Shown: positions 1-64,000 of the stretch, one piece after another
Position numbering within the stretch: the first letter of the stretch is position 1
Layout of the letters: each line of letters starts with the position of its first letter
NCBI RefSeq assembly: GCF_030294945.1
Contig: NZ_AP018448.1
Coordinates: forward strand, 5,982,001-6,046,000
Length of the DNA stretch: 64,000 bases
Direction of reading: 5' to 3'
From: Streptomyces graminofaciens
GTDB taxonomy: Bacteria; Actinomycetota; Actinomycetes; Streptomycetales; Streptomycetaceae
Program-made: the position numbers and the translations under genes
The notes under the pieces: model-generated
Database searches by the model: none
What the model was told of the DNA's origin: nothing
The model's input: the letters and a program-made list of their open reading frames with translations, nothing else

Positions 1-1040
1 CGGTCGGCCAGTGCGGAGGCGTCAGTGACCGGCAGGTCGAGAGCAGGCATGAGGAGGTGGCCGTACAGGTTGAGGGTCTGGCGCTGGGGAGTGTCGGCGA
101 ACTGCTGGCGATCCTGCTGCTCCCGAAAAAGGTCCCGGGCCCCCATGAGGCGGGCGTGGAGCTTGATGTGGCGTCGTACGCAGTCCTCGACGATGTCGAC
201 GAGTTCCGCCGCGCGGCTCTTGCGCACGGGCTCCTCCGCTTCGTCGCGTGCCTCGGCCATGTACTTCGCGATCGCCCGTTCGGCCTTGACCCGTTCCTCG
301 ACGTGGGCAAGCGCGTCGTCGAGCAGTTTCGGTACCTTCTCCCGCCAGTCCACCGCCTGCACGTTGCGCTTGGTGGCATCCAACTGGACCCGGATCATCT
401 CCCCATACTGGATCGTCCGGATACGAGCTTGCTCGGCGACCTGTTTCGCGTCTGCCAGCTGGCCCCGTCTGATCAGGTTGTCGAGTTTCACCTCGGCGGC
501 GACCTGAGCGGACTCGACATCGGTGTCCAGGGCGCCGACCAGGACGTTCAGAGCCTCGTGGGAGGCACGCAGGTACAGCTTGCCCGTGGCGTCCCTGCGC
601 TCCTCAATGAGCTTGAAGTCGAACGTGTGCACGCGGTAGACGCCGTTGGCGTCCACTGCTCCGTACGGTCGACGGAACGTACGATCCACGTCCCCGACAT
701 TGATCAGACTCTCCAGCACCCAGGCCGTGACCCGCGCGTGCTCCTTCGCAGGACGCTGCGGTGTCTGTCGTGCGACGAACCGCTGGACCCGCTCCACGAT
801 GTGCTGGTGCCCGGCGCCTGTGTCGAAGTCCATGGTGATCGCGACCTGGTCGATGGTGTACAGAGCGATCTCCGCCATCAGATAGGTCTTCGCCTCGGCC
901 CACTCGATCATGCCCTTACGGGCGTCGAGCTCGTGCAACGGGGCGGTGCATGCCAGCGCCTTCGCTCTACGGCTGAGGCCTTCGTCAACCGTGGCAGCAG
1001 GCTCCCAGGTCTCATCTCGCACAGTTGACACACTAACCAT
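1..1040 (-). CDS. kleisin-like helical protein (partial)
   Basis: The minus-strand frame is open from an ATG at 1040 to the left window edge, giving at least 346 residues, and the C-terminus lies outside. The first 150 residues look like a compact winged-helix-type region. The rest is helical and charged, with long stretches of heptad character. The pattern of a helical middle (LRASHEALNVLVGALDTDVE) followed by repeated amphipathic helices and a VDW motif recalls MukF/JetA-type kleisins of plasmid-condensin (Wadjet-like) operons. That resemblance is from memory only. If it is right, the other condensin genes should lie left of the window. The large plus-strand frame over the same bases has no supporting signals. 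Confidence 0.6.
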   Translation of the reverse strand, partial: MVSVSTVRDETWEPAATVDEGLSRRAKALACTAPLHELDARKGMIEWAEAKTYLMAEIALYTIDQVAITMDFDTGAGHQHIVERVQRFVARQTPQRPAKEHARVTAWVLESLINVGDVDRTFRRPYGAVDANGVYRVHTFDFKLIEERRDATGKLYLRASHEALNVLVGALDTDVESAQVAAEVKLDNLIRRGQLADAKQVAEQARIRTIQYGEMIRVQLDATKRNVQAVDWREKVPKLLDDALAHVEERVKAERAIAKYMAEARDEAEEPVRKSRAAELVDIVEDCVRRHIKLHARLMGARDLFREQQDRQQFADTPQRQTLNLYGHLLMPALDLPVTDASALAD

Positions 1041-1488
1041 GTGCGACTACTTCGGACTTGGGTTTTCTCAGCTTATTTGTCTGTTCATCCTTGACGGACC
1101 GCAGGCGGCCTCGGACACGGCCGGCTCCTCGTACCCTTGGCGAGCCGCAGGCCCCATGCAGGGAGGTACAGCAGCCCGAGATTGGTGGATCAGCCCGCCG
1201 CTTCGAGACCTGCCAGGCCCCAGGAGGCAGCTTCCCACGATGGCACGCTTACCTCGCGGCCCAACCCTGCGCACATTGCTCGAGAATCACATTGAGGCAT
1301 CGATCCTGGAGTAAGCCTCAGCAATCGCGCACTGTGAAGGGAACGAGGGAATCAGTTCGCTGGAGGGTGCACATCCCGCTCTACGGCGACACCGCGGCCC
1401 ATGTGCACCAGGCACGGCTGCGTCGCTTCTCCTGGGCCGCCTGCACACTCAAGCCGTGGGATCACGCACCGGTCTGACTGCTCCCATC
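1041..1488. other. intergenic region, no gene seen
   Basis: About 450 bases between two minus-strand genes. Short open frames exist on both strands, but none has a convincing ribosome binding site or a recognisable protein. I see no RNA gene or clear terminator. Confidence 0.5.
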
Positions 1489-1830
1489 TCATCGACCCAC
1501 AGTCCTTGGCATCGAGACCGCAGCCGACCGCACCGCGGACGGTCCCGGCCAGAGCTGATGGTCGAGGGCGTCCTCCAGGCGTGTGAGAGTGCCGATGTCG
1601 GGTAGCACGTCACCGTTGACCACCCGGGCGACAGTGGAATGGGCAACACAGGCGACCTCGGCGAGTCCCCGCAGGGACAGATCACGTGACCGCATCGTCC
1701 GGCGCAGGTCTCGCGCCAGCAACAGGCCGCAGTGAGCGCTCAGCGGAGCATCCGAGGCGAGGGTCACCTCAGGCCAGGTGCCGTCCGCCACATAGAACAG
1801 AGGGGGCTTGTCGTTGTTGCTGCGTGGCAT
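1489..1830 (-). CDS. XRE-family helix-turn-helix protein
   Basis: This is a 113-residue DNA-binding protein. The centre (about residues 45-90) holds an HTH_3/XRE fold: RDLSLRGLAEVACVAHSTVA is the helix-turn-helix, followed by VVNGDVLPDIGTLTRLEDAL. The short N-terminal extension and the Ala/Arg-rich tail carry no recognisable sensor domain. It stands alone between non-coding stretches, so its target is unknown. Size and layout fit small XRE regulators or the antitoxin-like half of a two-gene locus, but no partner is visible. Confidence 0.75.
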   Translation of the reverse strand: MPRSNNDKPPLFYVADGTWPEVTLASDAPLSAHCGLLLARDLRRTMRSRDLSLRGLAEVACVAHSTVARVVNGDVLPDIGTLTRLEDALDHQLWPGPSAVRSAAVSMPRTVGR

Positions 1831-2295
1831 GGCCCGATCGTGCCACGCGCAGTAGCGCCTCTGGGCAAGCTGTGCGAGCGCTGCAACCCGTCGAAATACG
1901 GTCCGGCCACGGGATGCCTACGCTCATCCACGGTCGCCCGCGGCGCCTGAAGCCGTCCCCTCCGTGTCACGCACGACGACCGGGTATCTACGTCTCCTCT
2001 CCTCTTGTACCCGTCGGCTCACCTACCGCTGCACCGACCAACCGTCCGCAAAAATAAGTGACTTGGCACTACGCATCGCTGACCTGATGCATCAACTCTC
2101 CTTACTGACTGGCAGGTTGGACGCAACCCACTGACGCAAGTGGCATGAGATCACCACTAATCCGACCGTCCAGTGTGAGCAGACGAACCATCAGATGCGT
2201 TTTGCTCACGGAGCATTCGGCTACTTGCTGCAGTTGGCTGCGCCGCCAGGTAGGGTGATCCACAAGTCGCTCCGGAGGCAGCCGAGGAGGGTGTG
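1831..2295. other. intergenic region between divergent genes
   Basis: About 465 bases between the minus-strand XRE gene and the plus-strand gene at 2296. The stretch 2040-2200 is less GC-rich than its surroundings and probably holds promoters for one or both genes. No gene or RNA is recognised. Confidence 0.4.
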
Positions 2296-2817
2296 GTGGC
2301 TAACGCGACGAGCACTTCTGCTCAGCCGCTCATCACCCGTCTTCGGGAGCTGGCAGATGTCGAGCGAGCCCGTCGTGAAGCGGCCGATCTGGCCGTAGCG
2401 GAAGCCGAGCGCGTGCTGCAGGAAACCCAACACCTTCAGCGTGTCGCGGCCGAGCGCCATGCCGCTGTCCTGGCGACCGTCGAGGCCGCCGAAGCGTACG
2501 TCGGGCAACAGGCACAGGACGCATCGGACATTGGTTCTCGCGACGAACAAACAGAGCAGCCCGGCGCAGACACGGCTGCCGCTCCGAGTGCTCCAGGGCG
2601 CTCCCTGAAGCACCTCGTGGTGGACGCGCTCGACATCGGAGAGATCACTCCACTGACGCTGATCTACGAGCGCGTACGGGAGGTCCGACCCGACTCGACC
2701 GCGAGTGCGATCCGCGCCGCTCTGGCGGCCCTGCACAAGAGGGAGACGGTGGAAATCGTCCGCCGGGGCGCCTACCGACTGCTGGTGATCCCGGAGGCAT
2801 ACCGCACAGACACCTAG
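2296..2817 (+). CDS. coiled-coil and winged-helix hypothetical protein
   Basis: This is a protein of about 173 residues. GAGGAGG at 2284-2290 sits just upstream of two tandem GTG codons (2293 and 2296), and 2296 has the better spacing. Residues 15-75 are a continuous charged helix, probably a coiled coil, followed by a disordered acidic linker. The C-terminal 75 residues (APGRSLKHLVVDAL onward) look like a winged helix of the type used to sense or bind DNA, ending in an IVRRGAYRLL beta-wing. No family is recognised. Such proteins occur near phage-like or mobile regions in Streptomyces, but no function can be assigned. Confidence 0.7.
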   Translation: MANATSTSAQPLITRLRELADVERARREAADLAVAEAERVLQETQHLQRVAAERHAAVLATVEAAEAYVGQQAQDASDIGSRDEQTEQPGADTAAAPSAPGRSLKHLVVDALDIGEITPLTLIYERVREVRPDSTASAIRAALAALHKRETVEIVRRGAYRLLVIPEAYRTDT

Positions 2818-3097
2818 AGACTGCAACCTCACACCCAGCAGCAACGTGCGCGTGGCGCCGCCAGAGAGTACTTGGCGGTTCTCCTCCAGCGGCGCCGGTG
2901 ACACGTCAGCTGAGGGCCCACGCATCGAACACCACCCTAGGGCATAGCCCCTGTTCCGCGACGGGCCCTGATCAGAAATGCCTGTAGCAGGACACGAACT
3001 GAGGGCCCGTTATGCCATTCCTGGCGCCATACATCAGCAAATGCCGCTCCTCCGCGCCACCCATGACCCGTTGCGCCCTGCGTGCAGGAGGTGCGTG

Positions 3098-3787
3098 ATG
3101 GCGCCCTCCGATTCCTCGCGATCGCGGATCCTTCCGACCGAGCGCCTCACCCCGCGCCGGCAGCTTGAAGTCATCGACGCCATAGCCGAACTCGGCGGCC
3201 CCGGCCGGTCTGCCGTCAGGGCCACTACCGTCGGGAGGCGGCTCAATATCGCTCCGAGGTCCGTCAGCGGGACGGCAGGTTTCCTTGCCCAGGCCGGGAT
3301 CTTCCGAGCCGACCCCGGCTCCTTGGCACTGACCGAGCTCGGCTTCGCCCTCGCTCAGTTGCGAAGCGCCGATTCGGCGCGTGCGCGGCTTCTGCTGCGG
3401 GACAGCTGGCAGGGCCAGTGGTTTCAGCGATCCGCCGTACAGCACCTGTCCTCCGGGCCGTTGGATGAGGCCGAGCTGGCCCGACGACTCAAGGCCGGCG
3501 CTCCTGGCCCTGCGGAACGCGGCCTCTATCTCACGGAGTGGCTGGTGTATGCCCTGCTGGTCGACCGTGACGAACTGGGGCGATGCACGCTCCCCGCCGG
3601 AGAGGAGCGTCCCACGGCCTCCGCGCCGAACAAGAAGGAGTCGCTGGGCGTCCTGGACCCCTTGATGAGTGCCACTCCCGCGCAGATCTCCGCGCTGCCC
3701 GATGACCGGTTCATCGCGCTGATGGGCGCCTACCAGACCGTCTTCGCCTCTCTGTCCCCACGGCTTCGACAGCAGACCACCGGCTGA
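3098..3787 (+). CDS. hypothetical protein with winged-helix-like N-terminus
   Basis: This is a 229-residue protein. The start at 3098 is chosen because AGGAGG lies 6 bases upstream, and the frame extending further upstream has no such signal. Residues 15-85 (LTPRRQLEVIDAIAELGG, then TTVGRRLNIAPRSVSGTAGF) read as a DNA-binding helix-turn-helix that scores 'new' versus 'old' states, as in winged-helix regulators. The C-terminal half is helical with a conserved-looking DRFIALMGAY motif. Both this gene and the one at 2296 point toward the recombinase-like pair that follows, but the gaps are too large for a clear operon. Confidence 0.65.
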   Translation: MAPSDSSRSRILPTERLTPRRQLEVIDAIAELGGPGRSAVRATTVGRRLNIAPRSVSGTAGFLAQAGIFRADPGSLALTELGFALAQLRSADSARARLLLRDSWQGQWFQRSAVQHLSSGPLDEAELARRLKAGAPGPAERGLYLTEWLVYALLVDRDELGRCTLPAGEERPTASAPNKKESLGVLDPLMSATPAQISALPDDRFIALMGAYQTVFASLSPRLRQQTTG

Positions 3788-3988
3788 GCGAGCCCGTTTC
3801 CCGGCGCCGCGGCTTCCCGGCCGCGGCGCCGCTCACCCGCCTGCACTCGTTGAGCCAGGCGGTCAGCAGTCGTGCCACCACGGAGCCGTTGCGTCGGCAC
3901 CGCGCCTGAGCACGTCTGCCTCCTGCCAGCGCGACCGCTGCGCCTGTCACACCCGTTTGCCTCCCTCCTGTTGCCGCGGAGATCATCC

Positions 3989-5062
3989 ATGCCCAAGGTG
4001 TCGCATGTATGGAACACCACGATTTCAACCGTTTCGATCCCATCGTTCGCGCATCCTGTCGTTGCGGGATCAGAGCCGGTTGTGCTGGTGCCACCCCGGC
4101 GAAGGGCCCTCACTGTGGGAAGCGAACCCTCTCTCACATACGCGTTCGGCCGTGTCCAGGACGCTTGGCAGACCATGGCCGCCCGCGGCGAATTCACCGA
4201 ACAAACCCTCGACAAGTTCGGTCTGTTGCTCAAACGCTGCGAGCGCTACATGCAGCTGCGCGGCGTCGTGGTCCTCGGCGATGTCACCACCGATCTGGCA
4301 GAGGACTTCGTCACCGCCCGCGGCCGCAGCCGCCACGGCCGCGTCACCGACTCCGCGGCGGCCACGATGCGGCTACGCCGCTCAGTAGTCCGTACCGCCT
4401 ACCGCACCCTGCGCGAGCTCGGTCTGAGCGACGCCGACCCCGCCCGGGACATCGTCCTGCCCGCTCGTGCGATCGGCGGTGTCCGGCCGCTGGCCGAGGA
4501 CGAGGTCATCGATCTGCGCCACCGCGCCTCGTTCGTCACCCGTCCCAGCCGCCATGGAGCCGCCGCCGCGCTCGCGCTGGCCGGCGGGCACAGCGGGGAG
4601 ATCGGGCACATCCGCGTACGAGACCTCGACGTCAACCACCGCCGTGTGTGGATGCACGGCTCCACCAAGGTGGACGCACGCTGGTGCCCCCTGGACGACT
4701 GGGGCCTCAACGTCCTGACCAGCCGCGCCGAGTTCGTCAGCGCGCGGCAGCTGCGCAAGGAGTCCGCGCCGAACGCCCGCCTGGCCGTGTCCGACCGGCA
4801 CGGATCCGACGCCTACTTGCAGGCACGTGCCTGTGTCGCCCTGGGCGACCTCCTCAGGCGCATCGGCCTGGGCGACCAGGAAGATGTCAAACCGTCCTCG
4901 ATCACCGCCTGGGCGGCGGTCGCGGAGTTCGAGCGCACCGGGCGCATCGAGGACGCAGCCCGTCGCCTCGGCCTGCGCTCCCTGGACCGAGCCGCAGCGG
5001 TCGTCGGCTACACATGGCGTACCTCCAGCGCTGAGGACGGGCAGGAGGCGGTCGGTGCCTGA
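3989..5062 (+). CDS. tyrosine-recombinase-fold protein lacking catalytic residues
   Basis: This is a 357-residue protein from ATG 3989, with weak GGAGA upstream. Residues 50-160 resemble the SAM-like DNA-binding domain of phage integrases (LDKFGLLLKRCERYMQLRGV). The following region keeps the order of a tyrosine-recombinase catalytic domain (RPLAEDEVIDLRHRA, then ALALAGGHSGEIGHIRVRDL). The box I arginine is replaced by histidine (GGHSGE instead of GLRxGE). No HxxR...H...Y signature can be found near the C-terminus. It therefore probably binds DNA without cutting it. It overlaps the next gene by 8 bases, so the two products are likely made together. Confidence 0.7.
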   Translation: MPKVSHVWNTTISTVSIPSFAHPVVAGSEPVVLVPPRRRALTVGSEPSLTYAFGRVQDAWQTMAARGEFTEQTLDKFGLLLKRCERYMQLRGVVVLGDVTTDLAEDFVTARGRSRHGRVTDSAAATMRLRRSVVRTAYRTLRELGLSDADPARDIVLPARAIGGVRPLAEDEVIDLRHRASFVTRPSRHGAAAALALAGGHSGEIGHIRVRDLDVNHRRVWMHGSTKVDARWCPLDDWGLNVLTSRAEFVSARQLRKESAPNARLAVSDRHGSDAYLQARACVALGDLLRRIGLGDQEDVKPSSITAWAAVAEFERTGRIEDAARRLGLRSLDRAAAVVGYTWRTSSAEDGQEAVGA

Positions 5063-6536
5063 CGATGTCTTCGGCGATGCCCTCCCTCAATATCTCCGGC
5101 CCAGCAGGAAGCGCCAGCTGAGCGACAAGGAACAGCGCACCCAGCCACAGCGGATCGCGGACTGCCTCGACGAGACCCTCATCTACGAGATGGCCGAACA
5201 GCTGCCCGCGCCGGCCAGTATCGGCTGCCCCCGCAAGTACCCAGCAGTCGTCTACCTCCTGCTCGCCTCCCTGATGACCGTCACCGGCTCCAAACGCTCC
5301 GCCGTCGGCAGCCTCGACGGCAGACAGTGGCGGGCCGTCCGTGCCTCCGTACGGCGGCACGCCGGACGCACCGCAGCCGCCTTGCTGCCGCTCACCCCGC
5401 CGAGCCGCAACCAGTACCTGTACGCCGAAGAGAAGCTTTTGGCCCCCAGCATCGAGACGCTGCAGCACCTCTTCGAGCAGCATGCCGTCCAACAGGCCCT
5501 GCACCAGGGCCTGTTCCCGGAGGATGCCACACGGAACTGGGTGAGACCCGAACGCCGTCAGCTTCTTGTCGGCGACGCCACTGTCCCCAAAGCACCCTCC
5601 AAAGCGGAACACGCCTACACAGTCGACACCACAACCGGGGAGATACGCAGGCACCGCGTAGACCCCGCAGCTCGTCTCTACTACGAGAACGGTGAGAAGG
5701 AGAAGCGCCCCGCGCGGGGCACGAAGTGGTTCTTCGCCTCAGCCCGTGACGACGGCTACTGGCAACGCGTCATCCTGACCGTCCGGCATGTCTCCGGCGG
5801 CGAATACGAGGACGAGGCCGCCGTCGCAGTACGCTCCTTCACGCAGCTCAGCCGCCTGTTGCCCGGCTGTATGGGCGTCATCTACGACGGAGCGTTCCGC
5901 GGCGTCCACCGCGACGCCCTCGCCCGCCTCGGCCTGCTGGTCATCAACCACCAGCACGGATCCGTCAAACCCCGGGCCTACGAACTCCTGCGCTTCGGCC
6001 GCTGCCGCCACGATCTATGGTGCGACCAGGGTCGTATAGCCGAACGCGTCCTCCTCGACGACGGCACAAGCACACTGCTCCCAGTCCCCGTCAGCCGCCT
6101 CGAACACCGACAAGGTCGTACGAAGTCGCGCTGGTACCACCTGCTGCTCATCCCCTGCCGCCACGGCGCACATCCGCACCGCGTCCAGGTCGGAATCACC
6201 ACGACTCCCGATGACCGCGTCGGCACGGATCCGGCCACCGGCCGCAGGCACAAGAGCGACACCGAACGCGACTTCCACCGCGCCGAACACCTTCAGCAGA
6301 TCCCGGAGTCCACCCTCACCCACCAGCAGATCTACCCCTACCGCAGCGACTCCGAGTCCGTACACAATCAGTTGGACCAGAGCATGTGGAACAACCGCAT
6401 GATCTCCTACGGGCTCGAACGCCAGAAGGTCTTCCTCCTCGGCTTCGCCCTCGCTCAGAACGCCACCAGCCGGCGCATCTTCCTGGAGCGGTCAAAGACC
6501 GTACAAGCTGAATGTGCGGGGCGGAAGGTGGCGTAG
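5055..6536 (+). CDS. DDE-type transposase-like nuclease
   Basis: This is a 493-residue protein. GTG 5055 is chosen because AGGAGG lies 6 bases upstream and the start overlaps the end of the preceding gene, which fits translational coupling. Candidate acidic triad: Asp174 in LLVGDATVPK, Asp278 in VIYDGAFRGV and Glu434 in SDSESVHNQL. This is the order and rough spacing of an RNase H-fold DDE transposase with an insertion before the glutamate. The helix after the glutamate (NRMISYGLERQKVFLLGFAL) is also typical. I cannot place it in a named IS family and see no terminal inverted repeats around the pair. Confidence 0.65.
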   Translation: MPDDVFGDALPQYLRPSRKRQLSDKEQRTQPQRIADCLDETLIYEMAEQLPAPASIGCPRKYPAVVYLLLASLMTVTGSKRSAVGSLDGRQWRAVRASVRRHAGRTAAALLPLTPPSRNQYLYAEEKLLAPSIETLQHLFEQHAVQQALHQGLFPEDATRNWVRPERRQLLVGDATVPKAPSKAEHAYTVDTTTGEIRRHRVDPAARLYYENGEKEKRPARGTKWFFASARDDGYWQRVILTVRHVSGGEYEDEAAVAVRSFTQLSRLLPGCMGVIYDGAFRGVHRDALARLGLLVINHQHGSVKPRAYELLRFGRCRHDLWCDQGRIAERVLLDDGTSTLLPVPVSRLEHRQGRTKSRWYHLLLIPCRHGAHPHRVQVGITTTPDDRVGTDPATGRRHKSDTERDFHRAEHLQQIPESTLTHQQIYPYRSDSESVHNQLDQSMWNNRMISYGLERQKVFLLGFALAQNATSRRIFLERSKTVQAECAGRKVA

Positions 6537-6825
6537 TCCGGCACGCTGTTGTCGTACCGCCGTCATCAGCGCGCCGTGGTGCTACCTGTTCCGACGGCCT
6601 CGCCCCAGTGGACCGGGCCGCCCATGCACGCGGAGAATGCGTCGTCGTCGCTGCCGCCAGGTGTGATGACCCGCAGCGACAGGGTGGCGACGCCTTCGTC
6701 CCCAGATGCCACTGCCGCGAGTCGGCTCCTCGGGTGTGAACACATCAAAATTCGTACCGCCCGTGACACAGCTGACGGACCGCGGATTCCACGGTCCGGG
6801 TACCGTTGTGATGCCGAGACCGTCA

Positions 6826-7057
6826 TTATTCTGGCAGGTCAGCGGTGTTGTGGTGCAGGGAGTGGTGGTCGAGGTCGACGTCCAGGACCGGGGTGTCAGC
6901 GATGAACAGCAGCTGGATCTTGCCGCGTTCGGCGGCCTGCGCGTAACGCACGAACTGGTCCATGTCCGTGTAGCTGTTCAGGTTCGCACCGGGCAGCCGC
7001 CAGGCCCCCGGATCCGCCGTTGAACTGCATGCCCAGGATCACCTGTCAGCTTGTCAT
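6826..7057 (-). pseudogene. broken NtaA/SnaA-type flavin monooxygenase
   Basis: An ATG at 7057 has an intact GAGGAG site, but the fourth codon is TGA. The downstream frames together encode the start of a bacterial-luciferase-like monooxygenase of the nitrilotriacetate/pristinamycin type (QVILGMQFNGGS, then a frame change near 7008, AWRLPGANLNSYTDMDQF, then AERGKIQLLFIADTPVLD). The second frame stops at TAA 6826-6828 after about 60 codons of a normal protein of 430 or more residues. Nonsense, frameshift and truncation together show a dead gene. Confidence 0.7.
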
Positions 7058-7119
7058 GGCCACTCCTCAGACGCAGCGATGTGTGCCCGCCCGCCGAATG
7101 GTTCCGGCAGTCGGTGGAA

Positions 7120-7818
7120 CTACTGCTTGCTGAGGACTCCCGGTGTGTCATGCAGGACCACGCTCCACTGCAGCGGAACCCGCTCCGTGCGGAGCGTGTT
7201 CACCGGTGCCTCCGGGTCGGCCATGCCGAAGGAGATCCCGAACAGCAGCTTGAGCTCCGCGCGGACGCCCAGGAACTCGCGGACGGTGTCGGCGTAGACG
7301 CCGAGGACGGTCTGCGGGATGCCAGCCAGCCCCCGGGCCGCCAGCGAGAGCAGGAAGTTCTGTGCGTACATGCCGATGTCGCCGGCCGTCCGCACCCCGT
7401 CTCCGAGCGCCGGCATGAACAGGAACGCGGCATGGGGAGCCCCGTAGAACTCCAGGTTCTCGCGGACCGCCGCCCTCCTGCCGTCCCGGTCCGAGCGCTC
7501 GACGCCCCGGGCCCGGTAGACACTCGCACCCAGGGCCTGCGACCGCTCGAGGTACAGGCCCTCGCCGTAGCCATCGGTGAAATCCGGGGAGGTCCGCCCC
7601 TCCTCCTCGGCCCGGAGCAGCTCTTTGCCCAGGGCGTCGCGCGCCGCACCCGAGACGACGTGCACCGTCCATGGCTGGGTGTTGCTGTTCGAGGGGGCGG
7701 TCTGTGCGTCTTCTAGCACGCCGCGGATGTCCGTAGGAGACAGAGCAGTGGGCAGGAACCGCCGCGGGGAGCGTCGGGAGCGTGCGATGTCGGTGAAGGG
7801 TGATGCGGTGCCGGGCAA
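7120..7818 (-). CDS. nitroreductase family protein
   Basis: This is a 232-residue flavin-dependent nitroreductase. The TTG start at 7818 is preferred because GGAGAGGA lies 6-7 bases upstream; the longer frame to 7887 has no such site. SRRSPRRFLPTALSPTDIRG and APSNSNTQPWTVHVVSG are the FMN-binding N-terminal motifs. GIPQTVLGVYADTVREFLGV and LLFGISFGMADPEAPVNTLR form the conserved C-terminal part. It reduces nitro or quinone compounds with NAD(P)H in the cytosol. It stands next to other redox genes in the same orientation but more than 250 bases from them. Confidence 0.85.
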   Translation of the reverse strand: MPGTASPFTDIARSRRSPRRFLPTALSPTDIRGVLEDAQTAPSNSNTQPWTVHVVSGAARDALGKELLRAEEEGRTSPDFTDGYGEGLYLERSQALGASVYRARGVERSDRDGRRAAVRENLEFYGAPHAAFLFMPALGDGVRTAGDIGMYAQNFLLSLAARGLAGIPQTVLGVYADTVREFLGVRAELKLLFGISFGMADPEAPVNTLRTERVPLQWSVVLHDTPGVLSKQ

Positions 7819-8091
7819 GGCGGTTCCTCTCCGTGGCGCGCAGTCGCCGCCACGGCGGCCGCGGCACAGCGCAGTACGGCAGGCCACACGAGGCGGCAGT
7901 CGGCGTGAGGGCCGGATGCGAGATGCGCTCTTGCCGCTATCTGCAGGCTTGCGGATGTTCGCAGGCAGCGGGGTGCCGAGGCTGCAGCGTGGGGGGGGCG
8001 GTGCGCTCTTCGTGTTCGTCTTTGTGCGTTCGTGGCGTGCCGCTGCTGCCGCTCTCGTGCCGTTGCGTGCACGAGTGCCGCGTCGGGTGAC

Positions 8092-8832
8092 TCAGCGGTG
8101 GGCGGCGCGGTTCATCTCGACGATGTCGTCGAGAGTGGGATTGGCACCGCGGGCGGCGATGCGTTCCGGGAGGCTGTCGCGGATGGCCGCGTCCTTGGCG
8201 CGGTCGGCCGCGGCCAGGGCCGCCGGCAGTTCGTCGAGGGTCAGTTCGGTGCAGTAGGCGGGGCTATTGGGCTGCTGGCGCCAGGAGTCGGCCAGTGTGC
8301 CCGCGTCGTAGGGGTCGAAGCCGGTGTCGTCCACAAGCTGCATGGCCACGCGCCGCGCCTCGTCGGAGTCGCCGGCGACGGGGATGGCGAGGCGGCCGGG
8401 CGTTCCGGCCGGGACGCCCCGGGTCTGCTGTGTTCCGGCCAGGGCTGCGTTCCACGCCTTGACCACGGGGCGCCCGAGCAGCTCGGCGGTGTACACGCTC
8501 TCCACCTGGCCGTTGTCCACCGCCTCGATCGGGTCGCTGAGCATGCCGGGGTAGTAGTTCGAGGTGTCGATGACCACCGTCTCGTCGGGCACCGACGCGA
8601 ACAGGTCCGCCAGCTGGCCCGCCACTCCGAACGGGATCGACAGGACGATGACGTCCCGGTTCTGGACGGCGGCGTCGGCGAGCTGCACCGCGCGGGCCCC
8701 GGACTCCAGCACCTCCGCCCGGACGGCCTCGGGGCCGCGGGCGTCGGCCACCTGGACGTCGTGACCGGCCGTGCTGAGCTTGGCAGCGAGGTTTCCTCCG
8801 ATGGCGCCAGCGCCTATGACAGTAATTTTCAT
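8092..8832 (-). CDS. COG2085-type NADP-binding oxidoreductase
   Basis: This is a 246-residue protein starting at ATG 8832 behind AAGGA. The N-terminus (MKITVIGAGAIGGNLAAKL) is a GxGxxG Rossmann nucleotide-binding motif. SIPFGVAGQLADLF and VVIDTSNYYPG are typical of the F420-dependent NADP reductase/COG2085 group. SWRQQPNSPAYCTELTLDEL marks a subgroup seen again at 15685 and, truncated, at 16658. Substrate unknown. The TetR gene upstream (gap about 100 bases, same strand) probably controls it. It is the first gene of a block duplicated 8.5 kb downstream. Confidence 0.85.
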   Translation of the reverse strand: MKITVIGAGAIGGNLAAKLSTAGHDVQVADARGPEAVRAEVLESGARAVQLADAAVQNRDVIVLSIPFGVAGQLADLFASVPDETVVIDTSNYYPGMLSDPIEAVDNGQVESVYTAELLGRPVVKAWNAALAGTQQTRGVPAGTPGRLAIPVAGDSDEARRVAMQLVDDTGFDPYDAGTLADSWRQQPNSPAYCTELTLDELPAALAAADRAKDAAIRDSLPERIAARGANPTLDDIVEMNRAAHR

Positions 8833-8938
8833 GACTTGTTCCTTAAGGAGGTTGTGCCGCCCCTGAGGGCAGCACGATGTGATGGATGGGTGGTGGTGCC
8901 GCCTGGCCTTGCGGGGCGGAGCAGGGTGCCTGGCGGCT

Positions 8939-9532
8939 TTACGCCTGGGTGTCCTGCTGGCGGTAGCCGCTCGCGATGAGCGTGCGGAGCCGGTCGAGCG
9001 ACTCCTCCTCGGTACCGGTGCCCTTGATCCAGGCAACGGAACAGGCCGCGAGGAACAGGTCGTTGCCCCGCACCGAGGAGCGCACGCGCCCCGCGAGCTG
9101 CGCGGCTCGCACGTATTGATCGGTGGTGGCGATGAGGGTGTCGCAGGGAATGGTGAGCGGGTTGTCTGGTTCCTGCGCCCGGGCCGCGGCCATGAGCGGG
9201 TCGGGCAGACCGCTGTAGGCGCTGAGGTACTCCTCCATCGCGCGCAGCCACTGCTCCAACGCCTCGGCCGGGTCACCGAGTTGCTCGATGTCCGCCTGGC
9301 GGGCCACCAACTCTTCGGAGCGGGTCTGCAGCACGGCCGCCAGCAGTGCCTCCCGGGTGGGGAAGTGCCGGTACAGGGTGCCGGGCCCGACGCCTGCCTC
9401 CTTGGCCACCGCTTCGAGGGAGGTGCCGACCCCGTGCTGCAGGAAGTGACGCTGCGCGGTCTCCAGGAGGGCCGCGCGGTTGCGCTGGACGTCCGCGCGG
9501 GGCTTGCGTCCCCGCTGCTCAGCGACGCTCAT
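8939..9532 (-). CDS. TetR-family transcriptional regulator
   Basis: This is a 197-residue repressor. ATG 9532 follows AGGAGG. The N-terminal helix-turn-helix is clear: LETAQRHFLQHGVGTSLEAV followed by GVGPGTLYRHFPTREALLAA. The rest is an all-helical ligand domain of the SACE_7040 type found with COG2085 oxidoreductases. A near-perfect inverted repeat 40 bases upstream is a likely self-operator. A second copy of the gene near 17000 keeps only the first 23 codons. Confidence 0.9.
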   Translation of the reverse strand: MSVAEQRGRKPRADVQRNRAALLETAQRHFLQHGVGTSLEAVAKEAGVGPGTLYRHFPTREALLAAVLQTRSEELVARQADIEQLGDPAEALEQWLRAMEEYLSAYSGLPDPLMAAARAQEPDNPLTIPCDTLIATTDQYVRAAQLAGRVRSSVRGNDLFLAACSVAWIKGTGTEEESLDRLRTLIASGYRQQDTQA

Positions 9533-9572
9533 GCGCCCTCCTGACTGCCGTGATCCTGCGGCCGCATCAAAA

Positions 9573-9621
9573 CGGATGCTGCCTCCGTACTTAGTCGAGA
9601 GTAAAACGGAGGCAGCGTCCG
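9573..9621. promoter_or_regulatory. inverted repeat, likely TetR operator
   Basis: Left arm CGGATGCTGCCTCCGT (9573-9588) and right arm ACGGAGGCAGCGTCCG (9606-9621) match as inverted repeats with one mismatch and a 17-base spacer. The repeat lies just upstream of the TetR gene. The same structure recurs at 17084-17132, in front of the TetR remnant of the duplicated block. Operator role is inferred. Confidence 0.65.
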
Positions 9622-9779
9622 GTCAAATGGGCGGCTCGAGCGCGAAGCACTGACATCGCAGGGGGCCGACATATTCGGCCGTAGAGCGCAGGCAGAAGCC
9701 GTGCGGGCTGCACCAGTCCAGGGTGCCCATGTCCGGCCCCTCCCGCGCCGAGCCCGGCCCGGTCCCCCGGTCCCGGACG

Positions 9780-10616
9780 TCAGGGGGTGAGCTGCTGGTG
9801 CCCGATGACGGAGAGCAGTTCGAGTTTGCTGTGGCTCTCCGTGCCGGGGCGGGTGGTCAGCACCACCAGGGTCTGGGCGCGGTTCTCGGTGTACAGGAGC
9901 TGGGCGTCGACGTCGATGCGGCCGAGTTCGGGATGGAGGAGGGTGTTGCAGTCGCCGTAGCGGGCGACTTCCTGAAGTTCCCACATGCGGACGAACTCGG
10001 GGCTGTGTTCCTGGAGTTCGGCGAGGATCCGGGCGGCTCGGGGGGTGTCGCTGCCGGCGGTCAGCGCGGCCCGCAGGCGTGCTGCCTGGGCGCGGCCGTG
10101 GCTTTCGTGGGTCTCCTCGGGATACACCAGTCGCTCGGCGGGGTCCATGAACCAGCGGTAGTAGCCGCTGCTGGCCAGACCGGTGTGGCGGGTCTGGTCG
10201 CCGAGCAGCGCGATGGCCAGGGGGTTCATCGCGAGAGTGTCGGACAGGTCGGTCGTTACCAGGGCCGGGGTGTCGTCCAGGCGGTCCAGGACCCGCATCA
10301 GGGTCGGGCTGACATGTTCGGAGCGGTGGAAGCGGGCCGGAGCGTTGTGGCCGATGAGGGCGAAGAGATGGTCGCATTCGTCCAGCGTCAGCCGCAATGC
10401 CCGGGCGAGAGCCGCGGTGATCTGCACGGAGGGCTGCGGAGCACGCTGCTGTTCCAGCCGGGCGTAGTAGTCGGTGGACATGCCGGCGAGCTGCGCGACC
10501 TCCTCACGTCGCAGCCCCTGCGTACGCCTGCGCGGCCCCTCGACCAGCCCGACATCGCGGGGCCGCAGCGCCTCACGCCGATGGCGCAGGAATTCCGCCA
10601 GTTCCTTCTTGTCCAT
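9780..10616 (-). CDS. MmyB-type XRE regulator, copy 1
   Basis: This is a 278-residue protein (ATG 10616; another ATG three codons upstream is possible). Residues 1-75 form an XRE helix-turn-helix (FLRHRREALRPRDVGLVEG, RREEVAQLAGMSTDYYARLE). Residues 100-270 form the MmyB-like ligand-binding domain (PALVTTDLSDTLAMNPLAIA, SGYYRWFMDPAERLVYPEE). This Streptomyces family usually sits divergent to a short-chain dehydrogenase and represses it. Here the SDR is also downstream of the shared motif type but on the same strand, which suggests rearrangement. A 95% or higher identical copy is at 17383. Confidence 0.9.
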   Translation of the reverse strand: MDKKELAEFLRHRREALRPRDVGLVEGPRRRTQGLRREEVAQLAGMSTDYYARLEQQRAPQPSVQITAALARALRLTLDECDHLFALIGHNAPARFHRSEHVSPTLMRVLDRLDDTPALVTTDLSDTLAMNPLAIALLGDQTRHTGLASSGYYRWFMDPAERLVYPEETHESHGRAQAARLRAALTAGSDTPRAARILAELQEHSPEFVRMWELQEVARYGDCNTLLHPELGRIDVDAQLLYTENRAQTLVVLTTRPGTESHSKLELLSVIGHQQLTP

Positions 10617-10651
10617 GCCACCCATCCTCGCCCCATCCCGCCGGGCTATCC

Positions 10652-10688
10652 AGAGACCGCCGATCCATGGCTGAGCCACTCCTCTCCC
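10652..10688. promoter_or_regulatory. shared operator-like motif (XRE copy 1)
   Basis: AGAGACCGCCGATCCATGG followed 10 bases later by CCTCTCCC. Read on the minus strand it is GGGAGAGGA, 8-9 bases, then CCATGGATCGGCGGTCTCT. The same two blocks recur at 11951, 12273, 18258, 19401 and 29969. Probable binding site of the XRE regulator. Confidence 0.6.
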
Positions 10689-11125
10689 AGCCGCGCGAAG
10701 CCGCTCACACGGCCGACACCGAGGGCGTTCTCAGCGAGACGACCCGATGATCATCAGCCCTGCGTGATCCGCTGGGAGATTCACCAGCTGTCGGCAGTGC
10801 GCCGGAGGCCGTCGGCATGGCAGACAGCTGGCCGCGACATTGCCCCGTCGAGGACACCCAACGCTTGACCGGCCCCGGGCCTCGTCGCCCGGCCCGGCTG
10901 GCACGACGAAGTTCGCCGTGTCAGCCGGGCGCTCGCGTGCCCCTCGGCGCTCGGACGGAGCCGGTCGCCTCCAGTGCGACGACCGGGGCGGAGCCGAAGG
11001 CGCTTCCGTACCGTTCCGCGGCCTCGGTGAGGAGCTCCCCGAGGCGGATCCTGCTCGCGTTGGTCCATGATGCGGCTCAACAGGACCCGCCCGCGTGCTG
11101 TTGTTCCGCGTCTGTCACAGGTCGG
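10689..11125. other. spacer of duplicated block, no gene
   Basis: This region between the XRE and SDR genes has a diverged, shorter counterpart at 18295-18575. Short frames are present on both strands without ribosome sites. No function is seen beyond possible regulatory sequence. Confidence 0.45.
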
Positions 11126-11875
11126 TCAGCTGCCGCTGATCATGGCGAGGACCTCGTCGTAGGAGCCGTTGGCCTGTGCGTCGCGGAGGAACCTGGCGCG
11201 CTCGACGACAATCTCCTTCGCGTCGGGCTTCTCGCGCAGCAGGTCGAGAGCCTCGGTGAGGAAATCGTCCAACGGCATGGATTGCTCGTTGTCCTGCTGG
11301 CCCATCAGGGTCGTGCGTACAGCCGGCGGGACCACCTCGATCACCTGGACGCCGGCGTCAGCGCCGGCGAGCTGGATGCGCAGGCTCTCGGAGAAGGAGT
11401 GCAGCGCGGCCTTGGTCGCGCTGTAGGTCGGTGTGAACGGGAGCGGTACGAACGCCAGCGCGGAGGTGACGTTCACGACGGCCGCGTCGTCCTTGCCCGA
11501 AAGCAGCGGCAGGAAAGCGTACGTCATCCGGATCGTGCCGAGCAGATTGGTCGCGATGTGATCCTCCGCGGCCTGGAGTCCGGCCGGGTCGAGGACGCTC
11601 TCCAGCAGCTGAATGCCGGCGTTGTTGACCAGGATGTTCAGCCCGGGGTGGCTCGCCGCCACGGTCTCACGGGCCCGGGCGATCGAGGAGGGGTCGGCGA
11701 CATCGAGGACGAGGGCGTCGATGCCGGGGTGCTCGGCCGTGATCTCGTCGAGGAGTTCTTTGCGCCGGCCGGCGACGATCACCTTGTTGCCTGCCTCGTG
11801 CAGACGCAGGGCCAGACCGAGGCCGATGCCCGAGGTTCCGCCGGTGATCAGGATCGTGTTGCCGGTCATCTTCAT
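11126..11875 (-). CDS. short-chain dehydrogenase/reductase, copy 1
   Basis: This is a 249-residue classical SDR. ATG 11875 follows AAGGAG. ILITGGTSGIGLGLALRL is the TGxxxGxG cofactor loop, NILVNNAGI the NNAG motif and PTYSATKAALHSFSESLR the YxxxK active site. GRRKEL after strand 2 suggests NADP(H) preference. The C-terminal half (VVPPAVRTTLMGQQDNEQ) matches the DltE/YoxD-like subgroup often paired with MmyB-type regulators. The closest relative is the copy at 18576. The regulator motif lies 75 bases upstream at 11951. Confidence 0.9.
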   Translation of the reverse strand: MKMTGNTILITGGTSGIGLGLALRLHEAGNKVIVAGRRKELLDEITAEHPGIDALVLDVADPSSIARARETVAASHPGLNILVNNAGIQLLESVLDPAGLQAAEDHIATNLLGTIRMTYAFLPLLSGKDDAAVVNVTSALAFVPLPFTPTYSATKAALHSFSESLRIQLAGADAGVQVIEVVPPAVRTTLMGQQDNEQSMPLDDFLTEALDLLREKPDAKEIVVERARFLRDAQANGSYDEVLAMISGS

Positions 11876-11950
11876 GGGGGACTTGCTCCTTCGGTACGGC
11901 GGGCCGGTGAGCGCCCGCAGCCTCGACCGTAGGAGCGCCCGCGCAGCGGC

Positions 11951-11986
11951 GGGAGAGGACGGTTTATCCATGGGTCGGCGGTCTCT
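11951..11986. promoter_or_regulatory. shared operator-like motif (SDR copy 1)
   Basis: GGGAGAGGA, eight bases, then CCATGGGTCGGCGGTCTCT. It lies upstream of the minus-strand SDR gene in the opposite orientation to the XRE copies, as expected for a site once shared by divergent genes. Confidence 0.6.
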
Positions 11987-12272
11987 GTCTCGTGAAGCGA
12001 ACGCCGGCCGTCGGGCTGGGTCCTGCAGAAGCCGGACGGCGGCCGCGGTCCCGGCCGAGGCGTCGTCCACGCCGTCGACTGCGAGGAAGCACCCACCGGG
12101 GCGCCGCTGCCGACCCCGGGCCAGGCACTGGACGCCGCGGAGCATCCCGGTACCCGGCTGTGCCCCCTGTGCAGCCCATGCTCGACGTCCCGTACCAGCT
12201 GGTTGAGCACGTCTCGTAGCTCACGACCGCAGCTCTTTCTCGTGCGCGATCTCCATGGTGGCCGGCTGGGGA

Positions 12273-12306
12273 GGATTGTCGGTCCATGGACATGTGATCC
12301 TCTCCC
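12273..12306. promoter_or_regulatory. shared operator-like motif before SDR remnant
   Basis: Read on the minus strand: GGGAGAGGA, eight bases, then CCATGGACCGACAATCC. The orientation matches a plus-strand SDR gene, of which only the 3' end remains at 12365-12436. Confidence 0.5.
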
Positions 12307-12364
12307 GCCCCCGCCGATACACCCCCATAGTCGAGACTGCCGGGCGCGCCCGGCCCCTGCGGCG

Positions 12365-12436
12365 AAGGAGAGTATCGCCGAGGTCAACGGCGCCTACGAC
12401 CAGGTGCTGGCCCTGCTGAGCGGCGCCAAGGCCTGA
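12365..12436 (+). pseudogene. 3' remnant of a third SDR gene
   Basis: The last codons encode KESIAEVNGAYDQVLALLSG plus AKA and a stop. They align with the C-termini of the two intact SDRs here (NGSYDEVLAMISGS). No SDR N-terminus exists upstream; the remnant starts about 60 bases after the operator-like motif. An internal deletion has removed the gene body. The intact SnoaL-like gene follows 30 bases later, so it may now be driven from this promoter. Confidence 0.6.
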
Positions 12437-12466
12437 TCCAGCAACGCACAAAATGGAGAGCCGAAC

Positions 12467-12859
12467 GTGAAACCCACGAATGAAGACACCGTCGAAATCA
12501 GCAGGGTCGTGGCGCTGTGGGCGCACATCATGGACGACCACGAACTGGACCGTCTCGGCGAATGCCTCACCGAAGACGCGGTGTGGGACGGCAGCGTCTT
12601 CGGCGGTGACCCGGTCGTCGGGCTGGACGCGATCGCGGCCTTCATGAACGCCCCCGGACACGCGAAGGCCCACCACACGACGAACATCGTCGTGTCGGAA
12701 GGCCCGGGCGACGAGGTGCGGGCCCGATCCAAAGGACTGAGCCTGCTGGAGGGCGGCGATGTCGCCAGCGTCGTATACGCCGACGACCTGCGACGCACCG
12801 ATGACGGCTGGCGCATTTCCCGGCGGGCCATCCATCTCACCTGGCCACGTCGCTTCTAG
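12467..12859 (+). CDS. SnoaL-like (NTF2-fold) protein
   Basis: This is a 130-residue protein starting at ATG 12467. It has the alpha+beta cone of the SnoaL_4/NTF2 superfamily: an N-terminal helix pair with ALWAHIMDDHELDRLGECLT, then DAVWDGSVFGGDPVVGLDAI, and C-terminal strands ending RTDDGWRISRRAIHLTWPRR. Such proteins act as small isomerases, hydratases or binding proteins, and the substrate here is unknown. A fragment of a second copy lies at 15282-15344. The gene follows the SDR remnant and ends at the edge of a broken IS5 element. Confidence 0.8.
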   Translation: MKPTNEDTVEISRVVALWAHIMDDHELDRLGECLTEDAVWDGSVFGGDPVVGLDAIAAFMNAPGHAKAHHTTNIVVSEGPGDEVRARSKGLSLLEGGDVASVVYADDLRRTDDGWRISRRAIHLTWPRRF

Positions 12860-12861
12860 GG

Positions 12862-13682
12862 GTGCTTGCAAAAGCCGGGTGCTTGCGGGCGAGTGTCATG
12901 CAATGGGCGAGTTGCAGTAAGGCGTCGTGCATGTCCTCGCGTGCTCCCACCGGATCCACAGGCGGCGAGGGCCACGGAGCCAGGCGTTGGCGGACTCGGC
13001 GTCCCAGCGGACCTTGCCCGGACCCGAGCCGTGCGGCCGGCTCCGTCGAGCGATCTCCGGTGTGATGCCACGCTCGCGCAGTCGGCGGCGATAGAGGTCG
13101 TAGTCCTGGCCGCGGTCGGCATACAGCATCCTGGGTTTGCGCCGGGGGCGGCCCCGCTTGCCCGCACCGGCCCAAGGCTGTCGATCAGCGTCAGAAGCCC
13201 GGTGACATCGTGGCGGTGACCGCCGGTCAGAGACACCCGCAGCGGAGTGCCGCGGGCATCGGTCAGCACGTGATGCTTCGAACCCGGCCGCCCGCGGTCA
13301 ACCGGGCTCGGACCGACTTTCGGGCTGCTTCGTCCCCGCTTGGCCTGCACATGAGAGGCGTCGACGGTGGCGCGGGAGAAGTCGAGACGGTCCGCCGCCC
13401 GCAACCCGTCCAGCAGCACCCGCTGGAGCTCCTCCCACACCCCTGCCTCCTGCCACTCGGCCAGCCGCCGCCAGCGGGCAGGACCCGAACCGAACCCCAA
13501 CTCCTGCGGCAGGAACTCTCACTGGACACCTGTGTACAGGCGAACAACACACCCTGGAGCGTCCTGCGGTCATCTCTCCGCTTACGCCCCCGGTATCGGA
13601 ACCGCCGCTCATGCTTCGGCAACAGCGGCTCGATCACCACCCACAACCCGTCACTGACCTCCCACGGCTTCCGCCGCGCCAT
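12862..13682 (-). pseudogene. IS5-family transposase, frameshifted
   Basis: Pieces of one transposase occur in order in three frames. MARRKPWEVSDGLWVVIEPL starts at ATG 13682. ATVDASHVQAKRGRSSPKVG and LTDARGTPLRVSLTGGHRHD (the DDE core) lie in a second frame. MLYADRGQDYDLYRRRLRER and VRWDAESANAWLRG lie in a third, and the last residues (LLQLAHCMTLARKHPAFA) need a further shift. At least three frameshifts make it inactive. The left end is near the stop of the SnoaL gene. I could not confirm terminal inverted repeats. Confidence 0.8.
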
Positions 13683-13779
13683 GGTCACACCCCACAGAAA
13701 ACACGGGATTACGTACATCTCCGCCGTAGCGCAACACGATCTTTCTGCACGGACCCCAAAAAAAGGACGTAACGCCGCC

Positions 13780-14718
13780 ATGAACGCTTTCACCACCGCC
13801 GTAGCCGTCGGGTCGGAGGAGCCGCTCAGCCCCGGCTACGACGCGGCGACCAAGGACGACGCCGAGTTCAACAAGTACTTCCGGCACGGCTTCATCACCA
13901 TCGACGACGTGCAGATGCACTACGTCATCGGCGGCGACGGCCCGCAGGTCATGGTGCTGCTGCACGGCTGGCCGCAGAGCTGGTACGAGTTCCGCCCGAT
14001 CATGCCCTCACTGCTGCCCGGCCGCACCGTCATCGCCATCGACCTGCCGGGCATGGGCGACTCGACCGGAAACCCGCCCTCCATGACCAAGACGGTCCTG
14101 GCCACGTACGTCCACAAGCTGCTCAACCACCTGGGCCACCACGAGAACGTACAGGTCGTCGGCCACGACTTCGGCCTCAACGTCGCCTACCCACTGGCCG
14201 CCCAGCACCGCGACCAGGTGGCGGGCCTGTTCCTCATGGACGGCGGCCTCGTCGGCAAGAACCTGAAGTTCGCCACCCTCGCATCGGTATCTTGGCACTT
14301 CTCCTTCTTCTTGCAGAATCCGCTCGCCGAGGAACTGGTCACCGGCCGGGTCGAAACCTTCCTCACCCACTTCTTCCAGAGTGTGAAGACCGCCGGCGAG
14401 AACGTCTCCGACGACGAACTCGCCGAGTTTGTCCGGGTGTTCTCCCGCCCCCAGGTCCTGCACGCCGGCTTCGAGCTCTACCGGACCCTGACCCAGGACG
14501 AGGCCGACAACACCACACTCCAGGACACCCCGCTGACCATCCCGGTCCACATGATCACCCAGGCCGCCCTCGCCGACGTGTTCCTGCCGCCCATCCATGA
14601 CGCCGCCCCCCACGCCACCTCCGCCGTCGTCCCCGGCGCCGGACACTTCCTCGCCCACGAAGCACCCGACCGCGTCCTGGCCGAGATCAACGCCTTCTAC
14701 CCCACCTCCACCCCCTGA
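13780..14718 (+). CDS. alpha/beta hydrolase, epoxide-hydrolase-like
   Basis: This is a 312-residue protein. ATG 13780 follows AAGGA; the longer frame upstream runs through the broken IS and is not believed. HGWPQSWYEFRPIM (residues 62-75) is the HGxP oxyanion motif. VVGHDFGLNVAYPLA holds the nucleophile Asp130 in a GHDxG elbow, as in epoxide hydrolases and haloalkane dehalogenases. PGAGHFLAHEAPD supplies the catalytic histidine. A cap domain lies between them (about 150-240). It hydrolyses an epoxide or a related electrophile through an ester intermediate. The substrate is unknown, and no operon partner remains intact. Confidence 0.85.
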   Translation: MNAFTTAVAVGSEEPLSPGYDAATKDDAEFNKYFRHGFITIDDVQMHYVIGGDGPQVMVLLHGWPQSWYEFRPIMPSLLPGRTVIAIDLPGMGDSTGNPPSMTKTVLATYVHKLLNHLGHHENVQVVGHDFGLNVAYPLAAQHRDQVAGLFLMDGGLVGKNLKFATLASVSWHFSFFLQNPLAEELVTGRVETFLTHFFQSVKTAGENVSDDELAEFVRVFSRPQVLHAGFELYRTLTQDEADNTTLQDTPLTIPVHMITQAALADVFLPPIHDAAPHATSAVVPGAGHFLAHEAPDRVLAEINAFYPTSTP

Positions 14719-14823
14719 CCAAAAAGCACCACACGACCACATGACGTCCAAACCATCCGATGCCAGAACTCGCGCGGTCCCTGAACGGCGACCTCGAAAG
14801 CCGGCACACCGAGGCCAACGTAA

Positions 14824-15273
14824 ATGGCGCCTGACGACGTCTCAGCCGGATCGCACCTGCCGGCATCCGCGGACGAGTGGATCCGCACCCCGGTCGGGGA
14901 ACACGTCGAGGTGCAGTCCGCGAGCGGTGGGACGGGCGTGGCGACCGCGCTCGTCGGCGGCGCACCGATCCGCCGGTCCGACCCGGCGAGCTGTCCGGGT
15001 CCGTCCCTGGGCGTCACGCTGGAGGCGTGGGGTCCGGCGGGCGGGCCGGTCCGTGGGCAGACCGCCGAGTTGATGATCACCTGACCGATGCCGTCCGTGG
15101 CGCTGCATTTCTGGCACGACGCAGGTGGCAGCCGTCACCACGACGCCTACTTCCCCGCCTGCCCGGGAGTGCGGCGGCACGACGACCGGGTCACCATGAC
15201 CCAGCGCGGCACGGTGATCGTGAACAGCCGTCCGGACTCCACCCTGAACCGCCCGGGGGTTCGGATCGGATGA
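14824..15273 (+). pseudogene. acetoacetyl-CoA synthetase fragment with stop codon
   Basis: One reading frame encodes the C-terminal half of an acetoacetyl-CoA synthetase, with two blocks split by an in-frame TGA at 15082-15084. The first has GSHLPASADEWIR, QSASGGTGVATALVGG and LGVTLEAWGPAGGPVRG. The second has HFWHDAGGSRHHDAYFPACP, RGTVIVNSRPDSTLNRPGVR. The missing N-terminus, premature stop and abrupt end mark a dead fragment. An ATG at 14824 is not meaningful. Confidence 0.75.
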
Positions 15274-15281
15274 GGAGCGCG

Positions 15282-15344
15282 GGAGGGCGGCGGTGTCGCC
15301 AGCGTCGTCCACGCCGACGACCTGCGACGCACCGATGCCGGCTT
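15282..15344 (+). pseudogene. fragment of SnoaL-like gene copy
   Basis: About 63 bases are nearly identical to 12751-12813 inside the intact SnoaL-like gene (the stretch coding GGDVASVVYADDLRRTDDGW). No start or other part of the gene is present. It shows that the duplicated block once extended here. Confidence 0.6.
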
Positions 15345-15684
15345 CCAGTGAGGTGTCTGTTGCCTGGCGTCACCACCTGTGGCAGTTGACTGGCTTTCAG
15401 GAGAGCAGAAGGCCGGTACGCGCGGTTCGCCGACGAGCCCTCCATTCAGGAGCCGGAGGGGTTCTCCGGCTGGACGTGGTGGCCTTGGAACAGACCCGGG
15501 CCAAGCGCCGGTCTCACAACCGGCTGGGCCGCGGTGCAGTGGGGCACTGTACGGATGCCGGCACCTTCTTGTCGGCGCCGGCCGACGTGCCGCCGGGGGT
15601 GGCGGGGTTCGTCGCGGAGCAGTTGGAGACAGGGGCGAGACACGAGGGCCTCTCACGGGTCACCGCGTCGGCCCCCGTACCTCC
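15345..15684. other. decayed coding region, unrecognised
   Basis: Open frames run through on the plus strand (for example FADEPSIQEPEGFSGWTWWP), with good codon bias but no start or family match. It is probably another remnant like its neighbours. Confidence 0.35.
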
Positions 15685-16428
15685 TCACATGGAAATTGCG
15701 CGGTTCAGGCGGACAAGGTATTCCGCGTCCGGTTGCACGCCGGCCCCGAAGCGTTCCCGGATCACGGCGAGCCCGAGGTCACGCCGCTTCGGTGATCGCG
15801 CCGCGTCGGCCGTCGCCAGTGCGTCCGGCAGCTCTTGACGGGTGAGATCCGTGCAGTAGGCGGGTGTGCCGGGCTGCTGCCGCCACGATTCCGCGAGCGG
15901 CCCCGCATCAAAGGCGTCGAACCCGGTGTCCTCCACGAGTGCCATGGCCAGGTCACGCTCGCGCGGACTGTCGGCCGCGACGGGGAGCGAGATGCGGTCC
16001 GCACTTCCCACCGGCTTGTTCCTGTGCGCGAACGACTCGGCTCCGATCGAGTTCCACGCCTTGACGATGGGCCGGCCCAGCAGCTTTGCAACCCACACGC
16101 TCTCGGCCTGGCCGGCCTCGATCGCCGCGATTCCGTTGTCCCGATGCGGGAAGTAGTTCGACGTGTCGATGACCACCGTGTCAGCCGGAACCTTGGCGAT
16201 CAGTGGTGCGACCTGCGAAATGCGGGCGAAGGGAATCGAGAGGACCACGGCGTCGACGTCCGCTACGGCTTCCGCCGCTGTCACCGCTCGTCCGCCCGAG
16301 GCCAGTACGTCCGCCTCGATCGTCTCCGGGCCGCGCGAATTGGCCGCCTTCACCTCGTGCCCGGCCGCGCTCAACCGCCTGGTCAACGTCTTGCCGATGT
16401 TCCCGGTGCCGAGAATGCCGATCTTCAT
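15685..16428 (-). CDS. COG2085-type NADP-binding oxidoreductase, paralogue
   Basis: This is a 247-residue protein with ATG 16428 behind AAGGAG. MKIGILGTGNIGKTLTRRLS is the Rossmann GxGxxG loop. VVLSIPFARISQVAPLIAKV and VVIDTSNYFPHRDNG match the family. ESWRQQPGTPAYCTDLTRQE is the shared C-terminal signature. It is clearly diverged from the gene at 8092, so it is an older paralogue and not part of the recent duplication. Likely NADPH-dependent reductase activity, substrate unknown. Confidence 0.85.
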   Translation of the reverse strand: MKIGILGTGNIGKTLTRRLSAAGHEVKAANSRGPETIEADVLASGGRAVTAAEAVADVDAVVLSIPFARISQVAPLIAKVPADTVVIDTSNYFPHRDNGIAAIEAGQAESVWVAKLLGRPIVKAWNSIGAESFAHRNKPVGSADRISLPVAADSPRERDLAMALVEDTGFDAFDAGPLAESWRQQPGTPAYCTDLTRQELPDALATADAARSPKRRDLGLAVIRERFGAGVQPDAEYLVRLNRAISM

Positions 16429-16534
16429 GGTGAAACTCCTTGTCCGGAACGGAACCCCGGTTTCGGTGACCGGGGTTCCCGGGCTTGGTCCCTGCGGCGC
16501 GACCGGGGCTGCGGCCGATCGCGGACGCGGTGGT

Positions 16535-16573
16535 GTCAGTGGGTGATGGCGACCTTGCCGAAGTGAGCGCCGC
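16535..16573 (-). pseudogene. C-terminal scrap of zinc-type alcohol dehydrogenase
   Basis: The minus strand encodes GAHFGKVAITH and a stop. This is the usual end of MDR-type NADP-dependent oxidoreductases. The rest of the gene is absent. The match is short, so this is a weak call. Confidence 0.3.
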
Positions 16574-16657
16574 TCTTCGTGCTCGTCGTGTGTGTTCGTG
16601 GTGTGCCGGCATTGCCGCCCTCGTGCCGTCGCGTCCGCGAGAGTCGCGTCGGGCGAC

Positions 16658-17043
16658 TCAGCGGTGGGCGGCGCGGTTCATCTCGACGACGTCATCGACG
16701 GTGGGGTTGGCCGGGAGGGCGGCGAAGCGTTCCGGGAGGCTGTCGCGGATGGCCGCGCCCTTGCCGCGGTCGGCCGCGGGAAGCTCGTCGAGGGGCAGTT
16801 CGGTGCAGTAGGCGGGGCTGTTCGGCTGCTGGCGCCAGGAGTCGGCCAGCATGCCGGCGTCGTAGCCGGTGTCGTCCACGAGCCGCATGGCCACACGCCG
16901 CGCCTCCTCAAAGTCGCCGGTGACGGAGCTGGCGAGGCTGCCGGGCGTCCCGGCCGGAACGCCCCGGATGCGCTCAGGAGGGCAGCGCGGTTGCGCTGGA
17001 CGACCGCGCGGGGCTTACGTCCCCGCTGTTCACCGGCGCTCAT
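16658..17043 (-). pseudogene. TetR/COG2085 deletion remnant (block copy 2)
   Basis: ATG 17043 begins MSAGEQRGRKPRAVVQRNRA, the first 23 codons of a TetR gene matching 9532. The sequence then jumps directly into the middle of a COG2085 oxidoreductase. It continues in a different frame from about 16990 to the stop at 16658 (VAMRLVDDTGYDAG, ADSWRQQPNSPAYCTEL, VDDVVEMNRAAHR). Compared with copy 1, about 1.1 kb is missing: most of the TetR gene, the spacer and half the oxidoreductase. Neither product can be functional. Confidence 0.8.
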
Positions 17044-17083
17044 GCACCCTCCTGCCTGCCGTGATCCTGCGGCCGCATCAAAA

Positions 17084-17132
17084 CGGATGCCGCCTCCGCC
17101 TATCTGCGAGAGTAAAACGGAGGCTGCATCCG
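17084..17132. promoter_or_regulatory. inverted repeat, TetR-operator copy 2
   Basis: Arms CGGATGCCGCCTCCGC (17084-17099) and ACGGAGGCTGCATCCG (17117-17132) with a 17-base spacer. It is the counterpart of 9573-9621 in the duplicated block, now in front of a dead TetR gene, with more arm mismatches. Confidence 0.55.
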
Positions 17133-17382
17133 GTCAAACCGGCGGCCCGACCACGGAGTCCGGACAGCCCAGGGGCCCACCTGTCTGGCCGCAGCGCGCA
17201 GGACAAGAGCCGTGCGGAAGTGGGTGCGCGGGGTGCCGCGCCGCCGGACCCGACGACTTCCGGCGTCCTGGACCGTGACCCGCATGCATCACCAGCGCCC
17301 CTGGCCGGATTCGCCACACAGGTCTCCAGCTTGTTCGGCCCCTCCCGCGCCGAGCCCGGCCCGGTCCCCCCAGTCCAGGACG

Positions 17383-18222
17383 TCAGGGGGTGAGCTGCTG
17401 GTGCCCGATGACGGAGAGCAGTTCAAGCTTGCTGTGGCTCTCCGTGCCGGGGCGAGTGGTCAGCACCACCAGGGTCTGGGCGCGGTTCTCGGTGAACAGG
17501 AGCTGGGCGTCGACATCGATGCGGCCGAGTTCGGGATGGAGGAGGGTCTTGCAGTCGTCGTAGCTCTGTGCGACTTCCTGCAGTTCCCACATGCGGACGA
17601 ACTCGGGGCTGTGTTCTTGGAGTTCGGCGAGGATCCGGGCGGCTCGGGGGGTGTCGCTGCCGGCGGTCAGCGCGGCCCGCAGGCGCGCCGCATGGGCGCG
17701 GCCGTGGTGTTCGTGGACCTCCTCGGGATACACCAGACGTTCGGCGGGGTCCATGAACCAGCGGTAGTAGCCGCTGCTGGCCAGACCGGTGTGGCGGGTC
17801 TGGTCGCCGAGCAGGGCGATGGCCAAGGGGTTCATCGCGAGGGTGTCGAGCAGGTCGGTCTGCACCAGGGCCGGGGTGTCGTCCAGGCGGTCCAGGACCC
17901 GCATCAGGGTCGGGCTGACATGTTCGGAGCGGTGGAAGCGGGCCGGTGCGTTGTGGCCGATGAGGGCGAAGAGATGGTCGCGTTCGTCCAGGGTCAGCCG
18001 TAGTGCCCGGGCGAGAGCCGTGGTGATCTGGACGGAGGGCTGCGGGGCGCGCTGCTGTTCCAGCCGGGCGTAGTAGTCGGTGGACATGCCGGCGAGCTGG
18101 GCGACCTCCTCACGTCGCAGCCCCTGCGTACGCCTGCGCGGCCCCTCGACCAGCCCGACATCGCGGGGCCGCAGCGCCTCACGCCGATGGCGCAGGAATT
18201 CCGCCAGTTCCTTCTTGTCCAT
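17383..18222 (-). CDS. MmyB-type XRE regulator, copy 2
   Basis: This is a 279-residue near-copy of the protein at 9780. It has the same XRE helix-turn-helix and MmyB-like ligand domain, with one extra residue (VAQSYDDCKT versus VARYGDCNT) and scattered substitutions. The start ATG 18222 corresponds to 10616. Both copies look intact, so the two repressors may compete for the same sites. The operator-like motif is at 18258. Confidence 0.9.
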   Translation of the reverse strand: MDKKELAEFLRHRREALRPRDVGLVEGPRRRTQGLRREEVAQLAGMSTDYYARLEQQRAPQPSVQITTALARALRLTLDERDHLFALIGHNAPARFHRSEHVSPTLMRVLDRLDDTPALVQTDLLDTLAMNPLAIALLGDQTRHTGLASSGYYRWFMDPAERLVYPEEVHEHHGRAHAARLRAALTAGSDTPRAARILAELQEHSPEFVRMWELQEVAQSYDDCKTLLHPELGRIDVDAQLLFTENRAQTLVVLTTRPGTESHSKLELLSVIGHQQLTP

Positions 18223-18257
18223 GCCACCCATCCTCGCCCCATCCCGCCGGGCTATCC

Positions 18258-18294
18258 AGAGACCGCCGATCCATGGCTGAGCCACTCCTCTCCC
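18258..18294. promoter_or_regulatory. shared operator-like motif (XRE copy 2)
   Basis: Identical to the motif at 10652-10688: AGAGACCGCCGATCCATGG, then CCTCTCCC ten bases on. It lies 36 bases upstream of the XRE start. Confidence 0.6.
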
Positions 18295-18575
18295 AGCCGC
18301 GCGAAGCCGCTCACACGGCCGACACCGAGGGCGCTCGCAGCGAGACGACCCGATGATCACCTGCCCCTGCCTGATCCGCTGGGAGATTCACCATCCGTCG
18401 GCGGTACGCCGCAGGCCGTCGGTCTGGAAGACGGCCCGCCGCGATGGTCCCCCGTCGAGGACACCCAACGCTTTGACCGGCCCCGGGCCTCGTCGCCCGG
18501 CCCGGCCGATGGGACGAGGTTCGTCGCGTGACGGCTCTCGCGTGCTGTTGTTTCCCGTCGGAAACAACAGGTCGG

Positions 18576-19325
18576 TCAACTGCCGGCGATCATGGCGAGG
18601 ACGTCGTCGTAGGAGCCGGTGGCCACTGCGTCGCGGATGAACCTGGCACGCTCGACGACAATCTCCTTCGCGTCGGGCTTCTCGCGCAGCAGGTCGAGGG
18701 CTTCGGTGAGGAAGTCGTCCAGCGGCATGGCGTGTTCGCTGTCCTGCTGGCCGAACAGGTTGGTTTGCACGCCCGGCGGGACCATCTCGATCACCTGGAC
18801 ACCGGTGTCAGCGCCGGCGAGCTGGATGCGCAGGCTCTCGGAGAAGGAGTGCAGCGCGGCCTTGGTCGCACTGTAGGTCGGGGTGCTCTGATAGGGGACG
18901 AACGCCAGCGCTGAGGTGACGTTCATGACGACCGCGTCGTCCTTGCCCGAAAGCAGCGGCAGGAAAGCGTACGTCATCCGGATCGTGCCGAGCAGATTGG
19001 TCGCGATGTGATCTTCGGAGACCTGGAGTCCGGCCGGGTCGAGGAGGTTCTCCCGCTGCATGATGCCGGCGTTGTTGACGAGGACGTTCAGCCCGGGGTG
19101 GCTCGCCGCCACGGTCTCACGGGCCCGGGCGATCGAGGAGGGGTCGGCGACATCGAGGACGAGGGCGTCGATGCCGGGGTGCTCGGCCGTGATCTCGTCG
19201 AGGAGTTCCTTGCGCCGGCCGGCGACGATCACCTTGTTGCCTGCCTCGTGCAGACGCAGGGCCAGACCGAGGCCGATGCCCGAGGTTCCGCCGGTGATCA
19301 GGATCGTGTTGCCGGTCATCTTCAT
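18576..19325 (-). CDS. short-chain dehydrogenase/reductase, copy 2
   Basis: This is a 249-residue SDR, nearly identical to the gene at 11126 in its N-terminal 90 residues and upstream 100 bases. It is more diverged around the active site loop and C-terminus (NNAGIMQRENLLDPAGLQVS, PPGVQTNLFGQQDSEHAMPL). TGGTSGIGLGLALRL and YSATKAALHSF are intact. The mosaic of identity suggests duplication followed by gene conversion or divergence of substrate-binding parts. Confidence 0.9.
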   Translation of the reverse strand: MKMTGNTILITGGTSGIGLGLALRLHEAGNKVIVAGRRKELLDEITAEHPGIDALVLDVADPSSIARARETVAASHPGLNVLVNNAGIMQRENLLDPAGLQVSEDHIATNLLGTIRMTYAFLPLLSGKDDAVVMNVTSALAFVPYQSTPTYSATKAALHSFSESLRIQLAGADTGVQVIEMVPPGVQTNLFGQQDSEHAMPLDDFLTEALDLLREKPDAKEIVVERARFIRDAVATGSYDDVLAMIAGS

Positions 19326-19400
19326 GGGGGACTTGCTCCTTCGGTACGGCGGGCCGGTGAGCGCCCGCAGCCTCGACCGTAGGAGCGCCCGCGCAGCGGC

Positions 19401-19436
19401 GGGAGAGGACGGCTTATCCATGGACCGGCGCTCCCT
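19401..19436. promoter_or_regulatory. shared operator-like motif (SDR copy 2)
   Basis: GGGAGAGGA, eight bases, then CCATGGACCGGCGCTCCCT. It is slightly degenerate at the distal end, where the IS630 remnant begins. Confidence 0.55.
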
Positions 19437-19439
19437 GGC

Positions 19440-20401
19440 TGAGCCGCAGACGACGCTCCTGCCCGGTCAGCGCCTCCAGAGCGGGCGTAGCGAGCCACCG
19501 GTAGGAGAACCCGGGGGCCAGGATCACAACCTGTTGGAAGACGGTGAGCCAGGTGGCGTTCGCAGCGATGAACTCCCCCATCCCCGCGGTGAGATGGAGG
19601 CGCACGTTGTCCCAGACGAGCACGATGAGCCCGCCGAGCTGGATGCGGGCCCGCACGACCAGGTCGCGCAGGTCTCGCCAGCCGAAACCCTTCGGCTGGC
19701 CCAGGCGGCACCGGTACTCGCGTACCGCGTAGAACATCCGCGAGCGGCGGCCCGGCTGGTAGCAGACCATCCCTGCCATCGACACCCGGCCCGATCCTCG
19801 CCCGCGTACCCGCACCACGGCGTGCAGCCCCTGCGGCCCCAGGTCCTGGAGCGCGGCGGCGTCAGCGACTGCCCGGCCTCGTCTTGGAAGACGATCCAGG
19901 CACCGAGAGCCGCCGCGGTGCTTTTACCCGCAGCCAGACGTCCTTCTTCCACAACTCGACCGCCGCGTCGTCGCGTTCGATGGCCCGGCGGGCGGGCTGC
20001 TGCCACGATCAGCCGTGCCGTCTCAGGAGCCGCCACGTGCCTTGGAGTGTGTACGAGACGTGGAGCATAAGACCGATGAGCGTCTTCACCCGGGCCAGTG
20101 TCCACCGCTGATCTGCCCAGCCGTGTGCCAACGGCCCACGCTGCAACTCGCTTTCAAGCCGGGACAATTGAGCATTGCTGAGCTGGGGTCGTCCGGGAGA
20201 TCCCACGGAGGCGGCACCGGCCGCACCGTGTTCGCGCCAGGGCCGGCGCCACCGCTCCACGGACCGCTCACTCACTCGCAGCGCGGCGGCGACCTCCCGG
20301 TTCTTCTCCCCGCGCTCGAAGCGGTCCACGGCCTGCAGTCGGACCCGCTCCCGCGCTGCCCTCCCAGCGTCGGTCAGCTCGCCGCCCTGCGCACATCTCA
20401 C
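19440..20401 (-). pseudogene. IS630-family transposase, frameshifted and truncated
   Basis: The N-terminal piece (20401 to about 20009) has the double helix-turn-helix: ARERVRLQAVDRFERGEKNR, VSERSVERWRRPWREHGAAG and a DQRWTLARVKTLIG linker. A shift leads to AWIVFQDEAGQSLTPPRSRT (first Asp). Another frame gives MAGMVCYQPGRRSRMFYAVR and LGGLIVLVWDNVRLHLTAGM (second Asp, WDN). The expected C-terminal NPIEGIW-type glutamate region is replaced by unrelated sequence after LTVFQQ. At least two frameshifts and a lost 3' end make it dead. Confidence 0.8.
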
Positions 20402-20515
20402 AAGCCCACAGCTACCTGACCATCGCAGAGGCGTCAGGAGAACGCCCCGACATCACCCGATCAAGTTCAGCAGGTTCTCTCCGGAGTCCTTGAGAGTGTG
20501 AGAGAGCGCGAACGA

Positions 20516-21529
20516 TCAGGCTCCTGACAAGCCAAGGAGCGCGTCGGCGTTGCCATGGGCGATCCGCGCCCGATCGGCGGGAGAAACCGGCAAGTTGTTG
20601 AGGAACGCCGTGGCCTCGTCATTGGGGCTGTACGGATAATCGACCGAGAAGAGGATGCGATCCGCGCCGAAAGCGGTCAGGGCGGCGAGGAACGCGGATT
20701 GGTCGAAGAAGCCACTGGTCGTGATCCACACCTGATCCAAGATGGTCTGCGATACGTCTCGCTGCAGCCCGATTTCCTTTCCCGGTCCGAACATCGCATC
20801 GACGCGCTGAAGCATCATCGGCAGCAGCTCGCCCATGTGGCCGATGATCAGCTTCAGATCCGGATTTCGGTCGAGTGCGCCCGACACGGCCAGGCGCAGA
20901 ATGTGAAGTCCTGTTTCCGCATGCCAGCCGAAACCGGCATTGGACAAGATGAACGCGGTAAAGTCCGGCAGCCCCTGGAAGTAGATGTCGCGCACCGCAC
21001 GTGGCGCGGGTCCGGGATGGATATAGAGGGGGGCGCCGATGGCCTCGGCACGCGACAGGATCGGAGCGAAGCGCGGGTCGTCGAGGAACAGTCCGTCGGT
21101 GGTCCCGTTGATCGAGGCGCCGCGGAAGCCCAGTCGGGTCACGCACCGTTCCAGTTCGTCCGCGGCCGCCTCGGGATCCTTCATGGGGAGGTGCGCGAAC
21201 GCCGCGAACCGATCCGGTTGCCGTTCGACGGCCTGGGCCAGTCGGTCGTTGTAGTCGCGCGCAAGGCTCACACCCTCCTCACCGGCCAGCATCTCGGCGC
21301 CCGGGCCCACGGCCGACAGCACCTGCATGGTGATTCCGGCTTCGTCCATCGAGGCGATGCGTTCCTGCTCTGTATCGTCCAGGGCCCGGTCGAGCGCACT
21401 CGCCGGCTCGTCTGCATCAGAGGGCGCCCATCCGGCCGGCACCCATCCGGATGCAGCGACGTCCGCGGCGGAAATCCTTTGCGCCAGATCAGTGAAAAGG
21501 ACATGTTCCTCTAGAGCAACGATGCGCAT
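20516..21529 (-). CDS. amidohydrolase-2 family decarboxylase-like enzyme
   Basis: This is a 337-residue TIM-barrel metalloenzyme. ATG 21529 follows GGAGAA. The metal ligands of the ACMSD/gamma-resorcylate decarboxylase group are present: ALEEHV at residues 5-10, His171 (IHPGPAP), His231 (IIGHMGE) and Asp297 (FSVDYPYSPNDEA). These enzymes remove CO2 from hydroxybenzoates or related acids, and some hydrolyse amides. Close neighbours are an Lrp-type regulator, an MFS exporter and a molybdenum aldehyde oxidase operon, which suggests aromatic aldehyde/acid breakdown. The exact substrate is not determinable. Confidence 0.85.
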   Translation of the reverse strand: MRIVALEEHVLFTDLAQRISAADVAASGWVPAGWAPSDADEPASALDRALDDTEQERIASMDEAGITMQVLSAVGPGAEMLAGEEGVSLARDYNDRLAQAVERQPDRFAAFAHLPMKDPEAAADELERCVTRLGFRGASINGTTDGLFLDDPRFAPILSRAEAIGAPLYIHPGPAPRAVRDIYFQGLPDFTAFILSNAGFGWHAETGLHILRLAVSGALDRNPDLKLIIGHMGELLPMMLQRVDAMFGPGKEIGLQRDVSQTILDQVWITTSGFFDQSAFLAALTAFGADRILFSVDYPYSPNDEATAFLNNLPVSPADRARIAHGNADALLGLSGA

Positions 21530-21588
21530 GATCTTGTTCTCCGTCCAATTGGAATGTGAGTGCGATACAGGGGGGCGGTGCTCGGCGG

Positions 21589-22563
21589 TCAGCGGCTCGG
21601 CTCGTAGGTGAGTTGCTTGACGTGCCGCAGGGTCAGGGCGGTTTCCACGGCCTGCACGCCGTCGAGGCCGCCGATCTTCTTGCTGAGGTATGTGTAGAGC
21701 TCGCTGGTGCTCGAGGTGGCGACGGTGGCGAGGAGGTTGGCCTGGCCGGTGGTGGCGCCGGCGAAGCGGACCTCGTGGTGTTCTGCCAGTTTCCGTCCGG
21801 CGGTGTCGAGTGCGGAGGGGGCGGCGGTGAGCCAGAGCATCGCGCTGATGCCGTGTCCGAGGGACTCGCGGTCATGCTGCACTTTGAAGTAGAGGATGCC
21901 CGTGGAGCGCAGACGCTCCAGGCGCCGCTTGACAGCGGACTCCGACTGGCCGGTGCTGGTCTGCAGTTCACTGAAGGTAACGCGGCCGTCGCGCCGTAGC
22001 ACGGCGAGCAGCGCCTCGTCCGCTCCTTCGAGAGCGATGGGGGCGGCTACCGGTTCGCTGTACGGGAGACGCAGTGCCGCCTCCTGGTCGGGTTCGAGCG
22101 CTTGAGTCTTGTCGAGCCAGCCGAGCGGGCCGCCGTAGAAGGTGTGCAGCAGGCAGTGGGCGCTGACCGAAATGACCTGAGGCGTGCGTTGCAGGCGGTC
22201 GAAGAGCAGTTCGTCGCGGTCCTGTCGGCTGCGGGCTCCCATGGCGCACAGCACTTCGGTGCCGCCGGAGATGAGATCGACGTGTGAGGTGTCGGGACGC
22301 CGGGCCAGCGCGGTGGCGAGTTGTTCGGCCACGTCGGGAGTGCAGCGCAGCCGGACGATCCAGCTCTGGCGGCCCAGCAGGCTCTCGTCGGTCATGCCGA
22401 CGATCCTGAGTCCGGCGGTGGTGCGCAGTTTGCGGAAGCGGCGGGCGACGGTCTGGTCGGACACTCCGAGGATTTCGGCGATGCGGCTGAACGGCGCCCG
22501 CCCGTCCACCTGGAGCGCGTGCAGCAGCTTCAGATCGAGCGCGTCGGGTGAAGGGGACTGCAT
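21589..22563 (-). CDS. Lrp/AsnC-family regulator, tandem-domain
   Basis: This is a 324-residue protein, double the usual Lrp length. ATG 22563 follows CAGGAG. The first AsnC helix-turn-helix is DLKLLHALQVDGRAPFSRIA with GVSDQTVARRFRKL. The second starts near residue 175 (DEALLAVLRRDGRVTFSELQ, GQSESAVKRRLERLRSTG). Each is followed by a RAM-like ligand domain, the second clearer (LLATVATSSTSELYTYLSKK). Fused double Lrp regulators are common in actinomycetes and probably act as pseudo-dimers. It lies 60 bases upstream of the decarboxylase gene on the same strand and likely controls it and perhaps the divergent or adjacent exporter. Confidence 0.85.
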   Translation of the reverse strand: MQSPSPDALDLKLLHALQVDGRAPFSRIAEILGVSDQTVARRFRKLRTTAGLRIVGMTDESLLGRQSWIVRLRCTPDVAEQLATALARRPDTSHVDLISGGTEVLCAMGARSRQDRDELLFDRLQRTPQVISVSAHCLLHTFYGGPLGWLDKTQALEPDQEAALRLPYSEPVAAPIALEGADEALLAVLRRDGRVTFSELQTSTGQSESAVKRRLERLRSTGILYFKVQHDRESLGHGISAMLWLTAAPSALDTAGRKLAEHHEVRFAGATTGQANLLATVATSSTSELYTYLSKKIGGLDGVQAVETALTLRHVKQLTYEPSR

Positions 22564-22764
22564 CGATGGCTCCTGCTTCGGCCGGGTGAAGTTCACGTCG
22601 TGTCGTACGACAGCGCTGTGTGGCCCGGGACGGGAAGGGTCCGATCCCGGGCCACTGAGCGGCGCCGTGCCCGTCCCCACGGTCGGCGCCGGTACCGGCG
22701 CGGTGACTGTCCGCTCCTGAGCCGTGCCGGTACGTCTGGTGTCATCTCGGTGCGGGTCCGGGGC

Positions 22765-24405
22765 TCACGAGGGGCGGCTGCCTGCGCCAGGCACCGTCTG
22801 AGTGCCGGCGGTGGGCAGGTCGGGTGTGCGAGGCCCTTGTACGGAGGCAGCCGGGTCTGTTGCCGGTAGGACCGACTGCTGCTGTGGCCGGCGCAGCAGG
22901 AAGAAGCCCACCACGGCCGCCAGCAGGGTCAGGACGGCCGCGACGACCAGGCAGAGCTGAAGGCCGTCGATGAACGCCTGCGACAGGGCGCCGAGGACAT
23001 GCGGGGTGTCCGCGCCCAGGCGAAGCCTGCCGACCGCACTCAGTCCGCCGGCGTCCGCGGTCTCGGTGACGCGCCGGATCGTCGCTCCGCCCAGCCCCGC
23101 GTCGGTGAGATGTCCGGGCAGAGCGTCCACAGCACGAGAGGACAGCAGCGCGCCCAGGACGGCGGGGCCCAGGGCGCCGCCGAGTTGACGGAAGGCGTTG
23201 TTGGCGGCAGCGGCCATACCGGCCTGGTGGAACGGCACCGAACTGACGGCGGTGGCGGTCATCGGGGTCAGGACGAACGACACGCCCAGGCCGAGCAGGG
23301 CCATCCGCCAGGCCAGTGAACCGAACGAGGTGTTGGCGTCGATCGTGGTCAGCGACAGCAGCGCGACCGCCACGACCAGCAGGCCGCCGGGAATCAGCAC
23401 ACGCGGAGAGACCCGGTGCACCAGGCGTCCCATGGGGACACCGAGGACCAGCGGCACTATGCACACCATCAGCAGGCGCCAGGCCGATTCGAGGGTGCTG
23501 AGTTGCTGGACCATGCCGAAGTAGAGGCTGAGGGCGAAGAAGAACCCGATGAGCCCGAGGAAGCTGATCATGGCGATCAGTGAGGTGGCGGTGAAGGAGG
23601 GGCTGCGGAACAGTGTCAGGTCCAGCATCGGGCTGGAGCTGTGCCGCTCCACCCGTATGAAAGCGACCGATGCGGCAACGGCGGTGGACAGGGCAAGCAT
23701 CACCTTGGTGTCGGTGAAGGAGTTGGCGCCGCCCTCGATGATCCCGTAGACCAGAGCGGTGATGGCCAGCGCGGCGGTGATCTGGCCGGGCCAGTCCAGT
23801 CGGCGCGTGCCTGGGGCACGGGAGTCGGTGAGCAGCTTCGTCGAGACGACCAGCGCGAGCAGCGAGGCGGGGACGGGCAGCAGGTAGAGCCAGCGCCACG
23901 CGAAGTGGTCGAGGATCACGCCCGCGATGACGGGGCCGAGTGCGAGGGCGGCTATCAGGGAGGTCGCCCACACGCCGATGAACTTCCCGCGCTCTCGCGG
24001 ATCGGGAACGGTGTGGCTGATCAGGGCCAGGGTCGTGGGCAGCAACGCGGCCGCGCCCAGACCGGCGAAGGCCTGTCCGGCCCAGACGACCTCGATCGAC
24101 TGGGCGCACAGTGCGATCAGGGCACCCAGACCGCTGAAGGCCAGGCCCGCCTGGAAGACCTTCTTGCGGCCGTGCACGTCACCGAAGACGCCCGCGGTGA
24201 GGATGAGCGCGGCCATGGGCAGCACGAACGCGACGCTCACCCAGGACAGCTGCGAGGTCGACGTGTTCAGCGCCCGCTGAATGGCGGGCAGGCTCGCCGA
24301 GACGGTGGTCACCGGCAGATAGGCGACGAACACGCCGACGCAGGCCATGACGAGTGTGGGCACCCGCCGCTCCTGCGGCGGGTTCGCCGTGGTCGTGACG
24401 TTCAC
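22765..24405 (-). CDS. MFS transporter, DHA2 (14-TM) type
   Basis: This is a 546-residue integral membrane protein starting at GTG 24405. About 14 hydrophobic helices are visible. Motif A is GVFGDVHGRKKVF after helix 2 and motif C-like glycine/proline sequence (LGPVIAGVILDHFAW) follows in helix 5, which marks a drug:H+ antiporter. The C-terminal tail is soluble, rich in Pro and Thr. It is probably a proton-driven exporter of an aromatic or toxic compound linked to the neighbouring catabolic genes. Confidence 0.9.
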   Translation of the reverse strand: MNVTTTANPPQERRVPTLVMACVGVFVAYLPVTTVSASLPAIQRALNTSTSQLSWVSVAFVLPMAALILTAGVFGDVHGRKKVFQAGLAFSGLGALIALCAQSIEVVWAGQAFAGLGAAALLPTTLALISHTVPDPRERGKFIGVWATSLIAALALGPVIAGVILDHFAWRWLYLLPVPASLLALVVSTKLLTDSRAPGTRRLDWPGQITAALAITALVYGIIEGGANSFTDTKVMLALSTAVAASVAFIRVERHSSSPMLDLTLFRSPSFTATSLIAMISFLGLIGFFFALSLYFGMVQQLSTLESAWRLLMVCIVPLVLGVPMGRLVHRVSPRVLIPGGLLVVAVALLSLTTIDANTSFGSLAWRMALLGLGVSFVLTPMTATAVSSVPFHQAGMAAAANNAFRQLGGALGPAVLGALLSSRAVDALPGHLTDAGLGGATIRRVTETADAGGLSAVGRLRLGADTPHVLGALSQAFIDGLQLCLVVAAVLTLLAAVVGFFLLRRPQQQSVLPATDPAASVQGPRTPDLPTAGTQTVPGAGSRPS

Positions 24406-24734
24406 GAAAGACTCTCTCCCTTAGGTACCAGGCGCTGTGGTCGGCTGGCTTCCGCCGCAACGTTCCGGCTTGCCGGGGAGCCGAGGCCAGCCACGAGCGC
24501 CGGATCCCGGAAATCCGACATCGGGGCCTTCGGTCCGGAGGAAGTCCGACCCGGCAGAGAACAACGGCCGGCAGCTGTCGGCGTGCCCGAAGATCTGGCA
24601 GAGCCGCGGATACAGCCGTTCCGGCCGCCCAGTGATGCGGGCCCGGGGACGGCGCAGGCGCCGCCCTCGGCGAGGGCGAAGGTCGTCATGATCAGTCCTT
24701 GTGTGGGAGGGGCCGTCCCGGAGGGCGTGCCAGG
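24406..24734. other. gap between pao-like operon and MFS gene
   Basis: A 95-codon minus-strand frame (ATG 24689 with a weak AAGGA) spans it, overlapping the MFS start by 4 bases. Its sequence (MTTFALAEGGACAVPGPASL) matches nothing known to me. A second frame has GRPERLYPRLCQIFGHADSC, so a decayed gene is possible. Confidence 0.35.
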
Positions 24735-25895
24735 TCACGGCGTCACCAGCCGGTTGAGGGCACGATGTTCGTCGATTGCCTGGGGACCCGGCCGGTGTAT
24801 CGGGCCCGTGCCCAGGGTCAGGGACAGGCCCGTGCCCTGGTTGGCATGGGCGATGATCTCCGCGGTGATGGAGACCGCCGTCTCCTCAGGCGTGCGTGCA
24901 CCGACGTCGAGACCGATCGGGGAACGCAGCCGAGCCAGTCGGTCCTGCGCGACGCCCGCCTCGCGCAGGAGACGCAGGCGTTCGTCGTGCGTCCGGCGGG
25001 ATCCCATCGCGCCCACGTAACCGACGGGCAGTTCGAGTGCCAGCTGCAGCAGGGGGATGTCGAACTTGGAGTCGTGGGTGAGGACGCAGACGGCGGTACG
25101 GGCGTCGACCTCGGTGCGTTCCAGATAGCGGTGCGGCCAGTCGACCACGACCTCGTCCGCGTGCGGGAAGCGGGCCGCGGTGGCGAAGACGGGGCGGGCG
25201 TCGCACACGGTGACCCGGTAGCCGAGGAAGCGGCCGGCCTGGCTGAGCGCGGTGGCGAAGTCGACCGCGCCGAAGATCAGCATGCGGGGGCGGGTCGCGG
25301 CCACATGGACGAGGACGGACAGCCGGTCGGGGCAGGTGTCCGCGTCCCCGCCGAACGAGGTGGCCGCGGTGCGTCCCGCCCGCAGCTGGGCTGTGGCCCG
25401 GTCCGCCACCGCCTGGCCTGTCGGCCCTGCGGCCAGCGTCGCGTCGGCGGTCCAGCTGTCGCCGAGAACGCTCAGGGTGGCGCCGATCAGTCCGTCGGGG
25501 CCGTCGACGACCTGTGCCACGGCGGCGGGTCGGTCCCCGGCAACCTCGGCGAGGGCCGCGGCGAGATGCGGCCGGGTCGCGGGGTCGATGCGCTGGACGA
25601 GAACGTCGAGTTCGCCGCCGCAGGTCAGGCCGACGGCGAAGGCGTCGTCGTCGGAGTAGCCGAACCATGCGCGCTGCGGGGCGCCCCGGTCCTGTAGCAC
25701 CTGTCGGCACAGTTCGTAGACGGCGCCTTCGACACAGCCGCCGGAGATGCTTCCGACGGCGTTGCCGTCCTCGTCCACCGCGACCGACGTACCGACGGGC
25801 AGGGGCGCGCTGCCGGTGACGTCGACGACGGTGGCCAGGGCGAAGGGGCGTGCCTCGCGGCACCAGCGGTGCAGTGTGTCCGCGATGTTCAGCAT
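24735..25895 (-). CDS. XdhC/CoxF-family molybdoenzyme maturation factor
   Basis: This is a 386-residue protein with ATG 25895 behind AGAAGGA. The N-terminal XdhC_CoxI domain has FALATVVDVTGSAPLPVGTS and GSISGGCVEGAVYELC. The C-terminal Rossmann-like XdhC_C domain has MLIFGAVDFATALSQAGRF, TVCDARPVFATAARFPHADE and VGYVGAMGSRRTHDERLRLL. It binds molybdenum cofactor, helps its sulfuration and inserts it into the large subunit encoded upstream. The gene order (2Fe-2S, FAD, Mo subunit, XdhC) matches E. coli paoABCD, making this the PaoD counterpart. About 300 bases separate it from the Mo subunit gene. Confidence 0.9.
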   Translation of the reverse strand: MLNIADTLHRWCREARPFALATVVDVTGSAPLPVGTSVAVDEDGNAVGSISGGCVEGAVYELCRQVLQDRGAPQRAWFGYSDDDAFAVGLTCGGELDVLVQRIDPATRPHLAAALAEVAGDRPAAVAQVVDGPDGLIGATLSVLGDSWTADATLAAGPTGQAVADRATAQLRAGRTAATSFGGDADTCPDRLSVLVHVAATRPRMLIFGAVDFATALSQAGRFLGYRVTVCDARPVFATAARFPHADEVVVDWPHRYLERTEVDARTAVCVLTHDSKFDIPLLQLALELPVGYVGAMGSRRTHDERLRLLREAGVAQDRLARLRSPIGLDVGARTPEETAVSITAEIIAHANQGTGLSLTLGTGPIHRPGPQAIDEHRALNRLVTP

Positions 25896-25986
25896 GAGTC
25901 CTTCTCCGTGGTTTGCCGTCGGGGCGTGGGGCGGGTCGCCGCCGCGCCGTCGGGGAGTGCATACGCGGCGGCGACCCTGGTGGGTC

Positions 25987-26058
25987 CGGCAGCCGGGCGG
26001 GAGACCGGTTACCGGACAGGCCGGTGGCATCGAAGACCGCGTTGGCGAACGGGGCCTG
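25987..26058 (-). pseudogene. 3' scrap of a second molybdenum subunit gene
   Basis: The minus strand encodes APFANAVFDATGLSGNRSPA and RLPD. This closely parallels the C-terminus of the intact Mo subunit (AVANAVFHATGQRQNRLPIR). There is no upstream continuation. It points to a past tandem duplication or recombination of the large subunit gene. Confidence 0.5.
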
Positions 26059-26198
26059 CGCCGTGCAGAACGGCACCCGGGCAAGCCCCGGATGTGCATT
26101 TCCGGGGAGGCTGAATTTCCAGTGATCCCGTGGGTGGTGCGATGTCGGTCGCACCACCCGAGCACTCCTGCCCGGAGTCATCCTGACGGGTTGACGGC

Positions 26199-28373
26199 CT
26201 ACATCACGTGCTCGATCCGGATGGGCAGCCGGTTCTGGCGCTGTCCGGTGGCGTGGAAGACCGCGTTCGCGACAGCGGCTGCCGCGCCGATCATCGTGAC
26301 CTCTCCGAGGCCCTTCACACCGACGTCGTTGAGGAGCAGATCGGGCTCGTCGATGAAGTCGAAGTCGATCTCCTGTATGTCGGAGTTGACCACGAAGGGG
26401 TACTCCTCCAGCGTGGTGTTGAGGAACCCGCCGAAGCGCGGGTCGACCTCGCTCGACTCTCGGAGCGCCTGGCTGATGCCCCAGGTCACGCCCCCGCGGA
26501 CCTGACTGGCCGCGGTGACCGGGCTGGCGACCCGGCCGCAGTCGACCACACAGAGCGCCCTGGGCACACTGATGCGCCGTGTCGTGGCCTCGATGCGGAC
26601 CTCGACGAAGTGAGCGACCCAGCTGAAGGCCGTGAAGTCCGGGAAGACCGGACCCGCGGCGGAGAACAGGCCGGCCCGTGAACGGTCGAGCATCTCGGGG
26701 GGCTGGCCCGGTCCCACGGAGGTCACCTCCACCTCCGTCGCCCCGCCTCCGGTGGCTCGGACCGCGGCTGCCACATCCACGGTCCCGGTGTCGCCCGTGC
26801 CGAGCTGCTTGCGCAGCTCGCGCAGTGCCTTGTGCACCGCGGGCAACGCCGTCGCGGTGCCCCACGCACCGGCGGTGAGATGCTGCGGCGCGATGCGCGT
26901 GTCACCCACCTGCACGACGACGTCCCGCACGGGAACACCGAGGTCCTCCGCGACCAGGAGAGCGATGGCCGAGCGGATGCCCTGCCCCATCTCGTGGCCG
27001 TCGACGCCGACGGTCACCCGGCCATCGGCCGCCGCGGACATACGGGCCACGGCCGGAGCGACCAGGACCGGGTGGGCGCCGACAGCGACGCCCAGGCCCA
27101 CGAACGATCCGTCAGCGGCACGCATCGACCCCGGACGCGGATCGCGTTTGTCCCATCCGAACCGCTCCGCACCCCGTGTCAGACACTGGGCCAGGTGGCG
27201 GGAGGAGAAGGGCAGCCCGGTGACCGGGTCCGTGGCGGTGTCGTTGGCCAACCGCAGCTCGACGGGGTCCTGGCCGGTGGCGTAGGCCAGTGCGTCGATG
27301 GCCGACTCGAAGGCGAAGCTGGCCGGGCCCTCCATCGGAGCCCTCATGAATCCCGGCGTCTGGACATCGGTTTGAACCAGGCGCTGACGTCCCCCGAAGT
27401 TGGGTACGGCGTACAGCCTCGACGTCATCTCCGTGAACATGGCGGGGTACAGGTCGTGGCGGGACGTCTGGTGCTCCGCGTCGTGGAGGGCGGCCAGGAG
27501 CCGTCCCGACGGGTCGGCGCCGAGCCGGATGCGATGACGACTGACCGGCCGGAAGCTGCCGGCGTGGAACGTCTGCGGGCGCGGAACGACCAGCTTGACC
27601 GGACGCATCAGCCTGCGTGCGGCGAGCGCCAGTGGCCCGATGTGCGGCTGCAGCGCGTTGCGGGATCCGAAGCCGCCCCCGATGTAGGGCGAGATGACTT
27701 CGACGTCGGCCGGATCGAGGTTCAGCTGCGTGGCGACTCCGTGGCGCAGTGCGCCGGCGTTCTGGGTGCCCTCGTGCACCACGAGCCTGTCGCCCTGCCA
27801 TTCCACGACTGAGCTGATCAGTTCCATCGGGACCTGGTGCTGAGCCGGGTGCAGGTAGGTCTCGTCGATCTGCACCGGGCTCGCCGCGTACGCGCTCTCG
27901 GCGTCGCCCACCTTGATGTCGGGAAACCAGGGCAGGGCTTCTTCCTGGACGACGGAGGTGGCGCCTTCGTCGTCGAGTCCGACGGCGAACGGCTCGGCCT
28001 CGTAGCGTGCCCGGACGAGTTCCGCCGCTTCGGTGGCGGCGACCAGGGTGTCGGCGACGACCAACGCGATCGGCTGTCCCCGGTAGGCGACGACATCGCT
28101 GAGCAGCGGCTGCAGGCTCTGGAAGGCGAAGCCTCCACCCATCAGAAACCCGGGGCCGCGCAGTTCGTCCTCGTTGAACCGGGTCAGGACCAGACGGACT
28201 CCGGGGACCGCCTCGGCCGCGGCCGTGTCGATGGCCACGGTGCGGCCCCTGCCGATCGTGGCCACGGCGAACATGGCATACGCCAGGTCGGCCGGGACGC
28301 GGTCGGCGCCGTAGCGTGCGCTGCCGGTGACCTTTTCGTGGGCGTCGACGCGGCGCAGGTCTGGGGTCTTCAT
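26199..28373 (-). CDS. aldehyde oxidase-like molybdopterin-binding subunit
   Basis: This is a 724-residue xanthine dehydrogenase family large subunit, start ATG 28373 overlapping the FAD-subunit stop (ATGA). The N-terminal Ald_Xan_dh_C domain begins DAHEKVTGSARYGAD. Moco-binding motifs include SPYIGGGFGSRNALQ, FMRAPMEGPASFAFESA and GHEMGQGIRSAIALLVAEDL. The base glutamate lies in NDVGVKGLGEVTMIG near the C-terminus. With the FAD and 2Fe-2S subunits it should oxidise an aldehyde to an acid. The order and sizes resemble PaoC. No Tat signal is seen on any subunit, so the complex is probably cytosolic, unlike the E. coli enzyme. Confidence 0.9.
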   Translation of the reverse strand: MKTPDLRRVDAHEKVTGSARYGADRVPADLAYAMFAVATIGRGRTVAIDTAAAEAVPGVRLVLTRFNEDELRGPGFLMGGGFAFQSLQPLLSDVVAYRGQPIALVVADTLVAATEAAELVRARYEAEPFAVGLDDEGATSVVQEEALPWFPDIKVGDAESAYAASPVQIDETYLHPAQHQVPMELISSVVEWQGDRLVVHEGTQNAGALRHGVATQLNLDPADVEVISPYIGGGFGSRNALQPHIGPLALAARRLMRPVKLVVPRPQTFHAGSFRPVSRHRIRLGADPSGRLLAALHDAEHQTSRHDLYPAMFTEMTSRLYAVPNFGGRQRLVQTDVQTPGFMRAPMEGPASFAFESAIDALAYATGQDPVELRLANDTATDPVTGLPFSSRHLAQCLTRGAERFGWDKRDPRPGSMRAADGSFVGLGVAVGAHPVLVAPAVARMSAAADGRVTVGVDGHEMGQGIRSAIALLVAEDLGVPVRDVVVQVGDTRIAPQHLTAGAWGTATALPAVHKALRELRKQLGTGDTGTVDVAAAVRATGGGATEVEVTSVGPGQPPEMLDRSRAGLFSAAGPVFPDFTAFSWVAHFVEVRIEATTRRISVPRALCVVDCGRVASPVTAASQVRGGVTWGISQALRESSEVDPRFGGFLNTTLEEYPFVVNSDIQEIDFDFIDEPDLLLNDVGVKGLGEVTMIGAAAAVANAVFHATGQRQNRLPIRIEHVM

Positions 28374-29371
28374 CGGGCGGCTCGCTTCCCGGCGGTGAGC
28401 AGTGCGTCAGTGACGGTGCGGATGCCCAGCTCCACTCGGAACGCGCCGGTGCGCGGAGGGCGGGCCCCGGCGAAGGCGACTTCCCCCGCGCGGCGGGCGG
28501 TTTCCCTGGTGAGTTGCTCGCCGATCAGTGAGCGTTCCGCTGTCGTCGCCCGCCAGGGGCGCGTGGCGACCCCTCCCAGACCGATCCGGCAGTCCGTGAC
28601 CGTTCCCTGGGCGTCCAGCGTCACGGCGGTGGCGGCCGAGGTGAGGGCGAAGGCGTAGGACTCCCGGTCACGGATCTTGTGATAGGTGGAGCCGCGACCG
28701 GCGGGTGTCGCGGGAACGCGGATCCGCAGAATCAACTCATCGGGAGCCAGGGTGTGTTCGAGCAGGGGGTTGTCTCCCGGTTCGACGTGCAGTTCGCCGA
28801 GCGGCAGCGTCCGCTCGCCTGCTGGGCCGACCACGTCGAGTACGGCGTCGAACGCGATCAGGGCTACGGCCCAGTCGCCCGGGTAGGTGGCGATGCAGGT
28901 GTCACTGGTGCCCAGCAGCGCGTGGGTGCGGTCGAGTCCCTCGAGAGCCGCACAGCCGCTGCCGGGATTCCTCTTGTTGCAGGGGAACTCCGCCCCGCCG
29001 CGGAAGTAGCCGCATCGCGTGCGTTGCAGCAGGTTCCCGCCCACCGTCGCCATGTTGCGCAGTTGCTGGGACGCCGCCCGCCACAAGGATTCCGACAGCG
29101 CCGGATAGTCACGGCGTACGACCGGATGGTCGGCGACCTCGGCCATTCTCGCTCCCGCACCGAACGACAGTTCGCCGTCACTGGTGCTGATCTCGGTCAG
29201 CTCGGCGAGACGGTGAATGTCGATGACGGCCGGCGGCGCCTCGATGCCGAGCTTCATCAGGTCGTACAGGGTCGTGCCACCGGCCAGGATCCTGGTACCC
29301 GGCTCGGCGGCGGCCAGGGCATCGACGGCCCCGGCGACGCTGTCGGGTACCACATAGGCGAAGGAGCGCAC
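28370..29371 (-). CDS. FAD and 4Fe-4S subunit (PaoB/YagS-like)
   Basis: This is a 333-residue protein starting at GTG 29371, three bases after the upstream stop. ILAGGTTLYDLMKLG is the FAD-binding PCMH-type loop. NMATVGGNLLQRTRC followed by YFRGGAEFPCNKRNPGSGC carries the extra cysteines that hold a 4Fe-4S cluster in PaoB and 4-hydroxybenzoyl-CoA-type subunits. HALLGTSDTCIATYPGDWAV follows, as in YagS. It passes electrons between the molybdenum centre and the acceptor. Co-translated with the genes on both sides. Confidence 0.9.
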   Translation of the reverse strand: MRSFAYVVPDSVAGAVDALAAAEPGTRILAGGTTLYDLMKLGIEAPPAVIDIHRLAELTEISTSDGELSFGAGARMAEVADHPVVRRDYPALSESLWRAASQQLRNMATVGGNLLQRTRCGYFRGGAEFPCNKRNPGSGCAALEGLDRTHALLGTSDTCIATYPGDWAVALIAFDAVLDVVGPAGERTLPLGELHVEPGDNPLLEHTLAPDELILRIRVPATPAGRGSTYHKIRDRESYAFALTSAATAVTLDAQGTVTDCRIGLGGVATRPWRATTAERSLIGEQLTRETARRAGEVAFAGARPPRTGAFRVELGIRTVTDALLTAGKRAAR

Positions 29372-29374
29372 CGT

Positions 29375-29893
29375 CTACACCTCGCTCTGCGCGGCCTGGT
29401 CGGCCACCTGGCGGATGGCGGCGGTGATGCCGACATACGCGCCGCACCGGCACAGGTTGCCGCTCATGTACTCACGGATGGCGCCGTCGGTCTCGGCGTG
29501 GCCTTCGGCCAGGCAGGCCAGGCCGGACATCACCTGCCCAGGTGTGCAGTAGCCGCACTGCAGGGCGTCGCAGTCGACGAAAGCCTGCTGCAACGGGTGC
29601 AGTGTGCCGTCGGGGGCCGCGACGCCTTCGATGGTCGTCACGTCCTGTCCTGCGACCTGGACCGCCGGAGTCAGACAGGACACGACGCGACGGCCGTCGA
29701 TGTGCACCGTGCAGGCACCGCACTGCCCCTGATCGCACCCCTTCTTGGTTCCGGTCAGCACGAGACGCTCCCGCAGCACGTCCAGCAGAGACTCACGAGG
29801 ATCCAGAGCGAGGCACACCTCCTCGCCGTTGACGGTGAAGGCCGTCTCCACCAGGCCGGTCGGCGGCCTCGTGGTCGTCGATGTCTTCTCCAT
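29375..29893 (-). CDS. 2Fe-2S subunit of aldehyde oxidase (PaoA-like)
   Basis: This is a 172-residue protein. ATG 29893 follows AAGGAG. The plant-type 2Fe-2S domain is first (CDQGQCGACTVHIDGRRVVS) and the alpha-helical second cluster domain follows (LQCGYCTPGQVMSG, SGNLCRCGAYVGI), giving all eight cysteines. E. coli PaoA has a Tat signal here, but this N-terminus (MEKTSTTTRPPTGLVETAFT) has none. It is the first gene of the operon, and its leader is a third copy of the roughly 110-bp sequence found before both SDR genes. Confidence 0.9.
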   Translation of the reverse strand: MEKTSTTTRPPTGLVETAFTVNGEEVCLALDPRESLLDVLRERLVLTGTKKGCDQGQCGACTVHIDGRRVVSCLTPAVQVAGQDVTTIEGVAAPDGTLHPLQQAFVDCDALQCGYCTPGQVMSGLACLAEGHAETDGAIREYMSGNLCRCGAYVGITAAIRQVADQAAQSEV

Positions 29894-29968
29894 AGGGGGC
29901 TCGCTCCTTCGTTGCGGCGGGCGGGTGAGCGCCTGCGGCCTCGACCGTAGAAGCGCCCGCGCAGGAGC

Positions 29969-30004
29969 GGGAGAGGAAGGTTTATCCATGGATCGGCGGT
30001 CTCT
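29969..30004. promoter_or_regulatory. shared operator-like motif (pao-like operon)
   Basis: GGGAGAGGA, eight bases, then CCATGGATCGGCGGTCTCT. It is 75 bases upstream of the 2Fe-2S gene. The flank between motif and gene is also similar to the SDR leaders (about 110 bases in all). Confidence 0.65.
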
Positions 30005-30070
30005 GCCTGATGGAGAGGTCCCTGAACGGTCCAGCCACCCCAGCCCAAGCCCCTCGGACGACACGCACAG

Positions 30071-30169
30071 GCGCACATCCGCCAGGCCGTTTCCCGGTCG
30101 GTCGTCGGTACGTCGCGTGGTCTGATCGAGTGATCGCGGAGGGTTTCGCACCACGTCTGACCAGCGGGC
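30071..30169. repeat. 100-bp dispersed repeat, copy 1
   Basis: About 75% identical to 42365-42464, ending in the shared ACGTCTGACCAGCGGGC. Both lie in gene-free DNA. No hairpin or gene is evident, and the function is unknown. Confidence 0.55.
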
Positions 30170-30725
30170 GCCTACGGGGGATGTGCGGGCTCGCGACAAT
30201 CGTCGAAGGCGGAAGATCCGACCGCCCCGCACTCCGGACGAAACCCCCAGAGCGGGTCTACCTGACCTGCACCTTCAGGCCACCAAAGGATGGCCGCCAA
30301 CGGCCCCTCGGCGGCAGGTGCGTTCGGCGGCGGAAGGTCGGACTGAAACCAGGCGGCCCGCGGGGTGCGTGCCGAAGGAACGCCGACGCGGGGCGTCCGC
30401 GCCCGACTCGGCGGCGGTGACGTCGGCGAGCGCGACGGCGCGCTCCCCGGCCGGGTCCGGGCCGCGCGGTACGTCACGCCCTGCGCGTGGCTGTCCGTGT
30501 CACGCCTTCGGCGGCACCACCAAGGACAGTTGATACGCGTGGGAATGCCCGGCGTCCCCGCAGGCCCAGCGGTCGATGCGGCTCGTTGACGATCACATGG
30601 TCCCACCGCCCATGTACACCCTCATGTGGTGAAAGCCGGACCGTCCGACAATGACAGCGCACGTCGTCTGGATAGGGGGTGGTGCCTGCGGAGACGATCC
30701 GAGAGGTGCGCCCCTTCCCTGGGGC
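30170..30725. other. intergenic region, no gene seen
   Basis: This lies between the pao-like operon promoter and the end of a TetR gene. Frames exist but lack ribosome sites and recognisable proteins. Confidence 0.45.
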
Positions 30726-31415
30726 TTACCTGGGCGTCGACACCTGGTCCTTGGACGAGCGCGCAGTTGTGGAAAGGGGCTCGGATGCGCCCTGCCCCGA
30801 GCTGAGCCCGTCCAGCAGGAGATCGCCGAGCTCGGAGAAGGCGTCGCCGGCGGTCAGGCCGGTCCTCTCCAGGAGGACCCCCGACTGGACCGCGTCGATG
30901 GTGACCGCTACGACGTGGGCGGCGAAGTGGCCGTTGAGGGCGCGGAAGACGCCGGTCTGCACGCCCTCTTCGATCAGTTCGTGGACCCGGTGCGCCGCGG
31001 CGGCGGAGTTCTTGCGGTAGATCTGCGCCGTCGGCTCGTAGCCGACCATGTCGTCGTAGAAGGCGTGGGAGTGCCGGCGCATGGCTGTGCCGACGCCGGT
31101 GAGGTAGACGCGGATGCGCTGCCGGGGGTCGGGCTCGGCCTGGACAGCCTGTTCGATCTCGGCGGTCGCCTCCCGGAAGAAGGCGCGGGTGACTGCCAGT
31201 ACCAGCTGTTCCTTCGTGGAGGCGAGGCTGTACAGCGTCGCCTTGGAGCACTCGAGCCGTTGGGCGAGCTCGTCCATGGTCACCGCGGTGAAGCCTTCGG
31301 CCAGGATGATCGCCTCGGCCTGGAGCAGCAGTTCGTCCCGCCGGCGTGTGTCGACGACGCGCCTGCGCGCTGTTCGGCGTGGGCGTCGGTCACGCGAGTC
31401 AGTTTGGGCCGTCAC
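30726..31415 (-). CDS. TetR-family regulator of the CocE operon
   Basis: This is a 229-residue protein starting at GTG 31415. The helix-turn-helix is LLLQAEAIILAEGFTAVTMD with LAQRLECSKATLYSLASTKE. The ligand domain follows, with YDDMVGYEPTAQIYRKNS and a loosely TetR_C_33-like region. The basic N-terminal extension (RRPRRTARRRVV) may contact DNA. A 28-bp palindrome lies 77 bases upstream and its near-twin lies before the CocE-type gene, so this protein very likely represses both itself and the operon 31550-37570. Confidence 0.9.
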   Translation of the reverse strand: MTAQTDSRDRRPRRTARRRVVDTRRRDELLLQAEAIILAEGFTAVTMDELAQRLECSKATLYSLASTKEQLVLAVTRAFFREATAEIEQAVQAEPDPRQRIRVYLTGVGTAMRRHSHAFYDDMVGYEPTAQIYRKNSAAAAHRVHELIEEGVQTGVFRALNGHFAAHVVAVTIDAVQSGVLLERTGLTAGDAFSELGDLLLDGLSSGQGASEPLSTTARSSKDQVSTPR

Positions 31416-31491
31416 CGCGGCAGTCTCCCATGAGGATCTTCGCCTGAAGCGGCGAGTGGTCGTCCGGGCCGGAAGCCGACCCCTTGCGAAT

Positions 31492-31519
31492 GGGTACCAG
31501 CGTACCTCCTAACGTACCC
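31492..31519. promoter_or_regulatory. TetR operator, site A
   Basis: A 28-bp imperfect palindrome, GGGTACCAGCGTACC then TCCTAACGTACCC on the plus strand. Its reverse complement (GGGTACGTTAGGAGG, TACGCTGGTACCC) matches site B at 37611 in all but three bases. Confidence 0.75.
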
Positions 31520-31549
31520 ACGGGGAATGTTCGCGTGAGCGACTCGTCG

Positions 31550-32518
31550 TCAGGCACCGACTTGCAGCAGTGTGCGGCCGAGGCCCCTTCGCTGGTCCAG
31601 GTGCTTCAGCGCAGCCGCCGCCTGTTCCAGGGGAAAGACGGACGAGAGGGGCGGGTCCAGCCGACCGGACTTCAGCAAGGGCCGGAGTTCGCGCCAACAG
31701 GCACGGGCGGCCTCCGGATCCTGTCGCCAGTACTCGTCCATCCCCACTCCGAGCACAGAGGTGTTGGTCAGCAGCAGACGATTCACTTTGACCGTGGGGA
31801 TGCCCCGGCCCGCGAATCCCAGGACGAGGAGGCGCCCCCCGCCGTGCCGCAGCGCGCGAAGCGAGTCCGGGAAGCGATCCCCACCGACCGGGTCGACCAC
31901 GAGGTCGACGCCCTGGCCGTCGGTGAGGGCTCTGACTGCGTCGAGGAATCCGCCGACACGTATGACCTCATGTGCTCCTACGGACCTGGCCAGTTCGGCC
32001 TTCTCCTCAGTGGATACGACCGCGATGACGCGCGCGCCGTGTGCTGCGGCCAGTTGGCAGGCCGCGCTCCCCACTCCGCCCGCGGCTCCGTGGACGAGGA
32101 CGACCTCGCCGGGGCGGAGAGCACCCCGGTGGACGAGCGCGAAATGCGCGGTCAGGTAGTTAAGGGGCAGGGCCGCACCGCGGCGGGTGTCGACGTTGTC
32201 CGGGAGAGGAAAGACCATCGTTGCGTCGACAGCGACGGTCTGGGCGAAGCCACCGGTGACCGGCAGGGCTGCCACGCGGTCACCGGCGCGGAATCCGGCG
32301 CCGTCCGTGCGGACCGTTCCGGACACCTCCCAGCCGAGGACGAACGGCAGTTCGGGACGTGTCTGGTACTCCCCGCGAGTCTGCAGGATGTCCGGGAAGA
32401 CCACACCCGCCCATTCGACGTCGATGAGAACCTGGCCCTCTCGGGTCTCCGGCTCCGGAAGCTCTTGTACGACCAGGGCATCAGGACCCTCGAATGCGGT
32501 GACGAGTACTCCCTGCAT
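31550..32518 (-). CDS. quinone-oxidoreductase-like MDR protein
   Basis: This is a 322-residue zinc-free medium-chain dehydrogenase/reductase. ATG 32518 follows GGGAGGT. ELPFVLGWEVSGTV and GFRAGDRVAALP belong to the GroES-like half. LVHGAAGGVGSAACQLAAAH is the AAGGVG NADPH loop of quinone oxidoreductases. No zinc-ligand cysteines are found. It is the last gene of the operon, 126 bases after the SDR. It probably reduces an enone or quinone intermediate. Confidence 0.88.
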   Translation of the reverse strand: MQGVLVTAFEGPDALVVQELPEPETREGQVLIDVEWAGVVFPDILQTRGEYQTRPELPFVLGWEVSGTVRTDGAGFRAGDRVAALPVTGGFAQTVAVDATMVFPLPDNVDTRRGAALPLNYLTAHFALVHRGALRPGEVVLVHGAAGGVGSAACQLAAAHGARVIAVVSTEEKAELARSVGAHEVIRVGGFLDAVRALTDGQGVDLVVDPVGGDRFPDSLRALRHGGGRLLVLGFAGRGIPTVKVNRLLLTNTSVLGVGMDEYWRQDPEAARACWRELRPLLKSGRLDPPLSSVFPLEQAAAALKHLDQRRGLGRTLLQVGA

Positions 32519-32644
32519 CAGTACCTCCCGGTCCCAAGGACCGTTTCGTGACCACTGTGTGTTTGCACATCTGCGAACCGGGTCGGCTGTGTGACCGTCC
32601 TCGACGACTCCCTCTCACGGGTCACTCGTTCGCGGGGCTCGCGG

Positions 32645-33403
32645 TTACCGGATGGAGGATCCGATGGAGATGCCGCCGTCGACGTCGAGGACGATGCCGG
32701 TGATGTAGCCGGCGGCTTCGCTGGCGAGGAAGGCCGCGGCTTCGGCGATGTCCTCGGGCCTGCCGGTGTGGCGCATCGGGACCTTGTTGGTGAGTTTGTC
32801 GCGTGCGGGGCCGTTCATGGAGGCGAGCATCGGAGTCTCGATGAGGCCGGGGGCGATGGCGTTGGCGGTGATGCCGTGGCGGGCGCCTTCGAGTGCGAGG
32901 GTGCGGGTCATGCCGACGATGCCGGCCTTGGCGGCTACGTAGTTGGTCTGGCCGAAGTTTCCGCGCCATGACATGGACGAGAAGCTGATGATGCGTCCGT
33001 AGCCCTGGCGTTTCATGGGACCGAACGCGGCGCGGGCGCAGTGGAAGCCGCCGGTGAGGCTGACGTCGATGACCGCGTGCCAGTCGTCGTCGGTGATGTC
33101 CTCGACGCGGTTGTCGCGGATGATGCCGGCGTTGTTGACGAGCACGTCGAGGCGGCCGAGATCGGCGGTGATGCCGGTGATCCAGGCATTGACCTGGGCC
33201 GAGTCGGTCACGTCCATCACGTCGGTGCGGAGTTTCGGGTCGTGGGTGTCGGCGATGGTCCCGGCGGCATCGGTGAGGGCTTGTTCGTTGACGTCGGCCA
33301 GCGCGACGGTGGCGCCCTCCGCTGCGAACCGGGTCGCCATGGCGAGGCCGAGACCTTGTGCGGCCCCGGTGATGGCGACGACCCGTCCGTGGTAGCGGTT
33401 CAC
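32645..33403 (-). CDS. SDR, 3-oxoacyl reductase-like
   Basis: This is a 252-residue protein starting at GTG 33403, which overlaps the previous stop (GTGA). VVAITGAAQGLGLAMATRFA is the cofactor loop, DVLVNNAGI the NNAG motif, IISFSSMSW the catalytic Ser and QTNYVAAKAGIVGMTRTLAL the YxxxK. ADVNEQAL after strand 2 suggests NAD(H). The C-terminal GYITGIVLDVDGG fits the FabG-like class. In the operon it would oxidise the 3-hydroxyacyl product of the hydratase. A longer frame running far upstream through two other genes is an artefact. Confidence 0.9.
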   Translation of the reverse strand: MNRYHGRVVAITGAAQGLGLAMATRFAAEGATVALADVNEQALTDAAGTIADTHDPKLRTDVMDVTDSAQVNAWITGITADLGRLDVLVNNAGIIRDNRVEDITDDDWHAVIDVSLTGGFHCARAAFGPMKRQGYGRIISFSSMSWRGNFGQTNYVAAKAGIVGMTRTLALEGARHGITANAIAPGLIETPMLASMNGPARDKLTNKVPMRHTGRPEDIAEAAAFLASEAAGYITGIVLDVDGGISIGSSIR

Positions 33404-34188
33404 TTGTTGTCTGCTTTCGTGGTCCGGAGAGCGAGAAAGGCGCGCAGGGCGTCGGCCACCGAGCTCGCCGTCCAGTTGTCGGCGAAGGTGGCCAGTTCCT
33501 CGCGCAGAGCCTGCTCGGGGGTGATGCCGTCGATGCGGTGCAGGAGTGTCTTGAGGCGTTGCTGGGCGGGGCTGTGGCGGTCGGCCAACTGGTGGCAGAC
33601 GCGGGTGGCTGTGTCGTCGAGGTCGGCCTCGGGCACGATCGCGTGGATCCAGCCGGTGTGCGCGAACTCGGTGGCGGGCAGCAGTTCGCCGGTGAGCAGG
33701 AGCCAGCGCGACAGGCCCCGTCCGACCGCGCCGGGAAGCCGGACGCTGGACCCGCCGGCCGGTACCAGCCGCCGCTGTAGGTGGCCGTCGCCGATGAGGG
33801 TGGTGTCGGCGGCGACGACGACATCGCAGGCCAGCGCGAGTTCGAGGCCCCCGGCGACGGCGTGACCGTGCAGGACGGCGACCCAGGGTTTCGGGCTGGC
33901 CGCGATGCGGCTGAAGCAGGCGGATACGTCGGCCAGGAAGCCGACCGGGTTGTCGCCGCGGTCGTGCAGCTGGAGGAACTGGTGGAAGTCCCCGCCGGCG
34001 CAGAAGCTCGGCCCGTTGCCCGCCACGGCGATCACTGCTGTGGCGGGGTCGTCCTCGGCGCTGGTGATCTCCTTGCCCAGGGCCTCGATGAGTGCGGCGT
34101 CGAGGGCGTTGCGCCGCTCCGGGCGGTTGAGCAGCAACCACCTGACGGCGCCGCGTTGTTCGACGAGGAGAGGTACGGTGTCGGTCAC
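33400..34188 (-). CDS. enoyl-CoA hydratase/isomerase
   Basis: This is a 262-residue crotonase, GTG 34188 overlapping the ligase stop (GTGA). LLLNRPERRNALDAALIEAL and VAGNGPSFCAGGDFHQFLQL hold the first oxyanion glycine. KPWVAVLHGHAVAGGLELAL holds the second. In place of the usual catalytic glutamates I see VPAGGSSVRLPGAVGRGLSR, so the exact reaction (hydration, isomerisation or retro-aldol) is uncertain. It acts on the CoA thioester made by the ligase upstream. Confidence 0.9.
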   Translation of the reverse strand: MTDTVPLLVEQRGAVRWLLLNRPERRNALDAALIEALGKEITSAEDDPATAVIAVAGNGPSFCAGGDFHQFLQLHDRGDNPVGFLADVSACFSRIAASPKPWVAVLHGHAVAGGLELALACDVVVAADTTLIGDGHLQRRLVPAGGSSVRLPGAVGRGLSRWLLLTGELLPATEFAHTGWIHAIVPEADLDDTATRVCHQLADRHSPAQQRLKTLLHRIDGITPEQALREELATFADNWTASSVADALRAFLALRTTKADNK

Positions 34189-35828
34189 TGTGGCTCTCGG
34201 CTTGAAAGTTCCGTGCGGCGACGGCTGCGCAGCAGGTAGCGCTGGGTCTTCCCGCTGGGTGTCTTGGGCAGGGCGTCGATGAAGTGGATCGTGCGCGGGT
34301 AGGCGTGGGCGGCGTAGCGGGTCTTGACCAGCAGCTGCAGCTCAGCGGCCAGCTCCGGTGATCCGTCACCGCCGTCGCGGAGGACGACGTATGCCTCGAT
34401 GACCTCGCCGCGGACGTCGTCGGGTGCGCCGATGACGCTGCACTCGGCGACGGCGGGATGCTGCGCGAGGACGCTCTCGATCTCGAACGGCCCGATCCGG
34501 TAGCCCGCCATGATGATGACGTCGTCGTCGCGGGAGGAGAAGAAGAAGTCCCCGTCGTCGTCGACCCGGCCGGCGTCGCCCGTGAGGTACCAGCGGCCGT
34601 CGGCGGTGAACTTGGCGCCGGCCTGACCCGGGATCTGGTAGTCACGGAAGGTCATCAGCGGGCTTTCGGTGACGTCGATCGCGACCCGGCCGAGCACGCC
34701 CGGTCCGGCGGGCTCGTCCTTGTCGTCGGCCAGGACGGTCAGGCTCCAGCCGGGTACCGGCCGGCCCATCGATCCGGCCTTGAGGGGGCGGGCGAGTTCG
34801 GGGTGGTGGTGGTTGGCCAGGGGCATGCCGACCTCGGTCTGGCCGAAGTGGTCGTGCACGGCCAGGCCGAGCGCGGAGCGGGCCCACTCGTTGACCTCGG
34901 GGGTCAGTGGCTCGCCCGCGCTGGACGCCCGCTGCAGGCGCAGTCCCTGCGGTACCGGCGCCGTTGAGGAGCGCAGTCCCCGGTACACGGTCGGGGCGGC
35001 GGTGAAGTCGGTGACCTGGTGGTCGAGGAGGGTGCGCCAGGTTGTCTCGGGGGAGAAGCCGCCGGACAGCAGCAGGCTGGGGATGCCGGCGGCCATCGGA
35101 GCGACGATGGCGGAGTACAGCCCGTAGGCCCAGCCGGGGTCGGCGGCACACCAGTAGACGCTGTCCCGGGTGACGCCAAGGCCGTACTCCAGGTAAACCT
35201 GCCATCCGGCGATGTAGGAGACAGGGTGGATGACCCCCTTGGGCTTGCCGGTGGTGCCGGAGGTGAACATGTGCACCAGCGGGCCGTCCCCGCTCGTGAG
35301 GACGGCGGGCACCGGCTCGGTCGACGCGTCCGCGACGAGATCGGCCAGCGACGCGTCACCGTGCTGCGCGCCGGTTCCGGTGACGACGAGGCGGCGCTGG
35401 GGGTCGTCCGGCATGTCGGGGCCCGGGTCGAGCTTGTGGCGCTGGTCCGGGTCGACGACCACGACGCGCGCACCGGCGCCTTCCAGGCGCAGGGCGATGG
35501 CCTGGGGTGCGAAGGCGGTGAACAGCGGGACGTAGACCGCGCCGAGCCGCCAGATCGCGAGGATGACGGTGACCAGGTCGGTGCTCTTGCCCATCAGGGT
35601 CGCCACCCGGTCGCCCGGACCGACCCCGAGCCCCTGCAACGCCCGCGCACAGCGGTGCGACTCCGCGGCGAGCTCGCCGAAGGTCAGGGCGGAAGTCTTC
35701 CCGGCGCTGTCGACCACGGTGAACGCCGTGCGGTCGGCGGGATGCCGGTCGCACAGCAGTCGGGCAACATCCAGGGACGGAGCCGTGAAGGTCTCGGTCA
35801 GTTCGGCGACCCGGTCGGCGGCGCTCAT
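34185..35828 (-). CDS. AMP-forming acyl-CoA synthetase
   Basis: This is a 547-residue ligase, ATG 35828 overlapping the hydrolase stop (ATGA). HMFTSGTTGKPKGVIHPVS is the AMP-binding P-loop (A3), HDHFGQTEVGMPLANHHHPE the A5-like motif, RWYLTGDAGRVDDDGDFFF the A7 aspartate and YRIGPFEIESVLAQHPAVAE the A8 hinge. KTPSGKTQRYLLR near the C-terminus supplies the catalytic lysine. The overall type is acetyl/medium-chain (ACSM-like) synthetase. It activates the acid released by the CocE-type hydrolase. Confidence 0.92.
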   Translation of the reverse strand: MSAADRVAELTETFTAPSLDVARLLCDRHPADRTAFTVVDSAGKTSALTFGELAAESHRCARALQGLGVGPGDRVATLMGKSTDLVTVILAIWRLGAVYVPLFTAFAPQAIALRLEGAGARVVVVDPDQRHKLDPGPDMPDDPQRRLVVTGTGAQHGDASLADLVADASTEPVPAVLTSGDGPLVHMFTSGTTGKPKGVIHPVSYIAGWQVYLEYGLGVTRDSVYWCAADPGWAYGLYSAIVAPMAAGIPSLLLSGGFSPETTWRTLLDHQVTDFTAAPTVYRGLRSSTAPVPQGLRLQRASSAGEPLTPEVNEWARSALGLAVHDHFGQTEVGMPLANHHHPELARPLKAGSMGRPVPGWSLTVLADDKDEPAGPGVLGRVAIDVTESPLMTFRDYQIPGQAGAKFTADGRWYLTGDAGRVDDDGDFFFSSRDDDVIIMAGYRIGPFEIESVLAQHPAVAECSVIGAPDDVRGEVIEAYVVLRDGGDGSPELAAELQLLVKTRYAAHAYPRTIHFIDALPKTPSGKTQRYLLRSRRRTELSSREPQ

Positions 35829-37570
35829 CGCTGGTCCTTGCGGTCGATGACCGGCAGGACCAGGCGGCTGGGGTGGTTCGGCCCGTGATGGATGTGGTTG
35901 ACGGCGGGGATCATCTGCTCCTCGCTCTCACGGGCGATGACACCGCCGGTGTTGGTGTTGCGGTCGTAGCGGGGGAAGTTGCTGCTGGAGACGTCCACGC
36001 GGATGCGGTGACCGGGAAGGAACACGTTCGAGGTGGCTGTCATGTCGATGGTGATCTCGTAGACCGTGCCGGGCTCCATCAGCTCTTCCGTGGCGAGGCC
36101 GCCCCGGTAGCGGGTGCGCAGGATCCCGTCGCACAGGTTGATCGCCTTGCCGTCGGGGAAGACGTCGACGAGCTTGGCGGTGAAGTCGGTGTCCACCGCC
36201 GAGGAGGAGACGAACAGGGTCAGGCTGACTGGACCGGTGACCTCGACAGGCTCTTCGAGCACGGGGGTGGCGAAACACAGCACGTCGTCGCGGCCGGTGA
36301 CGGTCCGCTGGTCGACCGGGCCGCAGAATCCCGGTGTCACCGGCATGGATGCCCCGCCGGCCGAGGGAACCGGACGGCGCGGGTCGTAGAGGTAGGTGTC
36401 GTGCTCGACGCCGGCCGGTGGCTCGGTGGTCAACGCGCCGTCACCGTCAGCAGTGTTGGCACGACCGCCGCTGGTGAGGTGGTAGTCGGTCCACAGCGTG
36501 TCGGGCAACGGCCACTCCTGCTCGTCGCGCCACTGGTCAATACCCATCACGAAGATCTTCACCGGTGCCACGTCGTCCAGAGCGGTGGTGTCGCCGCGCA
36601 GCCAGCGGTCGAAGAACTTCACATGCAGACCGGTCAGGCCCAGCATCTGGGCACTGGCCAGCGGGCCGAAGGAGCGGTCGGGATAGACGCCGGTCGTGGC
36701 CATGTGATCCCACGGACCGATGATCAGCCGTTGCCCCTCGCGCGCCTGCGCAGTGCCCGTCTGTCGGCGGGCGGTGGTGTAGGTGCGGATGGTCTGCCCG
36801 ATGTAGAGGTCGTACCAGCCGCCGATGTTGAGCGCCGGAACGGTGACGTTCTTGAGCTCGGGCGTCAGCTCCATGGCGTCCCAGTACGCGTCGTGGGAGG
36901 GGTGGGCCATCCAGTCGTCCCACCACTTCCCGTACGCAGCTAGGACCGGAACCTCCGCCGTCGGCAGCACCTCGTTGAGTGACTCGGCGGACAGCAGCGC
37001 CTGGCCGAGCTGCTGCACCTGGTCCACGGAGCCCTCACCGGCCGCCAAAGACCGCTGCGCATCGGCCGCGTACATCATGGCGTTCCACAGCGTGACCAGA
37101 CTCAGTGAGAGCGCACCGCCCGCGCCATACCAGGGCGACTCGTAGTTGTCGATCGAGGTGAAGGCCGGTGCGATCGCCTTGAGCGCAGGAGCGCCGGTCA
37201 CGGCGGTCTCCCACTGCACCATCCCGAGGTAGGACGGCCCGTACATGCCCACCGTGCCGTCCGACCATGGCTGTTCCGCGATCCAGGCGACGGTGTCCTC
37301 GCCGTCGGCCCGATCGGCCATATGCGGAACGAACTCGCCTTCCGAGCGGTGGGTGCCCCGGCAGTCCTGCACCACCACCGCGTAACCGGCCTCCACCAGA
37401 GTCAGGAGGTCGGGGATGGCTGACTGGCCGAAGCCCATCACGTCCTTGCCGTACGGCAGGCGCACGAGCAGCGTCGGGGCCGCCCCTTCGGCCGGATGCC
37501 ACACGTTGGCGGCGAGGGCTACGCCATCACGCATCGGGACCTGGACGTCTATGTCGTATATGTGCTGCAT
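35825..37570 (-). CDS. CocE/NonD-family hydrolase
   Basis: This is a 581-residue serine hydrolase of the cocaine-esterase/X-Pro dipeptidyl-peptidase S15 class, ATG 37570. The N-terminal alpha/beta domain has VVVQDCRGTHRSEGEF and nucleophile Ser113 in GMYGPSYLGMVQWETAV. The conserved INIGGWYD-type strand (ALNIGGWYDLYIGQ) and the GPWDHM histidine complete the triad. The C-terminal jelly roll has YDPRRPVPSAGG and SSSNFPRYDRNTNTGG. No signal peptide, so it is cytosolic. It heads a four-gene overlapping operon. The likely role is cleavage of an ester, whose acid is then activated and degraded. Confidence 0.92.
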   Translation of the reverse strand: MQHIYDIDVQVPMRDGVALAANVWHPAEGAAPTLLVRLPYGKDVMGFGQSAIPDLLTLVEAGYAVVVQDCRGTHRSEGEFVPHMADRADGEDTVAWIAEQPWSDGTVGMYGPSYLGMVQWETAVTGAPALKAIAPAFTSIDNYESPWYGAGGALSLSLVTLWNAMMYAADAQRSLAAGEGSVDQVQQLGQALLSAESLNEVLPTAEVPVLAAYGKWWDDWMAHPSHDAYWDAMELTPELKNVTVPALNIGGWYDLYIGQTIRTYTTARRQTGTAQAREGQRLIIGPWDHMATTGVYPDRSFGPLASAQMLGLTGLHVKFFDRWLRGDTTALDDVAPVKIFVMGIDQWRDEQEWPLPDTLWTDYHLTSGGRANTADGDGALTTEPPAGVEHDTYLYDPRRPVPSAGGASMPVTPGFCGPVDQRTVTGRDDVLCFATPVLEEPVEVTGPVSLTLFVSSSAVDTDFTAKLVDVFPDGKAINLCDGILRTRYRGGLATEELMEPGTVYEITIDMTATSNVFLPGHRIRVDVSSSNFPRYDRNTNTGGVIARESEEQMIPAVNHIHHGPNHPSRLVLPVIDRKDQR

Positions 37571-37610
37571 CGGTGCTCCTCATTGAGCTGACGGCGTCGC
37601 CCCCGGATGT

Positions 37611-37638
37611 GGGTACGTTAAGAGGTACGTTCGTACCC
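37611..37638. promoter_or_regulatory. TetR operator, site B
   Basis: A 28-bp imperfect palindrome, GGGTACGTTAAGAGG then TACGTTCGTACCC, 41 bases upstream of the CocE-type gene. It is the near-twin of 31492-31519. Confidence 0.78.
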
Positions 37639-38150
37639 TGTCAATTACCGGATGGAAGGTAGACCGCACGTGATTCACTTGCGCGGAACCCGGTGAGGAC
37701 CCCAAGGTCCGCGAGGGTGTATCGATGCGTGGCGCCTTGCGCGAGTTCCTCGACGCCGCCGCGGTCGAGGGGCAGCTTCCGAACGGGTACAGGCGAGGTG
37801 GCAGACGGCAGAAGCCGGGGCCCGGAGACGACGTCCCAGGTGGCCGTCCGGACGATGAGTACCGGGCCCGGGCACGTCGTCGAGAATCTCAGGGAAGGAC
37901 CGTTCGAGACGGTCGGTCGGCTGACGACGGCGAGGGCGGTGACTGAACCGCCCAGCGCCTCCAGAGTGGCCGTCTGCTGAAGAACCGCATTGCCTGCCGC
38001 GGGGCTTCGAGGCGGATGGTCATCGAGTGGGCGACGCCGGGCGTGCTCACTGGAAGGGTCCTCATCCGTCCTGGTGTGCGGCGGCCTGGAGGGTGCCGCC
38101 GGTGGGTGACGTGTACGGGGTCGAGGGATGACCGCACTCGACGGGCACGG
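37639..38150. other. intergenic region, no gene seen
   Basis: About 510 bases. Short frames on both strands have no ribosome sites or family matches. It separates the CocE operon promoter from the 3' end of dctA. Confidence 0.45.
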
Positions 38151-39494
38151 CTACTTGCCCGCGCTGACCTTGGCGGTGTCCAACTCGTCCTGCGGCGGCG
38201 TGGTGGTGCGGGCGTGCAGGACCCTGCGGGCCTGTTCGGTGTCGAAGTCGTTCTCCCACTTGCCGATCACGATGGCGGCGACGGCGTTGCCGAGAACATT
38301 GATGAACACGCGGCCCTCGTTGAGGATGCGGTCGATGCCCACGATCAGGGAGAGGGCGGCGAGCGGGATGTGGCCGACCGCGGTGACGGTGCTCGCGAGA
38401 ACGATGAACGCGCCGCCCGCGATCCCGGCGGTGCCCTTGCTGGTGAGCATCATGACGCCGACCATGATCAGCTGCTGCTGCCAGGACAGGTCGATGCCCA
38501 TGGCCTGGGCCAGGAAGAGGGAGGCCATCGTGAGGTAGACCGCGGAGCCGTCCAGGTTGAAGGAGAACCCGGAGGGGATGACGATGCCGACCACGGGCCG
38601 GCCGATACCGAGGATCTCCAGTTTGCGTACCAGCTGGGGCAGGACGGCCTCGCTGGAACAGGTGCTGAGGGCGACGAGCAGTTCGGCCTTGAGGAAGCGG
38701 ATGAGGCCGAACAGACTCAGGCGGCAGGCCCGCATGATGGCGCCGAGGACGACCAGGACGTAGACGACGCAGGTCGCGGTGAACAGGATGATGAGATAGC
38801 CGAGCTGTTTGAGGCTCTCGGCGCCGTAGGTGGCGACCACGGTGGCCAGGGCGCCGAAGGTGCCCAGGGGCGCGAGCCGCATCACCCAGCCCACGATGCG
38901 GAAGACGACGTCCGACAGCGCCTTGATGCCGCGGGTCAGCGGTACCCCTTCTTCGCCGGCCATGTTCAGGGCCGCACCGAAGACGATCGAGACCATCAGC
39001 GCGGCCAGGATCGCGTCCCCGGTGATCGCGCCCAGCAGGGAGGCGGGGATGAGGGAGGAGATGAAGCCGGTGAAGGTGGCGTGCTCGGTGGCGGTCTTGG
39101 GCACCTCCTCGGCGTTCAGTGACGAGGGGTCGACGTGCAGGCCGGCGCCGGGCTGGAAGATGTTGGCGACGACCAGCCCGATCAGCATGGACACAAGGGA
39201 CAGCACCAGGAAGTAGCCGATCGCCTTCACACCGATCCGGCCGGCCTTGCGCAGGTTGTCCATGGAGGCGATGCCGGTGGTGACCACGCAGAAGACGACC
39301 GGGACCACGATCATCTTGACCAGCGCGATGAACCAGTCGTTGAGCGGCTTCAGGTCCTCACCCAGCCCGGGCGCGAGGATGCCGACGGCGATGCCGAGAA
39401 CGGCGGCCAGTACGACCTGGAACCACAGCTCCCGTATGAGACGGCTCAGCCGTGACCGCTGCGGGCGGCCGGCGACGGTGGTGGTGCTTGTCAT
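38151..39494 (-). CDS. dctA: DctA-type dicarboxylate:cation symporter
   Basis: This is a 447-residue transporter. ATG 39494 follows AAAGGAG. It has the DAACS/SLC1 fold with eight helices and two re-entrant hairpins. STCSSEAVLPQLVRKLEILG is the serine-rich HP1 tip, FSFNLDGSAVYLTMASLF is the NLDGxxxY helix, and MLTSKGTAGIAGGAFIVL precedes HP2. RILNEGRVFINVLGNAVAAI is helix 8 with the substrate-binding Asn and Arg. It imports C4-dicarboxylates, here probably tartrate, with protons or sodium. The neighbour upstream is tarD, 165 bases away. Confidence 0.92.
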   Translation of the reverse strand: MTSTTTVAGRPQRSRLSRLIRELWFQVVLAAVLGIAVGILAPGLGEDLKPLNDWFIALVKMIVVPVVFCVVTTGIASMDNLRKAGRIGVKAIGYFLVLSLVSMLIGLVVANIFQPGAGLHVDPSSLNAEEVPKTATEHATFTGFISSLIPASLLGAITGDAILAALMVSIVFGAALNMAGEEGVPLTRGIKALSDVVFRIVGWVMRLAPLGTFGALATVVATYGAESLKQLGYLIILFTATCVVYVLVVLGAIMRACRLSLFGLIRFLKAELLVALSTCSSEAVLPQLVRKLEILGIGRPVVGIVIPSGFSFNLDGSAVYLTMASLFLAQAMGIDLSWQQQLIMVGVMMLTSKGTAGIAGGAFIVLASTVTAVGHIPLAALSLIVGIDRILNEGRVFINVLGNAVAAIVIGKWENDFDTEQARRVLHARTTTPPQDELDTAKVSAGK

Positions 39495-39658
39495 CGTTGG
39501 TGCTCCTTTGCACGACGATCGGGTGTAGCCCTGTCCCGTGGGGGTTCGGGGGACGCGACACGGCCCGGGCGTCCCCGCTCTCGTGTGTGGCGCCCGTATC
39601 CGGCGGCGTCGGCCGACGGCGCCCACCCGGTGGCGTGCGCGTCCGCGGTGGGGGGCGG

Positions 39659-40825
39659 TCAGCTGTGCAGGGCGCGCAGCACCTTGTAGAAGGCGGCCTT
39701 GCTCTCGAAGCCGATGCCGGGGGTGTCGGTCAGGCCGACGCGGCTCTTCTCGACGACGGCGTCGTCGGCGAAGCCGCCGGTGGGCTGGAACTCGCCCGGG
39801 TAGGACTCGTTGCCGCCGAGCTTGAGGGCAGCTGCGATGTGCAGGGAGAACTGGTGCCCGCCGTGCGGGATGCAGCGGCGCGAGGACCAGCCGTGCTGAC
39901 GGAGCATGTCCTGGATGCGCAGGTACTCCACCAGACCGTAGGAGAGCGCGGGGTCGACCTGGATGGTGTCGCGGTCGGGGCGCAGGCCGCCGTAGCGGAT
40001 CAGGTTGCGGGCGTCCTGGAGGGAGAAGAGGTTCTCGCCCGTGGCGATGGAGCCGGTGTAGTGCTCGGCGACGGTGGCGTTGAGGTGGTAGTCGAGCGGG
40101 TCGCCGATCTCCTCGTACCAGAACAGCCCGTAGGGCTCGATGGCCCGCCCGTACTCCAGGGCCGTGTCGAGGTCGAAGCGGCCGTTGACGTCGACGGCCA
40201 GCCGGGAGCCGTCGCCGTCCAGGACGTCGATGACGGCCTCGATACGGCGCAGGTCCTCCGCCAGGTCGGCGCCGCCGATCTTCATCTTGACGACGTCGTA
40301 GCCCAGGTCAAGGAAGCCGCGCATCTCGTTCTGGAGGTCGGTGAGGGTCTTGCCCGGGGCGTAGTAGCCGCCGGCGGCGTAGACGAAGACGGAGTCGTCG
40401 GGCTGCCCGTCGCCGTAGCGCTCGGACAGATACCGGTACAGCGGCTTGCCCTCGATCTTGGAGGCCAGGTCGAACAGGGCCATGTCCACCACACCGACCG
40501 CGACCGAGCGCTCGCCGTGCCCGCCGGGCTTCTCGTTGCGCATCATCACGTCCCAGGCCTTGGCGTGGTCCAGTCCGCCCTGCTCGTCCAGCAGGCGGCC
40601 GGGCTCGGCCTCGAGGAGGCGGGGCAGGACCCGGCGGCGCAGGATCTCTCCGGCGCTGTAGCGGCCGTTGGAGTTGAAGCCGTAGCCCACCACGGGCCTG
40701 CCGTCCCGGATGACGTCGCTCTCGATCGCCACGATCGAACAATCCATGGAGCTGAAGTCGATCCAGGCGTTCCGGATCGAGGAGCTGATCGGAACGACGC
40801 CCTCGTAGACGTTGGTGATCTTCAC
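39659..40825 (-). CDS. tarD: D(-)-tartrate dehydratase
   Basis: This is a 388-residue enolase-superfamily enzyme. It converts D-tartrate to oxaloacetate. I recognise the TarD family from VGYGFNSNGRYSAGE, EKPGGHGERSVAVGVVDMAL and YAAGGYYAPGKTL. Catalytic features: the KxK pair at 180-182 (VVKMKIGG), Asp212 in AVDVNGRF, Glu264 in ATGENLF as metal ligands, and His321/His324 in RCIPHGGHQFSLHIA as the general acid/base. The dctA-like transporter and a divergent GntR regulator complete a compact uptake-and-use module; oxaloacetate enters central metabolism directly. Confidence 0.92.
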   Translation of the reverse strand: MKITNVYEGVVPISSSIRNAWIDFSSMDCSIVAIESDVIRDGRPVVGYGFNSNGRYSAGEILRRRVLPRLLEAEPGRLLDEQGGLDHAKAWDVMMRNEKPGGHGERSVAVGVVDMALFDLASKIEGKPLYRYLSERYGDGQPDDSVFVYAAGGYYAPGKTLTDLQNEMRGFLDLGYDVVKMKIGGADLAEDLRRIEAVIDVLDGDGSRLAVDVNGRFDLDTALEYGRAIEPYGLFWYEEIGDPLDYHLNATVAEHYTGSIATGENLFSLQDARNLIRYGGLRPDRDTIQVDPALSYGLVEYLRIQDMLRQHGWSSRRCIPHGGHQFSLHIAAALKLGGNESYPGEFQPTGGFADDAVVEKSRVGLTDTPGIGFESKAAFYKVLRALHS

Positions 40826-40842
40826 TGGGGAGCCTTCCTTAT

Positions 40843-40854
40843 ATCTTATAAGAT
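40843..40854. promoter_or_regulatory. perfect palindrome, likely GntR operator
   Basis: ATCTTATAAGAT is a 12-bp perfect palindrome in the 109-base gap between divergent tarD and the gntR gene. AT-rich dyads of this kind are usual for FCD-type GntR regulators. Confidence 0.7.
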
Positions 40855-40934
40855 GTGACGGCTGTTAGACTGAGCCGGTCCGATGCGGGCTGTCAAGGGG
40901 TGGGGAACCCCCGGAAAGGGACGGTCAGGGGGCT

Positions 40935-41618
40935 ATGGCAGGACAGAACCTGTTCTTCAGCAAGAGCGACCTCGCCTACGCAGAACTCCGCGATCGGATC
41001 CTCTCCGGCACTCTTCCTGCCGGGTCACGGCTCGCCCAGTACGACCTCGCCGAGTCCCTCAACATGAGCATCACGCCCCTGCGCGAGGCCATCCGCCGTC
41101 TCAGCAGCGAGGGACTCGTCACCGTCGAAACCCACCGCGACGTCCGGGTCTCCGTCATGAACTCGAACGAGGCCCGCCAGCTCTTCGAGGTCCGCCTGTC
41201 CCTGGACCCGACCGCCGCCGAGCTTGCCGCCCAGCGACGGACCGACGACGACATCGCCACCATGCAGGCCGCCGTCGACAAGCTCCTCCCCGTCACCCGC
41301 CAATGGGGGGAAAAGGCACTCATGGCCCACCGCGCCTTCCACCAGGCGCTGTACCGGGCCTCGCACAACGACGTCCTCATCCGTCTCCTGGACGACCTGT
41401 GGGACAAGTCCGACCGCTACCGGCGCCTCGGCCTCGAACTCCCGCCCGGTGACGAACCCCGCACCCGGGACCTTGAGGAACACCATCAGCTTGTCTCCCT
41501 GATCGTAAACGGCCGCGCCGCCGAAGCCGCCCAGCTGATGCGAGGCCACATCACCCACAGCCTCACAGCCACCGCGATCAGCGCCCTCGAAGACCGCGAG
41601 GGCATCCGCGTGACGTGA
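40935..41618 (+). CDS. GntR/FadR (FCD) regulator of tartrate genes
   Basis: This is a 227-residue protein starting at ATG 40935 behind a GGGG site. The winged helix is AYAELRDRILSGTLPAGSRL with ESLNMSITPLREAIRRLSSE. The C-terminal FCD domain is all helical and carries metal-binding positions in FEVRLSLDPTAAEL, HRAFHQALYRAS and EEHHQLVSLIVNGR. These repressors sense small organic acids bound to the metal. The gene is divergent from tarD with one palindrome between, so tartrate-dependent derepression is the natural reading. Confidence 0.9.
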   Translation: MAGQNLFFSKSDLAYAELRDRILSGTLPAGSRLAQYDLAESLNMSITPLREAIRRLSSEGLVTVETHRDVRVSVMNSNEARQLFEVRLSLDPTAAELAAQRRTDDDIATMQAAVDKLLPVTRQWGEKALMAHRAFHQALYRASHNDVLIRLLDDLWDKSDRYRRLGLELPPGDEPRTRDLEEHHQLVSLIVNGRAAEAAQLMRGHITHSLTATAISALEDREGIRVT

Positions 41619-41663
41619 CGCGCGGCGACCGGCGCCGTCGTGGTGCATGAGGGGAGAGGACTG

Positions 41664-41780
41664 ATGGGAGTGCGTGAGCTGGAGTATTTCCTGGCAGTCG
41701 TCGACTCCAGCAGCTTCAAGTCTCGCAGTAACACCTGGGCCCTCATATGGTGTTTAGCGGTCTGCCTGCAGCCACTCTGA
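41664..41780 (+). pseudogene. truncated LysR-family regulator
   Basis: An intact GGGGAGAGGA site and ATG 41664 begin MGVRELEYFLAVVDSSSFK, the first helix of a LysR helix-turn-helix. It then runs into unrelated sequence and stops after 38 codons. A transposase remnant on the other strand follows immediately, so an insertion cut the gene after codon 19. Confidence 0.65.
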
Positions 41781-41789
41781 CGGACAGCA

Positions 41790-42060
41790 CGTGTGGTCAC
41801 AAACGAGTGGGGATCCGCTTCCACGCGTCATTGCGATGCCGACGCCGGAACAACGATCGCAGCCCCGGTCCCACAGTCCGTACCGATGGGTCACGCCGCG
41901 CCATAGTGCACCGTCCGGATCCACCAAGGTATTCCGGCGATCAACTGTCGCCCGGGACCAGGTCTCCGGCATTCCCGCTTCTCGCCCCCGGCAACAACGG
42001 CTCCAGCCGAGCCCACCGCCCCGTTGGGCACATCACGCCCCACGATCGCTGATCATCGTC
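41790..42060 (-). pseudogene. IS5-family transposase N-terminal remnant
   Basis: The minus strand reads CPTGRWARLEPLLPGARSGN in one frame, then a gap, then GALWRGVTHRYGLWDRGCDR in another. This is the N-terminal domain of an IS5-type transposase with frameshifts. No DDE core is found. Confidence 0.55.
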
Positions 42061-42364
42061 CGCCCAAGATCTACCTTCGCAACACGTCCCAGCTACCGCA
42101 CCAACGGCAAGTGAGCTCCGGCCCGCGCGCATCGCAAGAAGCCCCGGCCTCCCGGAACAAGGGACGACGTGCCGTGCCAGACGCCGGCAAGACAGCGCCC
42201 GGTGGCACCACAAGCTGACGCATGGAGCAGAACGGTCCAATCGCCCTTGACCTCCGCCCCCAGAACGCCCATCAATCATTCGCTACAGGCCACAGAAGCC
42301 GCAGCTCAGAGGCACTCCGGCTCGCCGACCCGCTCTCCTGCCTCCATACAGAGGACAGTCGCTG
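42061..42364. other. decayed region, no gene seen
   Basis: Overlapping short frames on both strands without recognisable proteins. It probably belongs to the same dead insertion as the IS5 remnant. Confidence 0.35.
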
Positions 42365-42464
42365 GCGCGCATCCGCTAGGCTGTCCCTGGTCGGCCGTTG
42401 GTACGTCGCACTGTCTGCTCAGGTGACTGTGCGGAGAGCGTCGCACTACGTCTGACCAGCGGGC
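42365..42464. repeat. 100-bp dispersed repeat, copy 2
   Basis: About 75% identical to 30071-30169. It contains CATCCGCTAGGCTGTCC, which could be a -10 region. It lies 60 bases upstream of the tRNA gene. Confidence 0.5.
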
Positions 42465-42523
42465 TTGTGCTCCTCGTCGAAAATCCGACGCCTGGATTTT
42501 CAGCAAGGTTTCCACAAGCCCCC

Positions 42524-42599
42524 GCCTTCGTAGCTCAGGGGATAGAGCACCGCTCTCCTAAAGCGGGTGTCGCAGGTTCGAATCCTGCCGGGGGCACCA
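42524..42599 (+). tRNA. tRNA-Arg (anticodon CCT)
   Basis: A complete 76-base cloverleaf. The acceptor arm GCCTTCG pairs with CGGGGGC (two G-U pairs), the D arm begins GCTC, and the anticodon loop CTCCTAA has CCT at 42557-42559. The T loop is TTCGAAT, and CCA is encoded at 42597-42599. Its 3' part is the attachment site of the AICE. The tRNA stays functional after insertion because the element supplies the same 3' end. Confidence 0.95.
42555..42597 (+). other. attachment site attL (tRNA 3' end)
   Basis: A 43-base core from the anticodon loop through the acceptor end (begins CTCCTAAAGCGGG, ends CCTGCCGGGGGCAC). It is exactly repeated at 60228-60270 and, with one G missing, at 61611-61652. Confidence 0.92.
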
Positions 42600-42603
42600 G
42601 CGC

Positions 42604-42637
42604 AAAGGCCCCGGACCGATCTTGGTCCGGGGCCTTT
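42604..42637. terminator. bidirectional hairpin terminator
   Basis: Arms AAAGGCCCCGGACC and GGTCCGGGGCCTTT pair perfectly around GATCTT. It separates the tRNA from the 3' end of int and can end transcription from both sides. Confidence 0.85.
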
Positions 42638-42654
42638 GACATCCACTTCTGACA

Positions 42655-43818
42655 TCAACGGGGGCGGTCACTCACAACCGGCCGCCGCTTGAGCAGGCGA
42701 TCCATGTGGCTGATCGCCTCGCGCTGGGTGTCCTGCACGACGTGTGTGTACACGTCCATGGTGATGCTGATCTGACTGTGCCCGAGGATCTCCATGACGA
42801 CGCGGGGCGCGACTCCGGCAGCCGTGAGGAGGGTGGCCGTGCCATGCCGAGCGTCATGCAACCGGATCACGCGAAGGCCGGCGGACTCGGCGACGCGGGT
42901 GAAGGAGCGGTAGACGTTCCGAGGCTCGACCTGGCGACCGGTACGGGTGGTGAAGACGTACCCCGACTCCTGCCACTGCTCCCCCGCCTTGGCGCGTGCA
43001 GCGGACTGCCGCATGCGGTGCCAGCGCAGCGGGGCGATACAGAGCGCGGGAAGCGGGACGACACGTCGACGGCGGCTCTTGGGGTCGTCGTCGTACAGGA
43101 CGCCACGGCGCCGCTGGGTCTGCTGGCGGACGTAGAGCATGCGGTTTTCAAGGTCGAGGTCGGACCAGCGGAGACCGATGATCTCTCCCCTCCGCAGGCC
43201 CATGGCGATGGCAAGCACGAAGGCCGCGTAGAGGGGGTCTTTGCGGGATGCGGCGAGGAAGGTGAGCGTCTCGTCCAGGCTCCAGGGATTCATCTCCCGG
43301 TTGTCCGTACGGGGCGGCTCGACGAGCTTGGCGACGTTGCGCGTGATCAGCTCCTCGCGGCAGGCGGAGGACAGGGCGGAACGCAGAACGCGGTGCGACT
43401 CCTTGGCTGTTGCAGCAGTGGTCTCCTTCTCCAGACGGACGAGAAAGCCGCGCACGTCGGCGACGGCGAGGGATTCGAGCCGCTTGGAGCCGAGCAGCGG
43501 CACCAGGTAGAGCCGGACGTGCGACTCGTACTTGTCGTACGTGCTGAGCTTCCGCCGAGGCTTGATCACGTTGTCCAGCCAGTACGGCAGCCACTCGGAG
43601 AGCTTGGCCGAGCGGGTCGGCACGGGCACGCCCTGGTCGGCCTTGGCGAGCAGCTCCCTACGCTTGGTGTCACACTCCTGCCAGGTCTTGCCGTAGGCGA
43701 ACTTGCGGGCGCGGGTGCCGTCCGGCTGGAGCACGTAGACGGCGCACTGATAGCGGCCGTCCTTGCGCTTGGTGATCGTGCCTGCCCCGTTGGGGTTGCG
43801 CTTGCGCTGGCCGGCCAT
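42655..43818 (-). CDS. int: AICE tyrosine integrase
   Basis: This is a 387-residue phage-type integrase. It has an N-terminal arm-binding domain (residues 10-45), a core-binding domain (70-165) and a catalytic domain (175-370). The active site is complete: Arg209 in AMGLRRGEIIG, His321 and Arg324 in RLHDARHG, His347 in EILGHSQ, Tyr357 in DVYTHV. It carries out integration and, with Xis, excision at the tRNA-Arg site 55 bases away. Its start overlaps the xis stop by one base (TGATG). Confidence 0.95.
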   Translation of the reverse strand: MAGQRKRNPNGAGTITKRKDGRYQCAVYVLQPDGTRARKFAYGKTWQECDTKRRELLAKADQGVPVPTRSAKLSEWLPYWLDNVIKPRRKLSTYDKYESHVRLYLVPLLGSKRLESLAVADVRGFLVRLEKETTAATAKESHRVLRSALSSACREELITRNVAKLVEPPRTDNREMNPWSLDETLTFLAASRKDPLYAAFVLAIAMGLRRGEIIGLRWSDLDLENRMLYVRQQTQRRRGVLYDDDPKSRRRRVVPLPALCIAPLRWHRMRQSAARAKAGEQWQESGYVFTTRTGRQVEPRNVYRSFTRVAESAGLRVIRLHDARHGTATLLTAAGVAPRVVMEILGHSQISITMDVYTHVVQDTQREAISHMDRLLKRRPVVSDRPR

Positions 43819-44000
43819 CAGGCAGCCGCCTCCATTTCGCTGGTGATGTACTCACGGACAGCCCGTGCGGGGATGCGACGGCACCGGCCGATGGTGATCG
43901 AGGGCAGACGACGGGAGCGGATGAGGTCATAGACCGTGGAGCGACCGAGCTTGAGCCGCGCCATCACGTCAGGCACCGTCAGCAGTTCGTCGTCATGCAT
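43818..44000 (-). CDS. xis: excisionase, MerR/AlpA-like HTH
   Basis: This is a 60-residue protein, nearly all one helix_turn_helix_17 domain: LLTVPDVMARLKLGRSTVYD, then SRRLPSITIGRCRRIPARAV. It is the standard Xis of pSAM2-type elements and directs Int to excise. The gene overlaps the end of the replication gene by 8 bases and int by 1 base, so rep-xis-int is one transcription unit as in pSAM2. Confidence 0.92.
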   Translation of the reverse strand: MHDDELLTVPDVMARLKLGRSTVYDLIRSRRLPSITIGRCRRIPARAVREYITSEMEAAA

Positions 44001-45342
44001 GGGTGGGCTCTCCTTCCGTTCCGGGGGCGGGTTCGAGGGATGTGGCGAGCCAGGCTTCGGTGTCGGTGAGGCCGGTTCCGGCGAAGACCCAGTGGGCGAG
44101 GACGTACGTCGTGGTGTTCTCGCGCTCGGGCAGGGCGGCAGCGGCTTGGGTGCGGCGCCATTGGGCGCGGGCGTCGCGGAGGGCGCCGAGGGTGGTGGAG
44201 TAGCGGCGGGATTTGGTGGAGAAGTGGCCGCGGAAGCCGAGCATGTGGGCCCAGGCGCGCAGACGGAGGTGTTCGAGGTCTTTGCGGGCGCCGAGGGTCC
44301 AGGCGGTTCGGATGAGGCGGCGGGCGTGGTCGCTGATGTCGAGCTGTGCGAGTTCGGCGGCGAACTTCAGTGGCCGGTCGAGAGCTCCCGTGGCGGTTTC
44401 GGCGCCCTTGGTTGCGTACTTGGCGATGTATGCGGCGACTGCCCGCTCGGTCAGTTCCTGGCCGTTGTTGAAGTCGGCGGAGCGGATGGTGCGGACGTCG
44501 AGTTGGCGGCCGAAGGTGAAGGTGTGGGCGCGGTCGTCGATGACCGGGCCGTCCACGCGGACCTTGGCCGCTGCTGCCTCGATGGCGTCGGTCAGCAGCT
44601 CTGCTGTGGCCCACGCCGGGGGCGGGGAGTCTGCGCCGGTGGGGCCGTCGAGGCGGATGACGGCGTGGAAGTGAACGGCACCGCGCTTCTGGTACTCGGC
44701 GACCTTGGCGAAGGAGACGCGGGCGTGATCGCGGAACCGGCGTTGTGACAGTCCCGCGCGCTTGGCGACTTCCCGGCGCAGGTAGGTGGAGAAGCGCCGC
44801 CAGAGCGGACCGGCGTGCGCGTTCCAGAGGACGGCCGCTTCGTAGTCGTAGGTGTCGGGGTCGAGTGGGACGCCGAGTGTCTCGTCGTCCTGGTCGTGGC
44901 GGGTGCCGCAGCGGCAGGGGCGCCCGCTGGAAGGACGGTTGTGGACCGGGCCGAAGCTCGGTGCGGTGAAGGTGGCAAAGACGCGGGGGTGGGTGCCGAC
45001 GTGTTCGGGGACGCCCTTGCCACCGCGCAGGCCCGAGGTGATCAGGTGGAAGGTGTCCCGGCGGTAGACCTCGGCGCAGGCCGCACACCGAGTCGTACGG
45101 CGGTTGTTGCATCGGACGAGGAGGTTCCCGGCCGGGAGGTCGGTGGAGTCGAGGTGCTGGAGAACGCGGCCAATCTCGCCGGTCGTGGTGTCGATGTCGT
45201 ACTCGGTGCGGTGGCCGTCCAGGCGGATCGGGTGGGTGCAGCCGCCGAGGCCGGAGAGCTGGCGGAGGATACCGGGCAGGGTGCCGTGCTCGGCGAGCTT
45301 CGTGAGGTCCGGGAGCGGGGGCGGGGTGGTGCGGGTGAAGAT
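43993..45342 (-). CDS. repSA: RepSA-like replication initiator, ATC start?
   Basis: The open frame encodes about 449 residues of a pSAM2 RepSA-type rolling-circle initiator. It has a cysteine cluster near residues 80-95 (TTRCAACAEVYRRDTFHLIT), RPSSGRPCRCGTRHD, the HUH-like GAVHFHAVIRLDG and a helical C-terminus with NGQELTERAVAAYIAKYATK. No ATG, GTG or TTG precedes this sequence in frame. The best signal is GAAGGAG six bases before an ATC at 45342. The first canonical codon (GTG 44556) lies past the HUH motif and would remove the active site. So the start is either a rare AUC codon or a mutated one. Confidence 0.85.
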   Translation of the reverse strand: MFTRTTPPPLPDLTKLAEHGTLPGILRQLSGLGGCTHPIRLDGHRTEYDIDTTTGEIGRVLQHLDSTDLPAGNLLVRCNNRRTTRCAACAEVYRRDTFHLITSGLRGGKGVPEHVGTHPRVFATFTAPSFGPVHNRPSSGRPCRCGTRHDQDDETLGVPLDPDTYDYEAAVLWNAHAGPLWRRFSTYLRREVAKRAGLSQRRFRDHARVSFAKVAEYQKRGAVHFHAVIRLDGPTGADSPPPAWATAELLTDAIEAAAAKVRVDGPVIDDRAHTFTFGRQLDVRTIRSADFNNGQELTERAVAAYIAKYATKGAETATGALDRPLKFAAELAQLDISDHARRLIRTAWTLGARKDLEHLRLRAWAHMLGFRGHFSTKSRRYSTTLGALRDARAQWRRTQAAAALPERENTTTYVLAHWVFAGTGLTDTEAWLATSLEPAPGTEGEPTHA

Positions 45343-45434
45343 GGCGGTCTCCTTCTGACTGGCTCGGTCAGGAGTTATGGCCCTGGGGCGGCAGATGCTT
45401 GGTCGTGTGTGCCGCCCCAGGTGCTTGGCGCGGT

Positions 45435-45680
45435 TCAGCGCCGGTTCTGCTCGCGCAGCAGGGAGCGCAGGACCACAGCCGCGATGGCCACGGAGATGGC
45501 CGAGACGGCGACGGCGGCCAGGAGCGCGGTAAGGACGACACCGCCCATGACCACGGCCGCCACCACGGCGGGGCTGATGTGGAGCGTTGGGAGCGTGCGC
45601 CGGACGGGCGCCGGGTCAGTCGGGGTGTGGGTGTGTGCGGGCGCCGGGGTGGGGTTGTCGGGGTACTTGGGCAGGAACAT
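45435..45680 (-). CDS. SpdD-like transfer/spread membrane protein
   Basis: This is an 81-residue protein. ATG 45680 lies 8 bases after GAGGAGG. The N-terminus is Pro/Thr-rich (FLPKYPDNPTPAPAHTHTPT). One long hydrophobic segment follows (VVAAVVMGGVVLTALLAAVA), and the tail is basic. It resembles SpdD/SpdC of Streptomyces plasmids, which help spread the element between septa. A KorSA-type site lies just upstream at 45700. Confidence 0.75.
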   Translation of the reverse strand: MFLPKYPDNPTPAPAHTHTPTDPAPVRRTLPTLHISPAVVAAVVMGGVVLTALLAAVAVSAISVAIAAVVLRSLLREQNRR

Positions 45681-45699
45681 GGTCACGCCCTCCTCATCT

Positions 45700-45715
45700 A
45701 CTCGTCTAGGCGTGT
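45700..45715. promoter_or_regulatory. KorSA-type operator 1
   Basis: ACTCGTCTAGGCGTGT. The conserved half-site is ACTCGTCTA; the second half is degenerate. It lies between the spd genes. Confidence 0.55.
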
Positions 45716-45900
45716 GAGCGGTTTATGACGTCAACGCCGGTACGCGTGCCGGATTCGATTGCGGGGGCGAGGAAGGTCTGCGAGAGCCAGAAGCCGAAGA
45801 GGGCGATCAGGACGACGACCCAGGTGCGGACGCCGAGGAACTTGACCGCGCCCCAGGCGAAGAGGCCGAGGACGACGACGAGCGGCAGGCTGACGGTCAC
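45706..45900 (-). CDS. small two-helix spread-type membrane protein
   Basis: This is a 64-residue protein starting at GTG 45900 behind AAAGGA. Two hydrophobic segments (SLPLVVVLGLFAWGAVKFLG and WVVVLIALFGFWLSQTFLA) precede a short polar tail. It matches the small membrane proteins in the spd cluster of AICEs. Its end overlaps a KorSA-type site. Confidence 0.75.
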   Translation of the reverse strand: MTVSLPLVVVLGLFAWGAVKFLGVRTWVVVLIALFGFWLSQTFLAPAIESGTRTGVDVINRSHA

Positions 45901-45924
45901 GGTGTGCGGGGTCCTTTCGGCGGA

Positions 45925-46116
45925 TCAGCGGACGGGGCAGCGGTGGGTGCGTGCGGCCAGCTCGGCGGCGGCGCGGCTGTCGTAGTCGGCGGAGAAGCCG
46001 CAGCGCGGCGCGGTGCAGGCGGCGGTGTGCTTCTCACGGCCCCGGCCGTCGTAGGACGTGGCGACCTGGACGGGGCCGATGCGGGTGACGTTGCGGAAGC
46101 GGCGGTTGGCGGACAT
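45925..46116 (-). CDS. mobile element transfer protein (SpdA-like)
   Basis: This is a 63-residue soluble protein. ATG 46116 follows GAAAGGA. RIGPVQVATSYDGRGREKHT and CTAPRCGFSADYDSRAAAEL with HRCP suggest a small zinc-binding protein. It belongs to the family annotated as mobile element transfer protein in Streptomyces conjugative elements. Exact role unknown. Confidence 0.75.
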   Translation of the reverse strand: MSANRRFRNVTRIGPVQVATSYDGRGREKHTAACTAPRCGFSADYDSRAAAELAARTHRCPVR

Positions 46117-46127
46117 CGGGCTTCCTT

Positions 46128-46787
46128 TCAGAGGTGGGCGGCGATGGCTTCGGCCATGGGCGCGGGGACGCCGAGGCGGGCGCGAAGGGTGGGGGTGTCG
46201 ATGGGTGTTCCGGTGCGTGTGTGGTGTTCAGCGGCGACCTTGCGGGCGTGTTCAACGAGGGCAGCCGGGACGGCGACGGCAGGTCGCTCAGGCGGCGGCT
46301 CGATGGCCGGTGGACTCGGCGACGGTTCCGGCGGCTCCACCGGGTCGAGGTTCGGGACGTGTTCGGGGGCGTCCTCCTGGTCCGCAGGGTCGGCTGTGTG
46401 CTCGGTGTCCTCGGCGGCCGTTGTCGGTGTGGTGTGGGCGAGGAGGGTTCCGCCGAGGAAGGCGACGGCGGGCCAGCCCGCGACGAGGATGCGCAGCCAG
46501 GCCGGGACGTCGTTCATGTCGAGGAGGCCGGCGGTGGCGACGTTCGCGCCGAGGGAGGCGGCGAGGGCGATGACGAACCAGCACCACCCGGCCGCTTTCG
46601 CCTCACCCGAGCGCAGTCGGCGCCAGGCGGCGACGAGCAACAGGTCGACCGAGACCGGGTAGGCCCACGCTTTCCAGCCGTCCTGTCCGGCCGCCAGGGC
46701 GATGTCGTGCAGGTGGGCGAAGGACAGCGCGGCGGCGATGAGCGCCTGGACGAGCACCGCGTCGACACGGGCCAGTTGGGCGCGCAT
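46128..46787 (-). CDS. DUF2637-type membrane protein (SpdB-like)
   Basis: This is a 219-residue protein. ATG 46787 follows AAGGAG. Residues 5-110 hold four hydrophobic helices (LVQALIAAALSFAHLHDIAL, WAYPVSVDLLLVAAWRRLRS, WCWFVIALAASLGANVATAG, LAGWPAVAFLGGTLLAH-like). A Pro/Glu-rich linker leads to a C-terminal winged-helix-like tail (ALVEHARKVAAEHHTRTG). It is the usual partner of TraB in intramycelial spread. Confidence 0.82.
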   Translation of the reverse strand: MRAQLARVDAVLVQALIAAALSFAHLHDIALAAGQDGWKAWAYPVSVDLLLVAAWRRLRSGEAKAAGWCWFVIALAASLGANVATAGLLDMNDVPAWLRILVAGWPAVAFLGGTLLAHTTPTTAAEDTEHTADPADQEDAPEHVPNLDPVEPPEPSPSPPAIEPPPERPAVAVPAALVEHARKVAAEHHTRTGTPIDTPTLRARLGVPAPMAEAIAAHL

Positions 46788-46870
46788 GGAGGGGCTCCTT
46801 TCGGGTGCAGGCATGGCAGGGGTAGGGAGTTGGCGCGAGACGGTCACGCCGACCGGAGTGGGAGTGAGGC

Positions 46871-48247
46871 TCAGTCGGTCAGCGGGTGCGGCTGTACCGC
46901 CGGGGCCGGGGACTCGACGGACAGTACGGGCACGTAGGGCTGGAACGGCTTGAGCGCGGGCAGGTCGGGCACCAGGTGGGCCGATTCCCGGCAGATCCCG
47001 GCAGCGTCGCCGAGGGACAGGTACGGCGTGCGGATGCGGGACCAGCCGCCGGAGGTGTCACCGGCCACGGCCAGGCCGGGCAGCTCGGGAGCGATGGCGC
47101 ATGCGGCGAGGACGGCTTCGGGGGCGATGTCGCCGAGGGCCATCTTCGCGGAGGCTTCGTCGTTGACGCGATGGCAGACCCGGCCGGTCAGTTGAGCGCG
47201 GAGCATGGTGGCGCCCTTGCCCAGCTCGGCGCCGAAGCGCTGCCCGCAGACCTCCAGGTAGATCCCGGCGGCGCGGCCGAGCTGGGCGAGGCGGATGAGC
47301 TGGGTGACCATCTCGTCCCGGCGTTCCTCGTCCTTCTTCGTGGCGACGAGGAAGAGTTCGGCCACCTCGTCGACGAACAGCACGATCGGTACCGGGCGTT
47401 CACTCTCGGGCAGGCCCCAGATGTCGGAGGTGATCTCCTCGTCGGGGGTGTCCGGGGCGATGCCTTGCCGGGCCTTGATCAGGTCGTAGCGGTTCTCCAT
47501 TTCCTTGACGAGCACGGGCAGCAGTTCGGCCGCCTGCTCGGGGTCGGTGGCGAGGGCGGAGAGCCGGGAGGCGAACGGCGCCAGCTCCACGCCCCGCTTG
47601 CAGTCGATACCGACCAGCGCGACGGGTTGCCGGGCGAGCCCGGTGATCAGGTGCCGCAGGTACATGGACTTCCCCGACAGCGTGGCGCCGAGGGTCAGCT
47701 GATGGGGAATGGTGCGGTAGTCGCGGACGAACGGGGTCGCGTCCTCCCGCAGTGCCACGGGCACCTTGAGGAACTCGACGGCGGCCTTGCGGGGCATCCG
47801 CACGTTCCGCAGCACGTCGAAGCCGACAAGCCGCAGTTCGACCACGCCCGGCTTGACCGTCGTCACGTACACGGCGTGCACCCCCCACGCGTGCCGCAGC
47901 CGCTCGGCGGAGGCGGCGACGTCCGCCGGTTCCTGGCCCGGAGCGAGCCGGAGGCGAAGCCGCAGCCCGGTCGCGGTGGGCCGGATGATGCCCCGGCGCG
48001 GCGGTACCGGCCGGACTTCGCGGCGGGTGGTGGCCTTGACGGCGAGGACCCGCAGCCGGGACGGCGCCACGGTCAGCCCGCATGCCTCCATGACCGAGCC
48101 GTACGTCCCGAGGAGTCGGGCGGTGGATATCGGCAGGCCGACCGTGGGCCAGTACACGCGGGGGTGTTTGGCTCGGGCGTAGGCGGCCCCGCCGCCGAGT
48201 GCGGCGACAGGACCACCCACCTCCAGAAGTGTCACCAGGTCGGACAT
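46871..48247 (-). CDS. traB: TraB/FtsK-type DNA translocase
   Basis: This is a 458-residue conjugation ATPase. ATG 48247 overlaps the previous stop (TGATG). Walker A is TLGATLSGKSMYL and Walker B PIVLFVDEVAELF. LIRLAQLGRAAGIYLEVCGQ is the RecA-like sensor region. A membrane-associated N-terminus and a C-terminal domain follow, the latter expected to recognise clt repeats. TraB moves double-stranded DNA between hyphae without nicking, so this element should be self-transmissible if KorSA permits. Confidence 0.92.
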   Translation of the reverse strand: MSDLVTLLEVGGPVAALGGGAAYARAKHPRVYWPTVGLPISTARLLGTYGSVMEACGLTVAPSRLRVLAVKATTRREVRPVPPRRGIIRPTATGLRLRLRLAPGQEPADVAASAERLRHAWGVHAVYVTTVKPGVVELRLVGFDVLRNVRMPRKAAVEFLKVPVALREDATPFVRDYRTIPHQLTLGATLSGKSMYLRHLITGLARQPVALVGIDCKRGVELAPFASRLSALATDPEQAAELLPVLVKEMENRYDLIKARQGIAPDTPDEEITSDIWGLPESERPVPIVLFVDEVAELFLVATKKDEERRDEMVTQLIRLAQLGRAAGIYLEVCGQRFGAELGKGATMLRAQLTGRVCHRVNDEASAKMALGDIAPEAVLAACAIAPELPGLAVAGDTSGGWSRIRTPYLSLGDAAGICRESAHLVPDLPALKPFQPYVPVLSVESPAPAVQPHPLTD

Positions 48248-48603
48248 CAGGCGGTGGCCCCCATGGCGGCCGGGAAGGCGGCCGGAGTCACGGCGGCGGC
48301 GCGGAAGGCGATGCCGTGCCGCTGCTGTCCGTTGAACACCGACTCCCACGGCCGGGCGACCAGCCCCGGCAGCGCGACCGGGGCCCCCAGGGCCAGCCCT
48401 TCGGCCACACCGCCTTCCGGCACGGTGACCTTGATCAGCGACGACTCGCCGTCCTCGATGTAGACGACGCCGATCGTCATCAGCGCTTCCCCGCTGACGG
48501 CGTCCTTGGCGATCTCGCCCGTCTGCCGGTCCCGGACCTTGGGCTCGGGAGCCTCCGTCAGCAGGATCGTTGCGGCCGAGGTCTCAACACGGATGGTACG
48601 CAA
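48247..48603 (-). CDS. SCO3933-family regulatory protein
   Basis: This is a 118-residue protein starting at TTG 48603 behind GGGGAAG. A beta-rich fold is predicted: VETSAATILLTEAPEPKVRD, TIGVVYIEDGESSLIKVTVP, LGAPVALPGLVARPWE. The family sits next to traB in many AICEs. A KorSA-type site lies 18 bases upstream. Confidence 0.82.
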   Translation of the reverse strand: MRTIRVETSAATILLTEAPEPKVRDRQTGEIAKDAVSGEALMTIGVVYIEDGESSLIKVTVPEGGVAEGLALGAPVALPGLVARPWESVFNGQQRHGIAFRAAAVTPAAFPAAMGATA

Positions 48604-48620
48604 GGGAACTTCCCCTATCT

Positions 48621-48636
48621 ACTCGTCTATACATGT
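48621..48636. promoter_or_regulatory. KorSA-type operator 2
   Basis: ACTCGTCTATACATGT, upstream of the SCO3933-type gene and traB. The first ten bases match the other sites. Confidence 0.65.
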
Positions 48637-48695
48637 GACGTCCGGTGAACCCGGTCTCCGGGCTCATGCGAACGACTCTGCCACACCACTTGCCC

Positions 48696-48711
48696 ACTCG
48701 TCTATACGAGT
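48696..48711. promoter_or_regulatory. KorSA-type operator 3
   Basis: ACTCGTCTATACGAGT, the best dyad of the set (ACTCGT and ACGAGT around four bases). It lies about 90 bases upstream of the transfer genes. Confidence 0.7.
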
Positions 48712-48771
48712 ATGCCTGTTGGGGTGTACGAGTCGGAGAAGCATCCCCGCGCACCACCGCAAACCACCTGA

Positions 48772-49560
48772 TTACGTCGCCGGAAGCTGATACGACAGCA
48801 CGTACGCATCCGCCGCCATAACCGTGTCGCAGACCTCAACGGCCCGCCCCTCGGTGTCGAAGGCAGTGCGGATCAGGTGAATGACCGGCACACCGGAGGC
48901 CAGCCGCAGCGTCTTCACCTCTGCGGGCGAGGGCATCCGGGCCCGGATCTCCTCCTCGAAGTGATCGAGGCGATGGCCCAGCTCCTCCAGCCGGGCGTAG
49001 ATGCCACCGGGGCCGGGGTTGGGTTCGGCGATCGGCGTACCGCGCGCGATGTCCAGGGGCAGATAGGACGCGGCGAACTCGACCGGACGACCGTCGAGCA
49101 GATACCGGCGCCGACGCGCCAGCACCCGCCGCACGGACCCGAGCCGGGCCGAGACGTCCTGACTGGCCTTTTCTTCCTTCACCTCAAGGCTGTCGACCTG
49201 AGGGTGACTGCCGGCGGCGTTCGCTTCGACGATGAAGGCGGACTTGCCCTGCTCACGGTGCCGCCGGGCGAACCGGTCGGAGGCGAGCCGCCGCACGGGC
49301 GGCCGTGGTCGCACGAAGACGCCCTTGCCGTGCTCGGCGTGCACGAGTCCTTCGCCCTGGAGGACGGAGAAGGAGTTTCGGACCGTCATCCGGGATACCC
49401 CGTAGTGATCGACAAGTTCCGCTTCCGAGGGCAGCTTCTCGCCCTCCTTGAACCGCCCACGGTCGATGGCCTCGCGCAGCTGGTCGGCGATCTGCCGGAA
49501 AACCGCACGATCGCTCGTGGGGTCGAGATCGCCGAGGAGGCCGGAAGGAAGAGAGGGCAC
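48772..49560 (-). CDS. korSA: KorSA-type GntR/UTRA repressor
   Basis: This is a 262-residue protein starting at GTG 49560 behind AAAGGAG. The GntR winged helix is RQIADQLREAIDRGRFKEGE with LVDHYGVSRMTVRNSFSVLQ. The UTRA domain has VLARRRRYLLDGRPVEFAAS, GGIYARLEELGHRLDHFEEE and the usual ending. KorSA of pSAM2 represses the transfer and replication activator genes and itself. Four copies of an ACTCGTCTA-type site (45700, 48621, 48696 and, inverted, 49573) are all in the element. Confidence 0.92.
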   Translation of the reverse strand: MPSLPSGLLGDLDPTSDRAVFRQIADQLREAIDRGRFKEGEKLPSEAELVDHYGVSRMTVRNSFSVLQGEGLVHAEHGKGVFVRPRPPVRRLASDRFARRHREQGKSAFIVEANAAGSHPQVDSLEVKEEKASQDVSARLGSVRRVLARRRRYLLDGRPVEFAASYLPLDIARGTPIAEPNPGPGGIYARLEELGHRLDHFEEEIRARMPSPAEVKTLRLASGVPVIHLIRTAFDTEGRAVEVCDTVMAADAYVLSYQLPAT

Positions 49561-49572
49561 GTGTACTCCTTT

Positions 49573-49588
49573 AGATATCTAGACGAGT
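49573..49588. promoter_or_regulatory. KorSA-type operator 4
   Basis: AGATATCTAGACGAGT, the reverse complement of an ACTCGTCTA half-site. It lies 13 bases from the korSA start, between korSA and the divergent Nudix gene, and so probably controls both. Confidence 0.7.
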
Positions 49589-49643
49589 GGGCGTTTGTTG
49601 TTGCTACGGTGGAGAGCCTAGCCAGCCGAGAGGGCCGAGGAAC

Positions 49644-50075
49644 GTGAGCACCGACCGTCCGCACTCCGTGAGCGTCGCCGGAGTCATCGTCGACGAACAG
49701 GGCCGTGCCCTCTTGATCAAGCGCCGCGACAACGGCCACTGGGAACCGCCGGGCGGAGTCCTCGAACGCGAGGAAACCATCCCGGAAGCCCTCCAGCGCG
49801 AAGTTCTCGAAGAGACCGGCGTCAAGATCGCGCTTCCCGCGACCCTGACCGGCGTCTACAAGAACATGACGGGACTGATCGTCTCGCTGGTCTTCCGCTG
49901 CGAGGCGGCCGACGGCACGCCGACCACCGGAGACGAGACCCGCGCCCTGCGCTGGGCCACCCGTGAAGAAGTCACCGAGCTTGCCGACGAGGCGTACGCG
50001 ATCCGCGTCCTGGACGCATTGGACGCGGCATCCCCGCCGGCCATCCGCGCCCACGACGGCGTGAAACTCGTCTAG
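49644..50075 (+). CDS. pif: Nudix hydrolase, Pif-like immunity factor
   Basis: This is a 143-residue protein starting at GTG 49644 behind GAGG. The Nudix box is complete: GGVLEREETIPEALQREVLE followed by ETGV. In pSAM2 the Nudix protein Pif, encoded near korSA, prevents redundant transfer into cells that already carry the element. Position and size match, and function is inferred from that. Divergent from korSA with a shared operator. Confidence 0.85.
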   Translation: MSTDRPHSVSVAGVIVDEQGRALLIKRRDNGHWEPPGGVLEREETIPEALQREVLEETGVKIALPATLTGVYKNMTGLIVSLVFRCEAADGTPTTGDETRALRWATREEVTELADEAYAIRVLDALDAASPPAIRAHDGVKLV

Positions 50076-50121
50076 CCCGAACCCGCTGCACATGGCGGCC
50101 TACCAGCATGAAGGAACTTGT

Positions 50122-50550
50122 ATGCACGAGTATACGAGCACCGCCCGGGTCTGGGGACTCACTTGCCCAGGATTTCCGGAAGAGGTGAGCCGGGCCCGCC
50201 GCTGGACACGCGACATCCTGCGCGGATCACCCCTGGCCGACGATGCCGAACTGATCGTGAGCGAACTGAGCGCGAACGCAATCCTCCATACGGCCAGCGG
50301 CCTGGAGACGGGCAGCTTCCACCTGGCCCTAGCGGTGACCCGCAACGTGATCGCCCTGTCAGTGACGGACGGAGGAGGCACCGGTACGGCCCCGAAAGTC
50401 GAGCACCAGGACGACGAGGCCGAACACGGCCGCGGTTTGGGCATGGTCACCGCACTCGCCCACCGAATCGCCATCCACGGCAGCAAGGCTGGCTACACGG
50501 TCACTGCGGAACTCTTCACCGGCACCCGACCGGGAGACCGCCTGTGCTGA
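50122..50550 (+). CDS. GHKL/RsbW-type ATP-binding protein
   Basis: This is a 142-residue protein. ATG 50122 follows AAGGAA. It is a compact anti-sigma-like HATPase_c fold: DDAELIVSELSANAILHTAS (N-box), SVTDGGGTGTAPKV (G1), GRGLGMVTALAHRIAI (G2). There are no kinase or receiver domains. Streptomyces has many such RsbW-like proteins. Inside AICEs they are common next to the Nudix gene. It is coupled to the next gene by a 7-base overlap. Confidence 0.85.
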   Translation: MHEYTSTARVWGLTCPGFPEEVSRARRWTRDILRGSPLADDAELIVSELSANAILHTASGLETGSFHLALAVTRNVIALSVTDGGGTGTAPKVEHQDDEAEHGRGLGMVTALAHRIAIHGSKAGYTVTAELFTGTRPGDRLC

Positions 50551-50936
50551 AGGACGACGCCCGCCGCGGCTACTGGTGTGAATGCTGGACCGAAGACCTC
50601 AACGGTCAGGGCCGGTTGGAGCTGAGGGGGTCGTTCGACGCCTACTCGGCGCCCCAGGCCGACAGATGGGTAGCCGTGGCGCTCCGCACCATCTCCCCGG
50701 CATTCGACCCGGACGCGTCAGCGCAGGCGTGGGAGTGGCTGTACGACGGCCGCATAGAGACCCGTCGAGCCCTGTTGCGCTGCGAGCCCTGCACGGTGTC
50801 CGTCACCCACACCACGACCCGCATCACCTGGACCATCCGACCAGTGGTCTTCCTGCCGCTCGCGCACCGCGAAGCCAGGCAACTGCCGTCATGCGCATAC
50901 GACTTCAAGCCGCGACCGGACCAGCAGACCAACTGA
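50544..50936 (+). CDS. hypothetical protein coupled to GHKL ATPase
   Basis: This is a 130-residue protein starting at GTG 50544 behind GGGAG, overlapping the previous gene. It begins with a C-x-C region (YWCECWTEDLNGQGRLELRG), and a mixed alpha/beta body has AFDPDASAQAWEWLYDGRIE. It ends in VFLPLAHREARQLPSC. No known family. It may be the ligand or partner of the ATPase. Confidence 0.7.
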   Translation: MLKDDARRGYWCECWTEDLNGQGRLELRGSFDAYSAPQADRWVAVALRTISPAFDPDASAQAWEWLYDGRIETRRALLRCEPCTVSVTHTTTRITWTIRPVVFLPLAHREARQLPSCAYDFKPRPDQQTN

Positions 50937-51122
50937 GTTACAACCTTCTTTACTGGTTCAAGGCGGCTCGCTCCGCTCACCGCGCGCGGCCCGGCCCCCG
51001 GCCGGGCCTGCGCTCCTGTCTACGCCCCGCTCCAGCCCGGCCGGCGCCCGTGCCGCGCTCAAAGCATGCGGCCACCTGATGCCAGAGAAGGGGTACGTCG
51101 TGGCTCGGGCGGTCGGCTCCAC

Positions 51123-51132
51123 GGCTTTACGG
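51123..51132 (+). repeat. IS4 target-site duplication, left
   Basis: GGCTTTACGG, repeated exactly at 52685-52694 on the other side of the IS. Confidence 0.85.
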
Positions 51133-52684
51133 CAAGACCGGGAAGTTAGGGCTGTTGTGGCTGGTCGGGTGGGTTGACATGGGAACGGAGCCCGGCGCGG
51201 ACTGTGAGTGTCGAGGTCACGGTCCGAGGGGGCTCCGTTGTCTGTTCAGTGTGCCACCGCAGGGGTGGTTCGGGACCGGTCGTGGGTGTGGTTGCCCGGT
51301 CATTTAGGGGTGTTGACGCGGTGGGTGCCGCCGTCGCTGGTGGACGAGGTGGTTCGAGCGGCGGGCCGGGGTGAGCGGCGGGTGCGGCTGCTGCCGGCGC
51401 GGGTGGTGGTCTACTTCGTGCTGGCCATGGTGCTGTTCCCGGAGTGTGGATACCGCCGGGTGTGGGCGTCGTTGACGGCCAGGTGGCCCGGTTCGGCACT
51501 TGCCGATCCATCGGCAGCGGCTCTGCGGCAGGCTCGTCGGCGGTTGGGGGTCGAGCCGCTGGCGTTGCTGTTCGACCGGCTTCGCGGCACGGTGGGCACC
51601 CCGGCAACGCCGGGGGTGTTCTGGCGGAGTCTGCGGCTGGTGGCCTGGGACGGCACCTGCGTGGAGGTGGCGGACAGCGAAGCGAACGTGGCCCGGTTCA
51701 GGCGGCATGCGGCCCGCACCACACGTCCGGCCGGCTATCCCCAGGTGCGGCTGACCGCGCTGGTGGAGTGCGGGACCCGTGCCCTAATCGATGCGGTGTT
51801 CGGGCCGCAGCAGTACACCGAGTGGCCGCAGGCCCGTGCTCTGCTGCCCTCTCTGCAGCCTGGCATGCTGCTGCTTGCCGACCGCGGCTACGACGGCTTC
51901 GAGGCCCTGCGGGACGCTGCTGCCACCGGCGCCGATGTGCTGTGGCGGGTGCAGGCAGGGCGTCTGCTGCCCGTCATCCGCCCGTTGCCGGACGGCACCC
52001 ATCTCACCCTGGTCACCGACCGGCGCTCCGGTGACCGGCTCACCCGGTGGATGCGCCACGGCCGCCGCGGTCCGATGCCCGCACACCTGACCGCCCTCAC
52101 GCTGCGTGTGATCAGCTACCGGGTCACCCGGACCGCCGCGGACGGCACCTTTCGCACCAGCACGGTCCGCCTGGTCACCACGCTGCTCGACCCGCACGAG
52201 CACCCGGCCGCCGAGCTGGCCGTCCTCTACCAGCAGCGCTGGGAGATCGAGACCGCCTACTACGGGCTCAAGGTCACCCTGCGCGGAGCCGACCGCGTCC
52301 TGCGCTCACGCACCGTCGCGGGAGTTGAACAGGAACTCCTCGCGCTGCTGACCGTCTACCAGGCCGCCCGCATCGCCATGACCCAGGCGGCCACCACCGC
52401 CGGGGTCGACCCCGACCGGCTGTCCTTGACCACGGCCCTGCACACCATCCGGCTCACGCTGATCACCGCCAACACCACAGGACCGACCCTCCTTGCGGAA
52501 GTCCTGCTGAAAGCACGCAACCTCGCGCCCACACGGCGCCGTTCACGCACCAGCCCGCGGTGCGTCAAACGCACCCTGTCGCCCTACGCCTACAACAAGA
52601 CCAAAGGCAGCGTCGGACACAAGACGACCGTGACCACCACCATCACCCTGACCAGCGCCGACAGACCTTAACTTCCCGGTCTTG
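51133..52684 (+). mobile_element. intact IS4-family insertion sequence, 1552 bp
   Basis: Perfect 16-bp terminal inverted repeats (CAAGACCGGGAAGTTA at 51133-51148, its complement at 52669-52684) enclose one full transposase gene. 10-bp target duplications flank it. Length, repeat type and target size fit IS4. Without the IS the target would read GGCTCC, ten bases, GGAGCC, a small hairpin. Confidence 0.92.
51208..52671 (+). CDS. IS4-family transposase
   Basis: This is a 487-residue DDE transposase starting at GTG 51208. The first Asp is in LVAWDGTCVEVADSEANV, the second in LLADRGYDGFEALRD. The YREK-like signature with Glu is QQRWEIETAYYGLKVTLRGA. The frame is uninterrupted from near one inverted repeat to within 10 bases of the other stop, so the element is probably active. 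It is inserted in the AICE after the GHKL gene pair. Confidence 0.92.
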   Translation: MSRSRSEGAPLSVQCATAGVVRDRSWVWLPGHLGVLTRWVPPSLVDEVVRAAGRGERRVRLLPARVVVYFVLAMVLFPECGYRRVWASLTARWPGSALADPSAAALRQARRRLGVEPLALLFDRLRGTVGTPATPGVFWRSLRLVAWDGTCVEVADSEANVARFRRHAARTTRPAGYPQVRLTALVECGTRALIDAVFGPQQYTEWPQARALLPSLQPGMLLLADRGYDGFEALRDAAATGADVLWRVQAGRLLPVIRPLPDGTHLTLVTDRRSGDRLTRWMRHGRRGPMPAHLTALTLRVISYRVTRTAADGTFRTSTVRLVTTLLDPHEHPAAELAVLYQQRWEIETAYYGLKVTLRGADRVLRSRTVAGVEQELLALLTVYQAARIAMTQAATTAGVDPDRLSLTTALHTIRLTLITANTTGPTLLAEVLLKARNLAPTRRRSRTSPRCVKRTLSPYAYNKTKGSVGHKTTVTTTITLTSADRP

Positions 52685-52694
52685 GGCTTTACGG
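52685..52694 (+). repeat. IS4 target-site duplication, right
   Basis: GGCTTTACGG, exact copy of 51123-51132. Confidence 0.85.
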
Positions 52695-52699
52695 AGCCA

Positions 52700-52810
52700 C
52701 TTTGGCGCGAGCCTCGAAGATCATGGCCCCAACGTCGTGCTTTACCGGGCAGGTCCACAGACTGCCCGACGCGCCGGAAGCTTACGGGGCCATGATCACT
52801 CGCGCCAAAG
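52700..52810. repeat. large imperfect inverted repeat
   Basis: CTTTGGCGCGAG (52700-52711) pairs with CTCGCGCCAAAG (52799-52810), and ATCATGGCCCC (about 52720-52730) with GGGGCCATGAT. The loop is about 55 bases and includes a smaller GGGCAG/CTGCCC hairpin. It marks the border between GC-rich transfer DNA and the AT-richer cargo. It could be a replication or transfer site, an RNA structure or the end of an older insertion. Confidence 0.55.
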
Positions 52811-53020
52811 CAGCACCACCCCAAAGCCGCTCCACCGACCTCTACTGAGACCTGATACGACTGTCTGCCGTTGAATTAGTTGAACGTGGCCCATCATCCT
52901 CCTCTCGGTTGCCGTTCCACCGGTCAGGTTGCGCACCAGAAGAGATCAGACAAACACTGGAAACAGGCATGATCCTGCCGCGTGCTTGAACCAATGACTC
53001 AAGGCAGAGGGTCGAGCGCC

Positions 53021-54205
53021 ATGATTCACAACCCACCTCACAATCCGTTCGTCGAACAGGTGGCAGGTGACTATTTCGTTGGGCGCGAATGGCAAGTCCA
53101 GGAATTCAAAAGTTCCCTGGCGGGGCTGGAGGCAGGGCAGCCGCGCCATCTATACATTGCTGGACTACACGGAACCGGAAAAACTTCCTACCTGCAGAAG
53201 CTTATAGATACGTCAAGCACGGGGAGCGTTCTCGGCGTGCTGGCCACCTTGGACCAAGCTACGGCATATGATCAGGCCTCCACTTTGGTCAAATCTGTCG
53301 CGGCTGAAATAGATCACAAAGCTAGCACAAGACTCATTGAGGACTGGGAGAGTCCGGAGGGCTCGACACATTTTTATTTGCCTCGCAGGGATCGCCTACT
53401 CAGCGATGATCTCCGACACGACCTAAAGACACTTAAAGAGATCGCTGCTTCATCCGGACTGTCAAAGACTGTCATTTGCATTGACGAGGGCCACCGAATC
53501 GAGGGCTCCGCGCTCTCCGCTTTGAAGAATGCGATGCAGCATTTGAATGATTACCTTGTCATTCTATCGCTTCTCCTAATTCACGAAAAGGGGGGAGCGG
53601 TTGAGGATGGCCGTGCGATGCTAGACAGAAAAGCCGGTGAAGCTCAGGGCGATTACGGGGCCTCAAGATTTTTTGCAAAGGGGATCCCTTTGGGGCCATT
53701 TGAGACGCAGACTGAAGCAGAGCGGTGTATCCGACGCCGTCTCCAAGGAAACCCAATTGGCTTCACGGACACCGTGATCGCACTCATAGCTAGTGTATCT
53801 GGGCGAGTGCCACACGAAATTATCGCTATTGGATCCGATGTCTATGACCGCACTTCCCGTGAGGGGCACCAAAGAGCAACCAAAGAGATATTCCTTGCAT
53901 CCTTCAAGAATCGGTTCAGCCATGATTACGGCAAGGCCCTAGAAATTCGGTCGCAACTTTCGGAGACTGCTCGTCGTGCAATCCTTACGCTCTTGGAAAT
54001 GGGCAGGTCGACTGAAGTAGATGCTCTAGCTGCACGGATGTATCCCGACATACCAAAAGACGCACAAAGAACCGTCGCCGCCGGCATAAAGGGAGAGCTT
54101 GACCGAATGTGCAATTCGGCATTTTGTTCTGAGATTGACGGTCGTTACGAGATAGATCATCCCGTGCGTCGGTACGCACTTGAGATCGCACTGGAGCTGG
54201 AATGA
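53021..54205 (+). CDS. AAA-type ATPase of three-gene cargo operon
   Basis: This is a protein of about 394 residues. ATG 53021 lies 10 bases after AAGGCAGAGG; earlier GTG 52982 and ATG 52994 are possible. It starts like Orc/STAND-type ATPases (NPFVEQVAGDYFVGREWQVQ). Walker A is AGLHGTGKTSYL (residues 47-58) and Walker B VICIDEGHRI (151-160). The C-terminal third is a winged-helix-like region (RRAILTLLEMGRSTEVDALA, IKGELDRMCNSAFCSEIDGR) that could act as sensor. Base composition is distinctly more AT-rich than the rest of the element, and rare codons are common. It overlaps the next gene by 4 bases (ATGA). Confidence 0.8.
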   Translation: MIHNPPHNPFVEQVAGDYFVGREWQVQEFKSSLAGLEAGQPRHLYIAGLHGTGKTSYLQKLIDTSSTGSVLGVLATLDQATAYDQASTLVKSVAAEIDHKASTRLIEDWESPEGSTHFYLPRRDRLLSDDLRHDLKTLKEIAASSGLSKTVICIDEGHRIEGSALSALKNAMQHLNDYLVILSLLLIHEKGGAVEDGRAMLDRKAGEAQGDYGASRFFAKGIPLGPFETQTEAERCIRRRLQGNPIGFTDTVIALIASVSGRVPHEIIAIGSDVYDRTSREGHQRATKEIFLASFKNRFSHDYGKALEIRSQLSETARRAILTLLEMGRSTEVDALAARMYPDIPKDAQRTVAAGIKGELDRMCNSAFCSEIDGRYEIDHPVRRYALEIALELE

Positions 54206-55920
54206 TTACAGAAGATTCCGGACTCTGGGAAGAGGTTCTTTCAGGGCGCGAGGAGAGTTTCATACCCAGAATTTTGCGAAACTCTGTCCGTTACCTGACT
54301 AACGCCAGAGATTCCCACAGAGGGTGGCCTCCTTATCCAGGGCTGCCTAGCGACTTGCACTGCTCATGTGTCGCGATAGAAGCACTGAGAGCCATTAGCG
54401 ATGATGATGACACCTACGAAGTCCCCATCGCAGAAGCCGCTTCCTTTATTAGGGACGAATACGGCGGGAAAGCAAGTGGGGGTTCAATTGAGGAACTCCT
54501 TGACTTGATGACTGTTTCAATATCGGAAGAAGATAAGAACTCTGAGTATGCATCGGCCCTTCATCAACAGTTCCAAGCGGCATTTCATGCGGCAAACTCG
54601 GGAAATCGCACTCTGTCAACTCAAATACTAAGTAGAGCACTGTACATTTCGACGCAATGGTCCAACGAGGATCAATTGTCCCTTTCGTTGCTTTCTTTGG
54701 TCTTGAAACGTCAGCGAGCACAGACGGGTGCGTGGTCTCAGATAGAGGGATCTGATGAGGACTCGATTTCTGCAACTGCGTGGGCCGTTCGAGCTATTTC
54801 AAAAATAAGCACCAAAGAATCCAATGGGGCAACCTCGAATGGTCTTCAATATATTAAATCTCAGCTCGTGGACCGAGGCTGGGAGGGAGCGTGTGCCGGA
54901 GGCGGACTATTGACAACAGCCGTGGTTCTCCGCGCGGTTTCTGCGGTCGATCTACGTGATGACTTGGACCTCGTCGACTCTGGCGTCGAGTACTTGCGGA
55001 GTCAGATAAACCCTGATGGGGGCTGGGGCGGCGGCACCGGCGAAGTCAGCAGCGTTGAGCACACCGCTGCTGCGGTCGTAGCCCTAGCCGAAAGCGGAGA
55101 GAATAAATTTGTACCCGTTAGGATAACCCGAGAAACGGTCAACGCTCTGCAGTCTCAAGTAGCGGAAATAGCGTCCGAGCGAGATTCCCTCACTGAGGAC
55201 TTCGAAGGCAGAATCTTGGAACACTGTGGAAGGGTAAAGAGGGAGCGAGACGATTTTAGAAAGAGAGTACGACAGGCCGAGGCGAGGGCTTCCGAGCTAG
55301 AGGAAGCGGTTGCACAATTGCAGCGTGGAATCGCAGAACGAGACCATGAGCGCCTGAGTCTCATGAGCACTATACGACCTGCTCAACTCATGAATAGGCG
55401 AGGCATCTCTCGATCGGAGCGCCTACTCTGCATACCTATTTTCATCCTCCTCGGTGTAACTGTTGCCGCACCATACGTGTTGAAGAGTACAGAGATTGCA
55501 GCAATAGTATCCTCCGTCTCAATACTTGCTCTAGTGCTACTTTTTCTCTACTGGTTTAGGCGCGTTACTTATCGGAGAAATAGTTTCTTGGTCGATCGAC
55601 TCATGGCGGAGCAGCTACTGTTCGAACCGTCTCTTAAACCTCACCGTCGAGTACAGCTTGATATTCTGCTGGATAGCTTCCGCTACGCAACCGAGGATTT
55701 TCCTCCAAGTATTCGGGAGGAACTCGTCTATCGGCTTCTCCGCGACGGAGTCGACATTCCGCAGGACATCGGCAGCCGATACATACGCGAACTAATGCTC
55801 GATCTGCACATACCTCCACGTCGCTCGCAAGGCCTAGAGGCGTGGCTGGAACGTGTCATGTCACTTGATCCAGACAATAGGAGAATACTTTTCAGCCAGC
55901 TAAGGAGGGCGATCCTTTGA
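54202..55920 (+). CDS. alpha/alpha-toroid, coiled-coil, two-TM protein
   Basis: This is a 572-residue protein. Residues 25-300 contain terpene-cyclase/prenyltransferase-like repeats: GAWSQIEGSDEDSISATAWA, RGWEGACAGGGLLTTAVVL and NPDGGWGGGTGEVSSVEHTA, each with the QW-type tryptophan-glycine and a following helix. The DxDD acid of squalene cyclases is incomplete (SDEDS at 184-188), so catalysis is doubtful. A coiled coil follows (about 310-390), then two transmembrane helices (409-427, 432-452) and a cytosolic helical domain (453-572). The toroid may bind a lipid or peptide signal and pass it to the membrane. It starts at ATG 54202 inside the ATPase stop and ends overlapping the third gene. 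Confidence 0.82.
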   Translation: MITEDSGLWEEVLSGREESFIPRILRNSVRYLTNARDSHRGWPPYPGLPSDLHCSCVAIEALRAISDDDDTYEVPIAEAASFIRDEYGGKASGGSIEELLDLMTVSISEEDKNSEYASALHQQFQAAFHAANSGNRTLSTQILSRALYISTQWSNEDQLSLSLLSLVLKRQRAQTGAWSQIEGSDEDSISATAWAVRAISKISTKESNGATSNGLQYIKSQLVDRGWEGACAGGGLLTTAVVLRAVSAVDLRDDLDLVDSGVEYLRSQINPDGGWGGGTGEVSSVEHTAAAVVALAESGENKFVPVRITRETVNALQSQVAEIASERDSLTEDFEGRILEHCGRVKRERDDFRKRVRQAEARASELEEAVAQLQRGIAERDHERLSLMSTIRPAQLMNRRGISRSERLLCIPIFILLGVTVAAPYVLKSTEIAAIVSSVSILALVLLFLYWFRRVTYRRNSFLVDRLMAEQLLFEPSLKPHRRVQLDILLDSFRYATEDFPPSIREELVYRLLRDGVDIPQDIGSRYIRELMLDLHIPPRRSQGLEAWLERVMSLDPDNRRILFSQLRRAIL

Positions 55921-56753
55921 TCAGGGCCGTGCTACGACTTCTTGTTCTTGCCGCCAAAGCAGCAGTTGTAACCGCGGCTAGCCTGACCTTGGTGATGGGA
56001 AGCGCTCAAGAGGCCCCTTCTGAAGAATTCCGCTCCCTAGATATCCGCACATTCGCTTCCAGATCTCCCGGTGCCACTCATGATTTCGTCATAGTGTCGC
56101 TCTCAAACAAGACTGACAAGGAATTTCCTGCAGTCGTAGTAGAAGTTTGGTCGGAAAAACAGCTAAACAAGTGTCAAGTGAACAAGATGGATCCGATGCA
56201 AGATCTAGTGCTGCGGCTTTCCGTTCCATCTGGACAGGGCGACATGTACGTTATTGCTCGTCGTGGCGCCCGAGACTCAAAAGCTATACCCGTACAAACG
56301 TCAGAAAAACAAGAGCCCGCTAAGGTCTCTCCTCCTAGCTTGCTTACGACGATGGGGCCAGCCACCCTTGCCTTAATTGGTGTATTCATAGGTGCCGTAT
56401 TGGGGCACGCCTTCGCGTCGCGTAGAGAATCCGCGAGAGGATACTTCGAATGGTCTAAAATGCTCTACGAGCGTCACCATGAAGCTTATATCAGATTTCT
56501 AGGAAACTGGGAAGGTAGTCCTAATTCAAAGATCCTGAGGGATAATTTCGAACGTCTTAAGTCACAAGGTGCCATCCCTGTCAATATCTTGGCGCTCTAC
56601 AGGGAAGTGCAATCTAAACTCGACGATTCCTCGGTTTCACAGGAGGAAAAGCAGAAGGCGGCAGACCGGCTTTACGCGCAAGTAAGTAACATACTGTCGG
56701 ATCCAATAGCTACCCGCAGGAAGCGATGGCGGAAGATGATGTCGAGTCGGTGA
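55917..56753 (+). CDS. membrane protein, third gene of cargo operon
   Basis: This is a 278-residue protein starting at TTG 55917, which overlaps the previous stop (TTGA); AAGGAGG lies 9 bases before it. An N-terminal hydrophobic segment (residues 5-28) acts as signal or anchor. A beta-rich domain (35-130, FVIVSLSNKTDKEFPAVVVE) probably lies outside. A second transmembrane helix (LIGVFIGAVLGHAFA) is followed by a cytosolic helical tail (170-278) with very basic end RRKRWRKMMSSR. No family recognised. Translational coupling of all three genes implies one complex. Confidence 0.78.
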   Translation: MIRAVLRLLVLAAKAAVVTAASLTLVMGSAQEAPSEEFRSLDIRTFASRSPGATHDFVIVSLSNKTDKEFPAVVVEVWSEKQLNKCQVNKMDPMQDLVLRLSVPSGQGDMYVIARRGARDSKAIPVQTSEKQEPAKVSPPSLLTTMGPATLALIGVFIGAVLGHAFASRRESARGYFEWSKMLYERHHEAYIRFLGNWEGSPNSKILRDNFERLKSQGAIPVNILALYREVQSKLDDSSVSQEEKQKAADRLYAQVSNILSDPIATRRKRWRKMMSSR

Positions 56754-57027
56754 GAGGGACGACGGGCAGGATGACCACGCTGCTGACAAGGTCAGCGGTG
56801 GTCCAAACGGCCGGCTGAACCTCACAGAGGCACGTCAGAGCTTCCCGGCTTTGGGAGCCTATGACGAGCAATGTACCGCGTTCGTACGAGCCTTTGCCGG
56901 GCGAACACCCAACGGTCTGACATCAACGTCGGCGGCAGACGGCCACAGATCCGGCGCCCTGGACTGGATTCCGAAGCGGCCAGCAAGCAGATGTCCGAGC
57001 AGCCCGCATGGTTCATGGTTCGAACTC

Positions 57028-58023
57028 CTAAAGGGGTGGCCGTGGGCCTCTTGCCCCTCGCAGCAACCGTCTAGGAAGACGACGCCGGACTGCCTCCCAG
57101 ACCCCCGGGCGTCCCTCCACTCTTCGCAACTCTCGTCGAATCCTGATCTTGCCGAAGACCCCCGGGGTCTTCTCAAGTGTCCGTACTACGTCGTAGTCAG
57201 GACCGCTGCGCGGTACCTCCGGGCAAATGTTCAGCCGTTCCATGCCTTGAACCATCAGGCTGTTCACGACCGCACGGGTGCGGTACGTGTCCAATTCCTG
57301 CTGTTGATCCACTGGAAGTCTTTCGATCAGGTCACCCCGGAGGAACGCCGAGTTCTCAGGACCGAGCCGCTCCATGGCTCCTGCTTCACCAGCCCGATAA
57401 CCGGTACCGGAGACACCGCACATCCACGTCATGTAATGCCCTGGGTTCCCGAAGTAGTACACCTCGTAGTACTCGTGCCGCCGAGCACCCTTCCATGAGG
57501 CGATTTCTTCCGGGTGCGGCAGGTCCAGAGCGTTACTGACTTGAGCGAGCCGCGTGCGACCCAGGCGCACATTCAGGGCGGGCCCGTTTGAGTACCAGGA
57601 GGAACCCATACGGATCTTGGGCTTGAACCGCTTACTTGTGGTAGTGAGCGAGTAGGCCACGACGTCTGACTCGCTGCCCCAGGTCGTCAGGTAGCCCTCT
57701 GTCGCCAGGGGCCAGACCCGCTCCGTCACACTCAGGCGACTTCCCTCGCCAGGCGTGAGACTCAACACCGGCACCGTCAGCTCAAAGGCAGGCTCCCCGA
57801 ACAGCGCTTCAACGTAGGCCGGCCGCACGCCTGGGGCGAGCTGCTTGAAGTTCTTGGTCCAGGTTCGTCGCCTGCCCGGACCCTTCTTCCACCACTCGGT
57901 CACCGTTCCGATGAGGGTCAGCGCCGCCACCACCCCGCCCATGATCTTGCCGATGTCGGCAAGAGTGCTCAGCTCGTTCACGGGAGGCATCTTGCACCCC
58001 AGTGACGTGGCGCATACCCACAT
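57028..58023 (-). CDS. membrane-anchored hypothetical protein
   Basis: This is a 331-residue protein (ATG 58023, or ATG 57990 giving 320). One hydrophobic helix near residues 22-42 (IGKIMGGVVAALTLIGTVTE) is followed by WWKKGPGRRRTWTKNFKQ. A cytosolic domain follows (PAYVEALFGEPAFEL, YYEVYYFGNPGHYMTW). The start of this domain resembles what some annotations call an ETEC_3214 domain, which is my recollection only. The last 70 residues are basic. It points toward the cargo operon, 270 bases from its end, and may be separate cargo. Confidence 0.7.
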   Translation of the reverse strand: MWVCATSLGCKMPPVNELSTLADIGKIMGGVVAALTLIGTVTEWWKKGPGRRRTWTKNFKQLAPGVRPAYVEALFGEPAFELTVPVLSLTPGEGSRLSVTERVWPLATEGYLTTWGSESDVVAYSLTTTSKRFKPKIRMGSSWYSNGPALNVRLGRTRLAQVSNALDLPHPEEIASWKGARRHEYYEVYYFGNPGHYMTWMCGVSGTGYRAGEAGAMERLGPENSAFLRGDLIERLPVDQQQELDTYRTRAVVNSLMVQGMERLNICPEVPRSGPDYDVVRTLEKTPGVFGKIRIRRELRRVEGRPGVWEAVRRRLPRRLLRGARGPRPPL

Positions 58024-58346
58024 CCCACTAGATCCGTGCAGTCCTATGCCTGACCACCTGCACGTGTTCCGGGCAGACGGGAACGGGGATGCGTCCGGCG
58101 CACCACTAGCGCACCAGAACGAGCGGGGAACAGCGGGGCTTCACGGGAAGGTTGCCGAGCTTGACAGGGACACTCATCCACCGTTCACCCAGTTCAGCGC
58201 CCGTACCACCCCCAAATGCCCGCAGCTTCCCAAGCTGAGGGCTCCGCAACTGTCGGCACGGGCCTGCCCTGCAGCTTGCTTTGGTCCGCGACCACAACGG
58301 TCGCAAAGCTCATGCCTATCGGAGCGTTGCGCACTAACCTCCAACT
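58024..58346. other. divergent promoter region
   Basis: About 320 bases between two divergent cargo genes. No gene is seen; it should hold both promoters. Confidence 0.45.
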
Positions 58347-59042
58347 ATGGCAAGCACGACATGCGGATGGTGCGGACGGCTGGCTCACATGAGACCGGTC
58401 GGCGGTGCCGAAGTGGTCCCCGATCAGGACAGCCGTCTCAACGTGGGATTCGAAGCCTATCGATGTGCCAACTGCCGCCGGCTGGTCCTCGCCCACGGGT
58501 GGACCGACTTCAAGCCTACGAATGATTGGGACGACGCACCTTCCGATCTCTGGGACCACCCTCAGGCCCAGCAGCCACGATGGCTTCCCCCGGCGAAGTC
58601 CAACAGGACGTTCCCAGATGTCCCCGCAGCGATCGAGTCGCTAGCGGTTGAGGCGCACGATTGTCTGAGTATCAAGGCTGACCGAGCTGCCGTGGCACTT
58701 GCCCGTGCAGTAGTCGAGGCATCCGCGAAGGAAAAAGGTGTCGCCAGAGGGAGCCTGATCGCGAAGATCGATGAGCTGCACCAACTCGGGTTGCTCCGCG
58801 GGCACATCAAAGAAGCCGCACACGAGGTGCGCTTCGGCGGCAATGAGGTAGCCCATGGCGATCTCACCCCCGTTGATCACGAGGCAGCCGAAGAAATTCT
58901 GACACTCATGGATGAGGTGCTTAACGACCTCTTTCAGTCCCCGGCTCGCGTGGCCCGTGCCCGTCAGCGACGCCTGGAACGATCCCAAGCAGGCCCCGCG
59001 TCGGTGCACACCAGCGCGTCAGAAGGACAGCCCAGCACCTGA
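58347..59042 (+). CDS. zinc-finger plus DUF4145-like protein
   Basis: This is a 231-residue protein starting at ATG 58347. Two CxxC pairs near the N-terminus (TTCGWCGRLAH and RCANCRRLVLAH) form a zinc ribbon. Residues 85-190 (RAAVALARAVVEASAKEKGV, LRGHIKEAAHEVRFGGNEVA) match the helical DUF4145 domain, often fused to or next to defence nucleases and ATPases. A tail rich in Arg and Ser follows. It has its own terminator and no operon partner. Confidence 0.82.
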   Translation: MASTTCGWCGRLAHMRPVGGAEVVPDQDSRLNVGFEAYRCANCRRLVLAHGWTDFKPTNDWDDAPSDLWDHPQAQQPRWLPPAKSNRTFPDVPAAIESLAVEAHDCLSIKADRAAVALARAVVEASAKEKGVARGSLIAKIDELHQLGLLRGHIKEAAHEVRFGGNEVAHGDLTPVDHEAAEEILTLMDEVLNDLFQSPARVARARQRRLERSQAGPASVHTSASEGQPST

Positions 59043-59104
59043 ACTCCTGACGCAGCACTCACGGCAAGGCTCCACGGGCCATCGCCCGTATCCGTCACAT
59101 CAGG

Positions 59105-59138
59105 AGGGCCCCTGTCAGCTTGCAGGCTGACAGGGGCC
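59105..59138. terminator. strong bidirectional hairpin
   Basis: GGGCCCCTGTCAGC and GCTGACAGGGGCCC form a perfect 14-bp stem around TTGCAG. It lies between the converging DUF4145-like and hicB genes. Confidence 0.85.
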
Positions 59139-59164
59139 CAGACTGCGCAAGGCGCAGAGTTGAC

Positions 59165-59560
59165 TCAACCCTTCTTTGGAGCGAGCTTGGCGATGTACTG
59201 ATGTGAGACGCCGAGCATCGAGCCCGCATCCCTGACCGTGGCCTTCGCGGTTAGGGTTCGCGCAGCTGCCGCCAATGCTTCAGCGGCAGCCTTATTGGCC
59301 AGCTCGGCTTCTTCCCGGGCCTTCTCGGCCGTGATGATGGCGTTGGCCATGTCTGGATCGGCCGGCCGCATCACAACCTCAAATGCCTCCTCAGGCACCT
59401 CCAGCAGCATGGCTACTACGTCCGCAGCCATCTTCCGCGCCTCGCTCCACGTGCGACCCTGGGTAACACCAACGAGCCCCTCAGGGAGATCGTCAACGGT
59501 AACTACCCAGTGTGCCCCGTCTTGGGTGGCAACTGCGTGGTAAGTCCTAGTGTCGGCCAC
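59165..59560 (-). CDS. hicB: HicB-type antitoxin
   Basis: This is a 131-residue protein starting at GTG 59560 behind AAAGGAG. The N-terminal HicB fold is YHAVATQDGAHWVVTVDDLP and GLVGVTQGRTWSEARKMAAD. A helical linker leads to a short helix-turn-helix (ATVRDAGSMLGVSHQYIAKL) for operator binding. It should neutralise the toxin encoded just upstream (gap about 100 bases). The position near the right attachment site fits an addiction module keeping the element. Confidence 0.85.
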   Translation of the reverse strand: MADTRTYHAVATQDGAHWVVTVDDLPEGLVGVTQGRTWSEARKMAADVVAMLLEVPEEAFEVVMRPADPDMANAIITAEKAREEAELANKAAAEALAAAARTLTAKATVRDAGSMLGVSHQYIAKLAPKKG

Positions 59561-59662
59561 GTCTCCTTTCTCCTTCCATTCCTTCTTCCTTGTTCTGTGT
59601 GCACAACCGAAGGCGTGAGACCCTGATCGGAGGGGGCCGACCTGCACTCGGCCCCCAGTCGA

Positions 59663-59854
59663 TCACGCTCCCTCCGCCGCCTTGATCAAAGCCTTGGCGG
59701 TTCCCTCAGCGATCTCCCTGTGTCGCGGGACAGGAAGAGATACGCCCCTGAGGGTGTAAATCTCATGGTTTGCCCCCTGTCGCGCTAGTACGAGATCAGC
59801 ATCCTTGTTTGCGGCGATCTGCCGCAGTTCCTGTATCAAGGTGCGCTTGTGCAC
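59663..59854 (-). CDS. hicA: HicA-type mRNA interferase toxin
   Basis: This is a 63-residue dsRBD-like toxin starting at ATG 59854. KRTLIQELRQIAANKDADL, then the catalytic histidine in GANHEIYTLRGVSLPVPRHR. HicA cleaves mRNA in the cytosol until bound by HicB. The order toxin-antitoxin is standard for hicAB. Confidence 0.85.
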   Translation of the reverse strand: MHKRTLIQELRQIAANKDADLVLARQGANHEIYTLRGVSLPVPRHREIAEGTAKALIKAAEGA

Positions 59855-60227
59855 CCATCTTGTCTACCATAGGCGACGCCCCCTGTCTAATCGAGGCGAC
59901 AAGCCTGTCCTGCCGCGGCGGTCCCACCGACCAGACGGACACGCCCCTGCCAGGCGCGTACAGATCGCATGGGGAACAGGCACGCCACGACGCTGGGGCT
60001 GAGGCGCTGGCCGGGCCCAGTCTCGGGTGGGCGTGATTCTGCAAGGCGCCAGGGGAACACAGCTCTGGGAACCGGCCGGAGGAGCCATTGGAGGCCTGCC
60101 CCATGTTCGAGCTGTTCCGCTGACATCCAACGTTGACATCAACGCCCCCGAACGGCGGCGGCTCCCAGCAGCCACGTACGGCGTTGGTTCACGACGCGCG
60201 CCCCGACCCGCCCGATGGAGGATCGAA
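59855..60227. other. element end upstream of hicA, no gene seen
   Basis: About 370 bases up to the second attachment site. It should hold the hicAB promoter. Long frames here run through the attachment site and are not coding. Confidence 0.45.
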
Positions 60228-60270
60228 CTCCTAAAGCGGGTGTCGCAGGTTCGAATCCTGCCGGGGGCAC
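60228..60270 (+). other. attachment site attR of the AICE
   Basis: A 43-base direct repeat identical to 42555-42597, the 3' part of the tRNA-Arg gene without its 5' half. It marks the right end of the 17.7 kb AICE. Confidence 0.9.
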
Positions 60271-60322
60271 AGCGCATTAAGCCACTGACCTGGGGTTTCT
60301 CCCCCAGAGAGGTGTTCTCTTC

Positions 60323-60352
60323 GGCCCCGGACTCCGCGTCCGGGGCCGTTTT
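60323..60352. terminator. hairpin terminator
   Basis: GGCCCCGGAC and GTCCGGGGCC around TCCGC, followed by GTTTT. It lies on the plus strand after the attachment site. Confidence 0.75.
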
Positions 60353-60401
60353 GCGTGAGCGACGGGGACTGCTCGGCCGGTAGCGGGTCTGTATGCGCAG
60401 G

Positions 60402-60742
60402 TCTGAACGTCGGGAACCAGCCGGTGCAGGCTGCCCGGGCCGAACGGCGCAGTGCCGCCCTCGCCGGTTCTGCCGGTGAGCAGGTGCAGCCGTCCGCCCC
60501 GTAACGCGACCACGTGGCGCACCTCGTTCAGCAACACGACATCGGCCTCGCTGCGCACCCGGTACAGCACGACGACGTCGCCGGGCGCCTCCTCCTCCAA
60601 CATGACACTCAAGGGCGTGATCCCCACGCCCCTGGCGATCAGCAGGGTGCCGGGCCGGGTCCGGCGCGGCGAGGTGAACGCCCCGTACGGTCCCTCGACG
60701 AAGGCGCGGCTGCGGACCGGAACGTTCCGCAGGCCGACGCTG
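60402..60742 (-). pseudogene. ferric-reductase/FNR-type fragment
   Basis: The minus strand encodes the NAD-binding half of a ferredoxin-reductase-like domain: VRSRAFVEGPYGAFT, RPGTLLIARGVGITPLSVML, DVVVLYRVRSEADVVLLNEV, HRLVPDVQT. Both ends are missing; the C-terminal CGPP motif is cut off at the terminator. Such domains occur in membrane ferric reductases. The fragment lies between two attachment repeats. Confidence 0.65.
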
Positions 60743-60885
60743 GTTCCTCACTTATCGTGGGCTCGCTGGTCGGATGCTGGCCGACGGGGAGGGGTGTGAT
60801 CGAGATCAGCATGCCGGACGGACGGCAGACAGTACGCTGAATCCAGCGGGATCGGGCCCGCAGCACAGTGTCCGGGAGGTGCTCC

Positions 60886-61452
60886 ATGACGGCCGAGATG
60901 ATGGCCCCGGCGTGGATGCATGAGCAGATCACGGCGGAGGAGTACGAGTCCTGGTCCGAGGAGCAGTGCGCCGGTATTGAGATCGTGGACGGGATGGTCG
61001 TCGTCAGTCCGAGTGCGTCCAAGCGGCACAACCGGCTGGCCCGGATTCTGGCGAACGCCCTGGATGCCGCCGCGGGCACGGAGTGGAACGCCGACACGGA
61101 CTTCGACGTCCGGCTTCAGGACGTCCCGCTCACGAATCGCCGCCCGGACGTCGTCGTGTACCGCGCAGACACGATCGACATCACCCCGACCCGCCCTGAG
61201 CACGTGCTGCTGGTCGCGGAGGTGGTGTCGCCAGGCTCGGAAACCACCGACCGGATCGTGAAGGTCGACCAGTACGCCAAGGCAGGCATCGCCTTCTACT
61301 GGCGGATCGAGCAGGCCGCGACCGGCGTTCCGCTCGTGTACACCTACGTCCTCGACCCCGCCACGAAGACCTACCGGGACGGAGACGTGTTCACCGGCGT
61401 CCTCAAGGTAGCGGCCCCCTTCCCGGTGGAGATCGACCTAGGCCAGGTCTGA
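60886..61452 (+). CDS. Uma2-family (DUF820) endonuclease-like protein
   Basis: This is a 188-residue protein. ATG 60886 follows GGGAGG. The PD-(D/E)XK core is visible: IEIVDGMVVVSPSASKRHNR, NRRPDVVVYRAD (the PD), LLVAEVVSPGSETTDRIVKV (the ExV and following K) and YAKAGIAFYWRIEQ. Streptomyces carry many such genes of unproven role, some near mobile DNA. Here it is the only intact gene between two attachment repeats. Confidence 0.88.
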   Translation: MTAEMMAPAWMHEQITAEEYESWSEEQCAGIEIVDGMVVVSPSASKRHNRLARILANALDAAAGTEWNADTDFDVRLQDVPLTNRRPDVVVYRADTIDITPTRPEHVLLVAEVVSPGSETTDRIVKVDQYAKAGIAFYWRIEQAATGVPLVYTYVLDPATKTYRDGDVFTGVLKVAAPFPVEIDLGQV

Positions 61453-61610
61453 CCCACGCTCAGCAGCCAGCAGCGCGTGAGCGATGCGTGAGCGGACTGC
61501 CCGATACGGGGCGGCATGAGCCGGATCAAGTGGCTCGCCGTGCGGCTCTCATCAGGGGAATCAGCACCGCCCGGCAGCGCCAGTCACCCCCCGGCAAGGA
61601 TCCAATCCCA

Positions 61611-61652
61611 CTCCTAAAGCGGGTGTCGCAGGTTCGAATCCTGCCGGGGCAC
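61611..61652 (+). other. third attachment-site repeat
   Basis: A 42-base copy of the tRNA-Arg 3' end with one G deleted in the acceptor run. It is followed by a terminator like the one behind the intact tRNA. Confidence 0.88.
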
Positions 61653-61656
61653 CAGG

Positions 61657-61694
61657 CAAAATGGCCCGGACCGATCATGGTCCGGGCCGTTTTG
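61657..61694. terminator. hairpin terminator
   Basis: CAAAATGGCCCGGACC and GGTCCGGGCCGTTTTG pair around GATCAT. It resembles 42604-42637 and probably is the original terminator behind the tRNA gene. Confidence 0.8.
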
Positions 61695-61741
61695 CCGGCA
61701 CCATTTGACGGCAGTCGCGCGGACTCGCCCCTCCTGCGCGG

Positions 61742-62215
61742 CTACTCGTCTGACCGTTCAGCCTCTGGTGTAGCCAGTTCAATGCCACGCACGCGGCGAA
61801 GCCAGCGCGTCAGGACGAACAGCGAGGCGCCCGCAATGCCGCACGGCTCCCATACCGCAGTCACAACGCAGGCAAGCCCTGGTCGCCGACGATGTAGATC
61901 GCCTGTGCGCCCACGACCGCAGGAATGAATGCGTTGGTCCGGGAGGGCACGCGGAGTAGCCAGTGCACTGGCGTCCAGGCGGGACTGACGACGTACCGGA
62001 GGCGCATCCGCGAAGCCGCGAGCAGGAAGCCGAATACAACCACAAGTTGCCGCCTTGACGAGAAGGTGACGCCTTCTTCGGGTGCGCCAGAAAGTATGGC
62101 GGCCCACTCCGCGCGGAGATGGCTCCGGCGGCGACCGGCAATACGAACCGCGATGCCCGTCGCCGCCCGTGCCGTGCCACCAGGCTTGGCACGCACACGT
62201 TTCCGCGAGGCCACA
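61742..62215 (-). pseudogene. frameshifted membrane protein gene
   Basis: The first part reads HLRAEWAAILSGAPEEGVTF, RRQLVVVFGFLLAASRMRLR and TNAFIPAVVGAQAIYIVGDQ, then stops near 61861. The next frame continues with VVTAVWEPCGIAGASLFVLT and RWLRRVRGIELATPE to 61742. One frameshift joins them into a two- to three-helix membrane protein of a kind seen in Streptomyces. The N-terminus is cut by the IS3 end. A sequencing error is possible. Confidence 0.55.
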
Positions 62216-62290
62216 TAGTGGGCTTGATCCGCTTTGACGGACATTCGAGATCAGGGGTTCTGCCCCGGGAGGATGTCCATCATGGAGAGC

Positions 62291-62590
62291 ATGGGGAAGA
62301 AGAAGCCTCGGCCTCGCCGTTCGTTCACGCCGGAGTTCAAGGCCGAGATCGTCGAGCTGTGCCGGCGCGGTGACCGCTCGGTCGGTCAGACCGCCAAGGA
62401 CTTCGATCTGGCCGAGACCGCGGTGCGGCTGTGGGTCAGCCAGGCCGAGGTCGACGCGGGCGAACGTGACGGCCTGACCAGCAGTGAACGCGAGGAGCCG
62501 GCCGCGCTGCGGAGGGAGAACCGCCGACTGCGCGAGGACGTGGAGGTCCTCAAGCGGGCGACGGCTTTCTTCGCGAAGGAGACCCGGTGA
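62291..62590 (+). CDS. IS3-family OrfA
   Basis: This is a 99-residue helix-turn-helix protein; ATG 62291 follows GGAGAG. RPRRSFTPEFKAEIVELCRR, GQTAKDFDLAETAVRLWVSQ and a leucine-zipper-like LRRENRRLREDVEVLKRATA are typical of IS3 OrfA. It normally fuses to OrfB by a -1 frameshift near 62585. Confidence 0.88.
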   Translation: MGKKKPRPRRSFTPEFKAEIVELCRRGDRSVGQTAKDFDLAETAVRLWVSQAEVDAGERDGLTSSEREEPAALRRENRRLREDVEVLKRATAFFAKETR

Positions 62591-63462
62591 CGGTCCACCC
62601 GTTCATCGAGGCGGAGGAGCAGAGCGGCCACAGCGTCAAGCGCGCGTGGAACTGCTGAGGGTCTCCGGACCCGCCTTCTATGCCCGCCGCACCGGCGTTC
62701 CCGGCCCGCGTGCCGTCCGCGACGCCGAGCTGACCGGGCAGATCACCGAGGTCCACGCCACGTCGCGTGGCACCGCACCTATGGCGCCCCACGCATCCAC
62801 GCCGTACCCAAGCGCGAGGGCACGGACGCGGTCGACGCCGCGTCGCCCGGCTGATGCGGGCCCCCGGTCTGCAGGGCCGGCACCGCAGACGGCGGCAGCT
62901 GACCACGATCCCTGATCCACGGGCTGCTACACGGCCGGACCTCGTTGTCCGGGACTTCCGGCCCGACGCCACGGCCCTCGACGCCCGGTGGTGCGGCGAC
63001 ATCACCTATGTCTGGACCGAGGAGGGCCGGCTGTATCTGGCCACGGTCATCGACATCGCTTCGCGCCGGGTGGTGGGCTGGGCGACGGCCGATCACCTGC
63101 GGACCGAGCTGGTCGCCGATGCTCTGACAGCAGCCTGCCGGCAGCGTCGTCCCACCCGGCCGGTGATCTTTGACTCGGATCGCGGCTGTCAGTGCACCAG
63201 TCAGCAAGTCGCCTCCCTGTCACGGGAGTTGGGAGTCCGTCTTTCGGTGGGCCGCACCGGGCAATGCTGGGACAACGCGCTCGCCGAGTCGTTCTTCGCC
63301 ACCATCAAACGGGAGTTGCTCGACACCACCGCCTGGCCCAGCCGAGCCGCAGCCCGCACCGCGATCTTCGACTTCATCGAGGGCTGGTACAACTTGCACC
63401 GACTGCACAGCAGCCTCGGCTACCGCAGCCCCGCCGAATACGAGACCGCACCCGCAGCCTGA
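62587..63462 (+). pseudogene. IS3-family OrfB with frameshifts
   Basis: VHPFIEAEEQSGHSVKRAWN ends in a stop because one base is missing near 62649. ELLRVSGPAFYARRTG resumes in another frame, a second shift occurs near 62770, and the rve domain is intact from about 62850: GDITYVWTEEGRLYLATVID (Asp), VIFDSDRGCQCTSQQVASL (Asp), NALAESFFATIKRELL (Glu). The upstream shifts make transposition unlikely. Confidence 0.82.
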
Positions 63463-63521
63463 CCACCACACCAATGGTGTCCGTCAAAGCGGAACAAGCT
63501 CACTGGCTACGGTCATCACGC

Positions 63522-64000
63522 TCACCTGGCCTTCGCTGAGGGCTGCCGGCGCCGATGGCCAGCCGGTTCTTCTTCCTCCGCCTCGGGCTCCTCTTCCTCC
63601 GCCTCGGGCTCTTCCTCCTCCTCTTCCTCCGCCTCGGGCTCCTCTTCCTCCGCCTCGGGCTCTTCTTCCTCCTCCTCGTCACGCGGCTCCTCTTCCTCCG
63701 CCTCCGCCTCTTCGAATTCGTCCTCGGGCTGCTCTTCGCCCTGCTCCTCCTCGTCCGCGGCCTCCTCGTCGCGCACTTCCTCATCGCTGCGCACCACCTC
63801 GCCGTCGCGCACCTCGCCCCGCCACCCCTCGACCTCCTCGGGGTGCAGAAGTACCTGGCTCATGGCGTGCCGGCGGAAGTGCTTCAGTTCGAGCCGTGCC
63901 CTGCGGCCCTGGGCACGCCAGAGGTTCCCGGTATGCTCGAACATGCCCTGCGGGTGGTACTGCAGAACCAGCAGGATCCTGGTGAGGTGCGGCCCGGCCT
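63522..64000 (-). CDS. SRPBCC-family protein with acidic tail (partial)
   Basis: The minus-strand frame is open at the right edge. The visible part begins GPHLTRILLVLQYHPQGMFE and continues GNLWRAQGRRARLELKHFRR, HPEEVEGWRGEVRDGEVV. This is the end of the polyketide-cyclase-like SRPBCC domain encoded in Streptomyces gas-vesicle gene clusters. A tail of about 90 residues is mostly Glu/Ala/Pro repeats (EEEPEAEEE units), then a basic end. Its gas-vesicle partners would lie right of the window. Confidence 0.82.
   Translation of the reverse strand, partial: AGPHLTRILLVLQYHPQGMFEHTGNLWRAQGRRARLELKHFRRHAMSQVLLHPEEVEGWRGEVRDGEVVRSDEEVRDEEAADEEEQGEEQPEDEFEEAEAEEEEPRDEEEEEEPEAEEEEPEAEEEEEEEPEAEEEEPEAEEEEPAGHRRRQPSAKAR
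63561..63760 (-). repeat. tandem repeats coding a Glu-rich tail
   Basis: Imperfect repeats of CTTCCTCCGCCTCGGGCT (plus strand) encode EPEAEEE units. They are prone to length change by slippage. Confidence 0.75.

Follow-up and report, generated by a model that had tools for sequence, protein, structure and literature searches.

What do three overlapping, AT-rich genes do in an AICE of Streptomyces graminofaciens (contig NZ_AP018448.1)? The original prediction took them for a membrane-based conflict system, and we examined this reading within the window, i.e., the whole stretch of 64,000 nucleotides that was analyzed and to which all coordinates refer.

A three-gene operon in an AICE cargo slot

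The three open reading frames (ORFs) follow one another on the plus strand at positions 53021 to 54205, 54202 to 55920, and 55917 to 56753, with the successive 4-nucleotide overlaps originally described (ATGA at the gene 1/gene 2 junction and TTGA at the gene 2/gene 3 junction). The operon that they form is, as had also been stated, more AT-rich than its carrier, with a GC content of 0.518 compared to 0.681 for the AICE outside the cargo slot. The AICE setting itself was borne out by a 43-bp direct repeat at tRNA-Arg(CCT) with integrase, FtsK, and GntR genes between the repeats. The attL copy (42555 to 42597, plus strand) lies within the tRNA gene (42524 to 42599), and the attR copy lies at 60228 to 60270 (plus strand). 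Between them are a tyrosine integrase (42655 to 43818, minus strand), an FtsK/SpoIIIE-type transfer protein (46871 to 48349, minus strand) and a GntR/UTRA regulator (48772 to 49560, minus strand), both assigned by Pfam, an HTH_17 gene, a replication initiator found through a nucleotide match to annotated plasmid genes, and a small gene pair (59165 to 59854) that is HicA/HicB-like by eye only. The features that define an AICE (an att repeat at a tRNA with an adjoining integrase, FtsK, a replication initiator, and a GntR regulator) are thus all present. An Rfam scan of positions 42000 to 62000 had tRNA as its sole match.

The slot is bounded on the left by a flank in two pieces, the first at 50958 to 51132 (plus strand; 85% identical to an AICE of Streptomyces cellulosae) and the second, a structured hairpin element, at 52685 to 52832 (plus strand; 96% identical to S. 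cellulosae). The flank is interrupted by an insertion sequence (51133 to 52684, plus strand) with 16-bp perfect terminal inverted repeats, which is bounded by the 10-bp repeat GGCTTTACGG and contains a transposase ORF (51208 to 52671; IS4-type by eye). The right flank lies at 58099 to 58239 (plus strand; 75% identity with the AICE of S. cellulosae). A 331-amino-acid ORF with 62.6% GC (57028 to 58023, minus strand), without a Pfam or PADLOC match, is also located in the slot.

The expected conservation of the three-gene neighborhood was found in S. cellulosae, where a second, different AICE, with a 66-bp att repeat in tRNA-Ser and an integrase-like ORF (named by eye), carries the set with identical order and overlaps. 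The proteins of the two species are 51%, 46%, and 35% identical for genes 1, 2, and 3, respectively, and at least the ATPase and the toroid protein occur in Streptomyces lydicus. Genes 1 to 3 are under selection, since the third codon positions vary most between S. graminofaciens and S. cellulosae (67 to 68% differ, compared to 36 to 51% of first and 26 to 37% of second positions) and all three frames are open. The two AICEs share the sequences that flank the operon on either side, but the operon is inverted relative to these flanks, its orientation not being fixed. These comparisons indicate that the three-gene set moves as a unit between different AICEs.

The same slot provides a link to defense that goes beyond the evidence of the original prediction. 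In Streptomyces NBC_01635 (an AICE-like record), an AT-rich gene between these flanks matches AbiU (E = 1e-172). AbiU/AIPR abortive-infection proteins differ from the operon in being encoded by a single gene and in having no sequence family in common with it, so that the shared slot, an argument built on three elements of which one carries AbiU, lends indirect support by position only. The left flank alone is no marker of defense, as neighbors were mixed in 8 of the 17 records read.

The three proteins and their relatives

Gene 1 (53021 to 54205, plus strand) encodes an ATPase of 394 amino acids without a membrane segment. Of its earlier description as Orc/STAND-like, the Orc/Cdc6-like AAA+ part was upheld by profile (Pfam AAA_16, 52.6 bits; cutoff, 32.6); the protein may also be STAND-like, with scores for STAND models below their cutoffs (nSTAND_NTPase5, 13.9 bits for gene 1 against 34; nSTAND1, 20.5 bits for the S. 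cellulosae homologue against 27.1). Both predicted motifs are present, Walker A as AGLHGTGKTS and Walker B as VICIDEG, and are kept across a 33-row alignment of the ATPase family. This family consists of Orc/Cdc6-like proteins of ∼400 residues, of which 33 were found, including the query; 32 of them match AAA_16, their sources include at least Streptomyces, Micromonospora, Pyrinomonadaceae, and Acetothermia, and gene neighbors are known for 3. By sequence, no PDB chain matched the family above 29.7 bits.

In genome searches, whose counts are not frequencies because the genome draws differed between searches and S. cellulosae was missing from some, the ATPase was matched in 2 of 392 Streptomyces genomes and, at an E value of ≤1e-4, in 5 of 296 genomes of the class, strongly only in its own genome, while the family search of the phylum gave 0 of 60. 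Family searches around relatives gave no match in the genus of genome G788 (0 of 41 and 0 of 160) and a single one in the class of genome G752 (1 of 158, 40.9 bits), which in its genome, G798, is surrounded by unrelated genes. Genome contigs yielded two ATPase matches, one of them short and located in an Anaerolineae regulator-like gene, and none for the toroid. Viral contigs and phages contained no relatives, nor did plasmids for genes 1 and 2; plasmid searches with relatives of the ATPase returned a single distant Halobaculum ATPase for one relative and nothing for another.

Gene 2 (54202 to 55920, plus strand; 572 amino acids) combines an N-terminal alpha/alpha toroid, a long coiled-coil helix, a pair of membrane helices, and a conserved C-terminal helical domain. 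The terpene-cyclase-like repeats noticed earlier are recognizable as SQHop_cyclase_N and SQHop_cyclase_C matches above the Pfam cutoff and as four QW-like repeats. In the predicted model, which is of middling confidence (mean pLDDT, 63.4), a helical toroid (residues 20 to 297) precedes a long helix (residues 311 to 387), in agreement with the proposed coiled coil, and the two proposed transmembrane helices appear both as hydrophobic segments at residues 405 to 453 and as membrane helices of the model, with the C-terminal helical domain behind them. The toroid has the alpha/alpha fold of class II terpene cyclases, which are its best structural neighbors, and its model also matches transcobalamin; the structural-neighbor (VIA) list contains no domain match outside residues 16 to 303 and has no bearing on the fold of those parts. 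Foldseek alone gave no match for the toroid model at an E value of ≤0.001.

The toroid had been described as lacking a full DxDD acid. For gene 2 itself this differs in one detail, DDDD at residues 67 to 70 being its sole DxDD match; the motif is not conserved, being missing in two of three homologues. Without a conserved class II acid, an ordinary cyclase, which the original prediction had named as an outcome that would speak against it, is unlikely. Gene 2 differs from class II terpene cyclases, transcobalamin, and other alpha/alpha toroids in this respect and in being a half-size toroid fused to a coiled coil, a membrane hairpin, and a C-terminal domain. It shares a toroid and a membrane segment with another Streptomyces protein, the SCO2321 family membrane protein (NF053823), but their similarity is local (∼45 residues), and membership was rejected by score (52.1 bits for gene 2 and 51.4 for the homologue, with a cutoff of 300; a true member scores 563.9).

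At the level of the taxonomic family, a toroid search at an E value of ≤0.001 matched 118 of 394 genomes, at full length only in S. graminofaciens and S. cellulosae; the remaining matches were partial (≤34 bits). Six of the loci were extended, and the four scanned carry SCO2321-like or ordinary cyclase-like toroids (ORFs for the first scan were taken from mechanical lists). In the class, 2 of 345 genomes were matched, the own genome and one with an ordinary toroid (30.8 bits).

Gene 3 (55917 to 56753, plus strand) starts with TTG and encodes 278 amino acids, read as a signal or anchor helix, a probable extracytoplasmic beta domain, a membrane helix, and a helical C-terminal part. The N-terminal anchor and the second transmembrane helix that had been proposed correspond to hydrophobic segments at residues 1 to 28 and 141 to 169. 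Because the model is poor (mean pLDDT, 53.6), the outer beta-rich domain counts only as plausible. Gene 3 had no match in Pfam, PADLOC, or NCBIfam, only weak ones in PHROGs, and none in a structure search with its model. A search of 148 genomes of the genus recovered its own genome only; the protein search likewise returned only the query and, having missed the S. cellulosae homologue, is limited in reach.

Comparison with known defense systems

As anticipated, no PADLOC, NCBIfam, or Pfam model assigns the three proteins to a named defense system. In PADLOC-DB 2.0.0, the best matches were AbiO (E = 0.0088) and BrxD (E = 0.031) for gene 1, and genes 2 and 3 had no match; the ATPase family gave weak matches to SngB, BrxD, mad8, and TIR-NLR (best E values of 2.8e-5 to 1e-3). 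The likeness to BREX lies in the ATPase, as 13 of the 33 family members match PF10923 (BrxC_BrxD) at an E value of ≤1e-5, and BrxC and BrxD are placed in the Orc/Cdc6 clade in PMC12839542. Gene 1 itself scores 11.5 bits (cutoff, 22.2), and the operon contains membrane proteins as partners instead of a methyltransferase, PglZ, helicase, or other BREX gene; with only this weak ATPase similarity, BREX membership was rejected. The NTPase-centered conflict systems of multicellular bacteria, as portrayed in excerpts of PMC7159879 and PMC8195603, resemble the operon in pairing an NTPase switch with a variable receptor or effector and in being mobile in filamentous actinobacteria, but "toroid" denotes NTPase rings there rather than a terpene-cyclase-like toroid, and those excerpts describe no such three-gene set. 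A full-text literature search found no paper on one.

Candidate functions of the operon

Because the unit recurs in another mobile element and its slot holds a known phage-defense gene in a third, we regard it as a credible candidate for a new bacterial immune system. That the three genes are one functional unit of AICE cargo, serving most probably as a membrane-anchored module against phage (abortive-infection type) or against mobile elements, has in our estimate about an even chance. The Orc/Cdc6-like AAA+ ATPase would be a nucleotide-driven switch in the cytosol. In gene 2, the two-helix hairpin would keep a noncatalytic toroid receptor and a C-terminal partner domain at the inner membrane face, and gene 3 would couple an extracytoplasmic domain with a cytosolic helical part. 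We infer that either the toroid or gene 3 would recognize an infection cue, upon which the ATPase would assemble with the conserved C-terminal domain; this domain of gene 2 would then remodel or open the membrane, thereby stopping the infected cell. The original prediction had the toroid sense, the ATPase gate, and the membrane proteins execute the response by damaging the envelope; the division of labor may differ, since conservation within gene 2 is highest in the C-terminal cytosolic domain (69.8%) and not in the toroid (45.8%).

A function that benefits the AICE rather than providing phage defense (entry exclusion, mating-pair or spread function) is unlikely, even if an ATPase with membrane proteins would fit exclusion or spread and two AICEs carry the operon close to transfer-control genes. 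AICEs are frequent in Streptomyces, according to PMC9513070, but the ATPase and the full-length toroid each reached only two genomes in the genus and family searches; moreover, the operon is AT-rich compared to the backbone, is not fixed in orientation relative to the flanks, and is replaced by AbiU in another AICE. Similarly improbable is an envelope-stress or antimicrobial-sensing/resistance module, in which the toroid would bind a lipid, isoprenoid, or peptide and gene 3 would sense outside. The probable extracytoplasmic domain of gene 3 would suit it, and toroids of solved proteins also bind cobalamin and isoprenoids, but the operon has no regulator, transporter, or resistance gene, and its sequences are not linked to any known stress family.

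Overlapping genes for membrane proteins on a mobile element could also make a toxin-antitoxin-like addiction module that stabilizes the AICE, which we consider very unlikely: the three-gene set is large, matches no toxin-antitoxin family of Pfam or NCBIfam, and resides in an AICE that already has its own small gene pair, HicA/HicB-like by eye. A biosynthetic operon, in which the toroid would be active as a terpene cyclase or as another metabolic enzyme, would explain the SQHop_cyclase matches and the structural neighbors, but it is hardly believable and was rejected as the main reading, given the unconserved DxDD, the fusion to a coiled coil, a membrane hairpin, and a C-terminal domain that is better conserved, an NCBIfam cyclase score of 35.4 bits against a cutoff of 431, and the lack of biosynthetic neighbors in either AICE.

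For the preferred reading, an immune module, a more detailed version has somewhat less than an even chance of being right: an undescribed three-gene system in which the toroid, once an enzyme, has become a receptor tethered to the membrane and an Orc/Cdc6-like ATPase, whose family also occurs in other phyla, acts as the switch, spread in Streptomyces through an AICE defense slot beside a conserved structured DNA element. If so, the squalene-cyclase toroid would be a new sensor fold, and bacterial immunity would gain a new membrane effector. Whatever its function, a set that moves as a unit between different AICEs could be addressed, as a well-defined target, with one knock-in experiment. Other mobile-element hotspots have already been used as bait for finding systems; the two flanks of this cargo slot could, if the immune reading is correct, be used in the same way in Streptomyces genomes, with the ATPase family and its 33 proteins as a second bait.

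The three-gene operon and its carrier elements

The operon (53021-56753) comprises three ORFs overlapping by 4 nt each, which encode an Orc/Cdc6-like AAA+ ATPase (gene 1), a protein with a toroid, a coiled coil, membrane helices and a C-terminal domain (gene 2), and a membrane protein (gene 3). It is located inside an AICE of an 11.6-Mb, single-contig genome, with a tRNA-Arg(CCT) gene at one end (42524-42599) and a 43-bp copy of the 3' part of that gene at the far end (60228-60270). Between these ends, the AICE encodes an integrase, a small HTH protein, an FtsK-type protein, a GntR/UTRA regulator, a NUDIX protein and an HATPase protein. The GC content of the operon is 0.518, versus 0.681 for the AICE outside the cargo slot.

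Full-length gene 2 was found in 2 of 394 family genomes, the window genome and that of Streptomyces cellulosae NRRL B-2687, and the ATPase was similarly rare (2 of 392 genus genomes). S. cellulosae carries all three genes, with order and 4-nt overlaps identical to those of the window operon and protein identities of 51%, 46% and 35% for genes 1, 2 and 3, respectively; the complete set recurs there as a unit. The S. cellulosae carrier is bounded by a 66-bp repeat at a tRNA-Ser gene, which an integrase-like ORF adjoins; this tRNA gene is a different one from that of the window AICE. S. lydicus has at least the toroid (P0005) and the ATPase (P0015), two separate protein entries that both give 308,793 bp as the longest contig. 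Codon-position differences show constraint, indicating purifying selection on all three genes. Within gene 2, the C-terminal core (residues 487 to 572) is best conserved, at 69.8% identity, against 45.8% in the toroid, 39.8% in the coiled coil and 32.2% in the membrane part. The tightest constraint would thus fall on the C-terminal domain, which is perhaps the ATPase contact or the active part.

Several other features were observed toward the far end of the AICE. A DUF4145 protein (58347-59042) has weak similarity to the defense protein PD-T7-4 (28.7 bits, E = 2e-7). An adjacent pair of small ORFs (59165-59854) is HicB/HicA-like by eye; PADLOC, a library of defense system models, matched neither ORF, and Pfam gave no match for the first. 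Beyond attR, the att core occurs once more (61611-61649, at least 39 nt), and an ORF between the att copies at 60228 and 61611 (60868-61452) matches PADLOC PDC-S03 at 79.5 bits; this arrangement is presumably left over from accretion or from a tandem element.

A cargo slot between common flanks

Nucleotide comparison of the window and S. cellulosae AICEs gave matches only for two operon pieces and the flanks. The left flank (50958-51132 and 52685-52832) matches positions 9108-9429 of the S. cellulosae locus (L031) at 85 and 96%, and the right flank (58099-58239) matches L031:13461-13600 at 75%; in both AICEs the operon sits between these flanks, in opposite orientations. An insertion sequence (51133-52684), whose 16-bp terminal inverted repeats are perfect and which is bordered by a 10-bp repeat, GGCTTTACGG, sits exactly in the structured left flank and splits it. 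The window slot also contains a 331-amino-acid ORF (57028-58023), for which Pfam and PADLOC gave nothing and for which the nucleotide comparison shows no counterpart in the slot of S. cellulosae. The right flank contains an invariant 16-nt run, CAGCTTCCCAAGCTGA, resembling a tRNA-Gly anticodon arm by eye (alignment A6). In some copies (e.g., NBC_01450), the aligned part continues into what looks like a tRNA-Gly 3' half, and the right flank may therefore be an old att region, outside the slot proper.

Among plasmid records, the left flank was found in 17 and the right flank in 6, with NBC_01635 (NZ_CP109278.1) alone in both listings. This 20,952-bp record has integrase, replication initiator, FtsK and GntR genes, and its flanks keep their relative order and orientation. 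They enclose a 53% GC gene annotated as AIPR family, one hypothetical gene, a DUF4265 gene and some 2 kb that bear no annotation. Over nearly its full length, the AIPR gene fits the PADLOC model for the abortive-infection protein AbiU (574 bits, E = 1.1e-172). The stretch of about 2 kb (7884-9985), unannotated in the PLSDB table, holds ORFs of 80 to 260 codons. AICE cargo can comprise AIPR and restriction systems, as published (PMC9513070). The surroundings were read in 8 of the 17 left-flank records and in 4 of the 6 right-flank records (two of these four without annotation). Within the former 8, only NBC_01635 has an AbiU-like gene beside the left flank; the neighbors elsewhere are mixed, with a helicase of partial restriction enzyme similarity in S. 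albidoflavus and no clear cargo in S. formicae.

Possible function of the operon

Operon unity, mobility, rarity, odd base composition and the AbiU-bearing slot favor a role in conflict, and the domain layout favors a membrane location. The reading with the best support, to which we give an even chance, is an immune module anchored in the membrane: the ATPase would act as a switch on a toroid receptor bound to the membrane and on the partner of that receptor, with sensing, ATPase contact and killing as the putative steps. As rival readings, the operon might serve the AICE itself, sense envelope stress or drugs, act as an addiction module, or be metabolic.

Mobile elements that carry an ATPase together with membrane proteins have a layout of known kind; the toroid within that layout is new as far as our profile and literature searches reach. 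Neither the profile libraries scanned nor the literature search named the whole three-gene set, in agreement with the original prediction.

The left-flank hairpin

The left-flank piece at 52685-52832 (148 nt) folds, as DNA, into a single long hairpin (-41.7 kcal/mol, z = -4.97); an Rfam scan of window positions 42000-62000 gave no family match for it. Further copies are present at L031:9282-9429, in NBC_01635 (L052:9986-10129), and at three other loci (L053:7161-7306, L054:7999-8139 and L055:7999-8140), the carriers being Streptomyces AICEs and plasmids. Our guess is that the hairpin serves replication or transfer, perhaps as a single-strand origin or as a clt locus. Across the six elements, 9 of 46 pairs are altered on both sides yet remain paired, a level reached by none of 500 shuffles, and slid versions yield 0 to 2; although these six related sequences are few, the element is clearly structured.
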